This document shows positions 1 through 64,000 of a stretch of DNA of 64,000 bases, in pieces; the first letter of the stretch is position 1, and every line of letters begins with the position of its first letter. The notes beneath the pieces were generated by a model, which made no database searches, was not told the origin of the DNA, and saw only the letters and a list, made by a program, of their open reading frames with translations. Source of the stretch: Lentilactobacillus senioris (lineage in GTDB: Bacteria > Bacillota > Bacilli > Lactobacillales > Lactobacillaceae); assembly GCF_026798195.1 (NCBI RefSeq), contig NZ_JAPQEZ010000002.1, forward strand, positions 1 to 64,000, read 5' to 3'. The translations under genes were made by a program, and so were the position numbers.

Positions 1-37
1 GGGGATCGCCCCCTGCGAGGGTAGGACGTTGCCACGC
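1..37 (+). rRNA. rrf: 5S rRNA, 3' end only (partial)
   Basis: The first bases (GGGGATCGCCCCCTGCGAGG, then GTAGGACGTTGCCACGC) match the conserved 3' arm and tail of lactobacillar 5S rRNA. The gene starts outside the window, so the window opens at the end of an rRNA operon. A terminator follows directly and no tRNA gene lies between it and xylR. Confidence 0.85.
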
Positions 38-45
38 TAATTGTT

Positions 46-77
46 AAAAGGATCTCTAGAAATAGAGGTCCTTTTTT
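46..77 (+). terminator. rRNA operon terminator
   Basis: AAAGGATCTCT and AGAGGTCCTTT form an 11-bp stem with one G-U pair, followed by a T run. It sits nine bases after the 5S rRNA end. Confidence 0.85.
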
Positions 78-153
78 GTATCTTAAAAGAAGTAATAAAT
101 ACCAAATAACGCGCTGACTATGTTATCTTATAAAATGTGAATAAATAGTAAAT

Positions 154-178
154 AAGTTGGTTTAGCAAACAAATCAAC
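154..178 (+). promoter_or_regulatory. XylR operator upstream of xylR
   Basis: The sequence AAGTTGGTTTAGCAAACAAA followed by TCAAC is an imperfect inverted repeat resembling the operators before xylA (3102-3125) and xylT (2905-2926). It lies about 80 bases before the xylR start, suggesting autoregulation. The match to the lactobacillar xylO pattern is from memory. Confidence 0.65.
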
Positions 179-255
179 GTCTAAAAATGTTATATTATAT
201 ATAGTTGAAACGTTTTAAAATTAAATCATTAAATCGAATTCGAAAGGATAATCCT

Positions 256-1416
256 ATGGATGATGGACTAACCAGCAAACAACTAGTACGCCAAACTAAC
301 GGTAAATTAATTTTGCAGAATATCTTTAATTCTGGAACTACTTCTCGAGCCCAAATAGCTCGTGACCTATCTCTTAACAAGTCAACGGTATCGTCGATCT
401 ATAATGATCTAATGTTAACCGGACTAATAAAAGAAGTTGGCGATGGTGAAGCTTCCAATAATGGTGGCCGCAAACCAACAATGGTAACTATTAATGCAAC
501 TCATGGTGTTACGGTCAGCCTGGATATTGCTTATCGTAATCTCCACTACATGTTTAATTACTTAAACGGTGAAATTGTTAAGATCGGTGAAATTAGAATC
601 TATCAACGTGATATTCATGAAATTTTGGACGTCATTCATGATTTAATTGAATCGACTCTGCCAGAAATTGAAAATGAAATTGGTTTGATGGGAATTTCTA
701 TTTCGTATCACGGAATTGTTAAAGATGGACAGATTTTGTATTCTCCCTTCCTGGACTTAGACGGAATCGACTTAAAACAAGAACTATGGAAAATGTATCC
801 ACATGTTAAAATTACCATTGATAACGAAGCCAATATGGCCGCCTTATACGAACGTGATTTTAACGATGAACAATCAACCGAAAATTCGATTACCATTAGT
901 ATCCATAAAGGGATTGGGGCTGGAATCATTTTAAACCATACAATCTATCGTGGAGCTACCGGTGAAGCGGGGGAAGTGGGCCGTACATTGACCATGCATG
1001 ACGGTAAATATCAAACGGTAGAATCCATTTGTTCAGAAGATGCGATTATTACGGCAATTAGTGAAGAGTACGGTGAACCACTGTTTAGAAACGACGTAGT
1101 GGATCTGTACCGGAAGAGCAATCCAATTGTTATTAAACGGTTAGATCTATTTGTGGAAACTATTGCCTTCTTAATGTTTAATATTGCTAAAACTTTTGAT
1201 ACTCATTCCTTCTTTATTAGTTCACCATTAATTGAAGAGATGCCAGAAATGTTAAATGCTATTGGAGAGCAAATGAGAACGATTGATAGCAGCATTCCTG
1301 ACGTCTATTTGATAGCTGATGCCGACATGGCTACATTATTGGGTTCATGTTCTTTAATCACTCACAGAGTGCTTGATATGATGGATTATGACCTTCATTT
1401 CGATTTAACTAAATAA
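256..1416 (+). CDS. xylR: XylR, ROK-family xylose-responsive repressor
   Basis: A 386-aa cytoplasmic regulator expected to repress the xylose genes and release them when xylose binds. An N-terminal winged helix-turn-helix (about residues 15-65, with SRAQIARDLSLNKSTVSSIY) is followed by a ROK sugar-binding fold with ISISYHGIVKDG, DNEANMAALYE and GEAGEVG. The usual ROK cysteine-rich zinc motif is absent, which I believe also holds for other lactobacillar XylR proteins. The ATG at 256 is chosen because AAAGGA lies seven bases upstream; an upstream TTG at 205 has no ribosome site. It precedes xylT and xylAB, and similar operators occur at all three promoters. Confidence 0.9.
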   Translation: MDDGLTSKQLVRQTNGKLILQNIFNSGTTSRAQIARDLSLNKSTVSSIYNDLMLTGLIKEVGDGEASNNGGRKPTMVTINATHGVTVSLDIAYRNLHYMFNYLNGEIVKIGEIRIYQRDIHEILDVIHDLIESTLPEIENEIGLMGISISYHGIVKDGQILYSPFLDLDGIDLKQELWKMYPHVKITIDNEANMAALYERDFNDEQSTENSITISIHKGIGAGIILNHTIYRGATGEAGEVGRTLTMHDGKYQTVESICSEDAIITAISEEYGEPLFRNDVVDLYRKSNPIVIKRLDLFVETIAFLMFNIAKTFDTHSFFISSPLIEEMPEMLNAIGEQMRTIDSSIPDVYLIADADMATLLGSCSLITHRVLDMMDYDLHFDLTK

Positions 1417-1423
1417 ACGCACA

Positions 1424-1456
1424 AAAAAACGACTAACTGAAAAGTTAGTCGTTTTT
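1424..1456. terminator. bidirectional terminator between xylR and xylT
   Basis: AAAACGACTAACT and AGTTAGTCGTTTT pair around a GAAA tetraloop, with A and T tracts on the two sides. It serves convergent xylR and xylT. Confidence 0.85.
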
Positions 1457-1482
1457 ATTTATTAAGAGATAGGATGGAAATG

Positions 1483-2859
1483 TTAGTTGGCAGATTCTTG
1501 ACGTAGTTTTTCTTCGATTTCTTCCAAAGATTTGTTCCGAGTTTCGAAAACTTTAGCATGAACAAACCAGATAGAAGCGAAACAAAGAACAGCGTAACCA
1601 ATGAAGAGACTACCAGTACCAAAGAAGTTCAATAGTGGTGGGAAGGTTAATGAAACTACCATGTTAGCAGACCAGTTAATAACACTGGCAAATGAGTTAC
1701 CTAAACCACGAATGTTAAGTGGGAAAACTTCACCAATCATAACCCACATAACTGGTCCCCAAGTTGCGGAGAAGAAAGCGATGTAGACAGTAAGGGCTAA
1801 TACACAGATCCAAGCGGCTAAAGTACTACCACCTGAGAAGTGCATGGAAATACTCATGATTAAAAGAGAAATTCCCATTCCGATGGCACCACCGATTAAC
1901 ATCTTTTTACGGTCAATTTTATCCATGATCATTACGGCTACAGCAGTAACTAACACGTTAAAGATCCCAATTCCGATGTGGGCGATTAAAGCAGCAGAAA
2001 CTCCAAAACCGACGTCAGTAAAGATGGTTGGGGCGTAGTAAAGCACGGTATTACATCCCATTACTTGTTGGAAGATAGCAAGGCCAACCCCAATTACTAG
2101 GGCAGGGTGAACGAATTTACTGAATAATTCTTTCCAGCCACCACTCTTGATTTGAGCTTGAGCCTTAATATCAGTTAATTCTTCATTAACAACGGTCATG
2201 TTGTTGTTATTCATAGTAGCTAAAACGTGCTTAGCTTCTTCATTTTTACCTTGTTTAACTAAGAAACGAGGACTTTCTGGCAAGATCAAAGCTCCAAAGA
2301 AAAGCAAGGCAGCTGGAATAGCAGCAAAACCAAGCATCCAACGCCAACCAGTGTACATGCCTGAGAAGGTGTAGTTAGTGATGTAGGCGATTAAGATCCC
2401 AGTCATAACCATCAATTGGAACAAACTAGACATGGAACCCCGTTTGTCAGCTGGTGATAGTTCAGCTAAGTAAGTAGGAATCAAAGCAGAAGCAGCCCCA
2501 ACGGCCATCCCTAAGATGATTCGAGAAATAATTAAAGTCCAAAATTCAGGGGAGAAAGCAGAACCTAAAGCCCCAACGAAGAAAATAATTGAAGATAAAA
2601 GAACTAATTTACGACGACCGTACTTATCAGACATTGGTCCAATAACAGCGGCCCCTAAGATGGCCCCTAATAGTACGGCAGAAACAACCCAACCTTGTTG
2701 CCAAGCGTTTAATTTAAGTTGTTTTTCGATGAATAAGATGGCTCCTGAGATAACCCCGGTATCGTAACCGAAGAGTAATCCGCCTAATGCGCCGAAGAAA
2801 TAAACAAAAGCGGCTGAAACATGGTGGGTTTTAGTCCCACTATTATCAATATTTTGCAT
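1483..2859 (-). CDS. xylT: D-xylose:H+ symporter (MFS sugar porter)
   Basis: A 458-aa, 12-helix inner-membrane permease of the MFS sugar-porter family, predicted to import D-xylose with protons. Family motifs are present: GGLLFGYDTGVISGA in helix 1, DKYGRRKLVLL and DKIDRKKMLI at the two half-loops, PESPRFLVKQ before the central loop, and a charged C-terminal tail. ATG at 2859 is preferred because GAGGTG lies just upstream; a GTG nine bases earlier overlaps that site. It is transcribed divergently from xylA, with an operator and a catabolite site between them. Xylose is inferred from context; arabinose transport by the same family is the main alternative. Confidence 0.85.
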   Translation of the reverse strand: MQNIDNSGTKTHHVSAAFVYFFGALGGLLFGYDTGVISGAILFIEKQLKLNAWQQGWVVSAVLLGAILGAAVIGPMSDKYGRRKLVLLSSIIFFVGALGSAFSPEFWTLIISRIILGMAVGAASALIPTYLAELSPADKRGSMSSLFQLMVMTGILIAYITNYTFSGMYTGWRWMLGFAAIPAALLFFGALILPESPRFLVKQGKNEEAKHVLATMNNNNMTVVNEELTDIKAQAQIKSGGWKELFSKFVHPALVIGVGLAIFQQVMGCNTVLYYAPTIFTDVGFGVSAALIAHIGIGIFNVLVTAVAVMIMDKIDRKKMLIGGAIGMGISLLIMSISMHFSGGSTLAAWICVLALTVYIAFFSATWGPVMWVMIGEVFPLNIRGLGNSFASVINWSANMVVSLTFPPLLNFFGTGSLFIGYAVLCFASIWFVHAKVFETRNKSLEEIEEKLRQESAN

Positions 2860-2904
2860 TAATTTCACCTCAAAAAATTGCTAAGTTCAAAATAAAGTCA
2901 GTTG

Positions 2905-2926
2905 GTTGGTTGTATAAACTTATTAA
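2905..2926 (-). promoter_or_regulatory. XylR operator upstream of xylT
   Basis: GTTGGTTGTATAAACTTATT AA is a variant of the operator before xylA. It lies just downstream of the predicted xylT -10 element, a position suited to repression. Confidence 0.6.
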
Positions 2927-2935
2927 ACAGCTATT

Positions 2936-2973
2936 AGTATATCCCACAAATTTAAAAATGGCAACCGCTTTCA
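2936..2973 (-). promoter_or_regulatory. xylT promoter overlapped by a CcpA cre site
   Basis: On the reverse strand TTGCCA (2959-2964) and TATACT (2936-2941) are 17 bases apart and form a plausible sigma-A promoter for xylT. Reverse-strand TGAAAGCGGTTGCC (2960-2973) matches 13 of 14 positions of the cre consensus TGNAANCGNTTNCA and overlaps the -35 element, so glucose repression of xylT is expected. Confidence 0.7.
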
Positions 2974-3063
2974 AAAAGATCGTTATTTTATAGTATCCAA
3001 ATAAGTTTAAATCTAATTACTTATAATGAAGGCAAAAAATTAGAAAAAACTGCCTGAAAGTGC

Positions 3064-3125
3064 TTGCATTTTCTTTGATGAACAATTATACTGAATTTTG
3101 TAAGTTGGTTGTGTAAACAAACTAA
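3064..3125 (+). promoter_or_regulatory. xylAB promoter with XylR operator
   Basis: TTGCAT (3064-3069) and TATACT (3087-3092) are spaced by 17 bases. The operator GTTGGTTGTGTAAACAAAC lies in 3102-3125, immediately downstream of the expected transcription start, where bound XylR would block RNA polymerase. The xylA Shine-Dalgarno sequence CGGAGG follows at about 3145. Confidence 0.75.
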
Positions 3126-3158
3126 AAAGTCAAAACACATATTCGGAGGCATTCAAAC

Positions 3159-4508
3159 ATGAGTGATTTATGGAAAGGTATTAACAAGATTGAATACGTT
3201 GGTAATTCAGACCTTAATTCTGGTTTAGGATTCCACTACTACAACCCAGAAGAAGTTATTGCTGGTAAGAAGATGAAAGACTGGTTGCGTTTCTCAGTTG
3301 CCTACTGGCACACATTTGACCAACGTTTAGTTGATCCATTCGGTGATGGTACTGCTCAACGTCCATATGACAAGTACACTGACCCAATGGACTTAGCAAT
3401 GGCTAAAGTAGACTATGCTTTTGAATTCTACCAAAAATTAGGCGTTCAATTCTTCGCATTCCACGATCGGGACTTAGCTCCAGAAGGTAACACTCTTCGT
3501 GAAACTAACGCTAATTTGCAAAAAGTAGTTGATAAGATCGTTGCTAACCAAAAAGAAACTGGCATGCAAGTTCTTTGGAACACTTCAAGCTTGTTTACCA
3601 ACCCACGTTTCGTTGCCGGTGGTGCAAGTTCTCCATATGCTGACATCTTTGCTTACTCAGCTGCTCAACTTAAGAACAGTTTGGACATTGCTAAGCAAGT
3701 TGGTTCACAAAACTACGTCTTCTGGGGTGGTCGTGAAGGTTACGAATCACTTTGGAACACTGATATGAAGCGTGAACAAAAACACTTGGCTAAGTTCTTC
3801 CACATGGCTAAAGATTACGCTAACGAAATTGGTTACGATGGCCAAATGTTACTTGAACCAAAACCAAAAGAACCAATGACTCACCAATACGACTTTGATG
3901 CTGCTACTACTATGAACTTCTTGAAAGATTACGACTTGGACAAAGACTTCAAGTTGAACTTGGAAGGTAACCATGCTAACTTGGCTGGTCACACTTACCA
4001 ACACGAAGTTCGGACTGCCCGTGAAGCTAACATGTTAGGTTCATTGGACGCCAACGAAGGTGACAAGTTGATTGGTTGGGATATTGATGAATATCCTTCA
4101 AACTTATACGAAACTACTGCTGTTATGTACGAAGTGCTTGAAGCAGGTAGTATCGGACCTAAAGGTGGTTTGAACTTTGATTCTAAGCCACGTCGTTCAT
4201 CATTTGAACCAGAAGACCTCTTCTATGGTCACATCATCGGTATGGATAGCTTTGCAGCTGGATTGCGGGTAGCTGACAAGCTTAAGAGCGATGGATACCT
4301 TGAAGACATCGTTTCCAAGCGTTACTCATCATTTGACTCAGGAATCGGTGCTGATATCGAAAACGGCAAGGCTGACTTCAAGTCACTTGAAGAATACGCA
4401 ATTGACATTCCACAATCAGACTTGATTGCTGCTACTCACTCAGACCACTTGGAACAAATCAAAGATACGATTAACCACTACATCGTTAACACTTTGGGTA
4501 ACAACTAA
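3159..4508 (+). CDS. xylA: Xylose isomerase
   Basis: A 449-aa cytoplasmic enzyme converting D-xylose to D-xylulose. It has the class II xylose isomerase signatures: [10 protein letters not shown] near residue 100 (catalytic His and Asp), [17 protein letters not shown] around 230 (metal-binding Glu), [17 protein letters not shown] and GWDIDEYP toward the C-terminus. Length is typical of the family. Codon use is strongly biased to preferred codons, as expected for high expression. It is followed by xylB, with a stem-loop between them, and controlled by the operator at 3102-3125. Confidence 0.97.
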
Positions 4509-4532
4509 GATAGTTAATCAAACAAAAAAGGT

Positions 4533-4555
4533 GATTGGTTCGCTATGAGCCAATC
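4533..4555 (+). promoter_or_regulatory. intercistronic stem-loop between xylA and xylB
   Basis: GATTGGTTC and GAGCCAATC form a 9-bp hairpin with one G-U pair, followed by CCTTTTCTG. It is too weakly U-tailed to be a confident terminator. It may lower xylB expression or protect the xylA 3' end. Confidence 0.5.
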
Positions 4556-4580
4556 CCTTTTCTGTCAGGAGGAAGAAATT

Positions 4581-6092
4581 ATGGCTCAATATGTTCTTGG
4601 CGTTGATTTAGGTACCAGTGCCGTGAAAGTTTCTGCAGTTACTCCAGAAGGAAAAATTGCAGCGCAGGAAAGCGTTGACTATGATTTAAAACAACCAAAG
4701 CCAGGTTACGCTGAACAAAATCCCGAAGATTGGGTTTACGCAACGACAGTTTCGATTGTCCGTTTGATCTTAAACGATCATATTGGCGTCGATGAAATCG
4801 AAGGAATTAGTTACTCTGGCCAAATGCACGGCTTAGTTTTACTAGATGAAAATGGTAAGGTACTGCGTCCAGCAATGCTTTGGAACGATACCCGTTCTAC
4901 TAAGCAGTGCGAAGAAATTATGGCGGCTATGGGGCAAAAATTCATTGATATTACCCATAACCGCCCATTAGAAGGATTCACTTTGCCTAAGTTACTTTGG
5001 GTGAAAGAAAACGAACCGGAAATTTTTGCCAAGGCTAAAACCATGCTATTACCAAAGGACTACTTGCGTTACCGGATGACCGGTAAATTAGCGATGGATT
5101 ATTCTGACGCGACTGGGACCGTGATGTTAGATATTGAAAAGGCTGATTGGAGCCAAGAAATCTTGGACGTCTTCCAAATTCCAGTTACAATGTGCCCACC
5201 ATTAGTGGAATCCATCGAAGATACTGGCAACATTACTCCAGAATACGCAGAATTTTCTGGTCTTTCTACCGCCACTAAGACGTTTGGCGGTGGGGCTGAT
5301 AACGCTTGTGGGGCGGTCGGTGCCGGAATTGATACGCCTAACAAAGTCTTGTCTAGTATTGGTACTTCTGGCGTTATCTTGAAGTTTGAAGACGATGCTC
5401 GAACTAACTATAATGGGGTTCTTCAGTTTGAAGACCATGCCGTTCCTAACTCTTACTATTCAATGGGAGTTACTTTAGCAGCTGGTTTCTCATTAAGCTG
5501 GTTTAAGAAAACCTTCGGGGCTGATGAAGACTTTAACGACTTTGTTAATAGTGCGGCTGATTCTACGGTCGGAGCTAATGGGTTACTATTTGCTCCTTAT
5601 ATTGTAGGAGAACGGGCACCATATGCGGATGCAGATGTACGTGGTAGCTTCATTGGTATTGATGGTATTCACAAGAAGAGTGACTTTGTCCGGGCCGTCT
5701 TAGAAGGGATTACCTTCTCATTTGAAGACATTATGGAAATTTACCGTGAAAAGGGTGCTAAATTTGATACCGTAGTTGCAATTGGCGGCGGAGCTAAGAG
5801 TGCTATGTGGCAACAAATTCAAGCCGATATTTTCAATACTAAGGTAGTTTCCTTGAAGAACGAACAAGGTCCTGGGATGGGAGCTGCAATGTTGGCTGCC
5901 GTTGGTATGGGCTGGTTTAAGGATATTCATGAATGTACTGAAAAATTTGTGGAATATACTAACGTTTTTGTACCAAATCCAGAAAACGTTGAAAAATACA
6001 AACAATTGCACAAGACCTATGCTAAGGTTTACAACCAAACGAAAGAAATTACGCATGAGTTGGTAAACTTTAGAAGAGAAAATCTAAGCTAG
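4581..6092 (+). CDS. xylB: Xylulokinase
   Basis: A 503-aa FGGY-family kinase phosphorylating D-xylulose to D-xylulose 5-phosphate, the substrate of the phosphoketolase encoded at 52.7 kb. Visible features are the N-terminal phosphate-binding segment [38 protein letters not shown], the [15 protein letters not shown] region and [18 protein letters not shown] near the C-terminus. ATG at 4581 is preferred because AGGAGG is correctly spaced before it; an ATG at 4545 lies inside the preceding stem-loop. It forms an operon with xylA. Confidence 0.95.
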
Positions 6093-6184
6093 AGTGCTAA
6101 GCCTAACGTGGTTTATTTCTGAGCACTAAGAAAATAAGTGAGGTGAAGCCGTTTTAGAACATATCTTGACTACTTCACCACACA

Positions 6185-6218
6185 AAAAAGACCTAACGCT
6201 TGAACGTTAGGTCTTTTA
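6185..6218. terminator. xylAB terminator (bidirectional)
   Basis: AAAAGACCTAACG and CGTTAGGTCTTTT form a 13-bp stem with a five-base loop and T tracts on both strands. Confidence 0.85.
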
Positions 6219-6226
6219 TAATTTTA

Positions 6227-6540
6227 TTAACGATAATGGGCAGTCAGTATATAAGAAGTACTTCCGTAACTTCTTAGAGGTATGTCCCTCGTGATTACCC
6301 GGCTATCGGTTGAATTGCGTTGAAATAAAATCTCCCCAATCAGTTCCCTGACCAGTGAAGCGTATCGAGATTTTCGATCAGATCCCAAGGCGCCAGCCCT
6401 AGAGGACCTGAAACCACCGAGAAGTTATCCCAAACGACTTTCCCTTTGTTTTAGTAAACATTAAACTTTTCGTTCTTTAGCGAGCAGCGACTAATAAAAG
6501 TCGTTTAAAAGAAGCTTAGCTAAAACAGAATTGAAAAAAC
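6227..6540 (-). other. non-genic stretch, possible decayed coding remnant
   Basis: No convincing intact gene is visible. On the reverse strand two overlapping frames stay open without a usable start: one reads LVRELIGEILFQRNSTDS and ends at a TAA at 6227-6229, the other reads KGKVVWDNFSVVSGPLGLAP and stops internally near 6330. Both look protein-like, so a broken gene once controlled by the upstream M-box is possible. The alternative is plain non-coding DNA; I recognise no family. Confidence 0.25.
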
Positions 6541-6552
6541 AATTTGATGTTG

Positions 6553-6624
6553 ATGGGAAAATCAATTGGGAAACTTCTCTAGTGATTATAAATCAGCGAC
6601 GTTAATGCCAACCGATTTTCCCAT
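6553..6624 (-). promoter_or_regulatory. long-range hairpin overlapping the leader ORF
   Basis: ATGGGAAAATC at 6553-6563 is perfectly complementary to GATTTTCCCAT at 6614-6624, and TTGG/CCAA extends the stem, enclosing about 38 bases. On the reverse strand the 5' arm lies in codons 18-23 of the 29-codon ORF and the stop codon lies in the loop; a TTTTTT run follows about 14 bases after the stem. Translation of the ORF would open the hairpin, so translational attenuation is possible. Confidence 0.4.
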
Positions 6625-6675
6625 GCTAGACTGATGTTTAGACGACGATCCAGGGTCATAGACTTCAGCTGTCAT
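6586..6675 (-). CDS. 29-codon ORF downstream of the M-box (possible leader peptide)
   Basis: A short reverse-strand ORF beginning MTAEVYDPGSSS and ending GINVADL, with an excellent Shine-Dalgarno site (GGAGGTGAA at 6681-6689) and normal spacing to ATG. It is the first ORF after an M-box riboswitch, where a magnesium transporter would be expected, yet it ends after 29 residues. The second half overlaps a long hairpin. It could be a Mg2+-responsive leader peptide or the truncated 5' end of a lost transporter gene. I do not recognise the peptide. Confidence 0.45.
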   Translation of the reverse strand: MTAEVYDPGSSSKHQSSMGKSVGINVADL

Positions 6676-6744
6676 CAACGTTCACCTCCGAAAATTTTTT
6701 ATGAAATGAAAAAGCGTCCAGCCGTTTGATTGACTGCACACCAA

Positions 6745-6912
6745 AAATTACAGCCAATCGTTGAGTTTTAGCACTATACAGCGTAGTTATAAAATAACAG
6801 CTACGTTAGTTCAAGCCTTATTTTGACAAGAACAGCTGACTCATTGGCGTTTTTCGACGTTTCTGAGCAGTAGCGTTTTCCGTATAGGAGCCTCACCTAA
6901 CAGCTAATCCAT
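6745..6912 (-). promoter_or_regulatory. M-box (ykoK-type) Mg2+ riboswitch
   Basis: The reverse strand carries the conserved M-box core in order: GTTAGGTGAGGCTCCTATAC, the CTACTGCTCAGAAACGTC segment, GACG-like arm and CGCCAATGAGTCA, a variable hairpin (CGTAGCTGTT with AACTACG), then AGTGCTAAAACTCAACGATT. This order and sequence are characteristic of the aptamer that senses Mg2+ and terminates transcription of magnesium transporter genes. Here no transporter follows. GATTGGCTG and CAGTCAATC just downstream can form the expression-platform hairpin. Confidence 0.9.
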
Positions 6913-7049
6913 ATTCATTTCAATTACTAGTTTAACAGGCTTATTAATAAAAAGCAACTTTCAAGAATCAAATTATCTTTTGGTAAATAAACTGCTTCAA
7001 ATCACTAAAAAGTGTCATAATGGAATTAGATACTTTTAGGAGGTTAACC

Positions 7050-7394
7050 ATGGCAGTAAACAACACAATTCAAGAATTAGATGAAGCAGCGACTATTAGC
7101 GCAGTAAAAGAATTTATCGTTGCCTACCTCAAGCACTACCAAAATAATACGTTGGAAATATTTGCTCAGTACTCAGTAGATTACTGGATGAGTGATATTA
7201 ACGAATTTATTGCGGAAAATTCGGCTTATCAACCAGAAGAATTACGTAAGTTATTATTAAAAGACTACCAACCAGCCTTTACCAAAATTCTAACCCAAAT
7301 TAATCCTGGCTATACTACCGAAGGACAACTGACAGTAGGAACTTGGGATGAGTGGTATCACGAACACGCAATTAATTTGGAACAGGGACAATAA
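7050..7394 (+). CDS. Hypothetical protein, 114 aa
   Basis: An acidic, probably helical soluble protein of 114 residues that I do not recognise. It has no signal peptide or membrane segment and is rich in aromatic residues in the middle (YLKHYQNNTLEIFAQYSVDYW) and at the end (TWDEWYHEH). ATG at 7050 is chosen because AGGAGG lies seven bases before it; an in-frame ATG at 7020 has no ribosome site. It is followed by another small orphan gene 75 bases downstream and is divergent from the M-box transcript. Confidence 0.75.
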   Translation: MAVNNTIQELDEAATISAVKEFIVAYLKHYQNNTLEIFAQYSVDYWMSDINEFIAENSAYQPEELRKLLLKDYQPAFTKILTQINPGYTTEGQLTVGTWDEWYHEHAINLEQGQ

Positions 7395-7469
7395 TTAGGC
7401 GTTAAATTCGAATTTCATTGTTGGTCTTGCTATCATTTAAGTAATCCTAAATGATCGGAGGGCAACGAA

Positions 7470-7691
7470 ATGGCAAAGAAAATTGAGTTAACTGAACCTC
7501 AAGTAGCAACGACTTCCGCCAGGGTAGCGGAACTAATAAATACTCAAGCGGTTATGGCAATTCGAGTTCCCCGATTCGAATTTCAAAGAGTAGCTACTCA
7601 TTTAATGGCAACTGCAGCTGATCAAGGTAAATTACCAGGGGAGTTAAGACGTCAAGCTTGGCGGCGGTTAGCTGGTACTAATTATGAATAG
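7470..7691 (+). CDS. Hypothetical protein, 73 aa, basic
   Basis: A small protein of 73 residues with a good ribosome site (GGAGGG) before ATG. It is basic toward the C-terminus (LPGELRRQAWRRLAG) and has no membrane segment or recognisable domain. It shares the strand and terminator with the 114-aa gene upstream and may be cotranscribed; the terminator at 7697-7725 is shared with convergent gnd. Function unknown. Confidence 0.65.
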   Translation: MAKKIELTEPQVATTSARVAELINTQAVMAIRVPRFEFQRVATHLMATAADQGKLPGELRRQAWRRLAGTNYE

Positions 7692-7696
7692 CAAAT

Positions 7697-7725
7697 AAAA
7701 AAGGACTGATAATTCAGTCCTTTTT
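7697..7725. terminator. bidirectional terminator before gnd
   Basis: AAAAAGGACTGA and TCAGTCCTTTTT form a 12-bp stem with a TAAT loop, usable on both strands by the 73-aa gene and gnd. Confidence 0.85.
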
Positions 7726-7736
7726 GTTTTGAAATA

Positions 7737-9164
7737 TTATTGTTCTTTATACCATGGGTAATGGAAGTTACCTGGGCGGTCAACCCGTTCATAAGTATGG
7801 GCACCGAAGTAATCCCGTTGAGCTTGAAGTAAGTTTTGTGGCAATACTTCTGCCCGGTATGAATCATAGTAAGCAACAGCAGCTGAAAGTGATGGTACTG
7901 GTACACCAGCTTTGGTAGCTAAAATAACTACGTCACGAGCAGCATCTTGATACTTAGCAGCGATATCGGTGAAGTATGGATCTAGCAATAAGTTATCGAG
8001 TTCTGGGTTCTTTTCGTAAGCATTAGTAATGTTTTGAAGGAATTGAGCCCGAATGATACAACCGGCACGCCAAATCTTAGCAAGTTCGCCCATCTTCAAG
8101 TTCCAATCGTATTCTTCAGAAGCAGCCTTTAATTGAGCAAAGCCTTGAGCATAACTCATTACTTTACCGAAGTAGAGGGCTTCACGAACTTTTTCAACGA
8201 TTTCATCTGGGTTGAATTCAACTTCTCCAGAAGGAGCAGGAAGGACTTTAGAAGCCTTAACCCGTTCTTCTTTGATCATTGAAATGAAACGAGCGTAAAC
8301 TGATTCAGTGATTACTGATTGATCAACACCGATTTCAAGGGCGTCTTGTGAACTCCACTTACCAGTACCCTTGTTGGCACCACGATCTAAGATCATGTCA
8401 ACGATTGGGTTATCAGTACCTAAATCATCTTTACGAGTTAAGATATCAGCAGTGATTTCGATCAAGTAACTGTTTAATTCACCTTCATTCCAGTCAGCAA
8501 AAATATCAGCCATTTCTGGAACGGATAAGCCAGCAACGTTACGTAAAATGTTGTAACTTTCGTCAATTAATTCTTCGTCACCATATTCGATACCGTTATG
8601 AACCATCTTAACGTAATGGCCAGCACCGTTAGGGCCGATGTAAGCAACACATGCTTCACCGTCTTCAGGAGCTTTAGCAGCGATTTGGTTCAAGATAGGA
8701 GCTACCAAATCATAAGCTTCCTTTTGACCACCAGGCATAAGGGATGGTCCTTGTAAGGCACCAAGTTCACCACCAGAAACTCCCATACCAATGAAGTTAA
8801 TTCCGGATTTATCTAAACGAGCGTTACGTTCCATTGTATCGTGGAAATTAGTATTCCCACCATCGATTAAAACGTCACCTTTATCAAGAAGGGGAAGTAA
8901 TTCATCAATGACAGCGTCAGTTGGTTTACCAGCCTTAACCATCATGATGATCCGACGTGGAGTTTCCAATGAGTTCACAAAGTCTTCAACTGAGTAGCTA
9001 GGTACCAGTTTCTTTTCACTGTGATCCTTCATTACGTCTTCAGTTTTTGATGCACTACGGTTGTAAATACCAACTGTATAACCGCGACTTTCGATGTTTA
9101 GGGCAAGGTTCTTACCCATGACGGCCATTCCAACAACGCCGATATTTGCTTTTTGATCAGCCAT
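7737..9164 (-). CDS. gnd: 6-phosphogluconate dehydrogenase, decarboxylating
   Basis: A 475-aa cytoplasmic enzyme that oxidises 6-phosphogluconate to ribulose 5-phosphate and CO2 with NADP+, the CO2-releasing step of heterolactic fermentation. The N-terminal Rossmann motif is [15 protein letters not shown], with NRSASKTE after strand two favouring NADP+. Substrate and catalytic segments are visible: [20 protein letters not shown] and [20 protein letters not shown], plus the C-terminal [16 protein letters not shown]. It lies downstream of zwf on the same strand but has its own promoter region with two inverted repeats. Confidence 0.97.
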
Positions 9165-9193
9165 TAGATCCCATCCTTTTTAATTATAAAATT

Positions 9194-9234
9194 TGTTACA
9201 TCAGTAGTGTAACACTTCACAATTTAATTGTGAA
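9194..9234 (-). promoter_or_regulatory. two adjacent inverted repeats upstream of gnd
   Basis: TGTTACA-N7-TGTAACA (9194-9214) is a perfect 7-bp inverted repeat. Two bases further is TTCACAATTTAATTGTGAA (9216-9234), a perfect 9-bp palindrome around one central base. They lie 30-70 bases before the gnd start, where repressor or activator sites are expected. The second contains Rex-like TTGTGAA half-sites in everted orientation. The binding proteins are unknown. Confidence 0.6.
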
Positions 9235-9318
9235 ACAAAAACTCATTTTCAGCTGAAATTTCTGAAAACGCTGTGACATTAATTTTACAACTAACTTTAA
9301 GAAAGTAAATAGTTAAAT

Positions 9319-9356
9319 AAAAAAAGCCTATTAGTTGTTACAACTAAAGGCTTTTG
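9319..9356 (-). terminator. zwf terminator
   Basis: On the reverse strand AAAAGCCTTTAGTTGT pairs with ACAACTAATAGGCTTTT, followed by a T run. It separates zwf from gnd, so they are not a simple operon. Confidence 0.8.
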
Positions 9357-9366
9357 GTTATTTAAA

Positions 9367-10836
9367 TTAACGGTTGATCTTGTAAACCCATTGGCGATGG
9401 TCACGAGCTAATAATTCATCTGCAGCTACGGGACCCATTGAACCAGGGATGTAGTTAGGGAAGTTAGGTTGTTGAATATCCCAAACTCGGCGAATTTGAT
9501 CAACAAACTTCCAAGCAGAAGCTACTTCAGCCCAGCTAGAGAAGTTGGTTCCGTCACCCTTTAAAACGTCATGAATCAAACGTTCGTAAGGTTGTGGAGT
9601 GTTCTTTTGGTCTTCCATGTATTCCAGGTCAACTGGTTCTGTATGGAAACCTTGTTCATTATTTTTAGCATTAACGCGTAATGAGAAGCCTTGGTTAGGT
9701 TCAACGAAGATAGTCAAAACGTTATCGTTTAATGGTGTGCTACCACTTTGTGGGAAGGCAAAAATATCTACTAATGGTTTTTTGAAGACAACGTCCACCC
9801 GGGTAAATTTACCAGCTAATTTCTTACCGGTCCGGATGTAAAATGGGGTACCTGACCAGCGGTAGTTATCAAATAATAACTTACCAGCCACAAAAGTTTC
9901 AGTGTTAGAATCGTCAGGAACACCATCTTCTTCACGATAACTCTTGTTAGCATCGTTAGAATCATATTGGCCCCGAACAAAGTTAGCTGAAGCTTCGACC
10001 ACGTCATAAACGCGAAGGCTGCGAAGAGCTTTGACCTTTTCAGAACGAATATCAACATCCTTGAAGGCGACTGGTTGTTCCATGGCTAGCAAACTAACAA
10101 TTTGCATAATGTGGTTTTGCACCATATCTCTAAGGGCCCCAGAATTATCGTAATAACCAGCTCGTTCTTCTACCCCTAAATCTTCAGCCAAGGTGATTTG
10201 GATATTATCGATGTAACGATTGTTCCAAAGGGCTTCGAAAATAGTGTTGCCGAAACGAATAGCTTCGATGTTTTGAATCATTTCTTTGCCAAGGTAATGA
10301 TCGATGCGGAAAATTTGGTCTTCATTAAATGAAGCACTTAATTCATCGTTTAATTGCTTAGCTGATTCGTAATCGCGACCAAATGGTTTTTCGATTACTA
10401 ATCGGTTGAATTCACCGTTTTCAGTTAGCAAGTGTTGAGTTTTAAGGTTTTTAGCTACGGTACCAAAGAAGTTAGGGGCCATGGAAATGTAAAATACCCG
10501 GTTTCCCTTTAAGTCATACTTCTTGTCTAATTCATCAGCCTTTTCACGTAGTACGGAGTAATGCTTAACATCCGTAACGTCGTGAGCTTCATAATAAAAA
10601 TGACTAGCAAAGTCAGCAATTAACTTTTTATCATCACTTTCTTTAGCAACTGATTTAGCTACAAGTTCTTGGAATTCAGCGTCGTTAATTTTGTTACGAG
10701 CAGTACCGATAACTGCAAAGTGATCTTGTAAACTCCCTTTTTCGTAAAGGTTAAATAAGGCTGGGTATAACTTACGGGTAGCAAGGTCCCCAGTTCCTCC
10801 AAATAACATGATTAATGCGCGTCTTTCTTTTGGCAA
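9367..10836 (-). CDS. zwf: Glucose-6-phosphate 1-dehydrogenase
   Basis: A 489-aa cytoplasmic enzyme oxidising glucose 6-phosphate to 6-phosphogluconolactone, feeding gnd. It has the coenzyme motif LFGGTGDLATRKLYPALF at the N-terminus, the active-site signature RIDHYLGKEMIQNI near residue 180, and FYIRTGKKL toward the C-terminus. I prefer the TTG at 10836 because AGGAG is eight bases upstream, giving a protein that begins at the coenzyme motif. The ATG at 10881 lacks a ribosome site and lies near a possible -10 element. Confidence 0.95.
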   Translation of the reverse strand: MPKERRALIMLFGGTGDLATRKLYPALFNLYEKGSLQDHFAVIGTARNKINDAEFQELVAKSVAKESDDKKLIADFASHFYYEAHDVTDVKHYSVLREKADELDKKYDLKGNRVFYISMAPNFFGTVAKNLKTQHLLTENGEFNRLVIEKPFGRDYESAKQLNDELSASFNEDQIFRIDHYLGKEMIQNIEAIRFGNTIFEALWNNRYIDNIQITLAEDLGVEERAGYYDNSGALRDMVQNHIMQIVSLLAMEQPVAFKDVDIRSEKVKALRSLRVYDVVEASANFVRGQYDSNDANKSYREEDGVPDDSNTETFVAGKLLFDNYRWSGTPFYIRTGKKLAGKFTRVDVVFKKPLVDIFAFPQSGSTPLNDNVLTIFVEPNQGFSLRVNAKNNEQGFHTEPVDLEYMEDQKNTPQPYERLIHDVLKGDGTNFSSWAEVASAWKFVDQIRRVWDIQQPNFPNYIPGSMGPVAADELLARDHRQWVYKINR

Positions 10837-11079
10837 ATCGTTCACTCCTATCTCATCATTATTAACTAAGTAGAGCGGCATATATATGTCTATACCATTC
10901 AGAAAATATTATATACCAGAAAGCGGTTTAACAAAAGGGTGAACTTTAATTATTCAAAGTCGAACGGATTGTTAAGAAATCTATAAAGAACCAAGGAGTT
11001 TAGTAAAATATAATGAAATATGCTAACAAGGTAGTTATAATTAGCTTTGAAAAAAATTTTGACGAAGGAGTCATTTAGA

Positions 11080-11829
11080 ATGAAGAAATTCAAACTTGCA
11101 TCATTTATTGCCGCTTTGGCTGTTGCTCTTTTCGTTGGTACTACTGCTGCCAGCGCTAAAACTGCATCACCTTCACTTAGTGTTAATCCAGTGGTAAACA
11201 ATTCAAAAACGGTTACTGGAAAGGCAACTAAAGGAGTCGGGATTGTTGTTCGGACTGGTAGAGGCTCAGCTGGCAAAACGCTTGCTAAGTCGACTGCTTC
11301 CAAAACTACCGGAAAATATACTGTTAAATTAAAGTCAGCTGTTAAGACTAACCAAAAACTTTATGTTTATGCTCGTCGTTCATCTACTTCTTACTTCTAC
11401 CGGATCGTTACGGTTCAAGCAAAAGCAGCTAACACATCTAACACTTCAAAAACCGACTCATCTTCTGCATCAAGCAACAAAACCAGTAACGTAAACATTG
11501 CTACTCCTACTGGAACTTGGAAATCAAACAGCCACAACGGCTACAACTTGGTATATTCATTTAGCCAATCTAAAGGTTTCAACTCTTACCTCTACAAGAA
11601 TGGTAAAAAAGTGAAGAACGTTGTCCGTTACGCATCATATAATGTTAAAGCTAACTCACCACAATTCTGGCAAATTAGCTACAAGGCAAAGGGTAGCAAG
11701 ACTACTAAGAAGTTCTACATTCACTTCAGTAGCAACAAACGTTTCTACTTAGTTAACAGTAACGAAAAAGTTACTAAACAAAGTATTGCTGGTCGTCCAG
11801 CCGCAACTTACTACTTTAACTTGAAGTAA
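11080..11829 (+). CDS. Secreted protein with Ig-like domain and Ser/Thr linker
   Basis: A 249-aa exported protein. A classical signal peptide (MKKFKLASFIAALAVALFVG, cleavage probably after ASA) is followed by an Ig-like beta domain (about 30-105; TVTGKATKGVGIVVRTG and TGKYTVKL), a Ser/Thr/Asn linker and a basic, aromatic C-terminal domain rich in Tyr, Ser and Lys. There is no LPXTG anchor; attachment by charge to the wall is possible. ATG at 11080 has AAGGAG upstream. It is monocistronic with its own terminator. The specific role is unknown. Confidence 0.8.
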   Translation: MKKFKLASFIAALAVALFVGTTAASAKTASPSLSVNPVVNNSKTVTGKATKGVGIVVRTGRGSAGKTLAKSTASKTTGKYTVKLKSAVKTNQKLYVYARRSSTSYFYRIVTVQAKAANTSNTSKTDSSSASSNKTSNVNIATPTGTWKSNSHNGYNLVYSFSQSKGFNSYLYKNGKKVKNVVRYASYNVKANSPQFWQISYKAKGSKTTKKFYIHFSSNKRFYLVNSNEKVTKQSIAGRPAATYYFNLK

Positions 11830-11850
11830 TTTAAGTTGAACTAATCAAAA

Positions 11851-11891
11851 ATGAGAACTGGCTCTTTTAAAAGAGTCAGTTCTTATTTTTT
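11851..11891 (+). terminator. terminator after secreted protein gene
   Basis: GAACTGGCTCTTTT and AAAAGAGTCAGTTC pair with one G-U and are followed by a T run. Confidence 0.85.
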
Positions 11892-11983
11892 GTTTTGGTT
11901 AAAACTTACTTCTCCCTGATTTGTTGCTTAAAGTATGCGACAATAAGAACAGGAGAATAATCAGAAAGAAGGTTTGATAAAAA

Positions 11984-13153
11984 GTGATAAAGCAACGGAC
12001 TGAAATTCGCTTTAGCTCGGTGTTAATCTATTCGCTACTTTTGAATGCTGGCTCGGCTTTCTTATGGCCGCTGGTAACGGTGTATATGCATAATTATCTA
12101 CATAAATCGTTAACTTTAGCTGGAGTCACGCTGTTTTTAATGTCAATGTTTATGGTGTTAGGAAACTACGTGGGGGGCTTATTATTTGATCGGTGGTCGC
12201 CATATAAAACGGCGATTATTAGTGTGTTAATGTCTACGATCGGAATTGTTACCTTAATTTTTGCCCATGATTGGCCAGTTTTTGGAATTATGTTAATGTT
12301 CGTTGGATTTGGTGACGGGGCTTGCTTGACGTTATTAAATTCGTATTCGGCAACTATTAAGAGTCGTTCGACTAGAACGGTGTTTAACATTTTATACATG
12401 GGGACCAACCTGGGGGTAGTGATCGGGACTTTGTTAGTTGGTTTCTTGCTGGCTAAAGGAGTAACCGTGGTCTTTACGGTTGCTGCCGTTTTTTATTTAA
12501 TTTTATTGTTTATCACCATTGTGGATTTCAACGTTAAATTTGAACGAACGGCTGGTGAAAAGAAGAATACGGGTCACGTAAAGGGTAAGTTAAACAGTTT
12601 AGTCCTTTTGATTTGTTTTGTAGTCCTAACTTTATATATGGCCTACGCTTTATGGGAAAGTGTCCTTTCCGTTCATATGACTAGTTTAGGAATTTCGTTT
12701 GAAAAGTATAGTCTCTTATGGACTTTAAATGGTCTCATGATTGTTACCTTGCAACCAATTGCTAACCGGGTTGGCAGTCATTTCAAATTGAGTTCGCAAA
12801 CTTATGTCGGCGTAGCATTATTTGGCCTCTCGTTTTTGGCACTGAGTTTTGCCAAAGAGTATTCAGCGTTCGTAATTGTGATGATTACTACCACCTTAGG
12901 TGAAATTATTGGCTTTCCGGGAATTCCAGCCTGGATTGATACTTTATCTACGCCGGAACAACGGGGAACTTATCAAGGGATGTTCAACGTCTTTGTTTCT
13001 GCCGGGCGGGCGATCGGTCCAGTTTACGGTGGCCTTTTGCTTCAACATTCTACTTATCAAGTACTCTTTACTAGTAGTGCGGCCTTGATAATGATTTTCT
13101 TGGTATTACTAATGATTAAAAATCGGCGAAACACCAAGCAACTAAGCCATTAG
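11984..13153 (+). CDS. MFS efflux-type transporter
   Basis: A 389-aa membrane protein with about 12 helices and the major facilitator fold, resembling the multidrug-efflux (MdtG/YqjV-like) branch. The loop 2-3 motif reads GGLLFDRWSPYKTAI, where the Asp-Arg pair is typical. PGIPAWIDTLSTPEQRGTYQ and GRAIGPVYGGLL mark the second half. The start is GTG at 11984 with AAGAAGG upstream. It is single-gene, convergent with nrdI, and has no neighbour that reveals its substrate. Confidence 0.85.
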   Translation: MIKQRTEIRFSSVLIYSLLLNAGSAFLWPLVTVYMHNYLHKSLTLAGVTLFLMSMFMVLGNYVGGLLFDRWSPYKTAIISVLMSTIGIVTLIFAHDWPVFGIMLMFVGFGDGACLTLLNSYSATIKSRSTRTVFNILYMGTNLGVVIGTLLVGFLLAKGVTVVFTVAAVFYLILLFITIVDFNVKFERTAGEKKNTGHVKGKLNSLVLLICFVVLTLYMAYALWESVLSVHMTSLGISFEKYSLLWTLNGLMIVTLQPIANRVGSHFKLSSQTYVGVALFGLSFLALSFAKEYSAFVIVMITTTLGEIIGFPGIPAWIDTLSTPEQRGTYQGMFNVFVSAGRAIGPVYGGLLLQHSTYQVLFTSSAALIMIFLVLLMIKNRRNTKQLSH

Positions 13154-13160
13154 TTAATAA

Positions 13161-13200
13161 TAAAAACAAGCTAATATCAAAAGATATTAGCTTGTTTTTA
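13161..13200. terminator. bidirectional terminator, MFS / nrdI
   Basis: AAAAACAAGCTAATATC and GATATTAGCTTGTTTTT form a long perfect stem with T tracts on both strands. Confidence 0.9.
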
Positions 13201-13202
13201 TT

Positions 13203-13670
13203 TTACTTAGAATGTTTATTAGTTTCTGCAATTAAAATTTGATAAATTCGTTCAACATCCCGACCGGTACCGCGTAATTCGAAGTCCGCAATGAATGGAG
13301 CATCGAATGCTTCAGCATAGCGACGGGCCGTTAGACAGTATTGTTCGTTAAAGTTGCGATTGCCACTTCCAATAACTCCCCAACAGTATTTGGCGTTATC
13401 ACCGTAAGCGAGATACTCGCCAAAACTGTTAGTCATTAACTCCGTTACGCCAGAATCAATTCCGTTACCGCCAGTTAAGTAGGTCGGTACGGAGATGAAG
13501 TAGGGGATGGTTTCATTTTCAAAATCAGATTGATCTGAAATTTCTTTAAGCTCTACCTGAGGGAAAGAACTATTTTGATCATGCATCCCATTGGCGTAAT
13601 TTTGTAATTTATCCGCAAATGAGCGGGTATTTCCTTCTATAGAAATATAGAGTAATCTAATTGGTTCCAA
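13203..13670 (-). CDS. nrdI: NrdI flavodoxin (class Ib ribonucleotide reductase activase)
   Basis: A 155-aa flavodoxin-like protein with the FMN phosphate loop SIEGNTRSFADKL at the N-terminus and the NrdI signature GVIGSGNRNFNEQYC around residue 105. NrdI supplies the oxidant that assembles the dimanganese-tyrosyl cofactor of NrdF. The start is TTG at 13670, with AAGGAGG seven bases upstream. No nrdE, nrdF or nrdH lies beside it, so it acts in trans; class III nrdDG lies at 42 kb. Confidence 0.9.
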   Translation of the reverse strand: MEPIRLLYISIEGNTRSFADKLQNYANGMHDQNSSFPQVELKEISDQSDFENETIPYFISVPTYLTGGNGIDSGVTELMTNSFGEYLAYGDNAKYCWGVIGSGNRNFNEQYCLTARRYAEAFDAPFIADFELRGTGRDVERIYQILIAETNKHSK

Positions 13671-13733
13671 AGTGGCTCCTCCTTTTAGCGGCAGACATTT
13701 TATTTCATGTTAGCATACTTTTTGTAATTAAGG

Positions 13734-16700
13734 TTAAAAGTTGTCTGACTTTTTCGGCCGTCTAATTCTAAGAACTAAGCGTAAAATTACTAGTCCGCCA
13801 AAGATGATCCAAGCAATGATGGTGGCAATTTTACCAATCTGTAATCCCGGGGTCGTGTAGGTTAATTTAATTTGATGTTTTCCAGCAGGCATACGAGCGC
13901 CAACGAAGCCTTTGTTAACTACAAAGGTGCTGGCTTTTTGGCCATCAATGGTGAGTTGCCAACCAGTGGAATAAGGAATGGAACTAACCATGATGCCACT
14001 CTTTTGATTATTGGCAGTTCCAGTAACCGTATTTTGATCTACGTTTAAGTTAGTTAAGCCCGTCTTTTTCAGTTTTTGCATTTGAGTATCATATTGTTTG
14101 TTAAATGGCATAGCTATTAGTTTAGCACTCTTGAATTTTAGACCCTTAACGGCGGTAAAGTTAAGATCGACTTTTCGACGTGTCTTATTGGAATAACCTA
14201 GATTGAGAGTGACTGATTTAATAGGTTGGTAATTTGAGAGACTAGTATATGGGTATTGAGAAAAACCGGTATTGTTGTTAAAGGTTTTGGCCGTTAAATT
14301 ATAAGCTGCATAATTGGGATATAAGAAGTTATTTCGCTGATCTGTAATTTGTGCCATTTTAGAATAGTTGGTGTTGTTGAGAATATGGTTGTTAGTATCG
14401 ATATTATTTTTATCTTGAACTGTATTATCGTCAATAGAAATACCATCTAATACTAAGTAAAGTTCGGCGTTTTTAGTTTGATTAGGATTATTCACATTCA
14501 ATGTATACTTTAGCTGATGTCCGTTGCTATCAGATATCATTTCTTTTAAACTATTAGCATTTTGGCGTTTGTTTTGTTGAATCAGCAATTTATTTTGGCT
14601 AATTAGTTTATCAGTTTTAGTAGAATTACTATCTAAATTTAATTGAGCATGATTACCATCTAATGCTTTTTCAATTGTTTGAGAATTTTTCCCTAAAAGG
14701 CCTAAACGAGAAGCTGCTAATTGTTGCTGAGAGTCAATTACTCTATTTGTGTTTACTTGAACGCTATACTTGATATTCTTTTTTGGTGATTTGTATTTTA
14801 ATTCAGCAGTTTGATTTTTGGGTTCTGAAACCTGGGCTCCTTGAGTCATAGCTCGTTCCCGATCTAAACCGTCCATCTTATTAAAGACATTATCAGAGAT
14901 AGTTTGATTTTGGGTGTAGATAAGAGGTAATGCATTATTTGTTTTCACCAAAACAGTGTTGTATGGGTTATCAACATAATGTGAATAGTTTTTAATAGAT
15001 TTGGCTTGGAAAGTTTTAATTTTACCATCTGCATCTTTAACTGGTTGATAACCGTAGGGAACAGCATCATCTAATTTGTTTGCTTTTACATAGAAATATT
15101 TAACTCCAAGTAGGTTATTAGCTGCAGTTCGATAATCATTTTCAGCTAAAGGAGTATTAAAGGAAAACTGACTATTTGCAATTGCAGTTGAAAAATCACC
15201 TATATAACCATTTTGGAGGGTAAGGTAGGAGGATTCATCATTAACTCCGCTGTTCATTCCTATATTTGTATTAGTATTTGTAAAGTTAGACACAGAACCC
15301 GGTAGATAGTGATTCATAAGTGCGGTTCTGAAAAATCCAGTTTGTTTAGCTACATACTTGTTGGCACCATTATAGTAATTATTGCTGTACTGTTGAGCTA
15401 ATCCCTTATTTAATTGAGAACTAACTGCTGAACCACTGTTTAAACTATATGTGCCTAAGATATTGGTAAAGAGATTAAATGTAACTAATACTCCTATCAC
15501 AATGCCACTGGTAGTTTTACTCCAACCAAACATGATAGACATCATAATTACAATAAGGGTCAATAACAAAAGACCGTAAGAAATGTACTCATGGTGTTGA
15601 AGATTTAAAATGCCACCGTGACCTAACCAAACTAAAAAGATGAGTAGGATAGAAGTTACTAAAAAGGTTGCGATATCACTGCCAGAGAGAGTATTGACAT
15701 TATCAACTAAAATCATTGCAGCAAAACTAAACCCTAATACTCCTAATAATGCCCACCGATTAGAGGGAGCTGATAGACCATTGAAAATAGCACCTACAGC
15801 TGGGATTAAAATTCCAATTAAAACGATTAAGTTACCAATGTTTAACCATAAATGTTCCCGGAAATGCTTAAAGGAATACACAACTCCTAAGAATGAAATA
15901 GAACTAACTCCGATAATTAACCAGAAATTTAATGATCCGATATTTAAGATACTATTAGGGATTCCTAGGTAATATTGTGGTGTATAAAATAGTAATCCAC
16001 TTGCAAATTTTCCAGAAATTCGAGTAGATTTTAGTGCAAACAAAACAGTTGGCAGGAATACTAATAGGCCCATTAAGGCACCTAAAATTCCGCCAGCAAA
16101 CATACGTCCTACGGAACGCCACAACTTGAATTGATCTTGTTTAAAGCAACTACCAATGCGGATTAGCGCATAAATACCAGTAGCAATGGCTAGCATCCAT
16201 GCAAAGTAGAAATTCCCAAGAATTACCAAAAAGACCGCTAATGAAAACGGTAAGAATGAATGGTTATTAACGATTCGATCAATTCCGTAGGCCAATAGTG
16301 GAAAGAAGATCATTGGTAATAAAAAGAAGGGGTGATGTAGGCTGGAATATAAAACAAAGCCGGCAAAGGTATAAGATAATGTACCAATTAATTTGCTAGG
16401 TTTACTAAATTTGTAACTGGTGGTGTATAACAGAAACGCCAATCCAATACAGTAAAGACGTAATAAAATCAAAGCACCGTAAGCAAACTCGATGCTATTT
16501 TTAGGGAAGAAGATAATTAAGTAGTTAAAAAGATCTCCAATTACATAGTACGAAAAATTAGTTAATTGGTCGGCCCCTAAGCCTAATGACCAATCCCAAT
16601 GGGTAAAACCAGCGCTAGGATTACTAATGAAGTGTTCTAACATTGAACGAAGTTGGGTTAGGATGGGAAAATGTTGTGCCATCCCGTCTTTAAACCAAAC

Positions 16701-16808
16701 GAAAGATTTATCTGCCATCGCTAGACAAACAAACATAGTTCCAGCCAGTAAAGCAAAAGCAATGGTATATGGGATTATCAGCGGGGTTTTTTTGAATATG
16801 TTTTTCAA
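13734..16808 (-). CDS. YfhO-family polytopic membrane protein (1024 aa)
   Basis: A large membrane protein with roughly a dozen helices in the first 500 residues, a long extracytoplasmic region (about 500-960) and a final helix with a basic tail. It matches the YfhO family (GT-C fold), implicated in glycosylating lipoteichoic or other wall polymers. The N-terminal DGMAQHFPILTQLRSML after the first helix and the C-terminal IPYSTGWQLTIDGQK are characteristic. The start is the TTG at 16808 with GGAGG seven bases before; a start at 16868 would add residues overlapping the preceding terminator. A second family member is at 61.4 kb. Confidence 0.9.
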   Translation of the reverse strand: MKNIFKKTPLIIPYTIAFALLAGTMFVCLAMADKSFVWFKDGMAQHFPILTQLRSMLEHFISNPSAGFTHWDWSLGLGADQLTNFSYYVIGDLFNYLIIFFPKNSIEFAYGALILLRLYCIGLAFLLYTTSYKFSKPSKLIGTLSYTFAGFVLYSSLHHPFFLLPMIFFPLLAYGIDRIVNNHSFLPFSLAVFLVILGNFYFAWMLAIATGIYALIRIGSCFKQDQFKLWRSVGRMFAGGILGALMGLLVFLPTVLFALKSTRISGKFASGLLFYTPQYYLGIPNSILNIGSLNFWLIIGVSSISFLGVVYSFKHFREHLWLNIGNLIVLIGILIPAVGAIFNGLSAPSNRWALLGVLGFSFAAMILVDNVNTLSGSDIATFLVTSILLIFLVWLGHGGILNLQHHEYISYGLLLLTLIVIMMSIMFGWSKTTSGIVIGVLVTFNLFTNILGTYSLNSGSAVSSQLNKGLAQQYSNNYYNGANKYVAKQTGFFRTALMNHYLPGSVSNFTNTNTNIGMNSGVNDESSYLTLQNGYIGDFSTAIANSQFSFNTPLAENDYRTAANNLLGVKYFYVKANKLDDAVPYGYQPVKDADGKIKTFQAKSIKNYSHYVDNPYNTVLVKTNNALPLIYTQNQTISDNVFNKMDGLDRERAMTQGAQVSEPKNQTAELKYKSPKKNIKYSVQVNTNRVIDSQQQLAASRLGLLGKNSQTIEKALDGNHAQLNLDSNSTKTDKLISQNKLLIQQNKRQNANSLKEMISDSNGHQLKYTLNVNNPNQTKNAELYLVLDGISIDDNTVQDKNNIDTNNHILNNTNYSKMAQITDQRNNFLYPNYAAYNLTAKTFNNNTGFSQYPYTSLSNYQPIKSVTLNLGYSNKTRRKVDLNFTAVKGLKFKSAKLIAMPFNKQYDTQMQKLKKTGLTNLNVDQNTVTGTANNQKSGIMVSSIPYSTGWQLTIDGQKASTFVVNKGFVGARMPAGKHQIKLTYTTPGLQIGKIATIIAWIIFGGLVILRLVLRIRRPKKSDNF

Positions 16809-16850
16809 AATGGGTTCCTCCAGGTAAAAACCTAATGAATTCTGTATTAA

Positions 16851-16879
16851 TAAAAAATGCTGGAGCAAGCCCCAGCATA
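16851..16879 (-). terminator. terminator of the CorC-like gene
   Basis: Reverse-strand ATGCTGG and CCAGCAT form a stem around a short loop and are followed by TTTTTTA. Confidence 0.8.
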
Positions 16880-16903
16880 AGATTTACTCTTGATTATTCG
16901 TAT

Positions 16904-18280
16904 TTAAAATTCAGAATCGAATTCTTCATCAACTGATGATGGATCAGATTTAGTAGGTTCGTTAATGGTAACTTCAAACCAATTGATAAAGGAATTTTCG
17001 TAATCTACAATTTTAAATTCAAAGTGATCTAAAGAAATGATGTCTCCCCGTTTTAGGTCAGGGTAGTTGTCTAAGAAGTAGCCGGCCATTGTAACTGAGT
17101 CGGAATCTTCAAATTCCGGAACGTCGCGGTTAAAGTAACGCTCAAAATCATGGGTGGTAATTCGTCCATTGACTTGATAGGTACCGTTTGGTTGCTTGAA
17201 GACGTATTCCGTAAAGGCGGGATCGATTTCATCACGAACGGTTCCGAAAAGTTCTTCATAAATGTCTTTATCAGTGATAATTCCAGAAGTTCCACCGTAT
17301 TCGTCCACTACTACCACAATTGGGTTTCGTTTTTGAATCATTTGATGTAAAACATCGGCGATCGGGGTTAATTCTGGGGTGGTAGAAATGTTTCTAAGTA
17401 AGCGATCCACGCGGATTGATGAATCCACTTGGGATTGCCGAATTAAGTCATAACTGTAAACGTAACCTAAGATCTTATCCTTATCGTTATCGGCAACGAC
17501 GGGAAGGCGACTGAATTTTTCTTGCAAGTAAATTTGGACGGCTTCCTTAACCGTAGTGGTAATGTCAATAACCACTAATTGAGTCCGGTCGATCATAATG
17601 TCTTTGGCAACCTTATCGTTTAGCTCAAAAGCCCGACGCATGTATAAGTAATCGTTTTGTTCTAGTTCGCCAGATTTAACGGCGTTGCGAGATAGATTCA
17701 AGATTTCAGCTTGAGAAAAAGCCTCGTCATTTTCATCTGCTACCTTAATCCCCATCATTTTGACGATCCCACTGGCTGAGGTATTCAACAACCAAACAAA
17801 TGGGTAAAACAAAATGTGGAAGTAGTGTAATGGTGTGGAAACAATATCTAAGACTTTAAGTGGCATGTCGATACTAATATTTTTAGGAACAATTTCTGTC
17901 AACACCACTTCTAAGTAAGTCAAAATAATAATTCCGACTACCGCACCGATGGCATGAGCCGTAGTGGGGTTGATTGGTGAATTATGGATTTCCATAATAT
18001 CCACCAAAATAGTAACGACAAACGATTCACCTAACCACCCTAAGATGATTCCGGCAAGTGATACCCCCACTTGAGTGGTTGAGAGGTATTCGTTTAGGTT
18101 CGTGACCATTTTGATTTCACGGTCAATTTTTTTGCTATTTCCCTTCGTCTCTTTTCGGCGCTCTTCTAAAGCACTTAATCGAGATTGCACCAAAGCAAAT
18201 TCACTGGCAACAAAGAAAGCTGCCGCGATGAAGGTGATAATGATAATAGTCAAATTGATAAATATCTGACTGTCAGCCAA
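16904..18280 (-). CDS. CNNM/CorC-type membrane protein (DUF21-CBS-CorC_HlyC)
   Basis: A 458-aa protein with a DUF21 transmembrane domain (about 1-195, including GWLGESFV and EIVPKNISIDMP), a CBS pair (about 210-335, MIDRTQLVVIDITTTVKEAV and VVDEYGGTSGIITDKDI) and a C-terminal CorC_HlyC domain. The family is linked to Mg2+ efflux or homeostasis and was formerly called hemolysin-like. The start is TTG at 18280 after GAGGAA. It is the only intact gene here with a plausible magnesium role, although the M-box at 6.8 kb is not near it. Confidence 0.9.
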   Translation of the reverse strand: MADSQIFINLTIIIITFIAAAFFVASEFALVQSRLSALEERRKETKGNSKKIDREIKMVTNLNEYLSTTQVGVSLAGIILGWLGESFVVTILVDIMEIHNSPINPTTAHAIGAVVGIIILTYLEVVLTEIVPKNISIDMPLKVLDIVSTPLHYFHILFYPFVWLLNTSASGIVKMMGIKVADENDEAFSQAEILNLSRNAVKSGELEQNDYLYMRRAFELNDKVAKDIMIDRTQLVVIDITTTVKEAVQIYLQEKFSRLPVVADNDKDKILGYVYSYDLIRQSQVDSSIRVDRLLRNISTTPELTPIADVLHQMIQKRNPIVVVVDEYGGTSGIITDKDIYEELFGTVRDEIDPAFTEYVFKQPNGTYQVNGRITTHDFERYFNRDVPEFEDSDSVTMAGYFLDNYPDLKRGDIISLDHFEFKIVDYENSFINWFEVTINEPTKSDPSSVDEEFDSEF

Positions 18281-18511
18281 TTTTATTCCTCATTTCTGGT
18301 ATAAAAAATTCCCTTAGAATTAAATTGTTTGGTATAAATACCAAACTACTCCCTATTATACGCTGACCAACCAAGTTTTTAAAAGCGATATTATCGTTCA
18401 AGTCGTTTTTCTTAATCTTTTATTAATGTGGTGGTATTCTAGAAGAGTAAAAAGCTGGTGAAGAGTGATTAGAAATAGCTCTGCATCACGATTTTGAAGG
18501 GAGATTAGACT

Positions 18512-18934
18512 ATGACAAATAACAATCGTAATTTTGGAATTTTTGATCCGCAAGACGACTTTTTTAGTAACTTTGGCAAAGCATTTTTAGGTTCAGTTAA
18601 TAATGGTAGTTTTGATGTGGATATCGTCGAAAACGATAATAACTTTGTGGTTAGTGCTGAGCTTCCCGGTTTCAAGAAGAAGGGAATTCATATTAGTTAT
18701 CAAGACGACAACTTAACTATTAAGGCCCAACACGAATCCGAATCTGAAGTCCACAATGATGATGGTCGGGTAATTCGGCATGAACGCTCTAACCAAAACG
18801 TTGCCCGGTCATTTTATCTACCTAGCGTGAATGCTGAAATGATCAAAGCTAGCTATGATGGTGGGGTCTTAACCATTACGTTACCTAAGAAGGATCCAGA
18901 AGCTACTGGCGCACACCATATTGAAATTGATTAA
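18512..18934 (+). CDS. Small heat-shock protein, Hsp20/alpha-crystallin family
   Basis: A 140-aa ATP-independent holdase chaperone. The alpha-crystallin domain spans about residues 30-130, beginning FDVDIVENDNNFVVSAELPG and ending with YDGGVLTITLPK, the family's conserved GVLTI/LP strand. The N-terminal arm (FDPQDDFFSNFGKAFLG) is short. The ribosome site AAGGGAG precedes ATG. I looked for CIRCE or CtsR boxes in the 230 bases upstream and saw no clear copy. Confidence 0.93.
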   Translation: MTNNNRNFGIFDPQDDFFSNFGKAFLGSVNNGSFDVDIVENDNNFVVSAELPGFKKKGIHISYQDDNLTIKAQHESESEVHNDDGRVIRHERSNQNVARSFYLPSVNAEMIKASYDGGVLTITLPKKDPEATGAHHIEID

Positions 18935-18955
18935 ATAAATTTTGAGTTAAAAATT

Positions 18956-19010
18956 AAAAAGATCGAATTAGTAATTCTCTGTGCAGAATCTAGCTAGTTC
19001 GATCTTTTTT
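18956..19010. terminator. bidirectional terminator, hsp20 / aldo-keto reductase
   Basis: AAAAGATCGAATTAG and CTAGTTCGATCTTTT form the outer stem of a long hairpin, with T tracts on both strands. Confidence 0.8.
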
Positions 19011-19012
19011 AG

Positions 19013-19855
19013 TTATCTATATTGATGTCCCAATTCGTAAACTTCTTCTGGATCGTTACCGGTTCGTTCGTTGCGATTAAGAATATCTAGCATCGACATT
19101 TCATCGGCACTTAGTTCAAAGTCAAAGATTTGCAGATTTTCTTTAATTCTAGCTGGATTAACAGACTTAGAAATCATAGATAGTCCGCGTTGAACTTGCC
19201 ACCGTAAAATAATTTGGGCAACACTTCGGTTGTGGTGGTCAGCCATTTTTTGGATCATTGGGTTGTCCAACACGGCACCACGACCAAGAGGACTCCAAGC
19301 TTGAGTGATAATTTCTTCTGCCTGATCGTAATCTACTAACCCTTGAGAAGTCAGGTAAGGGTGGTTTTCAATTTGGTTAACGACTGGCATTTCAGTAGCT
19401 TGAGTTTTGAGTAATTCTAACATGGCGCGGTTATAGTTACTTACTCCAATAGACTTGACTTTACCGGCTTTTTTGACGTCTTCTAATGCCCGCCAAGTAT
19501 CAAAGAACTTGGTGTTGATGGGCCAATGGACTAACATTAAGTCGATATAATCGGTACCTAGTTGTTCCAAAGAAAAGTCCACGCTGGCCACGGTTAATTC
19601 GTAACCTTGATTTTCATTAGCCACCTTATCGGTAATAAAAACATCCTGACGAGCAATGCCATTATGGTTTAAGGCTGCTGCTAAGACCTGTTCATTTCGA
19701 TACATTTGAGCCGTATCAAACAAGCGATAGCCAGCTTCAAAGGCAGTTTGGACAGCAGTATCCATTTCGTCTTGTTTATTGATCAAATAGGTTCCAAACC
19801 CCACTTGGGGCATTTTATTTTCGTCTGCTAAGGTTAATAAATTATCCGCTTCCAT
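19013..19855 (-). CDS. Aldo/keto reductase
   Basis: A 280-aa NADPH-dependent reductase with a TIM-barrel fold, close to the 2,5-diketo-gluconate reductase group. The catalytic tetrad is recognisable: Asp and Tyr in YRLFDTAQMYRNE, Lys in VFITDKVAN and His in DLMLVHWPIN. The coenzyme segment includes SMISKSVNPARIKENLQ, where many relatives have IPKS. ATG at 19855 follows GGAGGT. It is monocistronic and its natural substrate is not evident. Confidence 0.9.
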   Translation of the reverse strand: MEADNLLTLADENKMPQVGFGTYLINKQDEMDTAVQTAFEAGYRLFDTAQMYRNEQVLAAALNHNGIARQDVFITDKVANENQGYELTVASVDFSLEQLGTDYIDLMLVHWPINTKFFDTWRALEDVKKAGKVKSIGVSNYNRAMLELLKTQATEMPVVNQIENHPYLTSQGLVDYDQAEEIITQAWSPLGRGAVLDNPMIQKMADHHNRSVAQIILRWQVQRGLSMISKSVNPARIKENLQIFDFELSADEMSMLDILNRNERTGNDPEEVYELGHQYR

Positions 19856-20001
19856 GGTGAACCTCCGTTAGTTGTAATGGCTTTATTTTAACATAATTAA
19901 CATCCTTGAATTAAAGTGCTAAAGCTTTTCTTGCGATCGGGGTCAATAAATAGGTTTTTGGCACCAAATTTTGTACAATTAGGTAAAGTGAGGTGCTGAC
20001 A

Positions 20002-22350
20002 ATGGCAAAACAAGTAGAAAAAATAACCGGGCTGACTAGCGAACAAGTAGCCCAACAAATCGCCAAGGGAAATCAAAATACTTCTCCGGCACCGTTGACG
20101 CATAGTATCAAAGAGATTTTTCAGACTAACATTGTTACGTTGTTTAACTTAATTAACGTTGTGTTAGGGCTATTTGTGCTTTATACCGGTAGCTATAAAA
20201 ACTTACTGTTCTTAGGAATTGTTTTCTTCAATACTGCGATTGGCATTATTCAAGAAATTAGATCTAAACGCCAGATTGATAAAATGGCCATTCTAGCGGA
20301 GGGCAAAGTCCAAGTTGTTCGGGATGGTACGGTTCAACAAGTGATGCCAGAAGAGCTAGTGTTAGATGATGTGATTTTACTGGAACGCGGAGACCAGGTA
20401 CCAGTAGACGGGGTGATTTTAACTAGTCAACACTTGGAGGTTAATGAGTCTCAGATTACGGGAGAAGCCAAAACAATCACCAAAGCGGTGGGCGATCCTA
20501 TTATTTCCGCCACATACGTGGAAAGTGGTTCAGCACAGATGAAGGCTACCAAGGTAGGTAAGGACACTTTTGTGAATCATTTGGCAGAAGAAGCTCGTAG
20601 TGGTAGTGATACTAATAGCATTTTATTAGCCACCATTAACAAAATTATTAAAACGTTGACCTACGTCATCATTCCGTTAGGGATTGCGTTATTTATTTCT
20701 AAAATGATTAGTAGTAACGACGTCAATCGAGCTATTTTAGGAACGGTGGCAGCGATGACCGGGATGATTCCGGAAGGATTAGTGCTGTTAACTTCGGTGA
20801 CTTTGGCAGTTTCAGCGGCTAATTTGGCCCGCAAACGAGTGTTGGTCCGGGATTTACCGGCGATTGAAACTTTAGCGCGGGTGGACACGATCTGTTTAGA
20901 CAAAACGGGAACGATTACTAGTGGTGATCTGCGACTAGATAAGATTGTACCGTTGAATTCTAAATCAGATGCGGCCGTTACCAAATTAGTAGCTCAGGTA
21001 GCTTATGGCACTGGTGACGAAAACGAAACTGCTCGAGCTATCAAAGCGGGGATTGCTGATCCTAATGTGCAACCGACAGCAACTCATCCGTTTTCTTCAG
21101 CCCGTAAGTGGAGTGCGGTGACGCTGTCTGATGGGACCACAGTTGTATTAGGAGCACCCCAATTTATTTTTAAGGATGCCAACTTGGCTGCTGATGTTCA
21201 AACCACTATTGATGATTATGCCAAACAAGGCTTTCGGGTTTTGGCTGTGGCGACGGCTAGTGGCATCGATGGTGATCGGGTGGTAGCTCCAGAGTTATGG
21301 GGCTTAGTCTTAATTACCGATGTGATTCGACCTAATGCCGTTAGTACCTTTGCCTTTTTCAGAAAACAAGGCGTGAAAATCAAGGTGATTTCGGGAGATG
21401 ATCCGACTACTGCCTCCACGATTGCGCGCAATGCGGGGATTGAAGACGCCCAAAATTTTGTGGATATGAGTAAAGTTCCAGATGAACAACTGGCTGAAGC
21501 AGCTTTAAGTGAAACGGTCTTTGGCCGGGTGACTCCAGATCAAAAGCAACGGTTGATTAAAGCCATGCAAGATGACAAACATACTGTGGCAATGACTGGT
21601 GATGGGGTAAATGATTTATTAGCACTCCGGCAAGCTGACTGTGGAATCGCAATGGCTTCTGGAAGCGAAAGTACCAAAAGTATTGCGGATTTTGTCTTAA
21701 TTGATTCGGATTTCAATTCGATGGTCGGAGTATTAAACGAGGGCCGGCGGGTCATTAATAACATCGAACAAGTAGCTTCGATGTACTTGATTAAAACGAT
21801 GTATTCAGTGGCCTTGTCGTTTATCTTTATTTTTATGACAACTGGATATCCATTTGAACCCATTCAATTAACGCCAATTACTTCTTTGATGGTTGGTTTT
21901 CCATCATTTGTGTTGGCCTTACAACCTAACTTTAGTAAAATTACCAATCAATTTTTGAAGCAGGTGCTTAAAATTTCGTTACCAGCAGCACTGCTAGTAG
22001 TTAGTTACATCATGGTGATTGAAGTGCTAGGATTTACTTTCCATTTGGATTATCGCTTTACTTCGACGCTGTGTGTGTTGTTGACTGGAACGATTTGTTG
22101 GCTGTCATTAGTGATGGTGTCGCGTCCGCTAAACCGGTTAAAAATCATATTAGACTTGGGAGTTTTAATTGTCTTTGGTACTATTATCATCTTCTTTAAT
22201 TCGTTATTCTCACTAGTTTCCTTCTTCAATCCGGCTATCTGGTTGTTTGCTGTTCCGCTTATCTTGACCGTTTATCCAGTCTATGTTGCGGTTCAGGGAG
22301 TAATTGTAGGCTATTTGAATCGAAGTAAGAGATTTAAGGATGCGGTTTAA
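20002..22350 (+). CDS. Cation-transporting P-type ATPase, CtpE-like
   Basis: A 782-aa P-type ATPase with no N-terminal heavy-metal domain. The actuator loop reads NESQITGEAKTI, the phosphorylation site CLDKTGTITSG, the ATP-binding region KVISGDDPTTASTIARNAG, and the hinge MTGDGVNDLLALRQADCGIA. TGEA instead of TGES and NDLLALR suggest the CtpE-like group, for which Ca2+ transport has been proposed. The membrane helix before the phosphorylation site has MIPEGLVLLTSVTLAVSA. ATG at 20002 follows GTGAGGTG. It lies 67 bases before the DUF1836 gene. Confidence 0.88.
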   Translation: MAKQVEKITGLTSEQVAQQIAKGNQNTSPAPLTHSIKEIFQTNIVTLFNLINVVLGLFVLYTGSYKNLLFLGIVFFNTAIGIIQEIRSKRQIDKMAILAEGKVQVVRDGTVQQVMPEELVLDDVILLERGDQVPVDGVILTSQHLEVNESQITGEAKTITKAVGDPIISATYVESGSAQMKATKVGKDTFVNHLAEEARSGSDTNSILLATINKIIKTLTYVIIPLGIALFISKMISSNDVNRAILGTVAAMTGMIPEGLVLLTSVTLAVSAANLARKRVLVRDLPAIETLARVDTICLDKTGTITSGDLRLDKIVPLNSKSDAAVTKLVAQVAYGTGDENETARAIKAGIADPNVQPTATHPFSSARKWSAVTLSDGTTVVLGAPQFIFKDANLAADVQTTIDDYAKQGFRVLAVATASGIDGDRVVAPELWGLVLITDVIRPNAVSTFAFFRKQGVKIKVISGDDPTTASTIARNAGIEDAQNFVDMSKVPDEQLAEAALSETVFGRVTPDQKQRLIKAMQDDKHTVAMTGDGVNDLLALRQADCGIAMASGSESTKSIADFVLIDSDFNSMVGVLNEGRRVINNIEQVASMYLIKTMYSVALSFIFIFMTTGYPFEPIQLTPITSLMVGFPSFVLALQPNFSKITNQFLKQVLKISLPAALLVVSYIMVIEVLGFTFHLDYRFTSTLCVLLTGTICWLSLVMVSRPLNRLKIILDLGVLIVFGTIIIFFNSLFSLVSFFNPAIWLFAVPLILTVYPVYVAVQGVIVGYLNRSKRFKDAV

Positions 22351-22417
22351 AATGTCGTTTTTGAATGCCCGTCATCTGGTATGGTATACTAGGTGATAGA
22401 AAAAGGAGGCACTCAAA

Positions 22418-22945
22418 ATGTCAGAAAAAGAACGTTACCAAGCATGGGAAGCTAAAATTAAAGCGGTTGAATTGCCACTGTGGGATGAGTTGCCCAAGTT
22501 CGAACTCTACATGGATCAAGTGACTGCTTTGATTAATGGTTTGTTAGGACCGCTAGAAATTGATCCCATTACGCCAGCGATGATTAATAATTACGTTAAG
22601 AAAAAGGCTATCATGGCTCCGGTCAAGAAGAAGTATCAAACAATGCAAATTGCCGATATTATTTTGATTAGTTTGTTAAAACCCACCTTTTCGTTGGAAA
22701 CGATTCGGCGAGGGATGGATCAAGTAACTGCCAAAATTTATCCACAACAAGCCTATGACAGCTTTATTAAGCGGTTGACCTTTTCGTTGAAAAACATTAA
22801 CCAACGAAACACTCAGGCACTGGCAGAAACTAATTTGAATGATAAATTACTCCAGGTAGCCGTCAATGCAATTATTGACCGGCTAGAATCTCAAAAGTTG
22901 TTAGAGATAATTACTAAGCCATTGCCTAAAGTTCATGATAAGTGA
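22418..22945 (+). CDS. DUF1836 family protein
   Basis: A 175-aa soluble protein of the DUF1836 family. Recognisable features are the N-terminal LPKFELYMDQVTALINGLL, then TPAMINNYVKKK followed by KKKYQTMQIADIILISLLKP, a winged-helix-like segment suggesting a MerR-type DNA-binding role. The gene has its own promoter region and AAAGGAGG before ATG. It is followed by a cre-like site and a strong terminator. Its targets are unknown. Confidence 0.85.
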   Translation: MSEKERYQAWEAKIKAVELPLWDELPKFELYMDQVTALINGLLGPLEIDPITPAMINNYVKKKAIMAPVKKKYQTMQIADIILISLLKPTFSLETIRRGMDQVTAKIYPQQAYDSFIKRLTFSLKNINQRNTQALAETNLNDKLLQVAVNAIIDRLESQKLLEIITKPLPKVHDK

Positions 22946-22979
22946 AATCGTTCACGTTAAGGTAATGGAATCGTTTTCA
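22942..22979 (+). promoter_or_regulatory. palindrome and cre site between the DUF1836 gene and adhE
   Basis: TGGAATCGTTTTCA (22966-22979) matches all 14 positions of the CcpA consensus TGNAANCGNTTNCA. Eleven bases earlier GTGAA-ATCG-TTCAC (22942-22955) is a perfect inverted repeat. Both lie before the terminator at 23008 and about 180 bases upstream of adhE, so either a distant adhE effect or a roadblock on the upstream gene is possible. Confidence 0.6.
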
Positions 22980-23007
22980 TAAAGTATAACTTAATTATAG
23001 AGTTAAT

Positions 23008-23049
23008 AAAAAGAGCTAAACGTTGATATAACAGCGTTTAGCTCTTTTT
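23008..23049 (+). terminator. terminator of the DUF1836 gene
   Basis: AAAAAGAGCTAAACG and CGTTTAGCTCTTTTT form a 15-bp stem with a 12-base loop and a T tract. Confidence 0.9.
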
Positions 23050-23081
23050 AAATTTATTTGTAAAATATTGAGCAATTACTG

Positions 23082-23131
23082 TTTACATTTTTTGAAAACG
23101 TGATATGATATTTTTGTGAAATAAATAACAA
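23082..23131 (+). promoter_or_regulatory. adhE promoter with Rex-like operator
   Basis: TTTACA (23082-23087) and TATGAT (23104-23109) are spaced by 16 bases. Directly downstream, TTGTGAAATAAATAACAA (23114-23131) matches 15 of 18 positions of the Rex operator TTGTGAAATATTTCACAA. Rex is released from DNA at a high NADH/NAD+ ratio, which would raise AdhE when reducing power accumulates. Confidence 0.75.
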
Positions 23132-23157
23132 TCAATTTTCCTCTTGGAGGCTTACAC

Positions 23158-25788
23158 ATGGCAAAGGAAAACCAAAACAAACCAAAACAAGCTGTTGAAG
23201 TAAAAACTACTAGTGTTGACGATGTAATTAACGGATTGGTGGCTAACGCCGTTTCCGCATTACACGAAATGGATTCATTTGACCAAGCTAAGGTCGACTA
23301 CATTACCCACCAAATGGTAATGGCCGGCTTGGATGCCCACATGGATTTGGCAATTATGGCCGCTGACGAAACTGGTCGGGGGGTTGCTGAAGACAAAGCT
23401 GTTAAAAACATTTTTGCTACCGAAGAAATTTGGCACCACATCCGCGATCACAAAACCGTTGGGATCATCGAAGATGACAAGGAACGCCAATTAATTAAAG
23501 TGGCAGAACCACTTGGAGTTTTAGCCGGAATTACTCCCGTTACTAACCCAACTTCTACTACATTATTCAAGTCGATTATTTCTATGAAGACTAGAAACCC
23601 AATTATCTTTAGTTTCCATCCCCAAGCAATGAAGGCTTCTGTCGCTGCTGCTAAAGTAGTTCGGGATGCTGCGGTGGCTGCTGGGGCACCAGAAGGAATT
23701 ATCCAATGGATTGAAGAACCAAGTCTAGAAGCCACTACTAAATTAATTAATCATCCAGATGTTGCTAGCACCTTGGCAACTGGGGGTCCTGGGATGGTTA
23801 AGGCAGCTTACTCAACTGGCAAGCCAGCATTGGGCGTTGGTCCTGGTAACGGCCCGGTTTACATTGAAAAAACTGCTAACATCGCCCGTGCCGTAAACGA
23901 CATCGTGCTTTCTAAGACGTTTGATAATGGGATGATCTGTGCTACTGAAAACAGTGCGGTAGTTGATGACGCCATCTATGACGATATCAAGGAACAATTT
24001 GAACGTAACGGCGTTTTCTTCATTAACGCTGAAGACAAAGCGTCCTTGGCTGACGCAATGTTTGATGCTAAGCGGGGGGGCGTTAAAGGTCCTATCGCTG
24101 GTAAATCAGCCATCCAAATTGCTGAATTGGCCGGTATCAAGGTTCCTGAAAACACTAAGGTTCTTGCTGCTGAATTAGCTAATGATGAAATTGGTCCTAA
24201 GTTCCCACTTTCTGGTGAAAAGTTAAGCCCAGTCTTGTCATTTTACCGAGTTAACAGTCATGACGAAGCCTTTACAGTTTGTGAAGCCTTACTGAATTAT
24301 GGGGGCCTTGGTCATACTGCTGGGATTCAAACCACTGATGAAGATTTGTCCGTTGAATTTGGTAAGCAAATGAAGGCTGCCCGGGTCTTAGTTAATACTC
24401 CTGGCGGTTTCGGTGGAATTGGGGACTTGTACAACCAAATGACTCCTTCCATGACTTTAGGAACTGGTTCCTGGGGTGCTAACTCAATTTCTCACAACGT
24501 TACTGATTATGACCTCTTGAACATCAAAACTATCGCAAAGAGGCGAAATAATATGCAATGGATTAAATTACCACGGGTCTACTTCGAAAAGACTTCTGTT
24601 CGTTACTTGGACAGCATGCCCGGCATCGAAAAGGTCTTCATCGTTACTAGTCCATCAATGGTAGAACACGGCTATGTTGATATCGTCTTAGACGAATTAA
24701 AGCGTCGCCCTAACGAAATTCAATACTCATTATTCTCAAGTGTTGAACCAGATCCAACTACCGATACGGTTAACAAAGGGGTCGCTCAAATGCGGGCTTT
24801 CCAACCAGACACCATCATTGCTTTAGGTGGGGGGTCACCATTGGATGCCGCTAAGAACATGTGGTTATTCTATGAAGATCCAGAAGCTAACTTCTTTGGA
24901 GCTAAGCAAAAATTCTTGGATATTAGAAAGCGGGCATACAAGTTTAATAAGCCTAAGAAAGCCCAATTTGTAGCTATTCCAACTACCTCTGGGACTGGCT
25001 CAGAAGTAACACCATTTGCCGTTATCACTGATTCTAAGACGCACGTTAAATACCCATTGGCTGATTATGCGTTGACTCCTGACGTTGCCATTATCGATCC
25101 TCAATTTGTGGAAACCGTTCCTAAGGGTACCGTTGCCGCTTCTGGATTGGACGTTCTCTGTCACGGAATTGAATCATTTGTTTCCGTAATGGCTTCAGAT
25201 TACACTCGCCCATTGTCACTTCAAGCAATCAAGTTGGTCTTTGAAAACTTGACTGATTCTTACAATGGCGATCCAACTGCTAGAGCAGAAATGCATAACG
25301 CAGCTACATTAGCTGGGATGGCATTTGGAAATGCCTTCTTGGGAATTAACCATTCTATCGCCCACAAACTCGGGGGAGAATTTGGCTTAACCCACGGAAT
25401 TGCCATCGCTATCACTATGCCACACGTTATTCGTTACAACTTCAAGTTACCTAAGAAGATTGCCGTTTGGCCTAAGTACGAATCATTTAGAGCTGACAAG
25501 GATTACGCTGAAATTGCTCGCTACGTTGGCCTCAAAGGCGATAGTGACGAAGAATTGAAAGAAGCCTTGGTAAACAAGATTATTGAATTGGCTCATTCAG
25601 TCGGTGTTTCTCTTAGCTTGAAAGATTGGGGCGTTGATAAAGCTCAATTCGATGCTACCGTTGATGAATTAGCTAAGTTGGCTTACGAAGACCAATGTAC
25701 TACTGCTAACCCTAAAGAACCATTAATGGCTGACCTTAAGCAAATTATGATCGACGAATATGATGGTCGGGGAGTCGAAAAGAAATAA
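23158..25788 (+). CDS. adhE: Bifunctional acetaldehyde-CoA/alcohol dehydrogenase
   Basis: An 876-aa two-domain enzyme reducing acetyl-CoA to acetaldehyde and then ethanol with two NADH, the main NADH sink of heterolactic metabolism. The aldehyde dehydrogenase half (about 1-430) has the catalytic Cys in FDNGMICATENSAVV. The iron-dependent alcohol dehydrogenase half (about 460-876) has ALGGGSPLDAAKNMW, PTTSGTGSEVTPFAV and the metal histidines in GINHSIAHKLGG and LTHGIA. These enzymes assemble into spirosomes. CTTGGAGG precedes ATG. Codon use is strongly biased, as for a highly expressed gene, and it is monocistronic. Confidence 0.97.
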   Translation: MAKENQNKPKQAVEVKTTSVDDVINGLVANAVSALHEMDSFDQAKVDYITHQMVMAGLDAHMDLAIMAADETGRGVAEDKAVKNIFATEEIWHHIRDHKTVGIIEDDKERQLIKVAEPLGVLAGITPVTNPTSTTLFKSIISMKTRNPIIFSFHPQAMKASVAAAKVVRDAAVAAGAPEGIIQWIEEPSLEATTKLINHPDVASTLATGGPGMVKAAYSTGKPALGVGPGNGPVYIEKTANIARAVNDIVLSKTFDNGMICATENSAVVDDAIYDDIKEQFERNGVFFINAEDKASLADAMFDAKRGGVKGPIAGKSAIQIAELAGIKVPENTKVLAAELANDEIGPKFPLSGEKLSPVLSFYRVNSHDEAFTVCEALLNYGGLGHTAGIQTTDEDLSVEFGKQMKAARVLVNTPGGFGGIGDLYNQMTPSMTLGTGSWGANSISHNVTDYDLLNIKTIAKRRNNMQWIKLPRVYFEKTSVRYLDSMPGIEKVFIVTSPSMVEHGYVDIVLDELKRRPNEIQYSLFSSVEPDPTTDTVNKGVAQMRAFQPDTIIALGGGSPLDAAKNMWLFYEDPEANFFGAKQKFLDIRKRAYKFNKPKKAQFVAIPTTSGTGSEVTPFAVITDSKTHVKYPLADYALTPDVAIIDPQFVETVPKGTVAASGLDVLCHGIESFVSVMASDYTRPLSLQAIKLVFENLTDSYNGDPTARAEMHNAATLAGMAFGNAFLGINHSIAHKLGGEFGLTHGIAIAITMPHVIRYNFKLPKKIAVWPKYESFRADKDYAEIARYVGLKGDSDEELKEALVNKIIELAHSVGVSLSLKDWGVDKAQFDATVDELAKLAYEDQCTTANPKEPLMADLKQIMIDEYDGRGVEKK

Positions 25789-25831
25789 TTTAGTACCTGA
25801 ATAAATATATATAATTAGATTGCGGGATAAG

Positions 25832-25862
25832 AAAAACGCCGGGCGTGAGCTGGGCGTTTTTT
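25832..25862 (+). terminator. adhE terminator
   Basis: AAAAACGCC and GGCGTTTTT form the stem around a GC-rich loop and are followed by T residues. Confidence 0.85.
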
Positions 25863-25925
25863 GGTATTACTTTTGGTTATTTAAAGGATTACTTTTATAT
25901 ATTAGCCAACTATTTATTATAAGCA

Positions 25926-25962
25926 TATAATATTCATAAGGATAATGTGAAATAAATCACAT
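25926..25962 (+). promoter_or_regulatory. maoC promoter with Rex/CRP-like palindrome
   Basis: TATAAT at 25926-25931 follows a weak -35 (TTAGCC). ATGTGAAATAAATCACAT at 25945-25962 is a palindrome with 7-bp arms (ATGTGAA/TTCACAT allowing one mismatch) and shares the block TGTGAAATAAAT with the adhE site. It matches 14 of 18 Rex consensus positions. The core TGTGA-N6-TCACA would also suit a CRP/FNR-type regulator. Confidence 0.7.
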
Positions 25963-25988
25963 AATTTGCATTTTGGAGGCCACTGCTT

Positions 25989-26432
25989 ATGGATAGTTAT
26001 AAAATCATTTATGATGATGAAATTGAATTAGGAATGATGGGTACTTTTTCAAAACGTGTAACTAGGCAAGATGTTGAAGATTTTGCTAAGGTAACTGGTG
26101 ATTTTAATCCAATGCACATGGATGATGGATTTGCTAACCAAACTCAATTTCATGAACGAATCGCTCATGGTATGATTTCGGCAGGGATGATTTCAGCATG
26201 TATCGGAACTCAGATGCCGGGACCAGGGGCAATTTATTTAGGGCAGACATTGCGATTTAATAAACCAGTTCATTTTGACGATGTTTTAGTAGTTAACGTG
26301 GAAATTACTAAAATTGATCAAAAAAAACATTTTAAGCTGGTTACTTTAAAAACTACCGTCACTAATCAAGATGGTGAGGTAGTTACAGATGGTGAAGCCC
26401 AAATTATGCCTGCTCAAAGAGATAAAAAATAA
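25989..26432 (+). CDS. MaoC-family (R)-specific enoyl-CoA hydratase / 3-hydroxyacyl-CoA dehydratase
   Basis: A 147-aa single hot-dog domain enzyme. The hydratase-2 signature is intact: FAKVTGDFNPMHMDDGFA around residues 34-51, with the catalytic Asp and His, and then FHERIAHGMISAGMISACIG. Such proteins reversibly dehydrate (R)-3-hydroxyacyl-CoA (or ACP) to the trans-2-enoyl form. TTGGAGG precedes ATG. It stands alone between adhE and a convergent crotonase gene and carries a Rex-like site. By context it may supply enoyl-CoA to the reductase at 28.9 kb; a phosphate-acyltransferase partner is not visible. Codons are AT-richer than in adhE. Confidence 0.87.
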   Translation: MDSYKIIYDDEIELGMMGTFSKRVTRQDVEDFAKVTGDFNPMHMDDGFANQTQFHERIAHGMISAGMISACIGTQMPGPGAIYLGQTLRFNKPVHFDDVLVVNVEITKIDQKKHFKLVTLKTTVTNQDGEVVTDGEAQIMPAQRDKK

Positions 26433-26444
26433 TAAATTAATATA

Positions 26445-26489
26445 TTAAAAAACCACTTTTAATTTATATAGATTAAAAGTGGTTTTTTA
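26445..26489. terminator. bidirectional terminator, maoC / crotonase
   Basis: AAAAAACCACTTTTAAT and ATTAAAAGTGGTTTTTT form a long perfect stem with T tracts on both strands. Confidence 0.9.
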
Positions 26490-26518
26490 ATTTCGCTGAT
26501 CAATATTAATTGGTAAAA

Positions 26519-27316
26519 CTAGTCTCCATTAAATGTAGCTGAACGTTTTTCTAGAAAGGCACTCATACCTTCTTTTTGATCATTAGTAGCAAAAGTTTGA
26601 GCCCACATCTGAGTTTCAAAATCAATTGCAATATCTAATGGAAGGTCAGCAGCACGATCAATAACATACTTGGCCATACCGACTGCAATAGGACTGTTTT
26701 TCATAACAGCTGCTGCAATTTCATTAACTTTATTCATTAACTCTTCTGGTTCAGCGATTTCGTCAGCTAACCCAATTCGGTGAGCCTCTTCAGCACTGAT
26801 CATGGTTGCCATGGAAATTATTTCTTTGGCTTTACCTCTACCAACTAATCGAGTTAGTCGTTGAGTGCCGCCAAATCCAGGAACGATACCCAAACCAACT
26901 TCTGGTTGGCCAAACTTGGCTTTAGAAGAAACTACACGAACATCGCATGAAGATGCCAGTTCACAACCACCACCAAGACAGTAACCATTAACTGCTGCAA
27001 TGGTTAATTGTGGTAGGTTTTCAATTTTGCTGAATGAATTATGAGCAATTTTAGATAATTCTGCTGCTTGTAATGAATTCATATCACGCATTTCAGAAAT
27101 ATCAGCTCCAGCAACAAAAGCCTTTTCTCCTGCACCAGTAACAACGACAATCTTAACTTCATCTTGGTTTTCTCGAATTAAATCAAAAGCTTGTCCGATT
27201 TCAATCAAGGTAGCAGTATTAAGGGCGTTCATAGACTTGGGACGGTTAATGGTCAAAGTAGCAATGTCATTTTCAACAGTGAGTAGAATGTTTTCGTAGT
27301 TAGGGGTATTCATCAT
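26519..27316 (-). CDS. Enoyl-CoA hydratase (crotonase family)
   Basis: A 265-aa soluble enzyme of the crotonase superfamily, expected to hydrate or dehydrate (S)-3-hydroxyacyl-CoA. The oxyanion-hole segments AFVAGADISEM and GYCLGGGCELA are present, and both catalytic glutamates are conserved, in GGGCELASSCD and in FGQPEVGLGIVPGFGGTQRL. Length is standard. ATG at 27316 follows GAAAGGAAG; an upstream start at 27370 would lie in the promoter. It is convergent with maoC and divergent from the channel gene. Having R- and S-type hydratases side by side is unusual in lactobacilli. The natural substrate length is unknown, though similarity is to short-chain (Crt-type) enzymes. Confidence 0.9.
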   Translation of the reverse strand: MMNTPNYENILLTVENDIATLTINRPKSMNALNTATLIEIGQAFDLIRENQDEVKIVVVTGAGEKAFVAGADISEMRDMNSLQAAELSKIAHNSFSKIENLPQLTIAAVNGYCLGGGCELASSCDVRVVSSKAKFGQPEVGLGIVPGFGGTQRLTRLVGRGKAKEIISMATMISAEEAHRIGLADEIAEPEELMNKVNEIAAAVMKNSPIAVGMAKYVIDRAADLPLDIAIDFETQMWAQTFATNDQKEGMSAFLEKRSATFNGD

Positions 27317-27345
27317 TAATAACTTCCTTTCGATTTTCAGGGGGT

Positions 27346-27397
27346 TATCAACGAGTACTTTCGAAACCAATCATAACGATTTTTTTTTAAATTGCAA
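27346..27397 (-). promoter_or_regulatory. crotonase promoter with 17-bp motif shared with ter
   Basis: On the reverse strand TTGCAA (27392-27397) and TATGAT (27370-27375) are 16 bases apart. TATCAACGAGTACTTTC (27346-27362, forward-strand reading) begins at the expected transcription start and recurs exactly upstream of the enoyl-CoA reductase gene (28781-28797). Nearby TTGGTGAAAAAT (27401-27412) also recurs there (28627-28638). A common regulator is likely. The remaining bases up to 27670 are AT-rich, with no gene; a weak Rex-like half-site TTGTGAAA is near 27503. Confidence 0.6.
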
Positions 27398-27677
27398 CCG
27401 TTGGTGAAAAATAATTCAAAATCTTTTTAAATAGCAATGCCTTGATATCAATGATTTAATGGAAGTCTATGAGGCATTGAAAAAGAAAATAAATAAAAAG
27501 ATTGTGAAAATAAAATCATTTACACAAAATTAAAGCTTGTTTTTGCGTAGATTTTACATATGTATAACATATAGATATACCTACTATGAAAAAATATCAA
27601 TATTTACGCTGAAAATCTATTCCTGTATAGTTCAGGTCGTCGAAACACAAAATTAAATATTTAGGAGGATCATGATT

Positions 27678-28430
27678 ATGAGTGGATCGTGGGATATGCG
27701 TTATGCAGCTGAATTTTTCGGTACTTTAATGCTGGTTTTGTTTGGAAATGGGGCAGTTGCTAATTCATTTCTAAATAAAACGACTGGTAATGGTGATGCA
27801 GGACAAGCAAATGGTGGCTGGATTTTTATTGCCTTAGGATACGGTTTTGGGGTAATGATTCCAGCAATGATGTTTGGTTCTATTTCTGGTAATCACATTA
27901 ATCCAGCAATTACCATTGCTCAAGCGGTAGCCGGAATTTTTCCTTGGAGTCACGTAGCTGTATATATTTTATGGCAGTTCTTAGGAGCAATGGCTGGACA
28001 GCTACTGATAATAGCAATTTATTGGCCGCACTACAAATTAACTAAAGATCCGGCGTTAGTGTTAGCTAGCTTTTCTACTGGCGATGGAACTGGTAGTAGT
28101 TTAAATGGATTTGTTACTGAAATGATTGGAACGGCTGTGTTAATCTTTGGCGCAATGGGTTTATATCGTGGGATGTTTTTCTCTCAAAGCGTTGATATAG
28201 CAAATATTGGTATTGGCTTTTTGATAATGACATTAGTTATTTCAGCTGGTGGACCCACTGGACCTGCTTTAAATCCCGCAAGAGACTTGGGACCTAGGAT
28301 AATTCATGCTATAATGCCAGTTCCTAATAAGGGATCTTCTCATTGGGAATATAGTTGGGTGCCAGTTTTAGCTCCAACAGTGGGAGCTATTGTTGGTATT
28401 TTGATTTTTAAAGTAATCTTTTCACTATAG
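27678..28430 (+). CDS. Aquaglyceroporin / glycerol facilitator-type channel
   Basis: A 250-aa membrane channel of the MIP family with six helices and two half-helices. Both signature loops are present: GNHINPAITIA and PALNPARDLGPRI. The Asp after NPAR is typical of glycerol-conducting channels rather than water-only aquaporins. Likely cargo is glycerol or another small neutral solute; lactic acid passage has been described for some lactobacillar homologues. ATG at 27678 is favoured because AGGAGG is nine bases upstream; ATG at 27672 is too close. It is monocistronic and sits inside the acyl-CoA gene group. Confidence 0.9.
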   Translation: MSGSWDMRYAAEFFGTLMLVLFGNGAVANSFLNKTTGNGDAGQANGGWIFIALGYGFGVMIPAMMFGSISGNHINPAITIAQAVAGIFPWSHVAVYILWQFLGAMAGQLLIIAIYWPHYKLTKDPALVLASFSTGDGTGSSLNGFVTEMIGTAVLIFGAMGLYRGMFFSQSVDIANIGIGFLIMTLVISAGGPTGPALNPARDLGPRIIHAIMPVPNKGSSHWEYSWVPVLAPTVGAIVGILIFKVIFSL

Positions 28431-28438
28431 TTTGATAC

Positions 28439-28475
28439 GGCGATCTTATATACATATAAGGTCGCATTTCTTTGT
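28439..28475 (+). terminator. terminator of the channel gene
   Basis: GCGATCTTATA and TATAAGGTCGC form an 11-bp stem with one G-U pair and are followed by a T-rich tract. Confidence 0.75.
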
Positions 28476-28863
28476 TTTAAAGACTTTTTAACTTTTAAAT
28501 GATTGTAAATTTAATAATGATAATACAAACAAAAAAAGATTGTGAATTTAAAAACTAAAATAATTATTGAATTAAGGTTACTCTAGAATCATAACTTACG
28601 GTTATGTATAAAATAAAAAAGCGATATTGGTGAAAAATGTTGAAAGGGATTACATTGTTGGTGAAGATAAATTAATCGATTCACAATGTCATTGCTTGTA
28701 AGTTCGATTAAGTTATCTAGGTAAATAACCATATTGGCTGTTGAGTTAATTTATTTAACTGCTGGGACGGTCCTCATTGATATCAACGAGTACTTTCAAC
28801 CGTTTTAACAAGAAAATGGATTGACATACATACAGCACAAAAAATAAAAAGGTGGTATTTATT
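28476..28863 (+). promoter_or_regulatory. long upstream region of the enoyl-CoA reductase gene
   Basis: This 388-base gap has no gene. It holds the motif TATCAACGAGTACTTTC (28781-28797) shared with the crotonase promoter, a second shared block TTGGTGAAAAAT (28627-28638), and two Rex-like half-sites (TTGTGAATTT near 28540 and ATTCACAA near 28678). TTGACA at 28821 is a -35 candidate, but I see no well-placed -10. The ribosome site AAAGGTGG precedes ATG at 28864. Confidence 0.5.
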
Positions 28864-30081
28864 ATGGCTGAAGAAAAAACAATTGTTGAATTAACCGAAA
28901 AAATGAAGGGAAACGTTGCTCGTTCAGTAAATCCTTATGGTTGTCGTCAAGAAATTTTAAACCAAATTGCTTATGTAGAAGGTAAAGGACGCTACGACGG
29001 AGCTAAAAAAGCCTTAATTTTGGGTGGCTCATCCAGTTATGGACTTGCAAGCCGAATTACAGCTGCCTTTGGTTCTGGTGCTGATACTATTAATGTTTCC
29101 TTTGAACGTCCACCAAAGGATGAAAAAATGTTAGGAACTGCTGGTTGGTATAATAATTATTTCTTCCGTAAAGCTGCAGAAGAAGCGGGATTGATTGCTA
29201 AGAACTTTAACGGAGACTGCTTTACTCAAGAAATGAAAGATCAAGTTATTGAATATATCAAAAATGAATTTGGGGGCAAAATTGATTTATTAGTTTACTC
29301 AGTTGCTGCACCCAAACGAGCAAACCCCGATAATCCTGATGAAGTTTGGTGTTCAGTAATCAAATCAGTTGGTGAACCAGTTACTGGTGAAAATATTAAC
29401 CTTGAAGAAGATACTTTATTTGAACAAACCGTTGAACCAGCTACCCAGGAAGAAATTGAAGCTACTAAACATGTTATGGGTGGCGAAGATTGGGAAATCT
29501 GGGTCGATGAATTAAAGAAAGCCGGTGTTTTGGCAGATGGCTTTAAGACTATTTTGTACTCATATATTGGACCTAAGAGTACCTATGCTTTCTACCATGA
29601 AGGAACTTTAGGGGCTGCTAAAGATGCAGCTGAAGAATCATCACATAGAATTCAAAAAGAAATTGATGATATTCATGGTGAATCACTCATTTCAGTATCG
29701 CGTGCTGTTACAACTAAAGCTTCTGTGGTTATTCCAATTTTCCCACTTTACTGCCTAGCTCTTTATAAAGTAGAAGAAGAAACTGGAACTCATGAAACTC
29801 CAATCATGCATAAAGATCGTTTATTCCGTGATATGGTTTATGGCAATAAACGAGAAATTGATGATAATGGTCGTCTTCGTCCTGATGCTTGGGAACAACG
29901 TCCAGATATTCAAGCTAAGGTTGAGGAGTTAATGGCTAAAATTACACCAGAAAACTTTAATACTGATTTAACTGGTTACGATGAATTTCGTCGAGAATTT
30001 ATGCAACTAAATGGATTTGAAGTTCCTGGTGTAACCGAAACTACCGCAAATCTAGAAGAATTACAAAGTTGGGAACCTTAA
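28864..30081 (+). CDS. trans-2-enoyl-CoA reductase (FabV/Ter family, NADH)
   Basis: A 405-aa reductase of the FabV/Ter family, which reduces trans-2-enoyl-CoA (Ter) or enoyl-ACP (FabV). The cofactor motif is ALILGGSSSYGLASRITAAF, and VSFERPP after it carries the acidic residue associated with NADH preference. The catalytic Tyr-x8-Lys is intact in AFYHEGTLGAAK, preceded by YSYIGPKSTY. Length is typical (about 400). Because it sits beside hydratases and a CoA-transferase, not a fatty-acid operon, I infer a fermentative Ter role, producing saturated acyl-CoA. FabV function in lipid synthesis cannot be excluded. Confidence 0.9.
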   Translation: MAEEKTIVELTEKMKGNVARSVNPYGCRQEILNQIAYVEGKGRYDGAKKALILGGSSSYGLASRITAAFGSGADTINVSFERPPKDEKMLGTAGWYNNYFFRKAAEEAGLIAKNFNGDCFTQEMKDQVIEYIKNEFGGKIDLLVYSVAAPKRANPDNPDEVWCSVIKSVGEPVTGENINLEEDTLFEQTVEPATQEEIEATKHVMGGEDWEIWVDELKKAGVLADGFKTILYSYIGPKSTYAFYHEGTLGAAKDAAEESSHRIQKEIDDIHGESLISVSRAVTTKASVVIPIFPLYCLALYKVEEETGTHETPIMHKDRLFRDMVYGNKREIDDNGRLRPDAWEQRPDIQAKVEELMAKITPENFNTDLTGYDEFRREFMQLNGFEVPGVTETTANLEELQSWEP

Positions 30082-30182
30082 GTGAAAATTGAATCCAATT
30101 GAAAACTTTTGACGGTAACCATTGCGTATACCATCAATCTAAAAATATTAATTTATTTATTAAACAACGAGGTGAATGAATT

Positions 30183-31778
30183 ATGACAGTTGAATTTATT
30201 AATAGTCAACAAGCGGCGAAACTGATTCCTGATAACGCAACGGTGGCTCTCGAAGGGTTTTTGGGTTCGGATGTAGCTGAAGAAATTTTAAGAAGTATTA
30301 GAAAACGATTCGATGAAGAAGGTCACCCAAAGCAACTTGAAATCTGGCATGCTTCTGGTATTGGTGATGGTGATAGTAAAGGAACCAACAATCTGGCAGT
30401 TAAGGGTCTTATGAGAAGATTAGTTGGTGGTCATTATGGATTAGCGCCACAACTAGAACCCCTCATTGCCAACAATGAATTTGAAGCTTACAATCTTCCG
30501 CAAGGAGTGCTTTCTCAGATTTTCCGTGATTCTGCTGCTCATAAACCTGTTCAAATTAACAGGGTCGGACTGGGTACCTTCGTTGATCCAGACGTTGAAG
30601 GTGGCAAACTTAATGATGCTGCTAAAGATTATGATTTAGTTTCTAAAATGCAAATTGATGGTAAAGATTACCTAGCTTATGAGGTTCCTAAGCCCAATGT
30701 TGCTATATTACGTGGAACTTTTGCTGATGAAAATGGAAATATTACTTTTGATGATGAACCGTTAACGTTGGAATCAACTTCTATTGCTATGGCAGCTCAT
30801 AATAATGGTGGAAAAGTTTTCGTTCAGGTAAAACGAGTAGTTAAGGCGGGTGCATTAAAACCTAAAGATATTCGAATTCCTGGCCTTTTAGTAGATTATG
30901 TTGTCGAAACTGCTGATGAAAAAATGACTATGCAGAGTAATTCAACGCAGTATAATCCAGATTATATTAATGCAGATGTTGTTAAACCAGCAGGTGCTAT
31001 TGAAGTTCCACTAGATGCAAAAAAAGTTATTGCCAGAAGAGCAGCAATGTTTAAAAGTGATACTGACCATATTGTTAATTATGGTATTGGTAAATATCCA
31101 GAGACAGTTTCTCTTATTCTAAAAGAAGAAGGCAGTGCAGAAGGGGTTACGACTACTGTTGAACCAGGTACTTTTGGTGGTGTGCCAATGGGTGGTGGTG
31201 ATTTTGGCTGTGCTATTGCACCTGAATCAACCATTGATCAACCATATATGTTTGATTTTTATGATGGTGGCGGAATTGATATTACCTTCTTAGGATTAGC
31301 CGAATTGGATAGCAAAGGTGACATTAATGTTTCTAAATTTGGCCCTAAAATTGCTGGTACTGGTGGCTTTGTAAACATTACTCAAAACACACCCACAGTT
31401 GTCTTTACTGGTACTTTTACTGCTGGTGGACTGCGTGAAAGTATTAAAGATGGTAAATTGATAATTGATCAAGAAGGCAGAAATCATAAGTTAGTTAAAG
31501 CTGTAGAACAAATTACATTTTCCGGTCCGGTTGCTCATGAAAATAATCAAAATATTTACTATGTAACTGAGAGAGCAGTTTTTCGACTAACGGCAGATGG
31601 TATTGAATTAATTGAAATAGCTCCAGGAATTGATTTACAACAAGACGTTTTAGATCAAATGGATTTTATTCCCAAAATTAGTTCAAAATTAAAGTACATG
31701 GATGCTCGGATTTTTGCGGAACCACTTATGGGTGACACGATTAATCGAGCTAACCAAGAGGTTGGAGTAATCGCATAG
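30183..31778 (+). CDS. Acetate/propionate-type CoA-transferase (fused alpha-beta, YdiF/Pct-like)
   Basis: A 531-aa family I CoA-transferase with both subunits fused, as in propionate CoA-transferase. Features include the N-terminal LIPDNATVALEGFLGSDVAEE, ILRGTFADENGNITFDDEPL, VEPGTFGGVPMGGGDFGCA, and a C-terminal half with FYDGGGIDITFLGLAELDSK, where a catalytic Glu is expected. It would move CoA from acetyl- or acyl-CoA to a free short acid. GAGGTG precedes ATG 101 bases after the reductase gene, with only a weak hairpin between, so the two may be cotranscribed. It is followed by a strong terminator shared with lysR. Confidence 0.9.
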   Translation: MTVEFINSQQAAKLIPDNATVALEGFLGSDVAEEILRSIRKRFDEEGHPKQLEIWHASGIGDGDSKGTNNLAVKGLMRRLVGGHYGLAPQLEPLIANNEFEAYNLPQGVLSQIFRDSAAHKPVQINRVGLGTFVDPDVEGGKLNDAAKDYDLVSKMQIDGKDYLAYEVPKPNVAILRGTFADENGNITFDDEPLTLESTSIAMAAHNNGGKVFVQVKRVVKAGALKPKDIRIPGLLVDYVVETADEKMTMQSNSTQYNPDYINADVVKPAGAIEVPLDAKKVIARRAAMFKSDTDHIVNYGIGKYPETVSLILKEEGSAEGVTTTVEPGTFGGVPMGGGDFGCAIAPESTIDQPYMFDFYDGGGIDITFLGLAELDSKGDINVSKFGPKIAGTGGFVNITQNTPTVVFTGTFTAGGLRESIKDGKLIIDQEGRNHKLVKAVEQITFSGPVAHENNQNIYYVTERAVFRLTADGIELIEIAPGIDLQQDVLDQMDFIPKISSKLKYMDARIFAEPLMGDTINRANQEVGVIA

Positions 31779-31789
31779 CAGATAAAATT

Positions 31790-31823
31790 AGGGACTTAGA
31801 CTGAAGTGTCTAAGTCCCTTTTT
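31790..31823. terminator. bidirectional terminator, CoA-transferase / lysR
   Basis: AGGGACTTAGAC and GTCTAAGTCCCT form a 12-bp stem followed by a T tract. Confidence 0.9.
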
Positions 31824-31827
31824 ATGA

Positions 31828-32745
31828 TTAGTTGTTAGGCTGTTGTGCGTCTTTGAAATAAGTCGTAAACCAGCGTTCTACGTATTTAACTAATGTACTA
31901 GAGTATTGTTCTCCTACGTGGCAAATACTGATATTCCAAGGAAAAAATGGTTCGAAATTTCGATGTTCAATAGTTTTGTTATCAGAATAATTATTTCCAA
32001 TTGGAGCAGCAATGATACCAACTGTGCTCATCTCTTTGCACATATTCAATACAAGATCCCAAGAACTAGTTTGAAAAAAGAAGTTGGGAACAATTCCGGC
32101 ATTTTCTAATTTTTGTTTAATTTGATAAGTTACCATGAAGCTATCATCCAAAGTTACAATTCGTTCTTTGCTAATTTCTTCAATTGGGATGGCACCATGC
32201 AGTTCATGAAAGCGATGTTTGTTGTTGAACCAAACAGAAACTGAATCGCGATAAATAATGGATTCTTTAATTGCGGGGAAAGTTGCTGGAGATACAATGA
32301 CCGCCAAATCAATTTCTTGAAGCAGCAACATTTTTTGAAGTTCGTAAGCGCCTTTTTCAACAATTTTTAATTCAATGGCTGGATTTTCTTGCATGAACTT
32401 AGGAATGGCTTTATTAAAAACGGTAGAGATAATAACCGGAGCAATTCCGACACGAATCCTGCCACTACGTAAATTAGCATGATCATGAAGGCTTTGCATC
32501 AAAGCATTGTATTCTGTGCTAACCTGACGACCATGGCGGATTAGATCTTCACCGACTGAAGTTAGGCCCACAATTCTCCCTTTTTTATGAATAAAAATTT
32601 GAATGTTTTCGGTACTTTCAACTTCACGAATTAACTTGCTTAGAGCTGGTTGAGAGATGTTTAATTGTTTAGCGCTTTTGGTTAAATTAAAATCAGTATC
32701 CACAATGGTTAACAAATATTGAATTTGGTGAATATCCATACTCAT
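31828..32745 (-). CDS. LysR-type transcriptional regulator
   Basis: A 305-aa regulator with the LysR helix-turn-helix (LTKSAKQLNISQPALSKLIREVE, about residues 20-42) and a type 2 periplasmic-binding-like effector domain. The recognition region (HKKGRIVGLTSVGEDLI) resembles the CysB/Cbl subgroup somewhat. It is divergent from the kinase-hydrolase pair 46 bases away and convergent with the CoA-transferase gene, so it is a candidate activator of either. ATG at 32745 follows AAAGGAG with a rather long spacing. Confidence 0.9.
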   Translation of the reverse strand: MSMDIHQIQYLLTIVDTDFNLTKSAKQLNISQPALSKLIREVESTENIQIFIHKKGRIVGLTSVGEDLIRHGRQVSTEYNALMQSLHDHANLRSGRIRVGIAPVIISTVFNKAIPKFMQENPAIELKIVEKGAYELQKMLLLQEIDLAVIVSPATFPAIKESIIYRDSVSVWFNNKHRFHELHGAIPIEEISKERIVTLDDSFMVTYQIKQKLENAGIVPNFFFQTSSWDLVLNMCKEMSTVGIIAAPIGNNYSDNKTIEHRNFEPFFPWNISICHVGEQYSSTLVKYVERWFTTYFKDAQQPNN

Positions 32746-32791
32746 AATTAAGTTGATGCTCCTTTCAATACGATAAAAGGTGGTAAAAATC

Positions 32792-33520
32792 GTGACAATG
32801 ATTAAGCAGAATTTGGAAAAGCAAATTATTAATCATATTCAAGTAAATCAATACCAAAATCGACCAATTGTTATTGGTATAACTGGAAATATTGCTTCTG
32901 GTAAAACTACACTTGCACAAAAAATTTATGATTTGTGTTATCAGGAATTTCCTTCATTAATTTGCAATCTTGTTTCAACTGATGATTTTTTATTAGATAA
33001 TAAAAAATTGCAGAGACGACAGTTAATGAAATATAAAGGTTTTCCTATTAGTTATGATCAAACTATGATTGATAAGTTTGTTATGGCCATTAATCATAAT
33101 CGTTTGATTAATATCCCTTGCTACAATCATGTCATGAATGATGTCGATAAACAACATTTAAAACAAATTTTTATGCCAGATATTATTGTTTTGGAAGGGC
33201 TAATGGTAATGCAACCAAAGTTTCGCTCGATGCTGACAATGAGTTTATTTTTGAATACTAACTTAGATCAAAATTTTCAGTGGTATGTAAAACGATGCCA
33301 TGATTTAGGCTTGAACAAAATATATCAATTAAATTGGGAAGATTATAATAAATTTATCAGACAGGCTTGGCAGCAAATTAATATCCCTAATTTTGTAGAA
33401 AATGTTTTACCGTTTAGAGAACAAGCTGATTTTCAATTGGATATTTCGGCAGATCATCAGATTGAACAAATACGGTCTATTACTGCTCAAACTATGACGA
33501 CTAAGATGGTTGGTATTTGA
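32792..33520 (+). CDS. Short type I pantothenate kinase (CoaA) homologue
   Basis: A 242-aa P-loop kinase. Walker A reads GITGNIASGKTTLA. CoaA hallmarks are visible along the chain: STDDFLLDNKKLQRRQLMKY, then KGFPISYD, PCYNHVMNDV with the equivalent of the catalytic His, PDIIVLEGLMVMQ, and near the end LPFREQADFQLDISADH. Typical CoaA is about 310 aa, so loops are shortened. It would phosphorylate pantothenate or a related pantetheine-like compound. The start is probably GTG at 32792 with AAAAGGTGG upstream; ATG at 32798 is an alternative. It pairs with a hydrolase 25 bases downstream. Very AT-rich codons. Uridine-kinase-like activity is the alternative. Confidence 0.82.
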   Translation: MTMIKQNLEKQIINHIQVNQYQNRPIVIGITGNIASGKTTLAQKIYDLCYQEFPSLICNLVSTDDFLLDNKKLQRRQLMKYKGFPISYDQTMIDKFVMAINHNRLINIPCYNHVMNDVDKQHLKQIFMPDIIVLEGLMVMQPKFRSMLTMSLFLNTNLDQNFQWYVKRCHDLGLNKIYQLNWEDYNKFIRQAWQQINIPNFVENVLPFREQADFQLDISADHQIEQIRSITAQTMTTKMVGI

Positions 33521-33545
33521 TTGTGAGACAGAGGAGGTAAAATGA

Positions 33546-34328
33546 ATGCATTTTTTAACAAGTGATGGTGTGAATCTAAACTACGATGACATAGGCACTG
33601 GACAACCAGTGCTAATCATGACAGGATATGCGGGCTATAAGGAAATTTGGCATTCTCAAGTACAACAATTATTGAAACACGGATATCGAGTAATTAATTT
33701 GGATCGGCGTAATCACGGCCATTCTGAAACAACAACTAAGGGGTTAAGAATGAGCCGTCAAGGAAAAGACGTTGCTGAATTATTGCATGCTTTAAACTTA
33801 AGTAATGTAGATATGATTGGTAATTCTATGGGCGCGGCGGTTATTTGGGCTTATTGTTCTTTATATGGTGACAATTTAATTCATAAGATTATTAGTGTAG
33901 ATCAATCTCCCAAGATGATTAGTGATGATGATTGGCGATATGGAATGCTGGATATAACATGGGATAATTTTCCCACTTCTGCAGAACAAATGTATCATGT
34001 GCATACTACTTATCAACGAATTAATGATGAAACCTACAAAATAGTTAAGGAAGCGCAGGGGAATGAAAAATTTGACTATGAGCTAAATCGACCATTACTT
34101 TATGATCATGCTTTTCAAGATTGGCGAGATGTTATTGCTGGTCTACAGGTTCCAATTTTATTTATGGCAGGTGAAAAATCACCTTTTTGGCCAGCGAAGC
34201 ATGCAGAAGTTTCTGCTAAAATAGCACAAAACGGACAATTCTTTATAGTCCCAAAGGCAGGACACATTTTGATGGCAGAACAAACTGAAATATTTAATGA
34301 ATCAATGTTAAGTTTTTTAAATGATTAA
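33546..34328 (+). CDS. Alpha/beta hydrolase
   Basis: A 260-aa alpha/beta-fold hydrolase. The nucleophile elbow is GNSMG (Ser about residue 94), the catalytic His is in PKAGHILMAE near residue 243, and an acidic residue is available in LFMAGEKSPFW or SVDQSPK. The N-terminal oxyanion segment is LIMTGYAGYKEIW and NLDRRNHGHS is the typical strand-4 motif. GGAGG precedes ATG at 33546; an out-of-frame ATG at 33542 terminates quickly. It is likely cotranscribed with the CoaA-like gene. Esterase, thioesterase or amidase action are all possible; no substrate is evident. Confidence 0.88.
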   Translation: MHFLTSDGVNLNYDDIGTGQPVLIMTGYAGYKEIWHSQVQQLLKHGYRVINLDRRNHGHSETTTKGLRMSRQGKDVAELLHALNLSNVDMIGNSMGAAVIWAYCSLYGDNLIHKIISVDQSPKMISDDDWRYGMLDITWDNFPTSAEQMYHVHTTYQRINDETYKIVKEAQGNEKFDYELNRPLLYDHAFQDWRDVIAGLQVPILFMAGEKSPFWPAKHAEVSAKIAQNGQFFIVPKAGHILMAEQTEIFNESMLSFLND

Positions 34329-34329
34329 C

Positions 34330-34373
34330 TAAAGAGACTATTTACTTTTGTATTAAGTAAATAGTCTCTTTTA
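34330..34373. terminator. bidirectional terminator, hydrolase / lysR
   Basis: AAAGAGACTATTTACTT and AAGTAAATAGTCTCTTT form a 17-bp perfect stem. Confidence 0.9.
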
Positions 34374-34377
34374 ATAT

Positions 34378-35289
34378 TTAAATGATTTTTAGATCAACAG
34401 TATTAATGAAATTTCTCATTGATTGGCTTAATGCTTCCTCTTTTAAATAAGAAATCACGATATTTACTTTTAAAACATCAATTGGCATTTTGAAGATATT
34501 ACACTTGGTTGAATCAAAGTTATTGTTCACAAAAAAACTAGGAATAAATGTACAACCTAATCCACTTAATGCCATATTGGAAGCTGTATCTATGGATTTA
34601 ATTTCAAATTTCTTTTTGATGTGTAATTTATTGCTATTTAAAAACAACTCAATTAAACGCATAAACCCAGAACCAGCATGTAAGGTAATAAAATCACAAT
34701 TGTTCAATTGTTTCAAAGATCCTGCAAAAGATATAATTCTTTTGTTATTTTCACTGAATAGAGGACATGATCGATTGATGATTAGATAAACTGGTTCGGT
34801 TACTAATGGTTGGTAGTGAATTATATTAGGAAAGATTGGCAACATTCTAATATGCATATCAATTTCTTTATTTAATAACATGTTCTCCAAATTAATGGAA
34901 GGCAATTCTTTGATGGAGATATGGTCATTAGGATATTTATCTGTGTATTGATTAAGTATTATTGGAACTAATTTACTGGAGATAGACTGATTAATTCCTA
35001 GCCTGATACTGTCAGTTTTATTTAACGTCATCTCCCTTACATCGTTTATAAGGGTGTTATATTCGTTATCAATATCTTCAAGACCTTGCAGATATTTGGC
35101 TCCACTTTTGGTTAAGGCAATCGGTCGCTGATTACGATCTAGTAACTGTACACCTAGTTCTTCTTCAGCATCTTTAATGTACTTTGATAAATACGGCTGA
35201 GATATATAGAGAGTTTTTGATGCTGCGGTAATACTACCCGAAGCCATTACCGCCTTTAGGTAATTCAATAAAGTGAAATCATTAGTCAC
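34378..35289 (-). CDS. LysR-type transcriptional regulator (sulfur module)
   Basis: A 303-aa LysR-family regulator: helix-turn-helix GSITAASKTLYISQPYLSKY (about residues 17-36), then LDRNQRPIALTKSGAKYL and an effector-binding domain. The start is GTG at 35289, after AAGGAGG. It is divergent from the YeeE/persulfide-reductase genes across 140 bases, the classic arrangement in which a LysR protein controls its neighbour in response to a pathway metabolite; a sulfur compound is the likely effector by context. Confidence 0.9.
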   Translation of the reverse strand: MTNDFTLLNYLKAVMASGSITAASKTLYISQPYLSKYIKDAEEELGVQLLDRNQRPIALTKSGAKYLQGLEDIDNEYNTLINDVREMTLNKTDSIRLGINQSISSKLVPIILNQYTDKYPNDHISIKELPSINLENMLLNKEIDMHIRMLPIFPNIIHYQPLVTEPVYLIINRSCPLFSENNKRIISFAGSLKQLNNCDFITLHAGSGFMRLIELFLNSNKLHIKKKFEIKSIDTASNMALSGLGCTFIPSFFVNNNFDSTKCNIFKMPIDVLKVNIVISYLKEEALSQSMRNFINTVDLKII

Positions 35290-35360
35290 CTTGTTACCTC
35301 CTTAAAATTATGATGCTCCATAGTCTGTAGGTTATTGATCTACAAACATATACGTATTTT

Positions 35361-35391
35361 ACCTTATGTAACCGCTATCGTAAAATAAGGT
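35361..35391 (+). promoter_or_regulatory. inverted repeat in the lysR-yeeE intergenic region
   Basis: ACCTTAT (35361-35367) and ATAAGGT (35385-35391) form an inverted repeat with 17 bases between. It is a candidate LysR binding site 40-70 bases upstream of the transporter start. Confidence 0.5.
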
Positions 35392-35429
35392 TGTGATAAA
35401 AAATACATAATCATTGAAAGGAGTCAAAC

Positions 35430-36758
35430 ATGATAAAAGATGGCTTTGAAAATAATGGATTGAACAGCAAACAACCCATTATTGGCTTGGTTTTATTGGT
35501 GTTAATGATAATCTGGGGCGCATATTTATCTTCAACAGTTCCCAAATTACCAGTGTATCTTGTAGCAGGGGTTTTATTAGGATATGTGCTAACTCGATCA
35601 AGGTTTGGATTTGCTGGTGGGGTAAAACGGGTGTTTTATCGAGGTGAATCTAGTTTGACCGTTGCATTATTACTTTTATTCACTATTACTGCAATTGTAA
35701 ATGTTGGTATTCAATGGGCCGCTGCTAGTAAGGGAGCTCTTCCAGCTTGGCAGATAACCAATCCAGATATTCAATCAGTAATTCCGGGTACTCAAAATGT
35801 TCGGATTGGTAATATCTCGGTAGCCTTAGGAGCATTCTTGTTTGGAATGGGCATGATCATGGCTGGTGGTTGTGCTTCTGGAACTCTCTCTGATTTTGGT
35901 GAAGGCGAAGGGCATGCTTGGGTTGCGTTACCATTTTTTGTTTTGTTTGCGGCTCCAGGTCAATATTTAGGGTATGTATTAGATAATACTGCCATTGGTA
36001 AGGTAGGAGTTAATGTTTGGTTACCACAATATGTAGGTTATGGTGGAGCAATTGCTATTACAATTTTAATTATGTTTGGACTATTCCTAATTACCAAAGG
36101 TTATGAAAACAAAAAGAAAAAAGACGGGATGTATCTGGATCCAAAGTCTGATTGGGAAAAATTTGAGGAACCTTTGGACACGGATAATTCTCAAGAACCG
36201 TTTAAATTAAATTCGTGGAAAACTTATCAAACCTTTTTCGTTAAACGATGGACATTCGTCACTGGAGCAGTGGGAATTGCAATTGGAGCTATTTTTATAT
36301 TGACTACTACTGGAAAAGCCTGGGGAGTAACCACACCATTCGTTAGTTTAGATCAAAAATTTTTCCAACTATTTGGAATGAAATTTACTTCACCAGCCTT
36401 TGATGAAACTGCTGAAGCAATGAAGGGATCATTATTAGTTGATGGTGGAACTATCAGAAATATTGGAATTGTAGTTGGTGCTTTAATCGCATTTACTTTA
36501 GCTGGTAGATTTAAATTTAGTCTCAAAATGAGTTTTCAAGATTTTATTGGTTTTGCTATTGGCGGATCATTGATGGGCTTAGGGTCCAGAATGGCTAGAG
36601 GATGTAACATTGGTGCTTTATATTCTGCAATCACTAATTTTTCGTTACATGGTTACATCTTCATGTTTTTCCTAATTTTGGGAGCAGCATTTGCCATTAA
36701 AATTTTTCAAGGACGTTTAGCACTATGTCCAATTTATAAACCTAAAAATAAAAAATAA
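35430..36758 (+). CDS. YeeE/YedE-family sulfur-compound transporter
   Basis: A 442-aa membrane protein with about 10-12 helices and the two-part YeeE/YedE (DUF395) architecture. Each half has the conserved cysteine motif: GMIMAGGCASGTLSDFGEG near residue 145 and RMARGCNIGALYSAI near 395. TsuA-type members import thiosulfate through such cysteines. A hydrophilic loop (about 230-265) separates the halves. AAAGGAG precedes ATG. It starts a probable operon with the reductase gene 26 bases downstream. The exact substrate (thiosulfate, persulfide or other) is not determined. Confidence 0.88.
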   Translation: MIKDGFENNGLNSKQPIIGLVLLVLMIIWGAYLSSTVPKLPVYLVAGVLLGYVLTRSRFGFAGGVKRVFYRGESSLTVALLLLFTITAIVNVGIQWAAASKGALPAWQITNPDIQSVIPGTQNVRIGNISVALGAFLFGMGMIMAGGCASGTLSDFGEGEGHAWVALPFFVLFAAPGQYLGYVLDNTAIGKVGVNVWLPQYVGYGGAIAITILIMFGLFLITKGYENKKKKDGMYLDPKSDWEKFEEPLDTDNSQEPFKLNSWKTYQTFFVKRWTFVTGAVGIAIGAIFILTTTGKAWGVTTPFVSLDQKFFQLFGMKFTSPAFDETAEAMKGSLLVDGGTIRNIGIVVGALIAFTLAGRFKFSLKMSFQDFIGFAIGGSLMGLGSRMARGCNIGALYSAITNFSLHGYIFMFFLILGAAFAIKIFQGRLALCPIYKPKNKK

Positions 36759-36784
36759 ATTAGATTTGAAAGGAAGTAACAATC

Positions 36785-38488
36785 ATGGGTAAAAATATTA
36801 TTGTAATCGGTGGAGTAGCAGGTGGAGCATCAGTAGCAGCAAGAGCACGTAGACTAGACGAATCTGCTAATGTAACCATGTTTGAAAAAGGGCCTAATGT
36901 CTCATTTTCTAACTGTGCATTGCCATATCATTTATCTGGCACCATAGCAGATGCTAACGATATTGTATTGATGGATCCTAAACAATTTAAGGCTCAATAT
37001 AACATTAATGCGGTTGTAAATCATGAAGTTGTTGATATTGACTCTAATAAACAAGAAGTGGTAGTTAAAGATGTTTTAACTGGTGAATTAGAAAATGTTT
37101 CTTATGATGAATTGTTCTTATCACCAGGAGCAGATCCAATTTTGCCATCTAATATTAAAGGAATTAATGGGGATAATGTTTTTACCATTAGAAATGTTGA
37201 AGATATTAAAGCGATTAAATCATTTTTAGATGAAAAATCAGTTAAAAATGTTTCCGTTATTGGCGGTGGGTTTATTGGAATTGAAACTGCTGAAAATCTC
37301 AAAAAGGGTGGCTACAATGTCAGCTTAGTGGAAGGTATGGATCATATTCTTGGCACTATCGACTATGATATGGCCCAAATTGTTCAAAAAACCATGTTAG
37401 ATAATGGTGTAGATGTAATCGTAGATGATGTTTTAACTGAAATTGACAGTAATAGTATTACGTTAAAATCAGGTAAAAAGTTAGATAGTGAAGCTGTTAT
37501 TATGTCGGTTGGGGTTAAACCAGCTACCGCTTTAGCTCAAAAAGCTGGAGTGGAATTGGGGGTAACTGGGGCAATCAAAGTAGACCAACATTATCAAACT
37601 AATTTACCACATGTATATGCAGTAGGGGATGCAATTGAACTGGTTAATAGAATTACCAGAAAACCAACCAAATTAAATTTAGCTTTTCCTGCTCAGTTAG
37701 AAGCTCGGCAAGCGGTTGATCATATTTACGGACGAGAAGTTCATAATCGTGGAATCATTGGTTCTCAGTGTATCCCAGTATTTGAAATGAATGTAGCTTC
37801 AACTGGATTAACTGAAAAGCAATGTCAAGAAGCTGAGATTGACTATGAAGTGGCAGTGGTTATTCCTAAAGATAAGGTTGCATTAATGCCAAATGCTAAG
37901 CCACTTTATTTCAAGCTGATTTTTGGCAATCCATCAGGCGAAATTTTAGGTGCACAAGCTATTGGCGAAAGTTCTGTTGATAAACAAATAGACGTTATTG
38001 CAACTATGATCACTAATCACAACTATGTTGAAGATTTAGAAACGTTAGAATTATGTTACCAACCAACGTTTAGTACTGCTAAAAATGCAGTTAATATGGC
38101 CGGTTTAGTTGCTACCAACTTGTTAAACGGTGAGTATAAACAAGTAACTGTAGATCAAGTACGACCATTAGTAGAAGCTGGTGCAACTATTATTGACGCA
38201 AGAGAATCATTTGAATATGAAGAAGGTCATATTAAAGGGGCTAAAAATATTCCGATGAGCGAATTTAGAGATCGTCTTTCTGAAATTCCAACGGATAAAC
38301 CAGTTTATATTCATTGCTTGAGTGGGCAACGTAGTTACAATGTTGTTAGAGCTTTAGTTAACATGGGTTATACCAACATTTATAACATTTCTGGGTCTTA
38401 CCTAGATATTTGTGAATATGAATACTTTATGGACCAAACTACCGATAGAGAACCTATCGTAACTAATTATCGATTTGATTTACTATAA
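36785..38488 (+). CDS. CoA-disulfide / NADH-dependent persulfide reductase with rhodanese domain
   Basis: A 567-aa flavoprotein. The FAD motif is IGGVAGGASVAARARR, followed by the redox-active cysteine in FSNCALPYHLSG (about residue 43), the NAD-binding SVIGGGFIGIETAENL and the second FAD motif HVYAVGDAIELV. A C-terminal rhodanese domain (about 465-555) has the active cysteine in HCLSGQRSYNVVRAL. This two-domain length matches CoADR-Rhd/Npsr enzymes, which reduce CoA-disulfide, CoA-persulfide or polysulfide with NAD(P)H. It probably handles sulfane sulfur brought in by the YeeE-like transporter and consumes reducing equivalents. Confidence 0.92.
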   Translation: MGKNIIVIGGVAGGASVAARARRLDESANVTMFEKGPNVSFSNCALPYHLSGTIADANDIVLMDPKQFKAQYNINAVVNHEVVDIDSNKQEVVVKDVLTGELENVSYDELFLSPGADPILPSNIKGINGDNVFTIRNVEDIKAIKSFLDEKSVKNVSVIGGGFIGIETAENLKKGGYNVSLVEGMDHILGTIDYDMAQIVQKTMLDNGVDVIVDDVLTEIDSNSITLKSGKKLDSEAVIMSVGVKPATALAQKAGVELGVTGAIKVDQHYQTNLPHVYAVGDAIELVNRITRKPTKLNLAFPAQLEARQAVDHIYGREVHNRGIIGSQCIPVFEMNVASTGLTEKQCQEAEIDYEVAVVIPKDKVALMPNAKPLYFKLIFGNPSGEILGAQAIGESSVDKQIDVIATMITNHNYVEDLETLELCYQPTFSTAKNAVNMAGLVATNLLNGEYKQVTVDQVRPLVEAGATIIDARESFEYEEGHIKGAKNIPMSEFRDRLSEIPTDKPVYIHCLSGQRSYNVVRALVNMGYTNIYNISGSYLDICEYEYFMDQTTDREPIVTNYRFDLL

Positions 38489-38496
38489 AAAATGAA

Positions 38497-38536
38497 ACAA
38501 CTAAAACTGGGAAGGAAAGATCCCAGTTTTAGTTGT
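38497..38536 (+). terminator. strong hairpin between reductase and tauC-like gene
   Basis: ACAACTAAAACTGGGA and TCCCAGTTTTAGTTGT form a perfect 16-bp stem with an 8-base loop, but the T tail is short (TTTGTG). It could be a terminator or an attenuator that lowers expression of the transporter genes. Confidence 0.7.
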
Positions 38537-38554
38537 TTGTGTAGGGGATTCATA

Positions 38555-39325
38555 ATGAGTAAAACCAAAAGCATTTCTATAAGCACACTAACTATTTTAT
38601 TTATAATTCTGGTTTGGGTGTTAGTCACTTCTACGGGTATGGTTTCTAATATTTTATTACCATCGCCAGCAAAAGTGTTTAATACGTTTATTTCGTTATC
38701 GATTAACGGATATAACGGAGTATCATTATTAACTCACTATTTGATTACTTTACAACGATTATTAATAGCCGTAATTTTGGCTATTATAATTGGAATTCCA
38801 TTAGGATTATTAAGTGGATATGTCCCGACTATTAAAGCGATCATAGATCCAATAATTCAATTTATTAGACCGATTCCACCGTTGGCTTACTATACTTTAC
38901 TTATTCTTTGGCTAGGAATTGGAGAAATCTCCAAAATCAGTCTATTGTTCTTGGCTGCAATCCCACCAATTTATATTGCTTGTTTTGATGCTGTCAAGAA
39001 AGTAGACAAGGAGTATCTACAAAGTGCATCCTCATTAGGTGCAAATAGTAAGCAATTGTTTATTCATATCATATTTCCAGCAGCACTTCCCGATATTTTT
39101 ACAGGAATTAGATCAGCTGTGGGAGTAGCATATACTACTATTATTTCTGCTGAAATGATTGCTTCCACTACTGGTATTGGTTGGATGATCATAGATGCTT
39201 CACACTACTTGAAGAGTGATGTCATGTTTGTCGGCATCATATTACTTGGAGTTACGGGAATTTTATTAGATATGATTATCAAAAACGCGGAAAAGGCACT
39301 GGTTAAATGGAGCGGACAAAGATGA
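38555..39325 (+). CDS. tauC: TauC/SsuC-like ABC transporter permease
   Basis: A 256-aa permease with six membrane helices. It shares with TauC the segments ILLPSPAKVFN, then IIQFIRPIPPLAYYTLLILW, the EAA-type coupling loop (QSASSLGANSKQLFIHIIFP) and SAEMIASTTGIGWMI. TauABC imports taurine and SsuABC imports alkanesulfonates. ATG at 38555 follows GGGGA; upstream in-frame codons lie in the preceding hairpin and are unlikely to be translated. It overlaps the binding-protein gene by four bases. Whether the actual substrate is taurine is inferred from similarity only. Confidence 0.82.
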   Translation: MSKTKSISISTLTILFIILVWVLVTSTGMVSNILLPSPAKVFNTFISLSINGYNGVSLLTHYLITLQRLLIAVILAIIIGIPLGLLSGYVPTIKAIIDPIIQFIRPIPPLAYYTLLILWLGIGEISKISLLFLAAIPPIYIACFDAVKKVDKEYLQSASSLGANSKQLFIHIIFPAALPDIFTGIRSAVGVAYTTIISAEMIASTTGIGWMIIDASHYLKSDVMFVGIILLGVTGILLDMIIKNAEKALVKWSGQR

Positions 39326-40318
39326 GAAAGAAAATATTTTTTTCTTTAATAGTGGTAGTTGTCCTTGGATTCTTTTCAGTTACATTGTTTAAATCTCAAA
39401 GGGTAAAATCACAAGAAGAGAAAGTCATTAGAATTGGGATTTTAAGAGTTCCAAATGATGTTGCGGCTGCTAGGGAAAGAAATAAGTTGGCTGCAATAGA
39501 AAAAGATACGGGATATAAGATTAAATATTATACTTTTGACTCAGGGGTGGATGCTAATAAAGCTCTGATGTCAAATAGTATTGATATGGCAACTATGGGC
39601 CATACTAATGCGGTGGTAGCCATGTCTGCTAACTTACCTGTTAAATTGGTGTGGGTGAATGATGTAATTGGAAATAATGAGCAGTTGGTAGTTAAAAAAT
39701 CTGCTAAGGTGAACTCGATTAATGACTTAAAGGGTAAAACGATTGCAACTCCTTTTGCATCTACATCTCACTATAGTTTAATGATGTTTTTACAAGCACA
39801 TAAATTATTGAACCAAGTAAAATTAGTGGATATGCAAACTACTGAGATTGTGGCTGCTTGGCGGCGCGGAGATATTGATGCGGCATATACTTGGGAACCA
39901 AGTTTATCTAATTTAAATGATGCCAAGACCATTACTAGTAGTAAAAAGATGGCAGCAAGCAACTATTTGACGGCTAATGTTACGTTAGCTACTAACCAAT
40001 TTAGAAATAAGCATCCAGAATTGTTGACTAAATGTTTAACTATTTTAGGAAAAGAACACCGATATTATAATCAAAATCCTGAACAAACGTATCAACTTAC
40101 TGGAAGGTATTTAGATATTTCTTCAACCGAAGCTAAAAAACCAGGTTGGTGAGTCGCAATGGCTTGACCCGGTTGAATTAAAACGATTTATGAATAATCA
40201 ATTTACGGATCAATTTTATCAAACATGTTTATTTATGGGGAAGCAACAAACGTTGAATAGTAAACCCACACTGAATGAATGCTGTAAGTTCATTGATGCA
40301 AATTATATAAAGGAGTAA
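39322..40318 (+). pseudogene. tauA: TauA-like substrate-binding protein gene, frameshifted near the 3' end
   Basis: The first frame (39322-40152) gives 276 residues with an N-terminal membrane anchor lacking a lipobox cysteine, then TauA-like segments GKTIATPFASTSHYSL and VAAWRRGDIDAAYTWEPSL. It stops at ...KKPGW. Shifting by one base at the A6 run around 40135 restores a frame (QVGESQWLDPVELKRFM ...) that runs to TAA at 40316-40318, giving a family-typical length near 331. One extra A is the simplest explanation. It may be a real mutation, phase variation in a homopolymer, or a sequencing error. Without the C-terminal lobe segment the protein is probably impaired. Confidence 0.8.
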
Positions 40319-40327
40319 GGATGAATA

Positions 40328-41080
40328 ATGACAGATTTATTAACAATTGATAATGTAAGTTTTAGGTATCCCAACTCTGCTAACGCATCTATTCAAGAAA
40401 TTAATTTAACCGTAGAACCTAATTCAATAAACGTTATAGTGGGACCATCTGGAGTTGGCAAAAGTACATTATTAAACTTAATAGCTGGATTTTTAAAACC
40501 AACTCAAGGAACAATTGAAATGCAGGGAGTTAAGGTTCAAGGAGCAAATTGGAGAAGGGGCATAGTTTTTCAAGATATGGCGTTATATCCTTGGTTAACA
40601 GTTAAACAAAATATTTTGTTTGGCCCTAAAATGAGAAAGATGCCAGCTAATCAAAGCTTAGATAGACTGCAATATTTGCTATCTGAAACAAGATTGCTAG
40701 AATTTGAAGATACTCCTATTTATGAACTTTCAGGCGGATTGAGACAACGGGTAGCCCTAGCTAGGGCATTTATTAATGAGCCACCATTATTAATGTTGGA
40801 TGAGTCTTTTAGTGCCTTAGACAACTATACTAGAAGTGAGATGCATTCATTGTTACTGGCACTTTGGAAAAATAATCAAAACGGAATTATAGCTATCACT
40901 CATGATATTGATGAAGCAATTTTTCTAGGACAAAACATTTATGTTTTAAATGGTAAACCTGGAAAAATATCTCAAAAATTTGCTAATCCATATTTTAATA
41001 TGGATATGAGTGAGATCTTGAGTACAGAATACATTGCTTTTAGAAATCAATTGGTAAGTTCGATTAAGCAAATGAGTTAA
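40328..41080 (+). CDS. tauB: TauB/SsuB-like ABC transporter ATPase
   Basis: A 250-aa ABC ATPase: Walker A GPSGVGKSTLLN (about residue 38), Q-loop VFQDMALYPWL, signature ELSGGLRQRVALARAF, Walker B LLMLDESFSALD and H-loop ITHDIDEAIFL. The Q-loop and signature are typical of the nitrate/sulfonate/taurine subfamily. AAGGAG is inside the end of the frameshifted tauA-like gene, indicating translational linkage. It completes the permease, binding protein and ATPase set. Confidence 0.9.
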   Translation: MTDLLTIDNVSFRYPNSANASIQEINLTVEPNSINVIVGPSGVGKSTLLNLIAGFLKPTQGTIEMQGVKVQGANWRRGIVFQDMALYPWLTVKQNILFGPKMRKMPANQSLDRLQYLLSETRLLEFEDTPIYELSGGLRQRVALARAFINEPPLLMLDESFSALDNYTRSEMHSLLLALWKNNQNGIIAITHDIDEAIFLGQNIYVLNGKPGKISQKFANPYFNMDMSEILSTEYIAFRNQLVSSIKQMS

Positions 41081-41141
41081 ATAAAATTATTGTGCTGTTT
41101 TCATGTTATTCTAAAGAAAAACAGAAAGTCAGGTTTTCTCC

Positions 41142-41786
41142 ATGTCTGAAGATATCTCTCTCATTGCCTTAACCGTCCAACAGCAGATGCAGGCTGATAC
41201 AACCGGACATAATTTCGATCATATTCAACGAGTAGTCAAAAATGCCGAATTAATTTTACGGGACCTGCCCCAAGCTAATAGGGCGATTGTGTTAGCGGCA
41301 GCTTACATGCATGATTTGGCTGATGATAAATTAGTCACTGATCCGGCTGCCAAGCAAAATGAGATGGAAAAGTTATTGGCGACAGCGGAATTTGAAAGTG
41401 ATCAAGCGAGTGCGGTGATGGATATTATTAGCAATATGTCGTTTAGTGCGAATTTAGGTGAACGTCAGACGCTATCGCTAGAAGGACAAGTAGTACAAGA
41501 TGCTGATCGTTTGGATGCGATTGGCGCCATTGGCATTACGCGGGCTATTTACTATAGTGGGCATTTTGGCGAAACAATTTACGATCCGCTAGTTGCGCCG
41601 AGAGAAAAAATGACTAAAGAAGAGTATCGGCAACCAGGAACCACAATCAATCATTTTTACGAAAAGTTACTTAAATTAGCAGATCAATTAAATACTGCCC
41701 CGGCCAAAAAAATTGGCCACCATCGTAACCAAGTGATGCTAGATTATTTAACGGAATTCAAAGCTGAATGGAACGGTGAACGGTAA
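41142..41786 (+). CDS. HD-domain phosphohydrolase
   Basis: A 214-aa metal-dependent phosphohydrolase with the HD signature: His in HNFDHIQRVVKNAELI, HD in AAAYMHDLADDK and Asp in VVQDADRLDAIGAIGI. It resembles YedJ/YpgQ-type proteins acting on nucleotides. Its ribosome site is poor. The first good candidate ATG is used. Codon use returns to that of the backbone, so the AT-rich island appears to end just before it. The substrate is not known. Confidence 0.85.
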   Translation: MSEDISLIALTVQQQMQADTTGHNFDHIQRVVKNAELILRDLPQANRAIVLAAAYMHDLADDKLVTDPAAKQNEMEKLLATAEFESDQASAVMDIISNMSFSANLGERQTLSLEGQVVQDADRLDAIGAIGITRAIYYSGHFGETIYDPLVAPREKMTKEEYRQPGTTINHFYEKLLKLADQLNTAPAKKIGHHRNQVMLDYLTEFKAEWNGER

Positions 41787-41790
41787 TTCA

Positions 41791-41826
41791 AAGCTTTCTT
41801 GAAAATATTTCAAGAAAGTTTTTTTA
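41791..41826 (+). terminator. terminator of the HD gene
   Basis: ACTTTCTTGAAA-type arms CTTTCTTGAAA and TTTCAAGAAAG form an 11-bp stem followed by seven T residues. Confidence 0.9.
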
Positions 41827-41845
41827 ATATTCAAATGGCTTTGAA

Positions 41846-41861
41846 ACACAAGATATAGTGT
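41846..41861 (+). promoter_or_regulatory. NrdR box upstream of nrdD
   Basis: ACACAAGATATAGTGT fits the NrdR consensus ACACWATATATWGTGT with one mismatch and is nearly palindromic. NrdR is the ATP/dATP-sensing repressor of ribonucleotide reductase genes. NrdR sites usually occur in pairs; a second box about 31 bases away is at best degenerate here. It lies 170 bases before the nrdD start. Confidence 0.75.
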
Positions 41862-42030
41862 TTCTGTTTATAGTAAGCACATACATATTGAGACTTCAAG
41901 ACTTATATTCCAAAAATTATCCGAGTAAGATTAACAATATTGAAGGCCTAAAGTCAGGCCGAATGACTAGTCAAATTAGCTCGAAACAATGAGTTAGACA
42001 ATGGTTAAAAATTTAGGTAGGAGGCTAATT

Positions 42031-44202
42031 ATGGAAAATCAAACGATTCAATCAACTACTCAAACAATAACTGCTAGCCCAGCAACCGTGGTTAAAATGG
42101 ATGGTGAGCGGGTTCAATTTTATTCTTATAAAATCGAATTAGTAGTAAATAATTTAACTGCTGATCCTCAATTACGCCAAACGTTATTGCAACAAATTTT
42201 AGAGCAAATTAATACCAAAGAAACTGAAATTACCGTTCAAGAAATTCGGTTGATTTTTCGCAGAGTGCTACTAGCTAATGACCAAGCGGATTTAGTAGCC
42301 AAGTATGATCTATATCGGCAACAAGATATGAACAAGTGGAAAAAGGCGATTGACCCCCAACACAAGCTAAATCAATTATTTAGTGAAACCGATCAATTAG
42401 TCCACGAAAACGCCAATAAGGACAGTAATATCTTCAGCACGCGTCGGGATCTAACTGCTGGAATGGTGGGTAAATCCATGGGACTAACGATGATGCCAGA
42501 AACGGTGGCTAAGGCCCATTTGCGTGGTGACATTCACTTTCATGATCTAGATTATTCACCGCTCACTTCGATGACTAACTGTTGTTTAATTGATTTTAAG
42601 GGAATGTTAGCTAATGGCTTTGAAATTGGTAACGCCGAAGTAGAATCTCCTAGATCTATCCAAACCGCTACCGCCCAAATGTCTCAAATTATTGCCAACG
42701 TAGCTTCTAGCCAATATGGCGGCTGCTCTTCTGATCGGACCGACGAATTACTTGCTCCTTATGCAGAATTAAACTACCAAAAGCATCTTTCAGAAGCGGC
42801 TGAGTGGGTAACGGCTGATAAACGAGAAGAATTTGCTCGCACTAAAACTAAAAAAGATATCTATGATGCCATGCAGGCATTGGAATATGAAGTCAACACC
42901 TTGTTCTCGTCAAACGGGCAAACCCCATTTACCACCGTGGGCTTTGGCTTAGGGACCTCGTGGATTGAAAAGGAAATCCAAAAGGCAATCTTGCAAGTGC
43001 GGATTAAAGGACTAGGCAAGCAACACCGGACCGCCATTTTTCCGAAATTGGTGTTTACTCTTAAGCGGGGCGTCAACCTAGATCCAACTGATCCAAATTA
43101 TGATGTGAAGGAATTAGCGGTCGAGTGTGCTACTAAACGAATGTATCCTGATGTTTTGATGTACGACAAGATTGTAGAATTGACAGGGAGCTTTAAGGCT
43201 CCTATGGGTTGTCGGAGTTTTTTACAGGGCTGGAAAAATGAACAGGGAGAAGAAGTAAATAGTGGCCGTATGAATCTAGGGGTTGTGACGATTAATTTAC
43301 CTCGGATTGCGTTACAAGCTCAGGGGGATGAGTCGTTATTTTGGGAAATTCTGGACGATAAATTAGCTTTGACCAAAAAAGCATTATTATTTCGGATTGA
43401 ACGCTGTAAAGAGGCCCAACCGGTGAATGCGCCAACGTTGTACAAGAATGGTGCTTTCGGAGTGCGCTTAAAGGACACTGATTCTGTAGATGAACTATTT
43501 AAGAACAGCAGGGCCACCATTTCACTAGGGTATATCGGCCTTTACGAAGTGGGAACCGCCTTTTTTGGTCCTAATTGGGAAACTAATCAAGCGGCTCATG
43601 ATTTTACGGTCGCTATCGTAAAATACCTCCACGATGCTTGCGTTGCCTGGGAAGAAGAATATGGTTATCACTTTAGTGTGTATTCCACTCCGGCTGAATC
43701 CTTGACTGATACTTTTTGTGAGGACGATATTGAAAAGTTTGGGCGGATCAAAGATATTACGGATAAAGAATACTACACCAACAGTTTTCACTACGATGTT
43801 CGTAAAAATCCGACTCCGTTTGAAAAATTAACCTTTGAAGAAGACTATCCTAAGTACGCTTCTGGAGGATTCATCCACTACTGTGAATATCCAAACCTTA
43901 AACAAAATCCGGCGGCTTTAGAAGCCGTTTGGACTTGGGCTTACGATCACGTAGGCTATTTGGGAACTAATGCTTCCATTGATCACTGTTATCAATGCGG
44001 ATTCGATGGAGACTTCAAACCCACCGCGCGTGGCTTTGAGTGTCCCCAATGTGGCAATCGGGATCCTAAAACTTGTGACGTGGTCAAACGGACCTGTGGT
44101 TACTTGGGCAACCCAATGATTAGGCCGATGGTAAAGGGCAGACATAAAGAAATTGCTTCTCGGGTGAAAAACATGAAATTGGGGGCTTTAAGTGATGACT
44201 AA
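42031..44202 (+). CDS. nrdD: Anaerobic (class III) ribonucleoside-triphosphate reductase
   Basis: A 723-aa oxygen-sensitive glycyl-radical enzyme making dNTPs. An N-terminal ATP-cone (about 15-110, VKMDGERVQFYSYKIE) gives allosteric control. The catalytic barrel includes REDOX cysteines such as NCCLIDFKGML and GCSSDRTDELL. A zinc site near the end (CYQCGFDG and CPQCGNRD) precedes the glycyl-radical loop RTCGYLGNP. ATG at 42031 follows AGGAGG; an ATG at 42001 has none. It overlaps nrdG by eight bases. It depends on NrdG for radical generation. Confidence 0.97.
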   Translation: MENQTIQSTTQTITASPATVVKMDGERVQFYSYKIELVVNNLTADPQLRQTLLQQILEQINTKETEITVQEIRLIFRRVLLANDQADLVAKYDLYRQQDMNKWKKAIDPQHKLNQLFSETDQLVHENANKDSNIFSTRRDLTAGMVGKSMGLTMMPETVAKAHLRGDIHFHDLDYSPLTSMTNCCLIDFKGMLANGFEIGNAEVESPRSIQTATAQMSQIIANVASSQYGGCSSDRTDELLAPYAELNYQKHLSEAAEWVTADKREEFARTKTKKDIYDAMQALEYEVNTLFSSNGQTPFTTVGFGLGTSWIEKEIQKAILQVRIKGLGKQHRTAIFPKLVFTLKRGVNLDPTDPNYDVKELAVECATKRMYPDVLMYDKIVELTGSFKAPMGCRSFLQGWKNEQGEEVNSGRMNLGVVTINLPRIALQAQGDESLFWEILDDKLALTKKALLFRIERCKEAQPVNAPTLYKNGAFGVRLKDTDSVDELFKNSRATISLGYIGLYEVGTAFFGPNWETNQAAHDFTVAIVKYLHDACVAWEEEYGYHFSVYSTPAESLTDTFCEDDIEKFGRIKDITDKEYYTNSFHYDVRKNPTPFEKLTFEEDYPKYASGGFIHYCEYPNLKQNPAALEAVWTWAYDHVGYLGTNASIDHCYQCGFDGDFKPTARGFECPQCGNRDPKTCDVVKRTCGYLGNPMIRPMVKGRHKEIASRVKNMKLGALSDD

Positions 44203-44779
44203 TAGACCTAAACGGCTTCCCAACAACCCGCAACCACAACAATGGTTAGCTGCAGAGCGGAGTCGTAATTATATTGCTGACTACAAGCCCTTCAATATGG
44301 TAGATGGTGAGGGAATTCGGTGTAGTTTATATGTCTCTGGTTGTTTATTTAATTGTCCAGGCTGTTACAACAAAGCCGCACAAAATTTTCATTATGGTCG
44401 GCCATACACGCAAGAATTAGAAGACCAAATTATCGCAGATCTCAGTCAAAGCTACGTTCAGGGCTTAACTCTCTTAGGGGGAGAGCCCTTTTTGAATACA
44501 CAGGTGAGCTTACGACTATGCAAACGAATCCGCAAGGAATTTGGCCATGACAAAGATATCTGGTCGTGGACGGGATATAAATGGGATGAGTTAATGCAAG
44601 AATCCATCGACAAATTGGAGCTACTAAGTTATCTAGATATTTTAGTTGATGGCCGATTTATGGAAGACTTGAAAGATTTGACCTTACAATTTCGTGGCAG
44701 TAGTAACCAAAGAATTATTGACGTCCCTAAGTCCTTGCAACAAGATCAAGTTGTCATCTGGGATAAGTTAATTCGGTAA
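44195..44779 (+). CDS. nrdG: Anaerobic ribonucleotide reductase activating protein (radical SAM)
   Basis: A 194-aa radical SAM activase for NrdD. The [4Fe-4S] cysteine motif CLFNCPGCYNK (CxxxCxxC) is near residue 50, and LTLLGGEPFLN is the SAM-binding GGE motif. The start overlaps the nrdD stop; ATG at 44195 or GTG at 44192 are both possible. Only 11 bases separate it from sufC, with no terminator, so its iron-sulfur cluster supply may be co-expressed. Confidence 0.96.
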   Translation: MTNRPKRLPNNPQPQQWLAAERSRNYIADYKPFNMVDGEGIRCSLYVSGCLFNCPGCYNKAAQNFHYGRPYTQELEDQIIADLSQSYVQGLTLLGGEPFLNTQVSLRLCKRIRKEFGHDKDIWSWTGYKWDELMQESIDKLELLSYLDILVDGRFMEDLKDLTLQFRGSSNQRIIDVPKSLQQDQVVIWDKLIR

Positions 44780-44790
44780 AGGAGTTTAAG

Positions 44791-45543
44791 ATGAGTAGTT
44801 TAATCATTGATGATTTACACGTCGCAGTTGCTGGGAAAGAGATTTTAACGGGAGTGAATCTCCAAATTAATTCTGGAGAAATTCACGCCCTAATGGGACC
44901 GAACGGTACCGGTAAATCGACGCTGTCAGAGACCATTATGGGCAATCCGCGTTATGAAATTACTGCTGGTAAATTAATTTTTAATGGGGAAGATATTACC
45001 CAATTAACGGTGGATGAACGGGCCCAACGTGGTGTTTTTTTAGCGATGCAATATCCTATGGAGGTTGCCGGAATTTCTAATGCTGATTTTATTCATGCGG
45101 CGTTGAACGCTCAAAATAACGGCCAAGCAGTACCAGTATTGCCCTTTTTACAGAAGCTTAAACAAACCATGGAGTTCTTAGAAATTGATCCACAAGTTGC
45201 TGAACGGGGACTCAACGCCGATTTTTCTGGTGGGGAGAAAAAGCGTAATGAAATTCTGCAGTTAATGATGTTAAAGCCTAGTTTAGCTATTTTGGATGAA
45301 ATTGATTCCGGGCTAGATATTGATGCTCTCAAAATTGTGGCTAAGGGAATCAATGCAATGCGCGGTGCTAATTTCAGCGCGTTGATGGTGACCCATTACC
45401 AACGATTATTAAATTATGTAGTGCCGGACGTAGTCCACATCATGATGAATGGTCAGATCGTAGCCACTGGTGGTCCGGAATTAGCTACCCAATTAGAAGC
45501 GACCGGCTACTCTCAATTGGCAGGAGTTGGTGACAATCATTGA
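44791..45543 (+). CDS. sufC: SufC, Fe-S assembly ATPase
   Basis: A 250-aa ABC-type ATPase of the SUF iron-sulfur scaffold complex SufBC2D. Walker A is GPNGTGKSTLSE, the signature is FSGGEKKRNEILQLMML, and Walker B is LAILDEIDSGLDIDALK. The SufC-specific AMQYPMEVAGISNADF segment is present. AAAGGAG precedes ATG. First gene of the five-gene suf operon; the stop overlaps the sufD start. Confidence 0.97.
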   Translation: MSSLIIDDLHVAVAGKEILTGVNLQINSGEIHALMGPNGTGKSTLSETIMGNPRYEITAGKLIFNGEDITQLTVDERAQRGVFLAMQYPMEVAGISNADFIHAALNAQNNGQAVPVLPFLQKLKQTMEFLEIDPQVAERGLNADFSGGEKKRNEILQLMMLKPSLAILDEIDSGLDIDALKIVAKGINAMRGANFSALMVTHYQRLLNYVVPDVVHIMMNGQIVATGGPELATQLEATGYSQLAGVGDNH

Positions 45544-46580
45544 AAAATTCAACGCTGAAAAATTACCCCCGAATGATGGGCTTTAAGTATGATCCCGCTG
45601 ATTTTATTTGGGCAGTGACCGAGCCGTTATGCTGGGACTGGAATGTGACTGAAACCAATTTGACGAAATTTACGCAGTTGGGCGGAACTATCAAGCAAAT
45701 CCGGCGTCAGAACCTAACGGATTGGCAGAGAGAACAATTAGCGAGGTTGACTACCCAACCAGATCAGTTCGTAGCCGATCAATTAGCTAAAGATTGGCAG
45801 GGACTAGCGATTACTTTGCCGGATAACGTAGAACTTAACGAGCCCCTCCAGCTTAAAATTAATGTCGACTCAGCCGCTACACCATTGATCGTCTTACTCA
45901 ACATAGGTGCGAATAGTCGACTAAATCTCACTACTACCTTTCACTTCGCTGCTAAAGCACCACAAAGTAGCATCGTATTTGCTGGTGAAGTGGCTGGTCA
46001 ATTGGATTATCAAACTGAACTAAGAACGAAACAACCGGGCAGTCATTTACTGTTAGGGGAGTTAACGGTGCAACAATCTGCTAGGTGTAGTTGGACGGTT
46101 ATTCCTAAGTTACGGGGAAAGTTACTAGGCAATTTAAAAATTAAATTAGCGCAGCCCGGGGCCAGTGGTTACTTTTATGCTGGTAGTTTAGCTCGTCAAG
46201 ATGATCAATTTAATTTACAGACCCAAATTCAACATTTTGCGCCTCACACTTTTAGTCGAATTAAAATGCGCGGGGTGTTATTTGATAACGCTAAGATGAA
46301 CTTCACCAGTGTAGGCCAAATTAAACACGGTGCTCACGGAGCCAATGCGGACCAAGAAAATCGGCTATTAACTGCTGGTCCAGAGGTGCTAGGAAGTGCC
46401 AATCCGATGTTATTAATTGATGAAAATGACGTGCAAGCTGGCCACGCTGCTAGTATTGGGCAGTACGATGAAGAACAATTATACTATTTGCAAAGTCGGG
46501 GATTACCGCTATTCTTAGCTGAACAAATTTTAATTAACACTTTTATGCAACCAGTATTAGAAGGGGGAGTTGTTAAATGA
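45540..46580 (+). CDS. sufD: SufD, Fe-S assembly scaffold subunit
   Basis: A 346-aa beta-helix protein of the SufBCD complex. The C-terminal signature MNFTSVGQIKHGAHGANADQ and DEEQLYYLQSRGLP matches SufB/SufD family proteins. The likely start is TTG at 45540, overlapping the sufC stop (TTGA), with AGGAG somewhat far upstream. Its shorter N-terminal part than many SufD proteins is usual for lactobacilli as far as I know. The stop overlaps the sufS start (ATGA). Confidence 0.92.
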   Translation: MKNSTLKNYPRMMGFKYDPADFIWAVTEPLCWDWNVTETNLTKFTQLGGTIKQIRRQNLTDWQREQLARLTTQPDQFVADQLAKDWQGLAITLPDNVELNEPLQLKINVDSAATPLIVLLNIGANSRLNLTTTFHFAAKAPQSSIVFAGEVAGQLDYQTELRTKQPGSHLLLGELTVQQSARCSWTVIPKLRGKLLGNLKIKLAQPGASGYFYAGSLARQDDQFNLQTQIQHFAPHTFSRIKMRGVLFDNAKMNFTSVGQIKHGAHGANADQENRLLTAGPEVLGSANPMLLIDENDVQAGHAASIGQYDEEQLYYLQSRGLPLFLAEQILINTFMQPVLEGGVVK

Positions 46581-47752
46581 CCAATTATCAACCAGTAGCT
46601 TACTTAGACAATGCGGCTACCACCCCGATGCCTGATGAAGTGTTAACGACCGTGACTAATTATTACCAGTTTCAAAAAGTAAACGTTCACCGTGGGATGT
46701 ATGGTTTAGCGCACCAGGTGACTAGTCAATACGAAGCGGCTAGGGAACAAGTTAAAAATTTTATTCATGCGACTAATTCAGCAGAGATCGTCTTTACCAG
46801 TGGGACCACCGATAGTTTAAACATGGTGGCAGCTGGATACGCCCGGCAAGTATTACAGCCCGGAGATGAAATCATGGTGAGTTTAATGGAGCATCATTCT
46901 AACCTGGTCCCCTGGCAGCAAGTAGCTCAGCAAACTGGTGCGCAATTGAAGTATTTAAACGTTACCGTTGACGGCCAAATTGATATTAAGCAATTGAGAC
47001 AGCAGCTGACAGATCATACTAAAATTGTGGCATTAACCCTGGTTTCCAACGTTTTAGGGACTAAATTAGAGTTAGCCCCGGTGGCTGAATTGGTCCACCA
47101 ACATGGTGGTATTTTAGTGGCTGACGCTGCTCAGGCTGCAGGACATTTACCCATTGATGTCCAGTCGTTAGGAGTTGACTTTTTAGCTTTTTCTGGTCAC
47201 AAAATGTTTGGCCCGACTGGCATTGGGGTGTTATACGGCCGGCAATCCTTATTAGAACAACTACAACCGGTTCAGTTTGGTGGGGAGATGATTCAAGAGG
47301 TGACCCAACAGGGCGCTACTTGGCAGCCTTTACCGTTAAGATTAGAAGCAGGGACCCCCAATATTGCCGGAGTACTAGGATTGGGCGCGGCGATTAACTA
47401 TTTGCAACGCTTAGGTTTTACTACTATTCAAGCTCACGAACAAAAGTTAATGCGCCAGTTAATGGTGGGCCTGCAGTCTCATTTTCCGATTCAAATTTAT
47501 GGCTCGCAAGTGGCTGGTGACCACCACGGGGCAGTAAGTTTTAATTTTAAACAGATTCACGCCCACGATGTAGCCACGATTTTAGACGCTACCAACGTAG
47601 CGGTGCGCGCCGGACAAATGTGTGCGGCCCCGTTAATGCAAGCTTTGCAAACGGATAGTGTGGTACGTGCCAGTATTTCTGCGGCTACCACTAGCGCCGA
47701 GGTGGAACTCTTTTTAGCCGCTTTAGATCAAGTGGAGGGCTTATTATTATGA
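46577..47752 (+). CDS. sufS: SufS, group II cysteine desulfurase
   Basis: A 391-aa PLP enzyme converting cysteine to alanine and a persulfide for cluster assembly. The N-terminal YLDNAATTPMP, the PLP-lysine in FSGHKMFGPTGIGVLYG (about residue 215), and the active-site cysteine in VRAGQMCAAPLMQ (about 355) are all present. It is translationally coupled with sufD and sufU by four-base overlaps. Confidence 0.96.
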   Translation: MTNYQPVAYLDNAATTPMPDEVLTTVTNYYQFQKVNVHRGMYGLAHQVTSQYEAAREQVKNFIHATNSAEIVFTSGTTDSLNMVAAGYARQVLQPGDEIMVSLMEHHSNLVPWQQVAQQTGAQLKYLNVTVDGQIDIKQLRQQLTDHTKIVALTLVSNVLGTKLELAPVAELVHQHGGILVADAAQAAGHLPIDVQSLGVDFLAFSGHKMFGPTGIGVLYGRQSLLEQLQPVQFGGEMIQEVTQQGATWQPLPLRLEAGTPNIAGVLGLGAAINYLQRLGFTTIQAHEQKLMRQLMVGLQSHFPIQIYGSQVAGDHHGAVSFNFKQIHAHDVATILDATNVAVRAGQMCAAPLMQALQTDSVVRASISAATTSAEVELFLAALDQVEGLLL

Positions 47753-48192
47753 ATGAGATTGAACAACTCTACCAAAAAATTATTTTAACCCACGCTAATT
47801 ATCCGGTTGGCTTCAGTGAATTAGTTGACTATGATTTTAAATGCCATTTAAAAAATCCCGATTGTGGAGATGATTTGACCGTTTACGGTAAATGGGATGG
47901 AGATGGTCAGCGGCTAGCTGAAATTAGTTTTACCGGGGACGGTTGTATTATCAGCAAAGCTTCGGCCAGTATGATGGTGAGCCTATTGCAAGGTAAAACA
48001 GTAATGGAGATTGCCGATGTATGGACCGCTTTTCAAAAACTGGTGCTGGCTCAACCAACCGCAACCGAGGGCTTAGGAGACCTAGTGGCGTTTGCAACGT
48101 TGAATAATTTTCCTACGCGGGTGCGTTGCGGGACTTTAGCTTGGCATGCGCTGCAAACTGGCATCCAAGAAGGGAGGTCCGAAAATGACTGA
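47749..48192 (+). CDS. sufU: SufU, zinc-dependent sulfurtransferase
   Basis: A 147-aa SufU protein that accepts persulfide sulfur from SufS in Gram-positive bacteria. The zinc ligands are visible: NPDCGDDLTVY (Cys plus Asp), TGDGCIISKASASMM and RVRCGTLAWHAL. Four-base overlap with sufS at its start and eight-base overlap with sufB at its end. Confidence 0.95.
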   Translation: MNEIEQLYQKIILTHANYPVGFSELVDYDFKCHLKNPDCGDDLTVYGKWDGDGQRLAEISFTGDGCIISKASASMMVSLLQGKTVMEIADVWTAFQKLVLAQPTATEGLGDLVAFATLNNFPTRVRCGTLAWHALQTGIQEGRSEND

Positions 48193-49591
48193 TCAATCAC
48201 AACTAAACGATCAAAATTTAACCGATGAACGGGGACCTACGGCTGATACTACTCCGGTTTTTTCTACGGGGGCTGGGATTAATGAAGCAACTATTAGAAC
48301 TATTTCGGCAGTTAAGCAAGAACCGCAATGGATGTTAGACTTACGACTACAGGCGTACCAACTCTATTTACAAATGCCGATGCCTAAATACGGCCCGGAT
48401 TTATCTAATTTAAACCTGGATCAGATTCAATATTTTCAGCGGGCTACTGATCACGTTGCCCGTGATTGGGAAGATGTACCGGATGAGATCAAGGAAACCT
48501 TTGAACGGATCGGGGTGCCAGAAGCCGAACGTAAATATTTGGCGGGCTCGGGAGCGCAATATGAATCAGAAGCGGTTTATAGTAATTTAAAACGGGAATT
48601 GGCGGAACAGGGAATTTTATTTATGGATACCGATACGGCGCTTCAACGACATCCAGAACTGGTGCGGCAGTACTTTGGCCAACTAATTGCGGCAACCGAT
48701 AATAAGTTTGCGGCATTAAATACAGCTGTGTGGTCGGGCGGTACTTTCTTGTATGTTCCTGCTAACGTTCACGCTGATATTCCCATTCAAAGTTATTTTC
48801 GCATCAATGCTGGTCGGACTGGTCAGTTTGAACGAACGTTAATTATTGTGGAAGCGGGGGCGAGTGTAAACTACGTTGAGGGATGCACGGCGCCCAATTA
48901 TTCCGAAGATAGTTTGCACGCTGCGGTAGTGGAAGTATTTGTAAAGCCAGGAGGGTATTGCCGATATACTACCATTCAAAATTGGTCCACTAACGTTTAC
49001 AGTTTAGAAACCAAACGCGCTCAAGCTGAAGCCGGGGCTACGATGGAGTGGATTGACGGTAATTTAGGTTCTAAGGTCACCATGAAATACCCCAGTGTTT
49101 ATTTGGTGGGAGAACACGCGACCGGGTTGATGTTATCGATTGCAGCCGCCGGAAATTCAATGCACCAAGATACCGGTGCTAAAATGATTCATTTGGCTCC
49201 TAATACTAGTAGTAGCATCGTTTCCAAGGCAATTTGCCATGGTGGGGGACGAGCTGATTATCGGGGGTTGATTAAATTTACCAAAGAGGCGCACCATGCT
49301 AAATCTCACGTGGAATGTGATACGATTTTGCTAGATGATCAAAGTGCTAGTGACACGTTTCCGGTTAATGATATCGATGTCAACGACGGAACGATTGAAC
49401 ATGAAGCCCACGTGTCTAAAATTTCGGCGGAGCAACTTTATTATTTACAGAGTCGGGGATTAGACGAAAAAAGTGCCGCCCAATTAATTGTGATGGGCTT
49501 TTTAGAGCCGTTCACAAAGCAACTTCCCATGGAATACGCCGTGGAACTAGACCGGCTGATTAAATATCAAATGGATGGCAGTATTGGATAA
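48185..49591 (+). CDS. sufB: SufB, Fe-S assembly scaffold subunit
   Basis: A 468-aa core scaffold that binds the nascent cluster with SufC and SufD. It has the SufB signature segments GAGINEATIRTISAVKQEP near the N-terminus, the EGCTAPNYSEDSLHAAVVE motif containing the conserved Cys, and EQLYYLQSRGLDE at the C-terminus. ATG at 48185 follows GGGAGG; upstream in-frame codons belong to sufU. Last gene of the operon before a terminator. Confidence 0.97.
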   Translation: MTDQSQLNDQNLTDERGPTADTTPVFSTGAGINEATIRTISAVKQEPQWMLDLRLQAYQLYLQMPMPKYGPDLSNLNLDQIQYFQRATDHVARDWEDVPDEIKETFERIGVPEAERKYLAGSGAQYESEAVYSNLKRELAEQGILFMDTDTALQRHPELVRQYFGQLIAATDNKFAALNTAVWSGGTFLYVPANVHADIPIQSYFRINAGRTGQFERTLIIVEAGASVNYVEGCTAPNYSEDSLHAAVVEVFVKPGGYCRYTTIQNWSTNVYSLETKRAQAEAGATMEWIDGNLGSKVTMKYPSVYLVGEHATGLMLSIAAAGNSMHQDTGAKMIHLAPNTSSSIVSKAICHGGGRADYRGLIKFTKEAHHAKSHVECDTILLDDQSASDTFPVNDIDVNDGTIEHEAHVSKISAEQLYYLQSRGLDEKSAAQLIVMGFLEPFTKQLPMEYAVELDRLIKYQMDGSIG

Positions 49592-49636
49592 TAAAAAGGA
49601 TAACCACCCTTAGCTAGGGCGATTATCCTTTTTTGT
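49592..49636. terminator. bidirectional terminator after sufB
   Basis: AAAAAGGATAA and TTATCCTTTTT form the outer stem with an inner CCCT/AGGG pairing, usable on both strands. Confidence 0.85.
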
Positions 49637-50135
49637 TAGTAGATTTATTTAGCAGCCAGCGTTTGAAATAATCCGATGCAAAGCCAACCACCACAATTCC
49701 TAAAACCATGGAAGCAAATAATTGCAGGCTAAACAGGAGCCAATTGTGAATGGTCAGGTTGGAAATGATTAGCATGGTGGTTCCCCAAGCGATCAACCAA
49801 GCCGGTACGATGGTAAAGGGCAAAATAGTACCTTGCAAAAATAAGACAATAAACGTTAAGATGCCAAACATAATTGCAGATGGACATACCTGAGCTAACC
49901 AGGCATTGAGCAGCAACCAATGAGCTAATAGCCCCCACAAAATTCCTAAGGCAAAGCTTAGCAAGATATTACCAGTTTTGTCCTTGGGAAAGCCGGCTCC
50001 AAAAAAATACGAAACTGTGATAAAAGCAGCGGAACCCATCCATAAGTTAAACCCACTCATAATTAAACAGTACACCGTAGTAAATAGTCCCACCCCGATG
50101 GCGTCGATCCAAACTACTTTAGGAATTTTCATCAC
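49623..50135 (-). CDS. DUF1097-like membrane protein
   Basis: A 170-aa membrane protein with five or six helices. Its layout (helix 1 with DAIGVGLFTTVYCLIMSG, a short loop with FGAGFPKDKTGN, and later helices with TIVPAWLIAWGTTM) resembles the DUF1097/YcdZ family. No catalytic motif is visible and no function is known. The C-terminal tail is basic. ATG at 50135 has weak GAGGTTATG upstream. Confidence 0.75.
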   Translation of the reverse strand: MMKIPKVVWIDAIGVGLFTTVYCLIMSGFNLWMGSAAFITVSYFFGAGFPKDKTGNILLSFALGILWGLLAHWLLLNAWLAQVCPSAIMFGILTFIVLFLQGTILPFTIVPAWLIAWGTTMLIISNLTIHNWLLFSLQLFASMVLGIVVVGFASDYFKRWLLNKSTNKKG

Positions 50136-50208
50136 TCATAACCTCATTTTCATAATTCGTTTGGTGCGAGGTTATCAGTATATTATTAAGCGAATTGGTT
50201 CGTCAATC

Positions 50209-50934
50209 TTATTTAGTAAAACGAATTACGATTCTTAAAATTAATTGTAGGAAGAGGGATAAAAGTAGGGCAAAGCCTAACAAAATTGCCCAACTCCAAC
50301 CTAAATATTTCAAACCACTTAACCAAGTTCCGTGCGGGCTAACTAAGGTTAGTGTTAAAGTGCCAACTACTAAAACGACACCCCAAAGCCAAGCTCCGGT
50401 ACTGGTATTTTGCAAATCGGCGGGGCTCAAATCAAAGCCGCCCCAGCTAATGTTGGTGGCTAAAATAATGAATAATAAGATGTGCCACCATTTGTCGATT
50501 CTTAGATCAGGGCTGGCCGCCAATTGGCCACTACTTAAGTTTATCCCCCAAGCCATCAAGGTGTACATTAAGTTAGGAACTAACCAAAAGCCCAATCCAG
50601 CTAATACCAATGAGCAGCCTACCACCGGTGCTAAACCGATGAAAAAATTACCGAGCTGTTGGTATTTACTTTGCTGGTTCCAAGAGTGGCGGACGTAACC
50701 TAAAGTTTGCTGGTCGGCGGAAGGAAACTGAAGTAACTTAACGGCATCAATTCGATGGCTAAAAATAAGGGCCGCAATTAAATGACTAGTTTCATGAATC
50801 ATGATACCTAAGCCACCCAACCAGACCTGACTATTAGGACCGTAGTAAGTGACCAGTATTTTTTTGGTCTGACGATTTAACCATGATAACGCCCCCGTAA
50901 AGGCTAGTGGGATGATAACCAGATTCAAAGCCAC
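50209..50934 (-). CDS. M50-like membrane metalloprotease homologue
   Basis: A membrane protein of at least 241 residues with about six helices and a zinc-protease HExxH motif (IMIHETSHLIAALIF, about residue 50). Such M50-type proteins cut substrates in or near the membrane; the second zinc motif is not obvious. The first usual start is GTG at 50934, with no good ribosome site. An in-frame ATT at 50970 sits seven bases after AGGAGG and would add 12 hydrophobic residues, making a fuller first helix. It lies downstream of the YbaK gene on the same strand. Confidence 0.7.
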   Translation of the reverse strand: MALNLVIIPLAFTGALSWLNRQTKKILVTYYGPNSQVWLGGLGIMIHETSHLIAALIFSHRIDAVKLLQFPSADQQTLGYVRHSWNQQSKYQQLGNFFIGLAPVVGCSLVLAGLGFWLVPNLMYTLMAWGINLSSGQLAASPDLRIDKWWHILLFIILATNISWGGFDLSPADLQNTSTGAWLWGVVLVVGTLTLTLVSPHGTWLSGLKYLGWSWAILLGFALLLSLFLQLILRIVIRFTK

Positions 50935-50972
50935 TATTATTGCATTGTGTCCAAGTAAGGTAAGGTTAATAG

Positions 50973-51476
50973 CTATTCCTCCTCTAAGTCAGTGAAGGTA
51001 CCGTGAACCAAGGTTTTCATATCAGTAGCGTTGAGTTGAACTGACCGTCCAATTTGGCCGGAAGAAACGATGATTTCACCCTGTTCTTCGGCCCGGGTAT
51101 CGATGTAAATGGGGTATTGGTATTTTTCCCAAATTCCGATTGGAGTGTTAGCACCGTGTTCGTAGCCGGTGGTTTTTAAGAGCTCCTTTAAGGGCACCAT
51201 AGATACCTTTTTGTTGCCGGATGCCTTGGCTAATTTCTTTTCGTCCAAATGAGTGTTGATAGGCACCACACCGACTACGGGGCCGGTTGTTTTGCCGGTT
51301 AAGACCAAAGTTTTATAGATGTGACCTTCATCGTAGCCGGTATGTGAAACGTCTAACTGAGCAACATCGTTTTTTTGATAGGTAGGGAAAATAATTTGTT
51401 GATAATTAATTTTATTTTTATCTAGAATTTGTTCTACTAAAGTTTTATGGATTTTTTTATCCTTTTTTTTAGACAT
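50973..51476 (-). CDS. ybaK: YbaK/EbsC-type Cys-tRNA(Pro) deacylase
   Basis: A 167-aa editing protein that hydrolyses mischarged Cys-tRNA(Pro). It has the YbaK-family beta-barrel segments: YKTLVLTGKTTGPVVGVVPI, the invariant lysine region LAKASGNKKVSMVPLKEL, TGYEHGANTPIGI and SSGQIGRSVQL. The N-terminus is very lysine-rich (MSKKKDKKIHKTLVEQIL). AGGAGG precedes ATG. Confidence 0.9.
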   Translation of the reverse strand: MSKKKDKKIHKTLVEQILDKNKINYQQIIFPTYQKNDVAQLDVSHTGYDEGHIYKTLVLTGKTTGPVVGVVPINTHLDEKKLAKASGNKKVSMVPLKELLKTTGYEHGANTPIGIWEKYQYPIYIDTRAEEQGEIIVSSGQIGRSVQLNATDMKTLVHGTFTDLEEE

Positions 51477-51630
51477 GCCAAGTCCTCCTAGTCGTTTTGT
51501 TATCTACTTATTATAGTTATTGAATTCCGTTTAGGAAAGGGAGGATTGTTTTTTTTGGTGGTATTCCGGGTTACTTCTGGTATACTATTCTAGTGATAGT
51601 GTCAACGAATGGAAAAGAATAGGAGCAATC

Positions 51631-52362
51631 ATGGCTGATTTAGTTTATCGAAAAATCTTGGCCGATTTGAAACAACGAATTCAAAATGATGAATTTCCGA
51701 CCCAAAAACTGCCAGATGAACGGAGTTTGATGGTGGAATACGATGTTAGTCGCAGCACGGTTAAGCGAGCCTTAAATATTATGGCTAACCAAGGCATCAT
51801 TTTTAAAAAACGAGGATCGGGAACGTTTATTAATCCGTTGTACCAAAAAAACCAAACTATATTTCAATATGAAGGCTCTAACCTAGGGGTTACTGACAGT
51901 TTTAAGAGTGACGGCAAAATCCCTAGTATCAAGTTACTAGAATTTCGGGTAATTCCGGCAAATGAAGAACTGCAGACCGAACTCTTCTTGAATCCAGGAG
52001 ATTTTGTTTATGAAATTAAACGATTACGGTCCTTTGACGACCAACCGTTTATGATTGAATTAGGGTATATTCCTATCAAGGTAGCACCAGGATTATCAGT
52101 GGAAACTGTTGAGGGTTCTATTTTTAACTTTTTGGAAGGTTCAACTGGTAAAACGGTTACTAAATCGTTCATGACGATTGCGGCAGCACCTTCAACACCA
52201 GAAGATCAAGAGCTATTGAATTTGAAACCAGTGGAACCAGTCGGTATTATGGAAGGTATTTTCTTCTTAGACGACGGAACTCCGTTTGAAGTTTCCAATA
52301 TGCGCTTGCATTATAAATACTTAAATTACAATACGTTTGTCAACTTAGACGAAAACGGCTAA
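51631..52362 (+). CDS. GntR-family regulator with UTRA domain
   Basis: A 243-aa repressor of the GntR/HutC type. The winged helix-turn-helix (about residues 5-70) includes LPDERSLMVEYDVSRSTVKR and GIIFKKRGSGTFI. The UTRA effector domain follows, with YEIKRLRSFDDQPFMIELGY. UTRA proteins bind sugar phosphates or similar ligands. It lies 300 bases upstream of the phosphoketolase gene but is separated from it by a terminator; its control of that gene is only inferred. ATAGGAG precedes ATG. Confidence 0.9.
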   Translation: MADLVYRKILADLKQRIQNDEFPTQKLPDERSLMVEYDVSRSTVKRALNIMANQGIIFKKRGSGTFINPLYQKNQTIFQYEGSNLGVTDSFKSDGKIPSIKLLEFRVIPANEELQTELFLNPGDFVYEIKRLRSFDDQPFMIELGYIPIKVAPGLSVETVEGSIFNFLEGSTGKTVTKSFMTIAAAPSTPEDQELLNLKPVEPVGIMEGIFFLDDGTPFEVSNMRLHYKYLNYNTFVNLDENG

Positions 52363-52391
52363 AAAATCCATCAAATTTGATGGATTTTTTT
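52361..52391 (+). terminator. terminator of the GntR gene
   Basis: AAAATCCATCAAA and TTTGATGGATTTT form a continuous palindrome followed by a T tract. Confidence 0.9.
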
Positions 52392-52663
52392 GTTGAATTA
52401 AATTTATTTTTTTAATTTCAGTTTAATTTTTCTCCTGTAAACTGCAGATCAATTGGTGGACTAATATGGCGAAACAGTCCATAATTGGGGTGTTCAGTGA
52501 GTATTTTACAACTTTGGATAATTGGACCGTATCAATTTATAAAAAGGTTGACTTTTATCAAAAAACGATTAAGATAGGGGTTGTAAAATATTCAAAGGAC
52601 ATTTGAGTTTTACGAACATTCTTGTAACTTTAAATTTGGACATTTATGAAGGAGTGTTAATTG
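52392..52663 (+). promoter_or_regulatory. phosphoketolase upstream region and promoter
   Basis: TTGACT (52548-52553) and AAGATA (52571-52576) are 17 bases apart and give a leader of roughly 80 bases before the gene. GGACT and AGTCC at about 52457-52480 can form a small stem. GGACATTT occurs twice in the leader. AAGGAGTG precedes the ATG. No gene lies in this stretch. Confidence 0.6.
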
Positions 52664-55063
52664 ATGGCAGATTACGATTCAAAAGAATATTTAGAACTTG
52701 TTGACAAGTACTGGAACGCTGCTAACTACGTATCAGTTGGTCAATTGTTCTTACGTAACAACCCATTGTTGAAGACCGCGCTTAAACCAGAAGACGTTAA
52801 GGTTAAGCCTATTGGACACTGGGGAACTATTGCATCTCAAACTTTCATTTACGCACATTTAAACCGTGCTATTAAGAAGTATGATTTGAACATGTTCTAT
52901 ATTGAAGGTTCTGGTCACGGTGGACAAGTTATGGTATCTAACTCATACCTTGACGGTTCATACACTGAAATTTACCCTAACATCACTCAAGATGAAGAAG
53001 GTATGGCTAAGTTATTCAAACAATTCTCATTCCCAGGCGGAATTGCTTCTCATGCTGCTCCTGAAACTCCAGGTTCAATGCATGAAGGTGGCGAACTTGG
53101 TTACTCAATTTCTCATGGTACTGGTGCTATCTTTGATAACCCAGACGTTATTGCCGCTGTTGAAGTTGGTGATGGGGAAGCTGAATCAGGTCCATTAGCT
53201 GCTTCATGGTTCTCAGACAAATTTATTAACCCAGTTAAAGATGGTGCTGTATTGCCTATCCTTAACTTGAATGGTTTCAAGATTTCTAACCCAACTATTC
53301 TTTCACGAATGAGTGACGAAGAACTTACTAAGTACTTCGAAGGTATGGGCTGGAAGCCATACTTCGTTGAAACTGGTGATGGTCTTGATAACTGGAACAA
53401 CCATATGCCAATGCACGAAAAGATGGCTAAGACTATGGATACTGTTATCGAAGAAATCAAAGCTATTCAAACGAATGCTCGTGAAAACGAAACTGCAGAA
53501 ACTGCAACTCTTCCTGTATGGCCAATGATCATCGTTCGTTCACCTAAGGGTTGGACTGGTCCTGTTCTTGATGATAATGGTGATCCTATCGAAGGCTCAT
53601 TCCGTGCTCACCAAGTTCCATTGAACCTTTCAGCTAATGATATGCAAGATGCAGATCAATTTGTTGAATGGATGAAGTCATACAAGCCAGAAGAATTATT
53701 CAACGAAGACGGTTCATTGAAGCAAGAAATTGCTGACACCACTCCTAAGGGTGACCAACGGATGGCTATGAACCCAATCACTAACGGTGGTATCCACCCA
53801 GAACCATTAAAACTTCCTGATTACAAGGAATTTGCTGTTGACATTAAGGAACACGGTGCCGAAGAAAAATCAGATATGATCGTTTGGTCAGAATGGTTAG
53901 GCGCTGTTACTAAGATGAACCCAGATTCATTCCGTTCATTTGGTCCTGATGAAACTAAGTCAAACCGTCTTTATGGCTTGCTTGCTGCTACTCCTCGTCA
54001 ATGGATGGAAGATATCAACCTTCCTTATGACGAAGATGTTGCTCACTCAGGTCAATTAATCGATTCACAACTTTCAGAACATCAAGCTGAAGGTTGGTTG
54101 GAAGGTTATGTCTTGACTGGTCGTCACGGCTTCTTCTCAACTTACGAAGCCTTCGGACGAGTAGTTGACTCAATGTTGACTCAACACATGAAGTGGTTAC
54201 GTAAAGCTTCAGAACAATCATGGCGTCATGATTACCCATCATTGAACTTTGTTAACACTTCAACTGTATTCCAACAAGATCACAATGGTTACACTCACCA
54301 AGATCCAGGTATGCTTACTCACATGGCTGAAAAGAAACCTGAACTTATCCGCGAATACTTACCAGCTGATGCTAACACCTTGTTAGCTGTTGGTAACACT
54401 GCATTCCAACTTCGCGAAACTATCAACTTGATCGTTACTTCAAAGCACCCACGTCCACAATGGTACTCAATTGAAGAAGCAACTAACTTGGTAAACAATG
54501 GTCTTGGCTACATTGATTGGGCATCTACTGATCAAGGTCAAAAACCTGATGTTGTTATCGCTGCTGCTGGTTCAGAACCTAACTTGGAAGCCCTTGCTGC
54601 TATTTCAATCTTGAACAAGAACTTCCCAGAAATGAAGATTCGTTACATCAACGTTGTTGACATTCTTAAATTACGTCGTCCAGATGTTGACCCTCGTGGT
54701 TTGACTGACGAAGAATTTGATACTTTGTTTACAACTGATGCACCAGTATTCTTCCTTTACCACGGTTTCGAAGACATGATCAAGTCAATCTTCTTCGATC
54801 GTCACAACCATAACCTACACGTTCATGGTTACCGTGAACAAGGTGATATTACTACTCCATTTGATATGCGAGTTCTTAACGAAATGGATCGTTTCCACGT
54901 TGCTGCCGATGTTGTTAATAACACTCCAGAATACAGCGTTAAGGGAATGAGCTTCATTCACGAAATGAACAACATGGTTGCTAAGCACAATGCCTACATC
55001 CGTGAAGAAGGTACCGACTTACCAGAAGTTGTAAACTGGAAGTGGGAACCACTTAACAAGTAA
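52664..55063 (+). CDS. xfp: Xylulose-5-phosphate / fructose-6-phosphate phosphoketolase
   Basis: A 799-aa thiamine-diphosphate enzyme splitting xylulose 5-phosphate into acetyl phosphate and glyceraldehyde 3-phosphate, the defining step of heterolactic fermentation. Conserved segments include GPGHGG-like [19 protein letters not shown] near the N-terminus, the ThDP motif [16 protein letters not shown] ... [12 protein letters not shown], and [20 protein letters not shown]. Length is typical. ATG at 52664 is used rather than the preceding TTG. Codon use is extremely biased, indicating very high expression. It is monocistronic. It uses the product of xylB and, via epimerase, of gnd. Confidence 0.97.
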
Positions 55064-55082
55064 TTTGATTACTTATTAAGCT

Positions 55083-55117
55083 AAAAAGCCAACCGCATTT
55101 GCGGTTGGCTTTTTTTG
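55083..55117 (+). terminator. phosphoketolase terminator
   Basis: AAAAAGCCAACCGC and GCGGTTGGCTTTTT form a 14-bp stem with an ATTT loop and a long T run. Confidence 0.95.
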
Positions 55118-55120
55118 TGG

Positions 55121-56011
55121 TTAACTTGATGGCTCGAAACCTTTTGGAACGGGGGCCATTACAGTTTGCCATTGATGACTGAATAGCAGTGGGAAGACCA
55201 CCTGCCAGGAATGTAACAGCATTGGTTGTTCAATATTATCGTTACTGTAAAGGGGATCGCCGATTAAAGAATGGCCACTAGCTGCCAAATGCACTCGGAT
55301 TTGGTGAGTCCGACCGGTTTTTAGGTTAACTTGCAATAAGGAATTTCCAGCTTGTTCTTTTAGTACTTGATAATGAGTTAGAGCAGATTGAGTGTTGATT
55401 CCGTTCACCTTCCGTTTTCGTTTATCTTCCGGATCACGGCCAATAGGTAGATCAATTGTGCCAGATTTAGGCAATCCAGTTCCATGAACCCAAGTTAAAT
55501 AGGTCCGCTTAATAATTTTATTACTAATTTGGCGGTTTAAAATAGGGACGGCTACGGGGTTTTTAGCGATGATTAGAGCTCCACTAGTTTCCATGTCCAG
55601 GCGGTGAACCATGTACGGCGCTTCACCTTTACTTGCCAAATAATTGGCAGCAAAGTTAAGGGTGCTGCCTAATTCTCCTGGTTGGTTAGGGTGAGTTTTT
55701 TCGCCACGGTGCTTATTTACAATTAAGAGGTCGTGGTCTTCATACACTACTTCAACGGTTCCGGCAGGATCAACGGTAATGGGGTGGGGCAGGTGGGTAA
55801 AATCAGAGGTAACAAACTCTAACTGGATTTGGTCGCCAGCGTGGACAATTGTGTTGACGGGATGATATTGATGATTAACTAACACCCGCTGATCGATCCG
55901 TAGTTGCCGGATTAAGTATTTAGGCAATAACCATTCATCGGATAATAAGGTGCGAAGGCTTTGAGCGGTCACTGCAGAATCTAGTTGGCGGTGAAACAAC
56001 CATTTGGTCAT
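55121..56011 (-). CDS. RluA-family rRNA pseudouridine synthase
   Basis: A 296-aa enzyme converting uridines to pseudouridine in rRNA (RluD/YlyB/YjbO type). An S4-like RNA-binding segment occupies about residues 15-75. The catalytic motif MVHRLDMETSGALIIAKN holds the active Asp near residue 138. KTGRTHQIRVHLAASGHSLI and GDPLY complete the family pattern. It has its own promoter region; the target nucleotide is not determined. Confidence 0.92.
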   Translation of the reverse strand: MTKWLFHRQLDSAVTAQSLRTLLSDEWLLPKYLIRQLRIDQRVLVNHQYHPVNTIVHAGDQIQLEFVTSDFTHLPHPITVDPAGTVEVVYEDHDLLIVNKHRGEKTHPNQPGELGSTLNFAANYLASKGEAPYMVHRLDMETSGALIIAKNPVAVPILNRQISNKIIKRTYLTWVHGTGLPKSGTIDLPIGRDPEDKRKRKVNGINTQSALTHYQVLKEQAGNSLLQVNLKTGRTHQIRVHLAASGHSLIGDPLYSNDNIEQPMLLHSWQVVFPLLFSHQWQTVMAPVPKGFEPSS

Positions 56012-56076
56012 TATATTTCTCCCTTAAATAAAAAAAGAGACGCGGCTACAAGTAACCGAATCCCTGGTAATTATAA

Positions 56077-56529
56077 TTACTTTTTGGCATCTTTAGGTAA
56101 TTTAACGATTAAAACGTCACATTTAGCGTTTCTGGACACAAAGCTAGTAACAGAGCCCATGATAATTCGTTCAACGGCACTCAGACCGGTGGAGGCGATC
56201 ACGATGACATCGGTATTATGATCTACGGGAAATTCGTTGGCAATGATTGGTTTAGGATTGCCAAACCGAATGTGGATGTCCACGTCATCAAGGCCTGCAT
56301 CACGAGCAGTTTGTTCCATCTTATGCAACTGTTCTTCGGTGTTTTCAGTTAACTTAAAAACTACGTCACCGCTGACCGCTCCGCCATAGGTTTGGTTAAC
56401 TTCTAAAACATTCAAAATATCCAAATGGGCGTTGTTTTCTTTGGCGACTTCGATAGCTCGTTTAAGCAAATGTTCAGTTGCTTTGGAACCATCTACTGGA
56501 ACTAAGACATTTTTGTATTGTTGATTCAT
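56077..56529 (-). CDS. Universal stress protein (UspA family)
   Basis: A 150-aa UspA-fold protein. It begins YKNVLVPVDGSKATEHLLKR, with the Asp of the nucleotide site, and ends with the ATP-binding loop IASTGLSAVERIIMGSVTSF then VSRNAKCDVLIVK. ATG at 56529 follows GAGGTGA. It is monocistronic and convergent with no gene. Its stress role is inferred from the family. Confidence 0.92.
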   Translation of the reverse strand: MNQQYKNVLVPVDGSKATEHLLKRAIEVAKENNAHLDILNVLEVNQTYGGAVSGDVVFKLTENTEEQLHKMEQTARDAGLDDVDIHIRFGNPKPIIANEFPVDHNTDVIVIASTGLSAVERIIMGSVTSFVSRNAKCDVLIVKLPKDAKK

Positions 56530-56687
56530 AATTATCACCTCAACCTATACTTTCTTTTCTCCTTAATTCTACCATTCCTTGTCCAGGATGTAATCCCTGA
56601 GCGCTTAAAAATGTCTTTTATGAAAGATTGTTATCGCTTACAAAAAGTGCTATGATAAACTCATCAAAAATAAAGGGAGTCCTGTCA

Positions 56688-57698
56688 ATGTATTACGTTT
56701 CAATGAAATCTAATGATATCCGTCGAAACCTAGCTACGGAAACTTACTTAATGAATGAGAAGAACTTTGACGAGCCATTGCTTCTGTTCTACATCGAAGG
56801 ACCTTGTATTATTGTAGGGCGCAACCAAAATACGCTTGAAGAAATTAACAAGCAGTATGTGGATGAAAATAACATTGTAGTTACCCGCCGCTTATCAGGT
56901 GGGGGAGCTGTATATCAAGACTTAGGCAACTTGTGCTTTAGTTTTGTGGTGGATAGTGATAGTAAGGAATTTGGTGACTTTAAGTCATTTGTCCAACCAA
57001 TTGTGGACGCTTTACATGATATGGGCGCAACGTCTGCAGAAGTTAGTGGCCGTAACGATATTTTAATCGATGGCAAGAAGTTCTCTGGTAATGCCATGTA
57101 CACCAAACACGGCAAGACTTTCTCCCATGGCACTTTGATGTTGGACGTTGATTTGTCTGTAGTAGGCAAAGCTCTAACCGTTCCTGAAGACAAAATTAAG
57201 TCCAAAGGAATTAAGTCCGTCCGGTCACGGGTGACCAACTTAAAGCCATACCTTAGTGGTGAGTATCAAAACATTACCACCCCAGAATTTCGAGATATTT
57301 TATTGAAGGAATTATTCCACGTGAACGACCTTCAAGAAATTGCTGATAAGGAATACCAGCTAACAGATGAAGATAATGCTGCTATTGATAAGATTTTTGA
57401 TGACCTTTACAACAATTGGGATTGGGTTTACGGTAACTCACCAGAATTTTCAGTGAAAAAACGCCAACACTTTACCAACGGAACGATTGATGCCCGTTTA
57501 CAAATTGATGACGGTAAAATTCAAAACGTGGTCTTTTTCGGTGATTACTTTGGCCCTAAAGACGCTACTGAACTAGCCGACAAACTCAAAGGGGTCCGAT
57601 TTGATCGCCAAAGTGTAGCGGAAGCTTTAGCAGATGTTGACTTGAATCAATACTTTGCTGGTATTTCAGAAGATGACTTTCTCTCTATGCTTTTCTAA
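56688..57698 (+). CDS. lplA: Lipoate-protein ligase
   Basis: A 336-aa enzyme attaching free lipoate to E2 or GcvH-type acceptor domains through lipoyl-AMP. Signatures are the N-terminal YIEGPCIIVGRNQNTLEEIN, RRLSGGGAVYQDLGNLCFSF (nucleotide loop), and the catalytic lysine region NDILIDGKKFSGNAMY with FSHGTLMLDVDL. A C-terminal accessory domain follows (about 250-336). ATG at 56688 follows GGGAGT; a start at 56628 would extend through the promoter. No lipoylated acceptor gene is in this window. Confidence 0.95.
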   Translation: MYYVSMKSNDIRRNLATETYLMNEKNFDEPLLLFYIEGPCIIVGRNQNTLEEINKQYVDENNIVVTRRLSGGGAVYQDLGNLCFSFVVDSDSKEFGDFKSFVQPIVDALHDMGATSAEVSGRNDILIDGKKFSGNAMYTKHGKTFSHGTLMLDVDLSVVGKALTVPEDKIKSKGIKSVRSRVTNLKPYLSGEYQNITTPEFRDILLKELFHVNDLQEIADKEYQLTDEDNAAIDKIFDDLYNNWDWVYGNSPEFSVKKRQHFTNGTIDARLQIDDGKIQNVVFFGDYFGPKDATELADKLKGVRFDRQSVAEALADVDLNQYFAGISEDDFLSMLF

Positions 57699-57731
57699 AC
57701 TAAGAAAATACGTTAAGATAATTAATAACCT

Positions 57732-57768
57732 TAAGATAAATTCTAACCTAGAATTTATCTTTTTATTT
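57732..57768 (+). terminator. lplA terminator abutting the next ribosome site
   Basis: AAGATAAATTC and GAATTTATCTT form an 11-bp stem followed by TTTATTTT. The T tract runs straight into the GGAGG of the next gene, so read-through may be partial. Confidence 0.75.
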
Positions 57769-57779
57769 TGGAGGATAAG

Positions 57780-58217
57780 ATGCAAGAGCAAAGCAAACGA
57801 GTAATTAGTTTGGCCATTGTAACCTTAATTATGTATTTGGGAGTTATGGCATTAACGTTAATTCCAGCGGTTAAATTAGTTAAAGCAGTTCCTCAAGGAG
57901 AATTTTTACAAACTTTCGTGACGGCTATTGGATTATATGCGGTTACTATCATTTTAGCTGCTTTGCGGTTGCGCTTAGGTTATTATTTAATGTCAGCTGT
58001 AGTGGCAATTTATGGTATTGGTTTGGTCGGAGTATTTATTACGATGATTAGTGGGGCTACGGGAATGCTAACCGTTAGAGTCCTAATTGGACTAGTAGCG
58101 GCTTTTGGAATTGTGCTCAGTGTGAACTGGTTTATGCAAGTTTTGAAGCTCCGCAGACTTTATATTAATCACCGCATTGAACAGGTGACGGCTCAACAAC
58201 GAGGTAATCAAAAATGA
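57780..58217 (+). CDS. Hypothetical membrane protein, 145 aa
   Basis: A four-helix membrane protein with a basic C-terminal tail (KLRRLYINHRIEQVTAQQRG). I recognise no family. The ATG at 57780 follows GGAGG; an in-frame TTG at 57768 lies in the ribosome site. The stop overlaps the next start by four bases, so the two are translationally coupled. No terminator in between. Confidence 0.75.
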   Translation: MQEQSKRVISLAIVTLIMYLGVMALTLIPAVKLVKAVPQGEFLQTFVTAIGLYAVTIILAALRLRLGYYLMSAVVAIYGIGLVGVFITMISGATGMLTVRVLIGLVAAFGIVLSVNWFMQVLKLRRLYINHRIEQVTAQQRGNQK

Positions 58218-58669
58218 AACAAAATATCGCAGCTTTAATTGATCAAATTAATAATGAAAAAATCACCGTCAAAGTTTTTGAAACAACGATGGCTAAATTA
58301 AAAAAAGACGTTGCTAAAACTATGCAACCTCTTTATGATTTTGTTAGCGACCAAATTGGCAAGAATCAGCTAGGTGGTGCTCAATTAGTAGTTGGAGAGG
58401 CCCTAGCTATCAGAGTAGAAACTAACGTTGTGAATTTACCGTTAGACGAACCAGCCCGAATTGAAAAATTCATGAGTGATGAAGAAGAAGCGGGCGTTAA
58501 CGTTTATTTGGTAGCGGTAGGTGAAAAAGTTAACCAATCGGGACTACGAATTGATGTGGTTACGAACGCCGATGAATTTCATGATCATTTAGCAAAGTAC
58601 GAAACCGAAATGAACGACTGGGTTCAAGCTAAAATTGATGCGGTGGAAGATAACACTTTTGAAGATTAG
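58214..58669 (+). CDS. Hypothetical soluble protein, 151 aa
   Basis: An acidic soluble protein of 151 residues, rich in helices at both ends (MKQNIAALIDQINNEK and YETEMNDWVQAKIDAV), with a probable beta-sheet in the middle (GAQLVVGEALAIRVETNVVN and LRIDVVTNADEF). I do not recognise a domain. It overlaps the membrane protein gene by four bases (ATGA), suggesting they work together. Confidence 0.75.
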   Translation: MKQNIAALIDQINNEKITVKVFETTMAKLKKDVAKTMQPLYDFVSDQIGKNQLGGAQLVVGEALAIRVETNVVNLPLDEPARIEKFMSDEEEAGVNVYLVAVGEKVNQSGLRIDVVTNADEFHDHLAKYETEMNDWVQAKIDAVEDNTFED

Positions 58670-58707
58670 TAGTTTTAAGATGATTGTAAATGTGTTATAA
58701 TGCTTTT

Positions 58708-58887
58708 ATGCGATGAGTCGAGCTATCACGCAACTTCGGTTGTTCGCGCAAGCGATTTAAGTGATTTTTCGAGCGGGACACATATCTACCGTATTGTAGG
58801 TGTCTGATTAGCTGATGTTGTGGAACTTCACTAATCCATTCTTAATTGAATGCCGCAAAAAGGCGTGCCAATTGGCGCGCCTTTTTT
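58708..58887 (+). ncRNA. Structured orphan non-coding RNA, about 180 nt
   Basis: An extended -10 (TGTTATAAT, TATAAT at 58696-58701) precedes a non-coding segment ending in a strong terminator (GGCGTGCC-AATT-GGCGCGCC-T6, 58858-58887). In between are a UUCG-capped hairpin (CAACTTCGGTTG), a GCAA-tetraloop hairpin (TCGCGCAAGCGA), a GACAC...GTGTC hairpin enclosing CTAC/GTAG, and a long-range pairing AGCTATCA with TGATTAGCT that closes them into one multi-branch domain. No ORF follows before a convergent gene, so it is an independent RNA gene. The size suits 6S RNA, but I cannot confirm that fold. Confidence 0.75.
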
Positions 58888-58903
58888 ATTTGTTATAGGT
58901 ACT

Positions 58904-58939
58904 AAAAAATAGCGATGCTCATCAGCATCGCTATTTTTT
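58904..58939. terminator. bidirectional terminator after the ncRNA
   Basis: AAAAAATAGCGATGCT and AGCATCGCTATTTTTT form a 16-bp stem with a short CATC loop. It mainly serves the convergent NlpC/P60 gene. Confidence 0.9.
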
Positions 58940-58970
58940 GTTGTTAACTCCCTAAGGATTTAACGTTATA

Positions 58971-59456
58971 TTATTTTAAGTTAGTTACAGGGCGTGAAAA
59001 ACCAACTACGTGCCACCATGGTGAGTAAACTCGTTCAGTAATAACTCCCCGGTTTTGAGCATCGATCATTCTACCGTTACCAATGTACATACCAACGTGA
59101 CTAATGCTACGTTTGCTGTAACCAAAGTATACTAGATCACCCTTTTTAACGTTATTCTTAGAAACTTTTTTAGTTCCGTTATATTGAGCTTGAGCAGTTC
59201 TAGGTAGGGTCTTTTTGATTGATTTTTTGTAAACGTATTTAGTGAATCCTGAACAATCGAAGTAGCTAGGACCAACGGCACCATAAACGTATGGCTTGCC
59301 AAGTTGCTGTTTAGCTGTTTGGTAGACGGCTGAGTATTCCTTGTTATCGCTAGCGCTGGCAGTTTGGTTTAAGTTCATTGCGCCAAAGAAGCTAAGGGCG
59401 AATGCAAAAATCATAAGTGGTTTGAGTAAGAATGAAAGACTGTTGGTTTTGATAAT
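58971..59456 (-). CDS. Secreted NlpC/P60 peptidoglycan endopeptidase, probable non-AUG start
   Basis: A secreted cell-wall hydrolase with the NlpC/P60 triad: Cys in YFDCSGFTKYVYKK, His in RSISHVGMYIGNG and a polar or His residue in WWHVVGF. It would cut stem peptides in peptidoglycan. The first ATG (59414) has no ribosome site and starts inside the signal peptide. Upstream, in frame, ATT (59456) and ATC (59453) follow AAGGAG at proper spacing and give a normal basic n-region (KTNSLSFLLKP). No ATG, GTG or TTG lies between that site and 59414. The stop before it is at 59466-59468. The start is therefore probably AUU/AUC, perhaps a mutated ATG. Confidence 0.85.
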   Translation of the reverse strand: MIKTNSLSFLLKPLMIFAFALSFFGAMNLNQTASASDNKEYSAVYQTAKQQLGKPYVYGAVGPSYFDCSGFTKYVYKKSIKKTLPRTAQAQYNGTKKVSKNNVKKGDLVYFGYSKRSISHVGMYIGNGRMIDAQNRGVITERVYSPWWHVVGFSRPVTNLK

Positions 59457-59487
59457 AAACTCTCCTTAAAATGTTGTTTTCGTTTTT

Positions 59488-60390
59488 TTATTGAGCAGTA
59501 AGAAATTCTTTGTTAGCACTGATATAGCGACCATTACTTAATTGGAAGCGATAAGCACCGTGACTGGATCTAGCAATTTTAGTAACCTTTAGGGTTTTAC
59601 CGGCTTTAACGGCCGCCAATTTACCAGTTAAATTAGCAGTTTTGTATTCGTTAATGCTGTGGGTAGTTTTAATGGTTTTGCTAGCAGGAACGCTCTTGTA
59701 GTAACTAGCTTTGGTATTAGTAGTGTACCAAGACTTAACTACTGATGAGTTAAGGGCTTTGCTGAGGTCAACTGTGTTAGCAGTGATTCCGCCAATGCGA
59801 CCCTTAGAAGTATATTGCCATAAGTCGGCCTTTACAGTTGAAGGTTTGTTGGAGTAGTTGGCAATCCAGGAGCCATCAAACTTAGAGAAGTTAATCTTGT
59901 ATTGGTTAACGAAGCTTTCGTAAGTGTAGTAAATCAATGGTTTTTTGGTTAACTTACGCATGGTTGAATACCAGGCGTTAACATATGATTGTTCGCTACC
60001 CTTACCTTTACGGTGTTCGTTGTCTAATACGAAGAACTTAGCATGACTGTTAGTCCGTTTGTAGAAGTCTTTAGCTTCCTTTTTGGCATCAGCTACACTA
60101 CTAAATTCAGTGTAATCATATTGACCAAATGGAACTCCATTTTTGTAAGCGCCGTTAGCGTTAATGTCTTTTTGAGTGTCAATTCTGAAATCAGCATCTC
60201 CGGTGTTACCATGTTGCACCCGAATAATTGCTAATTGAATTTCTTTGGAAGCTTTCTTCCAATTGATAGTACCTTGATATTGAGATACATCTGCGATTTT
60301 AGTTTGGCTGGCCAACGCTGTGGAACTAACAGTAAAGGCTGCTAGTAAACCCAGTGCGGCGCCCATGATTTTTTTAGTCGTTTTTTTCAT
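59488..60390 (-). CDS. Secreted GH25 lysozyme (muramidase)
   Basis: A 300-aa exported muramidase. The signal peptide (MKKTTKKIMGAALGLLAAFT, cleaved probably after ALA) is followed by the GH25 barrel (about 30-215): IADVSQYQGTINW, AIIRVQHGN, and the catalytic Asp-x-Glu in FFVLDNEHRKG. The C-terminal 75 residues form a small beta domain (SINEYKTANLTGKLAAVKAG) probably binding the wall. ATG at 60390 follows GGGAGG; the longer start at 60438 would spoil the signal peptide. It is next to the NlpC/P60 enzyme on the same strand. Confidence 0.92.
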   Translation of the reverse strand: MKKTTKKIMGAALGLLAAFTVSSTALASQTKIADVSQYQGTINWKKASKEIQLAIIRVQHGNTGDADFRIDTQKDINANGAYKNGVPFGQYDYTEFSSVADAKKEAKDFYKRTNSHAKFFVLDNEHRKGKGSEQSYVNAWYSTMRKLTKKPLIYYTYESFVNQYKINFSKFDGSWIANYSNKPSTVKADLWQYTSKGRIGGITANTVDLSKALNSSVVKSWYTTNTKASYYKSVPASKTIKTTHSINEYKTANLTGKLAAVKAGKTLKVTKIARSSHGAYRFQLSNGRYISANKEFLTAQ

Positions 60391-60498
60391 GAAAGTAAAT
60401 CCTCCCTTGAATGTACAAATGCCATTATAGGGATTCAATGCTACTACAACTTCTCAGAAACTTTGCAAGTATATTAAGATATGTGACAATTAGGTAAC

Positions 60499-60540
60499 AA
60501 AAAAAGGCTGCTTGCCGTTAAATAGGGCTTTAAGCAACCT
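60499..60540 (-). terminator. terminator of the DedA gene
   Basis: On the reverse strand AGGTTGCTT pairs with AAGCAGCCT (one G-U) and is followed by seven T residues. Confidence 0.8.
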
Positions 60541-60567
60541 AATACTTGTGAAAAAATAAATTGTTAT

Positions 60568-61194
60568 TTAGTTATTTTTATGAGAAGTAATAATTTGAAC
60601 TGCAAATCGGTACAATAGACCAACTGCTAAACTAATAACTAATGATGAAAGAACCATATTATGGGCAACAATTGGAATGGCAGTGGAAGCAAACCCTAAT
60701 AAGGCAAATAAAGTCAGCCAAAGAAAAGCCCCCTTAGCGTTATCCTTGGTGAATTCGTGATAGTTCATCTTATTGTAGCCAGCTAACATGGGAATTAAGT
60801 TTCCCACGGCCGGAATAAGGTTACCACTAATTACCGCTTCTTTTTGATCGCGATTAAAGTAATTTTCAGTTTTAGAATTATTCATTTTTTTAGCGGCTCG
60901 TTTATCATGGCTGGCCAAAAAATATTTCAGTTGGTTACCAGAAAATGCTGCCAGACTTCCGACGATGATGACTAGGAAAATATTTAAACGACCGGTACTA
61001 GCCATGGTGCCGCATAAGAAAATTAAAACATCACTGGGCAGCCAGGCTAAGAAAATAAAAGCACACCCTAAAAAGATAATCAGAAAAAAGACAGTGTAGC
61101 TGTGCCAACCGCCAACGGTTATTGCGGCTTTGATAGAACTATCTAACAATGTTGAAATGTTTTTAAACGTTACGTAAATGGATTCCGGATTCAT
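60568..61194 (-). CDS. DedA/VTT-family membrane protein
   Basis: A 208-aa membrane protein of the DedA (VTT domain) family, linked to membrane lipid turnover and flipping. It has about five helices; conserved features are LAWLPSDVLIFLCG, the loop GSLAAFSGNQLKYFLA, and an amphipathic region with AVGNLIPMLAGYNKMNYHEF that carries the family's Gly/Arg-rich segment in weaker form. GGAGG-type site (GAGGCCG) is before ATG. Confidence 0.8.
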   Translation of the reverse strand: MNPESIYVTFKNISTLLDSSIKAAITVGGWHSYTVFFLIIFLGCAFIFLAWLPSDVLIFLCGTMASTGRLNIFLVIIVGSLAAFSGNQLKYFLASHDKRAAKKMNNSKTENYFNRDQKEAVISGNLIPAVGNLIPMLAGYNKMNYHEFTKDNAKGAFLWLTLFALLGFASTAIPIVAHNMVLSSLVISLAVGLLYRFAVQIITSHKNN

Positions 61195-61351
61195 GAATAA
61201 CGGCCTCCGATTGAGTAGGTTATTTTTTATTTTAGCATAATGTATTAAGAAAGAACCAATATCACGACAAAAGGCTCCACATTGACTGACTTTAAATGTG
61301 GGGTACGGTACAATGTTAGCGGTGATAAATTTCGAAAGAGTGGAGTAAAAA

Positions 61352-63937
61352 ATGGTTAATTCAAAGTCGTCCGGTACTAAACCACGGACTAAATTAAACT
61401 ATTATTTGTGGGCGATATTAGTCCCGTTAATTTTATTAGCAATTATATTTGGTGTTTTGCAGATTGCCCCCTTTGGCGGTAAAAGTTTGCTGATTAGTGA
61501 TTTAGCGACTCAATACCTGCCTTTTTTTGCGTATTTAAGAGAACAATTGTTGCAGCATTCCATAAGTAGCTATTCGTTTTTGGTTTCTATTGGGGATGGA
61601 ATGTTACCAATTTACACTTATTATTTAATGAGTCCGTTTAATTTAATAATTGTCTTTTTTGCTAAGGCCCAGTTGCCATTAGCCATTAATTTAATTATTA
61701 GTTTGAAAATCATATTAAGTAGCGTTTCGATGAGTTGGTTTTTACAACGGAAATATCAATCTACTAGTTTAGTAGGGGTAGCTGGCGGAATCGCTTATGG
61801 TTTTTGTAGCTTTGTAGCCATGTATTTTTATGATTTGATGTGGCTAGATGCTTTGATTACTTTGCCAATTGTTATTTATGGATTGGAACAATTAGTTCAA
61901 CGCCAAAAAAGTTGGTTATATACTTTTGCCTTAGCACTTACCATTATTGTGAATTACTATATGGGGTACATAATCTGTGTCTTTGCGGTGATTTATTTTG
62001 TTTATTTACTAATGAAGCAACGTCCTCAAGATACGCGCTGGTCTAAATATGTATCAGTAATACGACCAACTATTTTCCGGTTTATCTGGTTTTCATTAAT
62101 GGCCGGGTTACTAAGTGGTTTTATGTTATTACCAACGGTTTTGGCCATGCTATCAACGGGAAAAGGAGTCTTTTCTTGGTGGAGTTTTATGCCATTGCCA
62201 GCGTTTGGGCCTAGTTCCTTAGTGAATTTAGGCGTGGGGGCCTCTAATTTTGATGGCCGTTTACTTCATGGACCTAGTATTTTTTCTGGTTCGTTCTTTT
62301 TAATTGGAGCCGTTGTTTATTTTCGATCTGCTCAAATTACCAAACAAAACAAGCGAGCTGCTGGCTGGTTATTATTAGCGGTTTTGTTGGGAATGGGAAT
62401 TGAAACCTTTAATACTATTTGGCATATGTTGCAACAACCAGCTGGCTTTCCGTTTAGAATGGTTTACCTTTTTAGTTTTGCAGTCATTATGCTGACCTAT
62501 GAAGGCTATTTAAAGGGGATGTTTGCTGAAAAACAAACCGTGATTAAAACGGCCGTATTAATTATGGTCCTTATATTGATTGGTTATGCGGTGGCAAACT
62601 TTACGGCTAATCAGCAAGACTTAAATCAATTACTTACTTATCAATATTTGGTAAGTAATTGGAATATTATTTTTGCGGCGGCATTTTTATTAACCACCGT
62701 ATTGGTGATTGGGACTGGTAAAAATCATTATCAGCTAGCACAGTATTTAATTTTGCTCTTAGTAAGTGTTGAAATGGGCTTTAACTTTTGGGAAGCTAAC
62801 AAAGCCATGCCATTAGTACAAACTAAACAGTATTCCCAGGCGTTTAAACGATCTGAAAAACAATTCAGTAAGTTAAAGGACAAACAGTTTTACCGGAGTA
62901 ACGTTTATAATTTGGATTTACGGAAATCTTTTCCGGTGGATTATAACGGCTATAATGACTCCTTAATTTTTGGGTATCGCGGAATTAACTCGTATAGTTC
63001 GACACTTAATTCTAATACTTGGCATGTATTAAACAGTTTAGGATTTGATAGTCGTAACGTTCGCCGCATTGGTTCCATGGGAGCGACCCCAATTACGCGT
63101 CAATTGTTGGGACTTAAGTACGATGTAGTAGTAGATGGTAAGCACAGTGAAATTATTGTTGATCACCAAACCAGTGGCTTAGGATTTATGACTAATCGAC
63201 AGATTAAAGATGTTCACTTTAGTGCTAACCAACCATTTTACAATTTGAATATGCTGATTAATGCGGAAACGGGACGATCGGAAAATCCGTTTGTGTTAGC
63301 TCAAGATATTAAGATCCGGCAGACAACTTATCATGATCGGTTTCAATACCATTTGATTGTTAAAGCACAGCTAGATGGCCAACAGTATCTGTATGTTCCT
63401 CAAGTTAGATTGGCTGAAACCGAGGTGAAAATCAATAACCAGGTAGTAGATCCAAGACTACGAGGATTAGGTACCCAGGTGATTAAGATTAATCGAGCTA
63501 AAAAGGGGCAACTGACTGATATTAAAATTGATTCTAAACAACCAATTTATGAGTTATCTCAAATGGTGGCTAGTTTTGATCAGCCTCGATTCAATAAAGT
63601 TTATCAAGAACTAAATCGTCACAGTCTGAACGTTAAAAATGCTGAACGATTAACTAATAATGGTAGTCATTTCGCAGGGACAATAACCGTTGATAAAGAT
63701 AAACCAATTTTACTGGTTAGTCTTCCCTACAACGATGGTTGGCAAATTAAATCAGATGGTAAACAAGTACCTACCGTGAAGGTTGCAGATGGGCTTTTGG
63801 GAGTTGAATTAACCCCGGGACAGCACCGCTTGCAATTTAATTACCAAGTAGAAGGATTAAAAGCAGGGATCTTAGTATCCATAATGAGCGCTTTAATGAT
63901 GCTGGGAACGGTAGTTTGGCAACGTTTTAAAAAGTGA
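61352..63937 (+). CDS. YfhO-family membrane protein (861 aa)
   Basis: A second member of the YfhO/GT-C family, 861 aa, with about 12 helices in the first 480 residues, an extracytoplasmic beta-rich region (about 490-835) and a C-terminal helix. The first loop has SLLISDLATQYLPFFAYLRE and the C-terminus VSLPYNDGWQIKSDGKQVPT, matching the paralogue at 13.7 kb (DGMAQHFPILTQL; IPYSTGWQLTIDGQK). Such proteins glycosylate lipoteichoic or other surface polymers. GGAG lies seven bases before ATG. Its wall-related neighbours fit that role. Confidence 0.9.
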   Translation: MVNSKSSGTKPRTKLNYYLWAILVPLILLAIIFGVLQIAPFGGKSLLISDLATQYLPFFAYLREQLLQHSISSYSFLVSIGDGMLPIYTYYLMSPFNLIIVFFAKAQLPLAINLIISLKIILSSVSMSWFLQRKYQSTSLVGVAGGIAYGFCSFVAMYFYDLMWLDALITLPIVIYGLEQLVQRQKSWLYTFALALTIIVNYYMGYIICVFAVIYFVYLLMKQRPQDTRWSKYVSVIRPTIFRFIWFSLMAGLLSGFMLLPTVLAMLSTGKGVFSWWSFMPLPAFGPSSLVNLGVGASNFDGRLLHGPSIFSGSFFLIGAVVYFRSAQITKQNKRAAGWLLLAVLLGMGIETFNTIWHMLQQPAGFPFRMVYLFSFAVIMLTYEGYLKGMFAEKQTVIKTAVLIMVLILIGYAVANFTANQQDLNQLLTYQYLVSNWNIIFAAAFLLTTVLVIGTGKNHYQLAQYLILLLVSVEMGFNFWEANKAMPLVQTKQYSQAFKRSEKQFSKLKDKQFYRSNVYNLDLRKSFPVDYNGYNDSLIFGYRGINSYSSTLNSNTWHVLNSLGFDSRNVRRIGSMGATPITRQLLGLKYDVVVDGKHSEIIVDHQTSGLGFMTNRQIKDVHFSANQPFYNLNMLINAETGRSENPFVLAQDIKIRQTTYHDRFQYHLIVKAQLDGQQYLYVPQVRLAETEVKINNQVVDPRLRGLGTQVIKINRAKKGQLTDIKIDSKQPIYELSQMVASFDQPRFNKVYQELNRHSLNVKNAERLTNNGSHFAGTITVDKDKPILLVSLPYNDGWQIKSDGKQVPTVKVADGLLGVELTPGQHRLQFNYQVEGLKAGILVSIMSALMMLGTVVWQRFKK

Positions 63938-63948
63938 AAATTTTTTAC

Positions 63949-63976
63949 AAAAGACGACTGATTAGGTTGTCTTTTT
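63949..63976 (+). terminator. terminator after the second YfhO gene
   Basis: AAAAGACGAC and GTTGTCTTTT form a 10-bp stem with one G-U pair, followed by T residues. Confidence 0.8.
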
Positions 63977-64000
63977 GTTTTAATGCCAGTGAAGAAAACG

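Follow-up and report, generated by a model that had tools for sequence, protein, structure and literature searches.

Five genes lying together in the 64,000-nucleotide stretch of Lentilactobacillus senioris DNA analyzed here (the window) form a real module, which probably acts as a CoA-dependent electron sink, using NADH to convert an imported 3-hydroxy or 2-enoic acid to the saturated acid. The genes, their active-site residues and conservation, the candidate operators, and the loss of FASII are observed directly, and from them we infer the substrate, direction, and physiology of this sink; the interpretation offered in a preliminary description of the sequence is, as a whole, partly supported.

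Gene content and layout of the locus

Coordinates, motifs, and profile scores confirm that the five genes stand together, intact, at the positions given in the preliminary description, with the expected active-site residues. They and the features around them are as follows.

23114 to 23131, forward strand: Rex-like site TTGTGAAATAAATAACAA upstream of adhE (score of 19.4, above all controls)
23158 to 25788, forward: adhE, the competing ethanol route (NF010378, 1343 bits; cut-off, 951)
25903 to 25931, forward: promoter-like hexamers of the MaoC gene, TAGCCA-17-TATAAT (10/12 matches)
25945 to 25962, forward: Rex-like operator ATGTGAAATAAATCACAT, just 3' of the MaoC promoter-like site
25989 to 26432, forward: MaoC/PhaJ-type (R)-specific enoyl-CoA hydratase (PF01575, solved match, motif)
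26444 to 26491, unstranded: stem-loop terminator between the convergent MaoC and crotonase genes
26519 to 27316, reverse: crotonase/short-chain enoyl-CoA hydratase (ATG start; listed frame reaches 27370)
27349 to 27362, unstranded: 14-bp element CAACGAGTACTTTC, conserved, 5' of the crotonase gene
27672 to 28430, forward: glycerol-type MIP channel, Gla/GlpF-like (NPA motifs; position kept in related loci)
28784 to 28797, unstranded: the 14-bp element again, 5' of the reductase gene
28864 to 30081, forward: FabV/Ter-family enoyl-CoA reductase, presumed NADH dependent (family cut-offs, solved match, tree)
30183 to 31778, forward: fused family I CoA-transferase of the YdiF/FadX/FarA type (YdiF alignment, tree)
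31790 to 31819, unstranded: terminator 3' of the reductase/CoA-transferase pair
31828 to 32745, reverse: LysR-type regulator, kept with the module; candidate regulator
32780 to 33520, forward: type I pantothenate-kinase-like gene (TIGR00554), conserved nearby; presumed CoA supply
33546 to 34328, forward: alpha/beta hydrolase that is kept beside the module and may cleave esters or thioesters

The MaoC protein scores 85.5 bits against PF01575, has 5cpg, an (R)-specific enoyl-CoA hydratase, as its top solved match, and carries the hydratase-2 motif G-D-x-N-P-x-H as GDFNPMH. In the crotonase, whose top solved match is the short-chain-enoyl-CoA hydratase 5z7r, the two motifs that hold the catalytic Glu residues, GGGCELA and GQPEVGLG, are unbroken. 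Since the conserved element at 27349 to 27362 would fall inside the longer frame, the TTG start at 27370 was dropped, and translation probably begins at the ATG at 27316. The reductase, which probably runs from an ATG at 28864 to a stop at 30081, exceeds the NCBIfam FabV cut-offs (505.9 versus 403 and 430 versus 400 bits), and its top solved match is CA_C0462 of C. acetobutylicum (4eue). It contains Tyr-x8-Lys as YHEGTLGAAK, and its VSFERP segment has Glu at the position where NADH-type relatives carry Glu. The CoA-transferase is a single 531-aa chain covered nearly in full by its alignment with Escherichia coli YdiF, in which Glu327 pairs with YdiF Glu333, which we take to be the catalytic Glu of YdiF-type enzymes. 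The channel, with two NPA motifs (the second being NPARD), is a generic glycerol-type facilitator, and no 3-hydroxyacid transporter is apparent at the locus.

Because the crotonase gene sits on the opposite strand, the five genes do not make up one operon. The LysR, pantothenate-kinase-like, and hydrolase genes are kept downstream of the module in most related loci. The kinase-like gene scores 144 bits against TIGR00554, under the cut-off of 235; in L. intestinalis, a neighbor gene is annotated coaA.

Conservation and comparison with known systems

The preliminary description proposed surveying related genomes for co-occurrence of the five genes; for the reductase and CoA-transferase, co-occurrence exceeds chance. 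Among 398 Lactobacillaceae genomes, the reductase is present in 44, the CoA-transferase in 30, and both in 21 (hypergeometric p ~4e-16); in all 21, the pair is on one contig, 14 to 127 bp apart. The reductase occurs without the CoA-transferase in 23 genomes, and the reductase family must therefore have other uses. The neighborhood is found again in Companilactobacillus, Lactiplantibacillus, Furfurilactobacillus, and Paucilactobacillus, and the MaoC-reductase-CoA-transferase set in Vagococcus, Brevibacillus, and Neobacillus. The MaoC gene is joined directly to the pair in Paucilactobacillus, Vagococcus, Brevibacillus, Neobacillus, and one genome designated G366. The Vagococcus locus has as neighbors a 3-hydroxybutyrate dehydrogenase, a CoA-transferase subunit, a thiolase, and a permease-like gene. 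In Brevibacillus and Neobacillus, where genes for a PhaB/FabG-like reductase and a thiolase precede the set, the operon is a complete butyrate cycle with the three module enzymes. Its three-gene core is homologous to that of the window and identical in order; it differs in these two added genes and in having no crotonase or channel of the window type adjoining.

Sister modules combine a FabK-type reductase (about 312 aa, like FarB) with a crotonase and an orthologous CoA-transferase. The annotation of such a FabK-type gene on a plasmid as a nitronate monooxygenase was replaced after a match to TIGR03151, below that model's cut-off.

The preliminary description did not recall such a set in heterofermentative lactobacilli; in kind, it was preceded by FarA/FarB of Weissella cibaria (2026), a CoA-transferase and enoyl-CoA reductase forming an electron sink with ferulate as the substrate and yielding more acetate and less ethanol in a heterofermenter (PMC13101492). 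Both systems encode a YdiF-type CoA-transferase together with an NADH-consuming enoyl-CoA reductase, and both are proposed to move heterolactic fermentation from ethanol to acetate. FarB (936 bp), however, is a flavin-dependent enzyme that resembles enoyl-ACP reductases and, from the comparison made here, is of the FabK type, whereas the window reductase is FabV/Ter, and the hydratases, channel, and pantothenate kinase of the window locus are not reported for FarA/FarB. The pathway type is already known, and the window module is a related but distinct version with another reductase family.

Other systems share parts of this design. Butyrate formation through Ter (C. acetobutylicum CA_C0462 and T. 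denticola TDE_0597) has the reductase family and Tyr-x8-Lys in common with the window, whose crotonase is likewise closest to a short-chain enoyl-CoA hydratase; yet the window's genome has no 3-hydroxybutyryl-CoA dehydrogenase, and its route would begin with an external acid. HcrA/HcrB, the hydroxycinnamate reductase of lactobacilli, also uses an external acid as the electron acceptor but reduces the free acid directly, by flavin and with no CoA thioester (PMC13101492). FabV enoyl-ACP reductases share the sequence family and catalytic motif, but the window's genome is without the FASII condensing enzyme. A literature search on crotonate, sorbate, or FabV in lactobacilli returned nothing on point.

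Candidate operators

On a Rex weight matrix built from published L. oligofermentans sites, the MaoC site scores 17.8, exceeding all 180 control upstream regions. As for the adjoining promoter-like hexamers, matches of 10/12 quality occur no more often in this region than in shuffled sequence. An equivalent palindrome lies between −33 and −39 in seven of the eight related MaoC loci, giving a Rex-like site 5' of MaoC in 8/9 loci with the window included; these loci are related, and their sites are hence not independent observations. All four Paucilactobacillus loci have a Rex-like site at the crotonase gene, and the weight-matrix scan gave no significant site 5' of the window's crotonase, channel, or reductase genes. 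With Rex-like operators at the MaoC and adhE promoters and a Rex gene in the genome, the two genes are predicted members of a Rex regulon, with the caveat that Rex and Crp/Fnr sites look alike. In P. oligofermentans, a Rex-like motif has been reported for the crotonase gene LACOL_1481, which is grouped with NADH-reoxidizing genes and changes by 1.7 to 2.4 log2 units on glucose (PMC4972977). The Rex-like sites and the published expression of this orthologue independently support a redox role.

A second signal is specific to the module. Exactly two copies of the 14-bp element occur per locus, before the crotonase and before the reductase. The degenerate pattern used for scanning, which also recovers the Companilactobacillus crotonase copies, has no match in 454,574 strand-bases of control DNA.

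Proposed route and alternative readings

In the route that we favor, the CoA-transferase would place CoA on a short acid taken up from outside, either 3-hydroxy or 2-enoic and C4-like (for example, 3-hydroxybutyrate or crotonate), with acetyl-CoA as the priming donor and the product acyl-CoA as the later one, at no ATP cost. MaoC would form the 2-enoyl-CoA from the (R)-3-hydroxyacyl-CoA and the crotonase from the (S)-form; the reductase would use NADH to reduce this intermediate, and the saturated acid would exit as it hands on its CoA to the next substrate. One NADH would be reoxidized per turn, so that acetyl phosphate could become acetate plus ATP rather than ethanol through AdhE. The pantothenate-kinase paralogue may back the CoA pool, and Rex together with a module-specific operator may turn the genes on. 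More tentatively, this could be a Rex-controlled, horizontally spread lactobacillus module, its reductase slot filled by a FabV/Ter or a FabK type, that takes environmental 3-hydroxybutyrate or crotonate as the electron acceptor and excretes butyrate. The storage polymer of other microbes is a possible environmental source of these acids.

Neither fabF nor fabI was found in the window's genome, which is 99.98% complete; by the same search, fabF is present in 19 of 24 genus members. Therefore, the reductase cannot serve fatty acid synthesis, and a role as the FASII enoyl-ACP reductase was ruled out. This agrees with the preliminary description, which had placed an NADH-consuming, enoyl-CoA-reducing module outside fatty acid synthesis and had named a sole FASII enoyl reductase as one finding that would refute it. 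That the protein works as an enoyl-ACP reductase of the FabV kind, making membrane lipids or conferring tolerance of triclosan, with incidental neighbors, is already strongly disfavored and has next to no chance of being right: it passes the FabV cut-offs, and plasmids carry FabV genes, but its steady CoA-transferase partner and the upstream element in common with the crotonase gene argue otherwise, as does the loss of FASII. De novo butyrate formation from acetyl-CoA (thiolase, acetoacetyl-CoA reduction, dehydration, Ter, and CoA-transferase) is very improbable. Exactly such an operon exists in the Brevibacillus and Neobacillus relatives, and the genome has one thiolase gene, but this lone thiolase presumably serves the mevalonate pathway. 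The genome has no true 3-hydroxyacyl-CoA dehydrogenase, just weak partial matches, which argues against this route, and no close PhaB/FabG, its top PhaB-like proteins being at most 36% identical and resembling ordinary SDRs. The preliminary description had also suggested 3-hydroxypropionate made from glycerol; the route by a B12-type glycerol/diol dehydratase was rejected, as that enzyme (PF02286) was not found in the genome, although 9 of the 24 genus members have it.

Reduction of ferulic, caffeic, and p-coumaric acids, hydroxycinnamic acids of plants, as CoA thioesters is an unlikely role for the module; the alpha/beta hydrolase would in that case free them from esters. The physiology of FarA/FarB, whose substrate is a hydroxycinnamate, would fit (PMC13101492). 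The window CoA-transferase is of one family with FarA, the sister modules contain FabK-type reductases, and a two-gene CoA-transferase/FabK-like operon, as described for farAB, occurs in three Lactobacillaceae genomes. In the CoA-transferase tree, however, the window protein clusters with the MaoC/Ter/CoA-transferase sets, outside the farAB-like branch (49 to 50% identity). Moreover, cinnamate reduction needs no two hydratases, one of them clostridial-type short-chain by its top match, and the window has no FabK-type reductase beside a FarA-type CoA-transferase, nor any among its listed frames. Redox balance could instead be secondary to the remodeling or detoxification of other acyl-CoAs, those of medium-chain 2-enoates or of branched or sorbate-type acids, but this strikes us as decidedly improbable. 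Ter/FabV and YdiF-type enzymes have a broad substrate range, and the hydrolase and module-specific element suggest a particular inducer, but the Rex-like control, the induction alongside NADH-reoxidizing genes, and the C4-type neighbors in Bacillaceae-type relatives speak against it.

If the electron-sink reading is true, food and gut lactobacilli have a further way of disposing of electrons, through an acceptor bound to CoA, and it becomes clear why the crotonase is induced together with NADH-reoxidizing genes. FabV-family genes in species without fatty acid synthesis would gain a testable role. Given the right substrate, lactobacilli, which are not regarded as butyrate producers, would be predicted to form butyrate or similar acids, which would bear on flavor, the ethanol/acetate balance, and host-relevant short-chain acids.

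Gene content and spread of the module

The five genes named in the preliminary description are all intact in the window:

25989-26432, + strand: MaoC, a PhaJ-type hydratase with a GDFNPMH motif; best solved relatives, (R)-specific enoyl-CoA hydratases
26519-27316, strand opposite to MaoC: crotonase with both catalytic-Glu motifs whole; best solved relative, short-chain-enoyl-CoA hydratase 5z7r
channel: glycerol-type MIP protein
28864-30081: reductase passing both FabV models, with Tyr-x8-Lys and Glu at the NADH-type position; top solved match, CA_C0462 of Clostridium acetobutylicum
CoA-transferase: a single fused chain aligning with YdiF nearly end to end

Terminators lie between MaoC and crotonase and after the reductase/CoA-transferase pair.

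The reductase occurs in 44 of 398 Lactobacillaceae genomes and the CoA-transferase in 30; they coincide in 21 (p about 4e-16), always with a gap of 14-127 bp between the two genes. The gene set of the window is a module. Its order, namely crotonase (-), channel (+), reductase (+), CoA-transferase (+), LysR (-), often a pantothenate-kinase-like gene and then an alpha/beta hydrolase, recurs in Companilactobacillus, Lactiplantibacillus mudanjiangensis and daowaiensis, Furfurilactobacillus milii and four Paucilactobacillus species. MaoC precedes crotonase in Companilactobacillus, Lactiplantibacillus and Furfurilactobacillus wherever the contig extends that far, and lies immediately 5' of the reductase in Paucilactobacillus, Vagococcus, Brevibacillus and Neobacillus. 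Neither the reductase nor the CoA-transferase occurs in any other same-genus genome of the sample, yet the window proteins share 85-87% identity with their counterparts in other genera; horizontal acquisition of the module is therefore likely.

One locus (L123, genome G366) has a MaoC-reductase-CoA-transferase triad with one TAA within the CoA-transferase frame, possibly decay or a sequencing error. FabV-family reductases about 53-62% identical also occur amid unrelated genes, with no CoA-transferase nearby, in L106 and other genomes of group g15 and in Pediococcus acidilactici (L080).

Elsewhere, the window holds:

6746-6911, - strand: M-box magnesium riboswitch (Rfam)
34378-41080: apparent sulfur cluster with a LysR gene, YeeE/YedE-like transporter, CoA-disulfide reductase and sulfonate/taurine-type ABC transporter
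58709-58828, + strand: Ref68 (Lacto-3) small RNA (Rfam)

The genes of the putative sulfur cluster were read from the sequence, with a profile search for the CoA-disulfide reductase only, which has a rhodanese-like part at its C-terminus.

The enoyl-reductase slot

No fabF was found in the window's genome (99.98% complete), where the query matched only the thiolase, weakly; the gene is present in 19/24 genus members. A FabI query from a same-genus fab operon (L105) returned only 25-31% SDR background. With fabF and FabI absent, there is no FASII in which the FabV-family enzyme could work, and we rejected such a role; it is thus not the sole FASII enoyl reductase, an option that the preliminary description had considered. 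Four other smaller-genome genus members (G051, G199, G346 and G372) also lack fabF, and they and the window's species are predicted to be fatty-acid auxotrophs.

The module is the same kind of machine as the Weissella cibaria pair of FarA, a YdiF-type CoA-transferase, and FarB, a flavin-dependent, enoyl-ACP-reductase-like enzyme, which reduce ferulate via feruloyl-CoA, raising acetate and lowering lactate and ethanol (PMC13101492, March 2026). Unlike FarA/FarB, it combines a reductase of another family with two hydratases, a channel, a pantothenate-kinase-like gene and upstream elements. The farAB-like CoA-transferases of this survey form a separate branch from the module's own. Three genomes of one Lactobacillaceae genus hold farAB-like two-gene CoA-transferase/FabK-type operons (L119, L120, L121).

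In L108, L111, L112 and a Lactobacillus intestinalis plasmid (L114, NZ_CP072985.1), the orthologous CoA-transferase and crotonase accompany a FabK-type enzyme (best model TIGR03151; annotated as nitronate monooxygenase in L114), which adjoins crotonase, with the CoA-transferase near and pantothenate kinase present. The FabV/Ter gene is present in L108 and missing from the other three. These loci are a version of the module with a different reductase. Unrelated enzyme families can therefore occupy the slot, and this interchangeability is itself evidence for enoyl reduction as the function of the module.

Substrate and proposed reaction

The window's genome has a single thiolase, no 3-hydroxyacyl-CoA dehydrogenase and no close match to PhaB or FabG; because of these last two absences, synthesis from acetyl-CoA is unlikely. 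It also lacks the B12 glycerol dehydratase common in the genus, so the 3-hydroxypropionate-from-glycerol route first proposed falls. In relatives, neighboring genes point to C4 chemistry: a PhaB-like enzyme and a thiolase lie 5' of MaoC-reductase-CoA-transferase in Brevibacillus and Neobacillus, and 3-hydroxybutyrate dehydrogenase and thiolase adjoin the set in Vagococcus. Hydroxycinnamates are a possible rival substrate in view of the FabK-type enzymes in the reductase slot of sister modules.

Since the acetyl-CoA and glycerol routes are disfavored and the relatives look C4-like, the best reading is an external acid: a 3-hydroxy or 2-enoic acid would be taken up, receive CoA by exchange, undergo dehydration and NADH reduction, and yield its CoA in a final exchange. 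Judging from the enzyme families, 2-enoic acid and NADH would become saturated acid and NAD+ without ATP cost. The electron sink originally proposed holds in outline, the reductase lying outside FASII; its glycerol branch does not, and the 3-hydroxy or 2-enoic acid is a candidate substrate.

Upstream elements and published expression

The 14-bp CAACGAGTACTTTC has exactly two copies in the window, upstream of crotonase and of the reductase. Its degenerate form, CARCRAGYACTTTC, marks exactly these two sites in nine related loci holding both promoters and the reductase site in a tenth that ends short of crotonase, with zero matches in 454,574 control strand-bases. Through this shared element the divergently oriented crotonase is linked with the reductase.

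Directly upstream of MaoC is a palindrome, ATGTGA-N6-TCACAT. With a Rex weight matrix built solely from published L. oligofermentans Rex-like sites (PMC4972977), crotonase site excluded, the window's MaoC and adhE sites score 17.8 and 19.4, above all 180 control upstream regions, although Fnr sites look similar to Rex sites. Scores reach at least 12 at 8/9 MaoC loci, which are kin and hence not independent draws, at a near-constant distance from the start; in the four Paucilactobacillus loci the site is upstream of crotonase, not MaoC. A Rex gene is present in the window's genome.

In L. oligofermentans, LACOL_1481, a short-chain-enoyl-CoA hydratase gene with the Rex-like motif TTGTGAAAATGATATCAT at -65, shows log2 changes of 1.7 to 2.4 for glucose versus ribose or xylose and is tabulated with NADH-reoxidizing genes (PMC4972977). 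The exact 18-mer lies 66 bases upstream of crotonase in the P. oligofermentans module (L041, around 8253-8319), and LACOL_1481 is that crotonase. The authors of that study grouped it with genes whose connection to redox balance was not clear (PMC4972977); the module provides such a connection.
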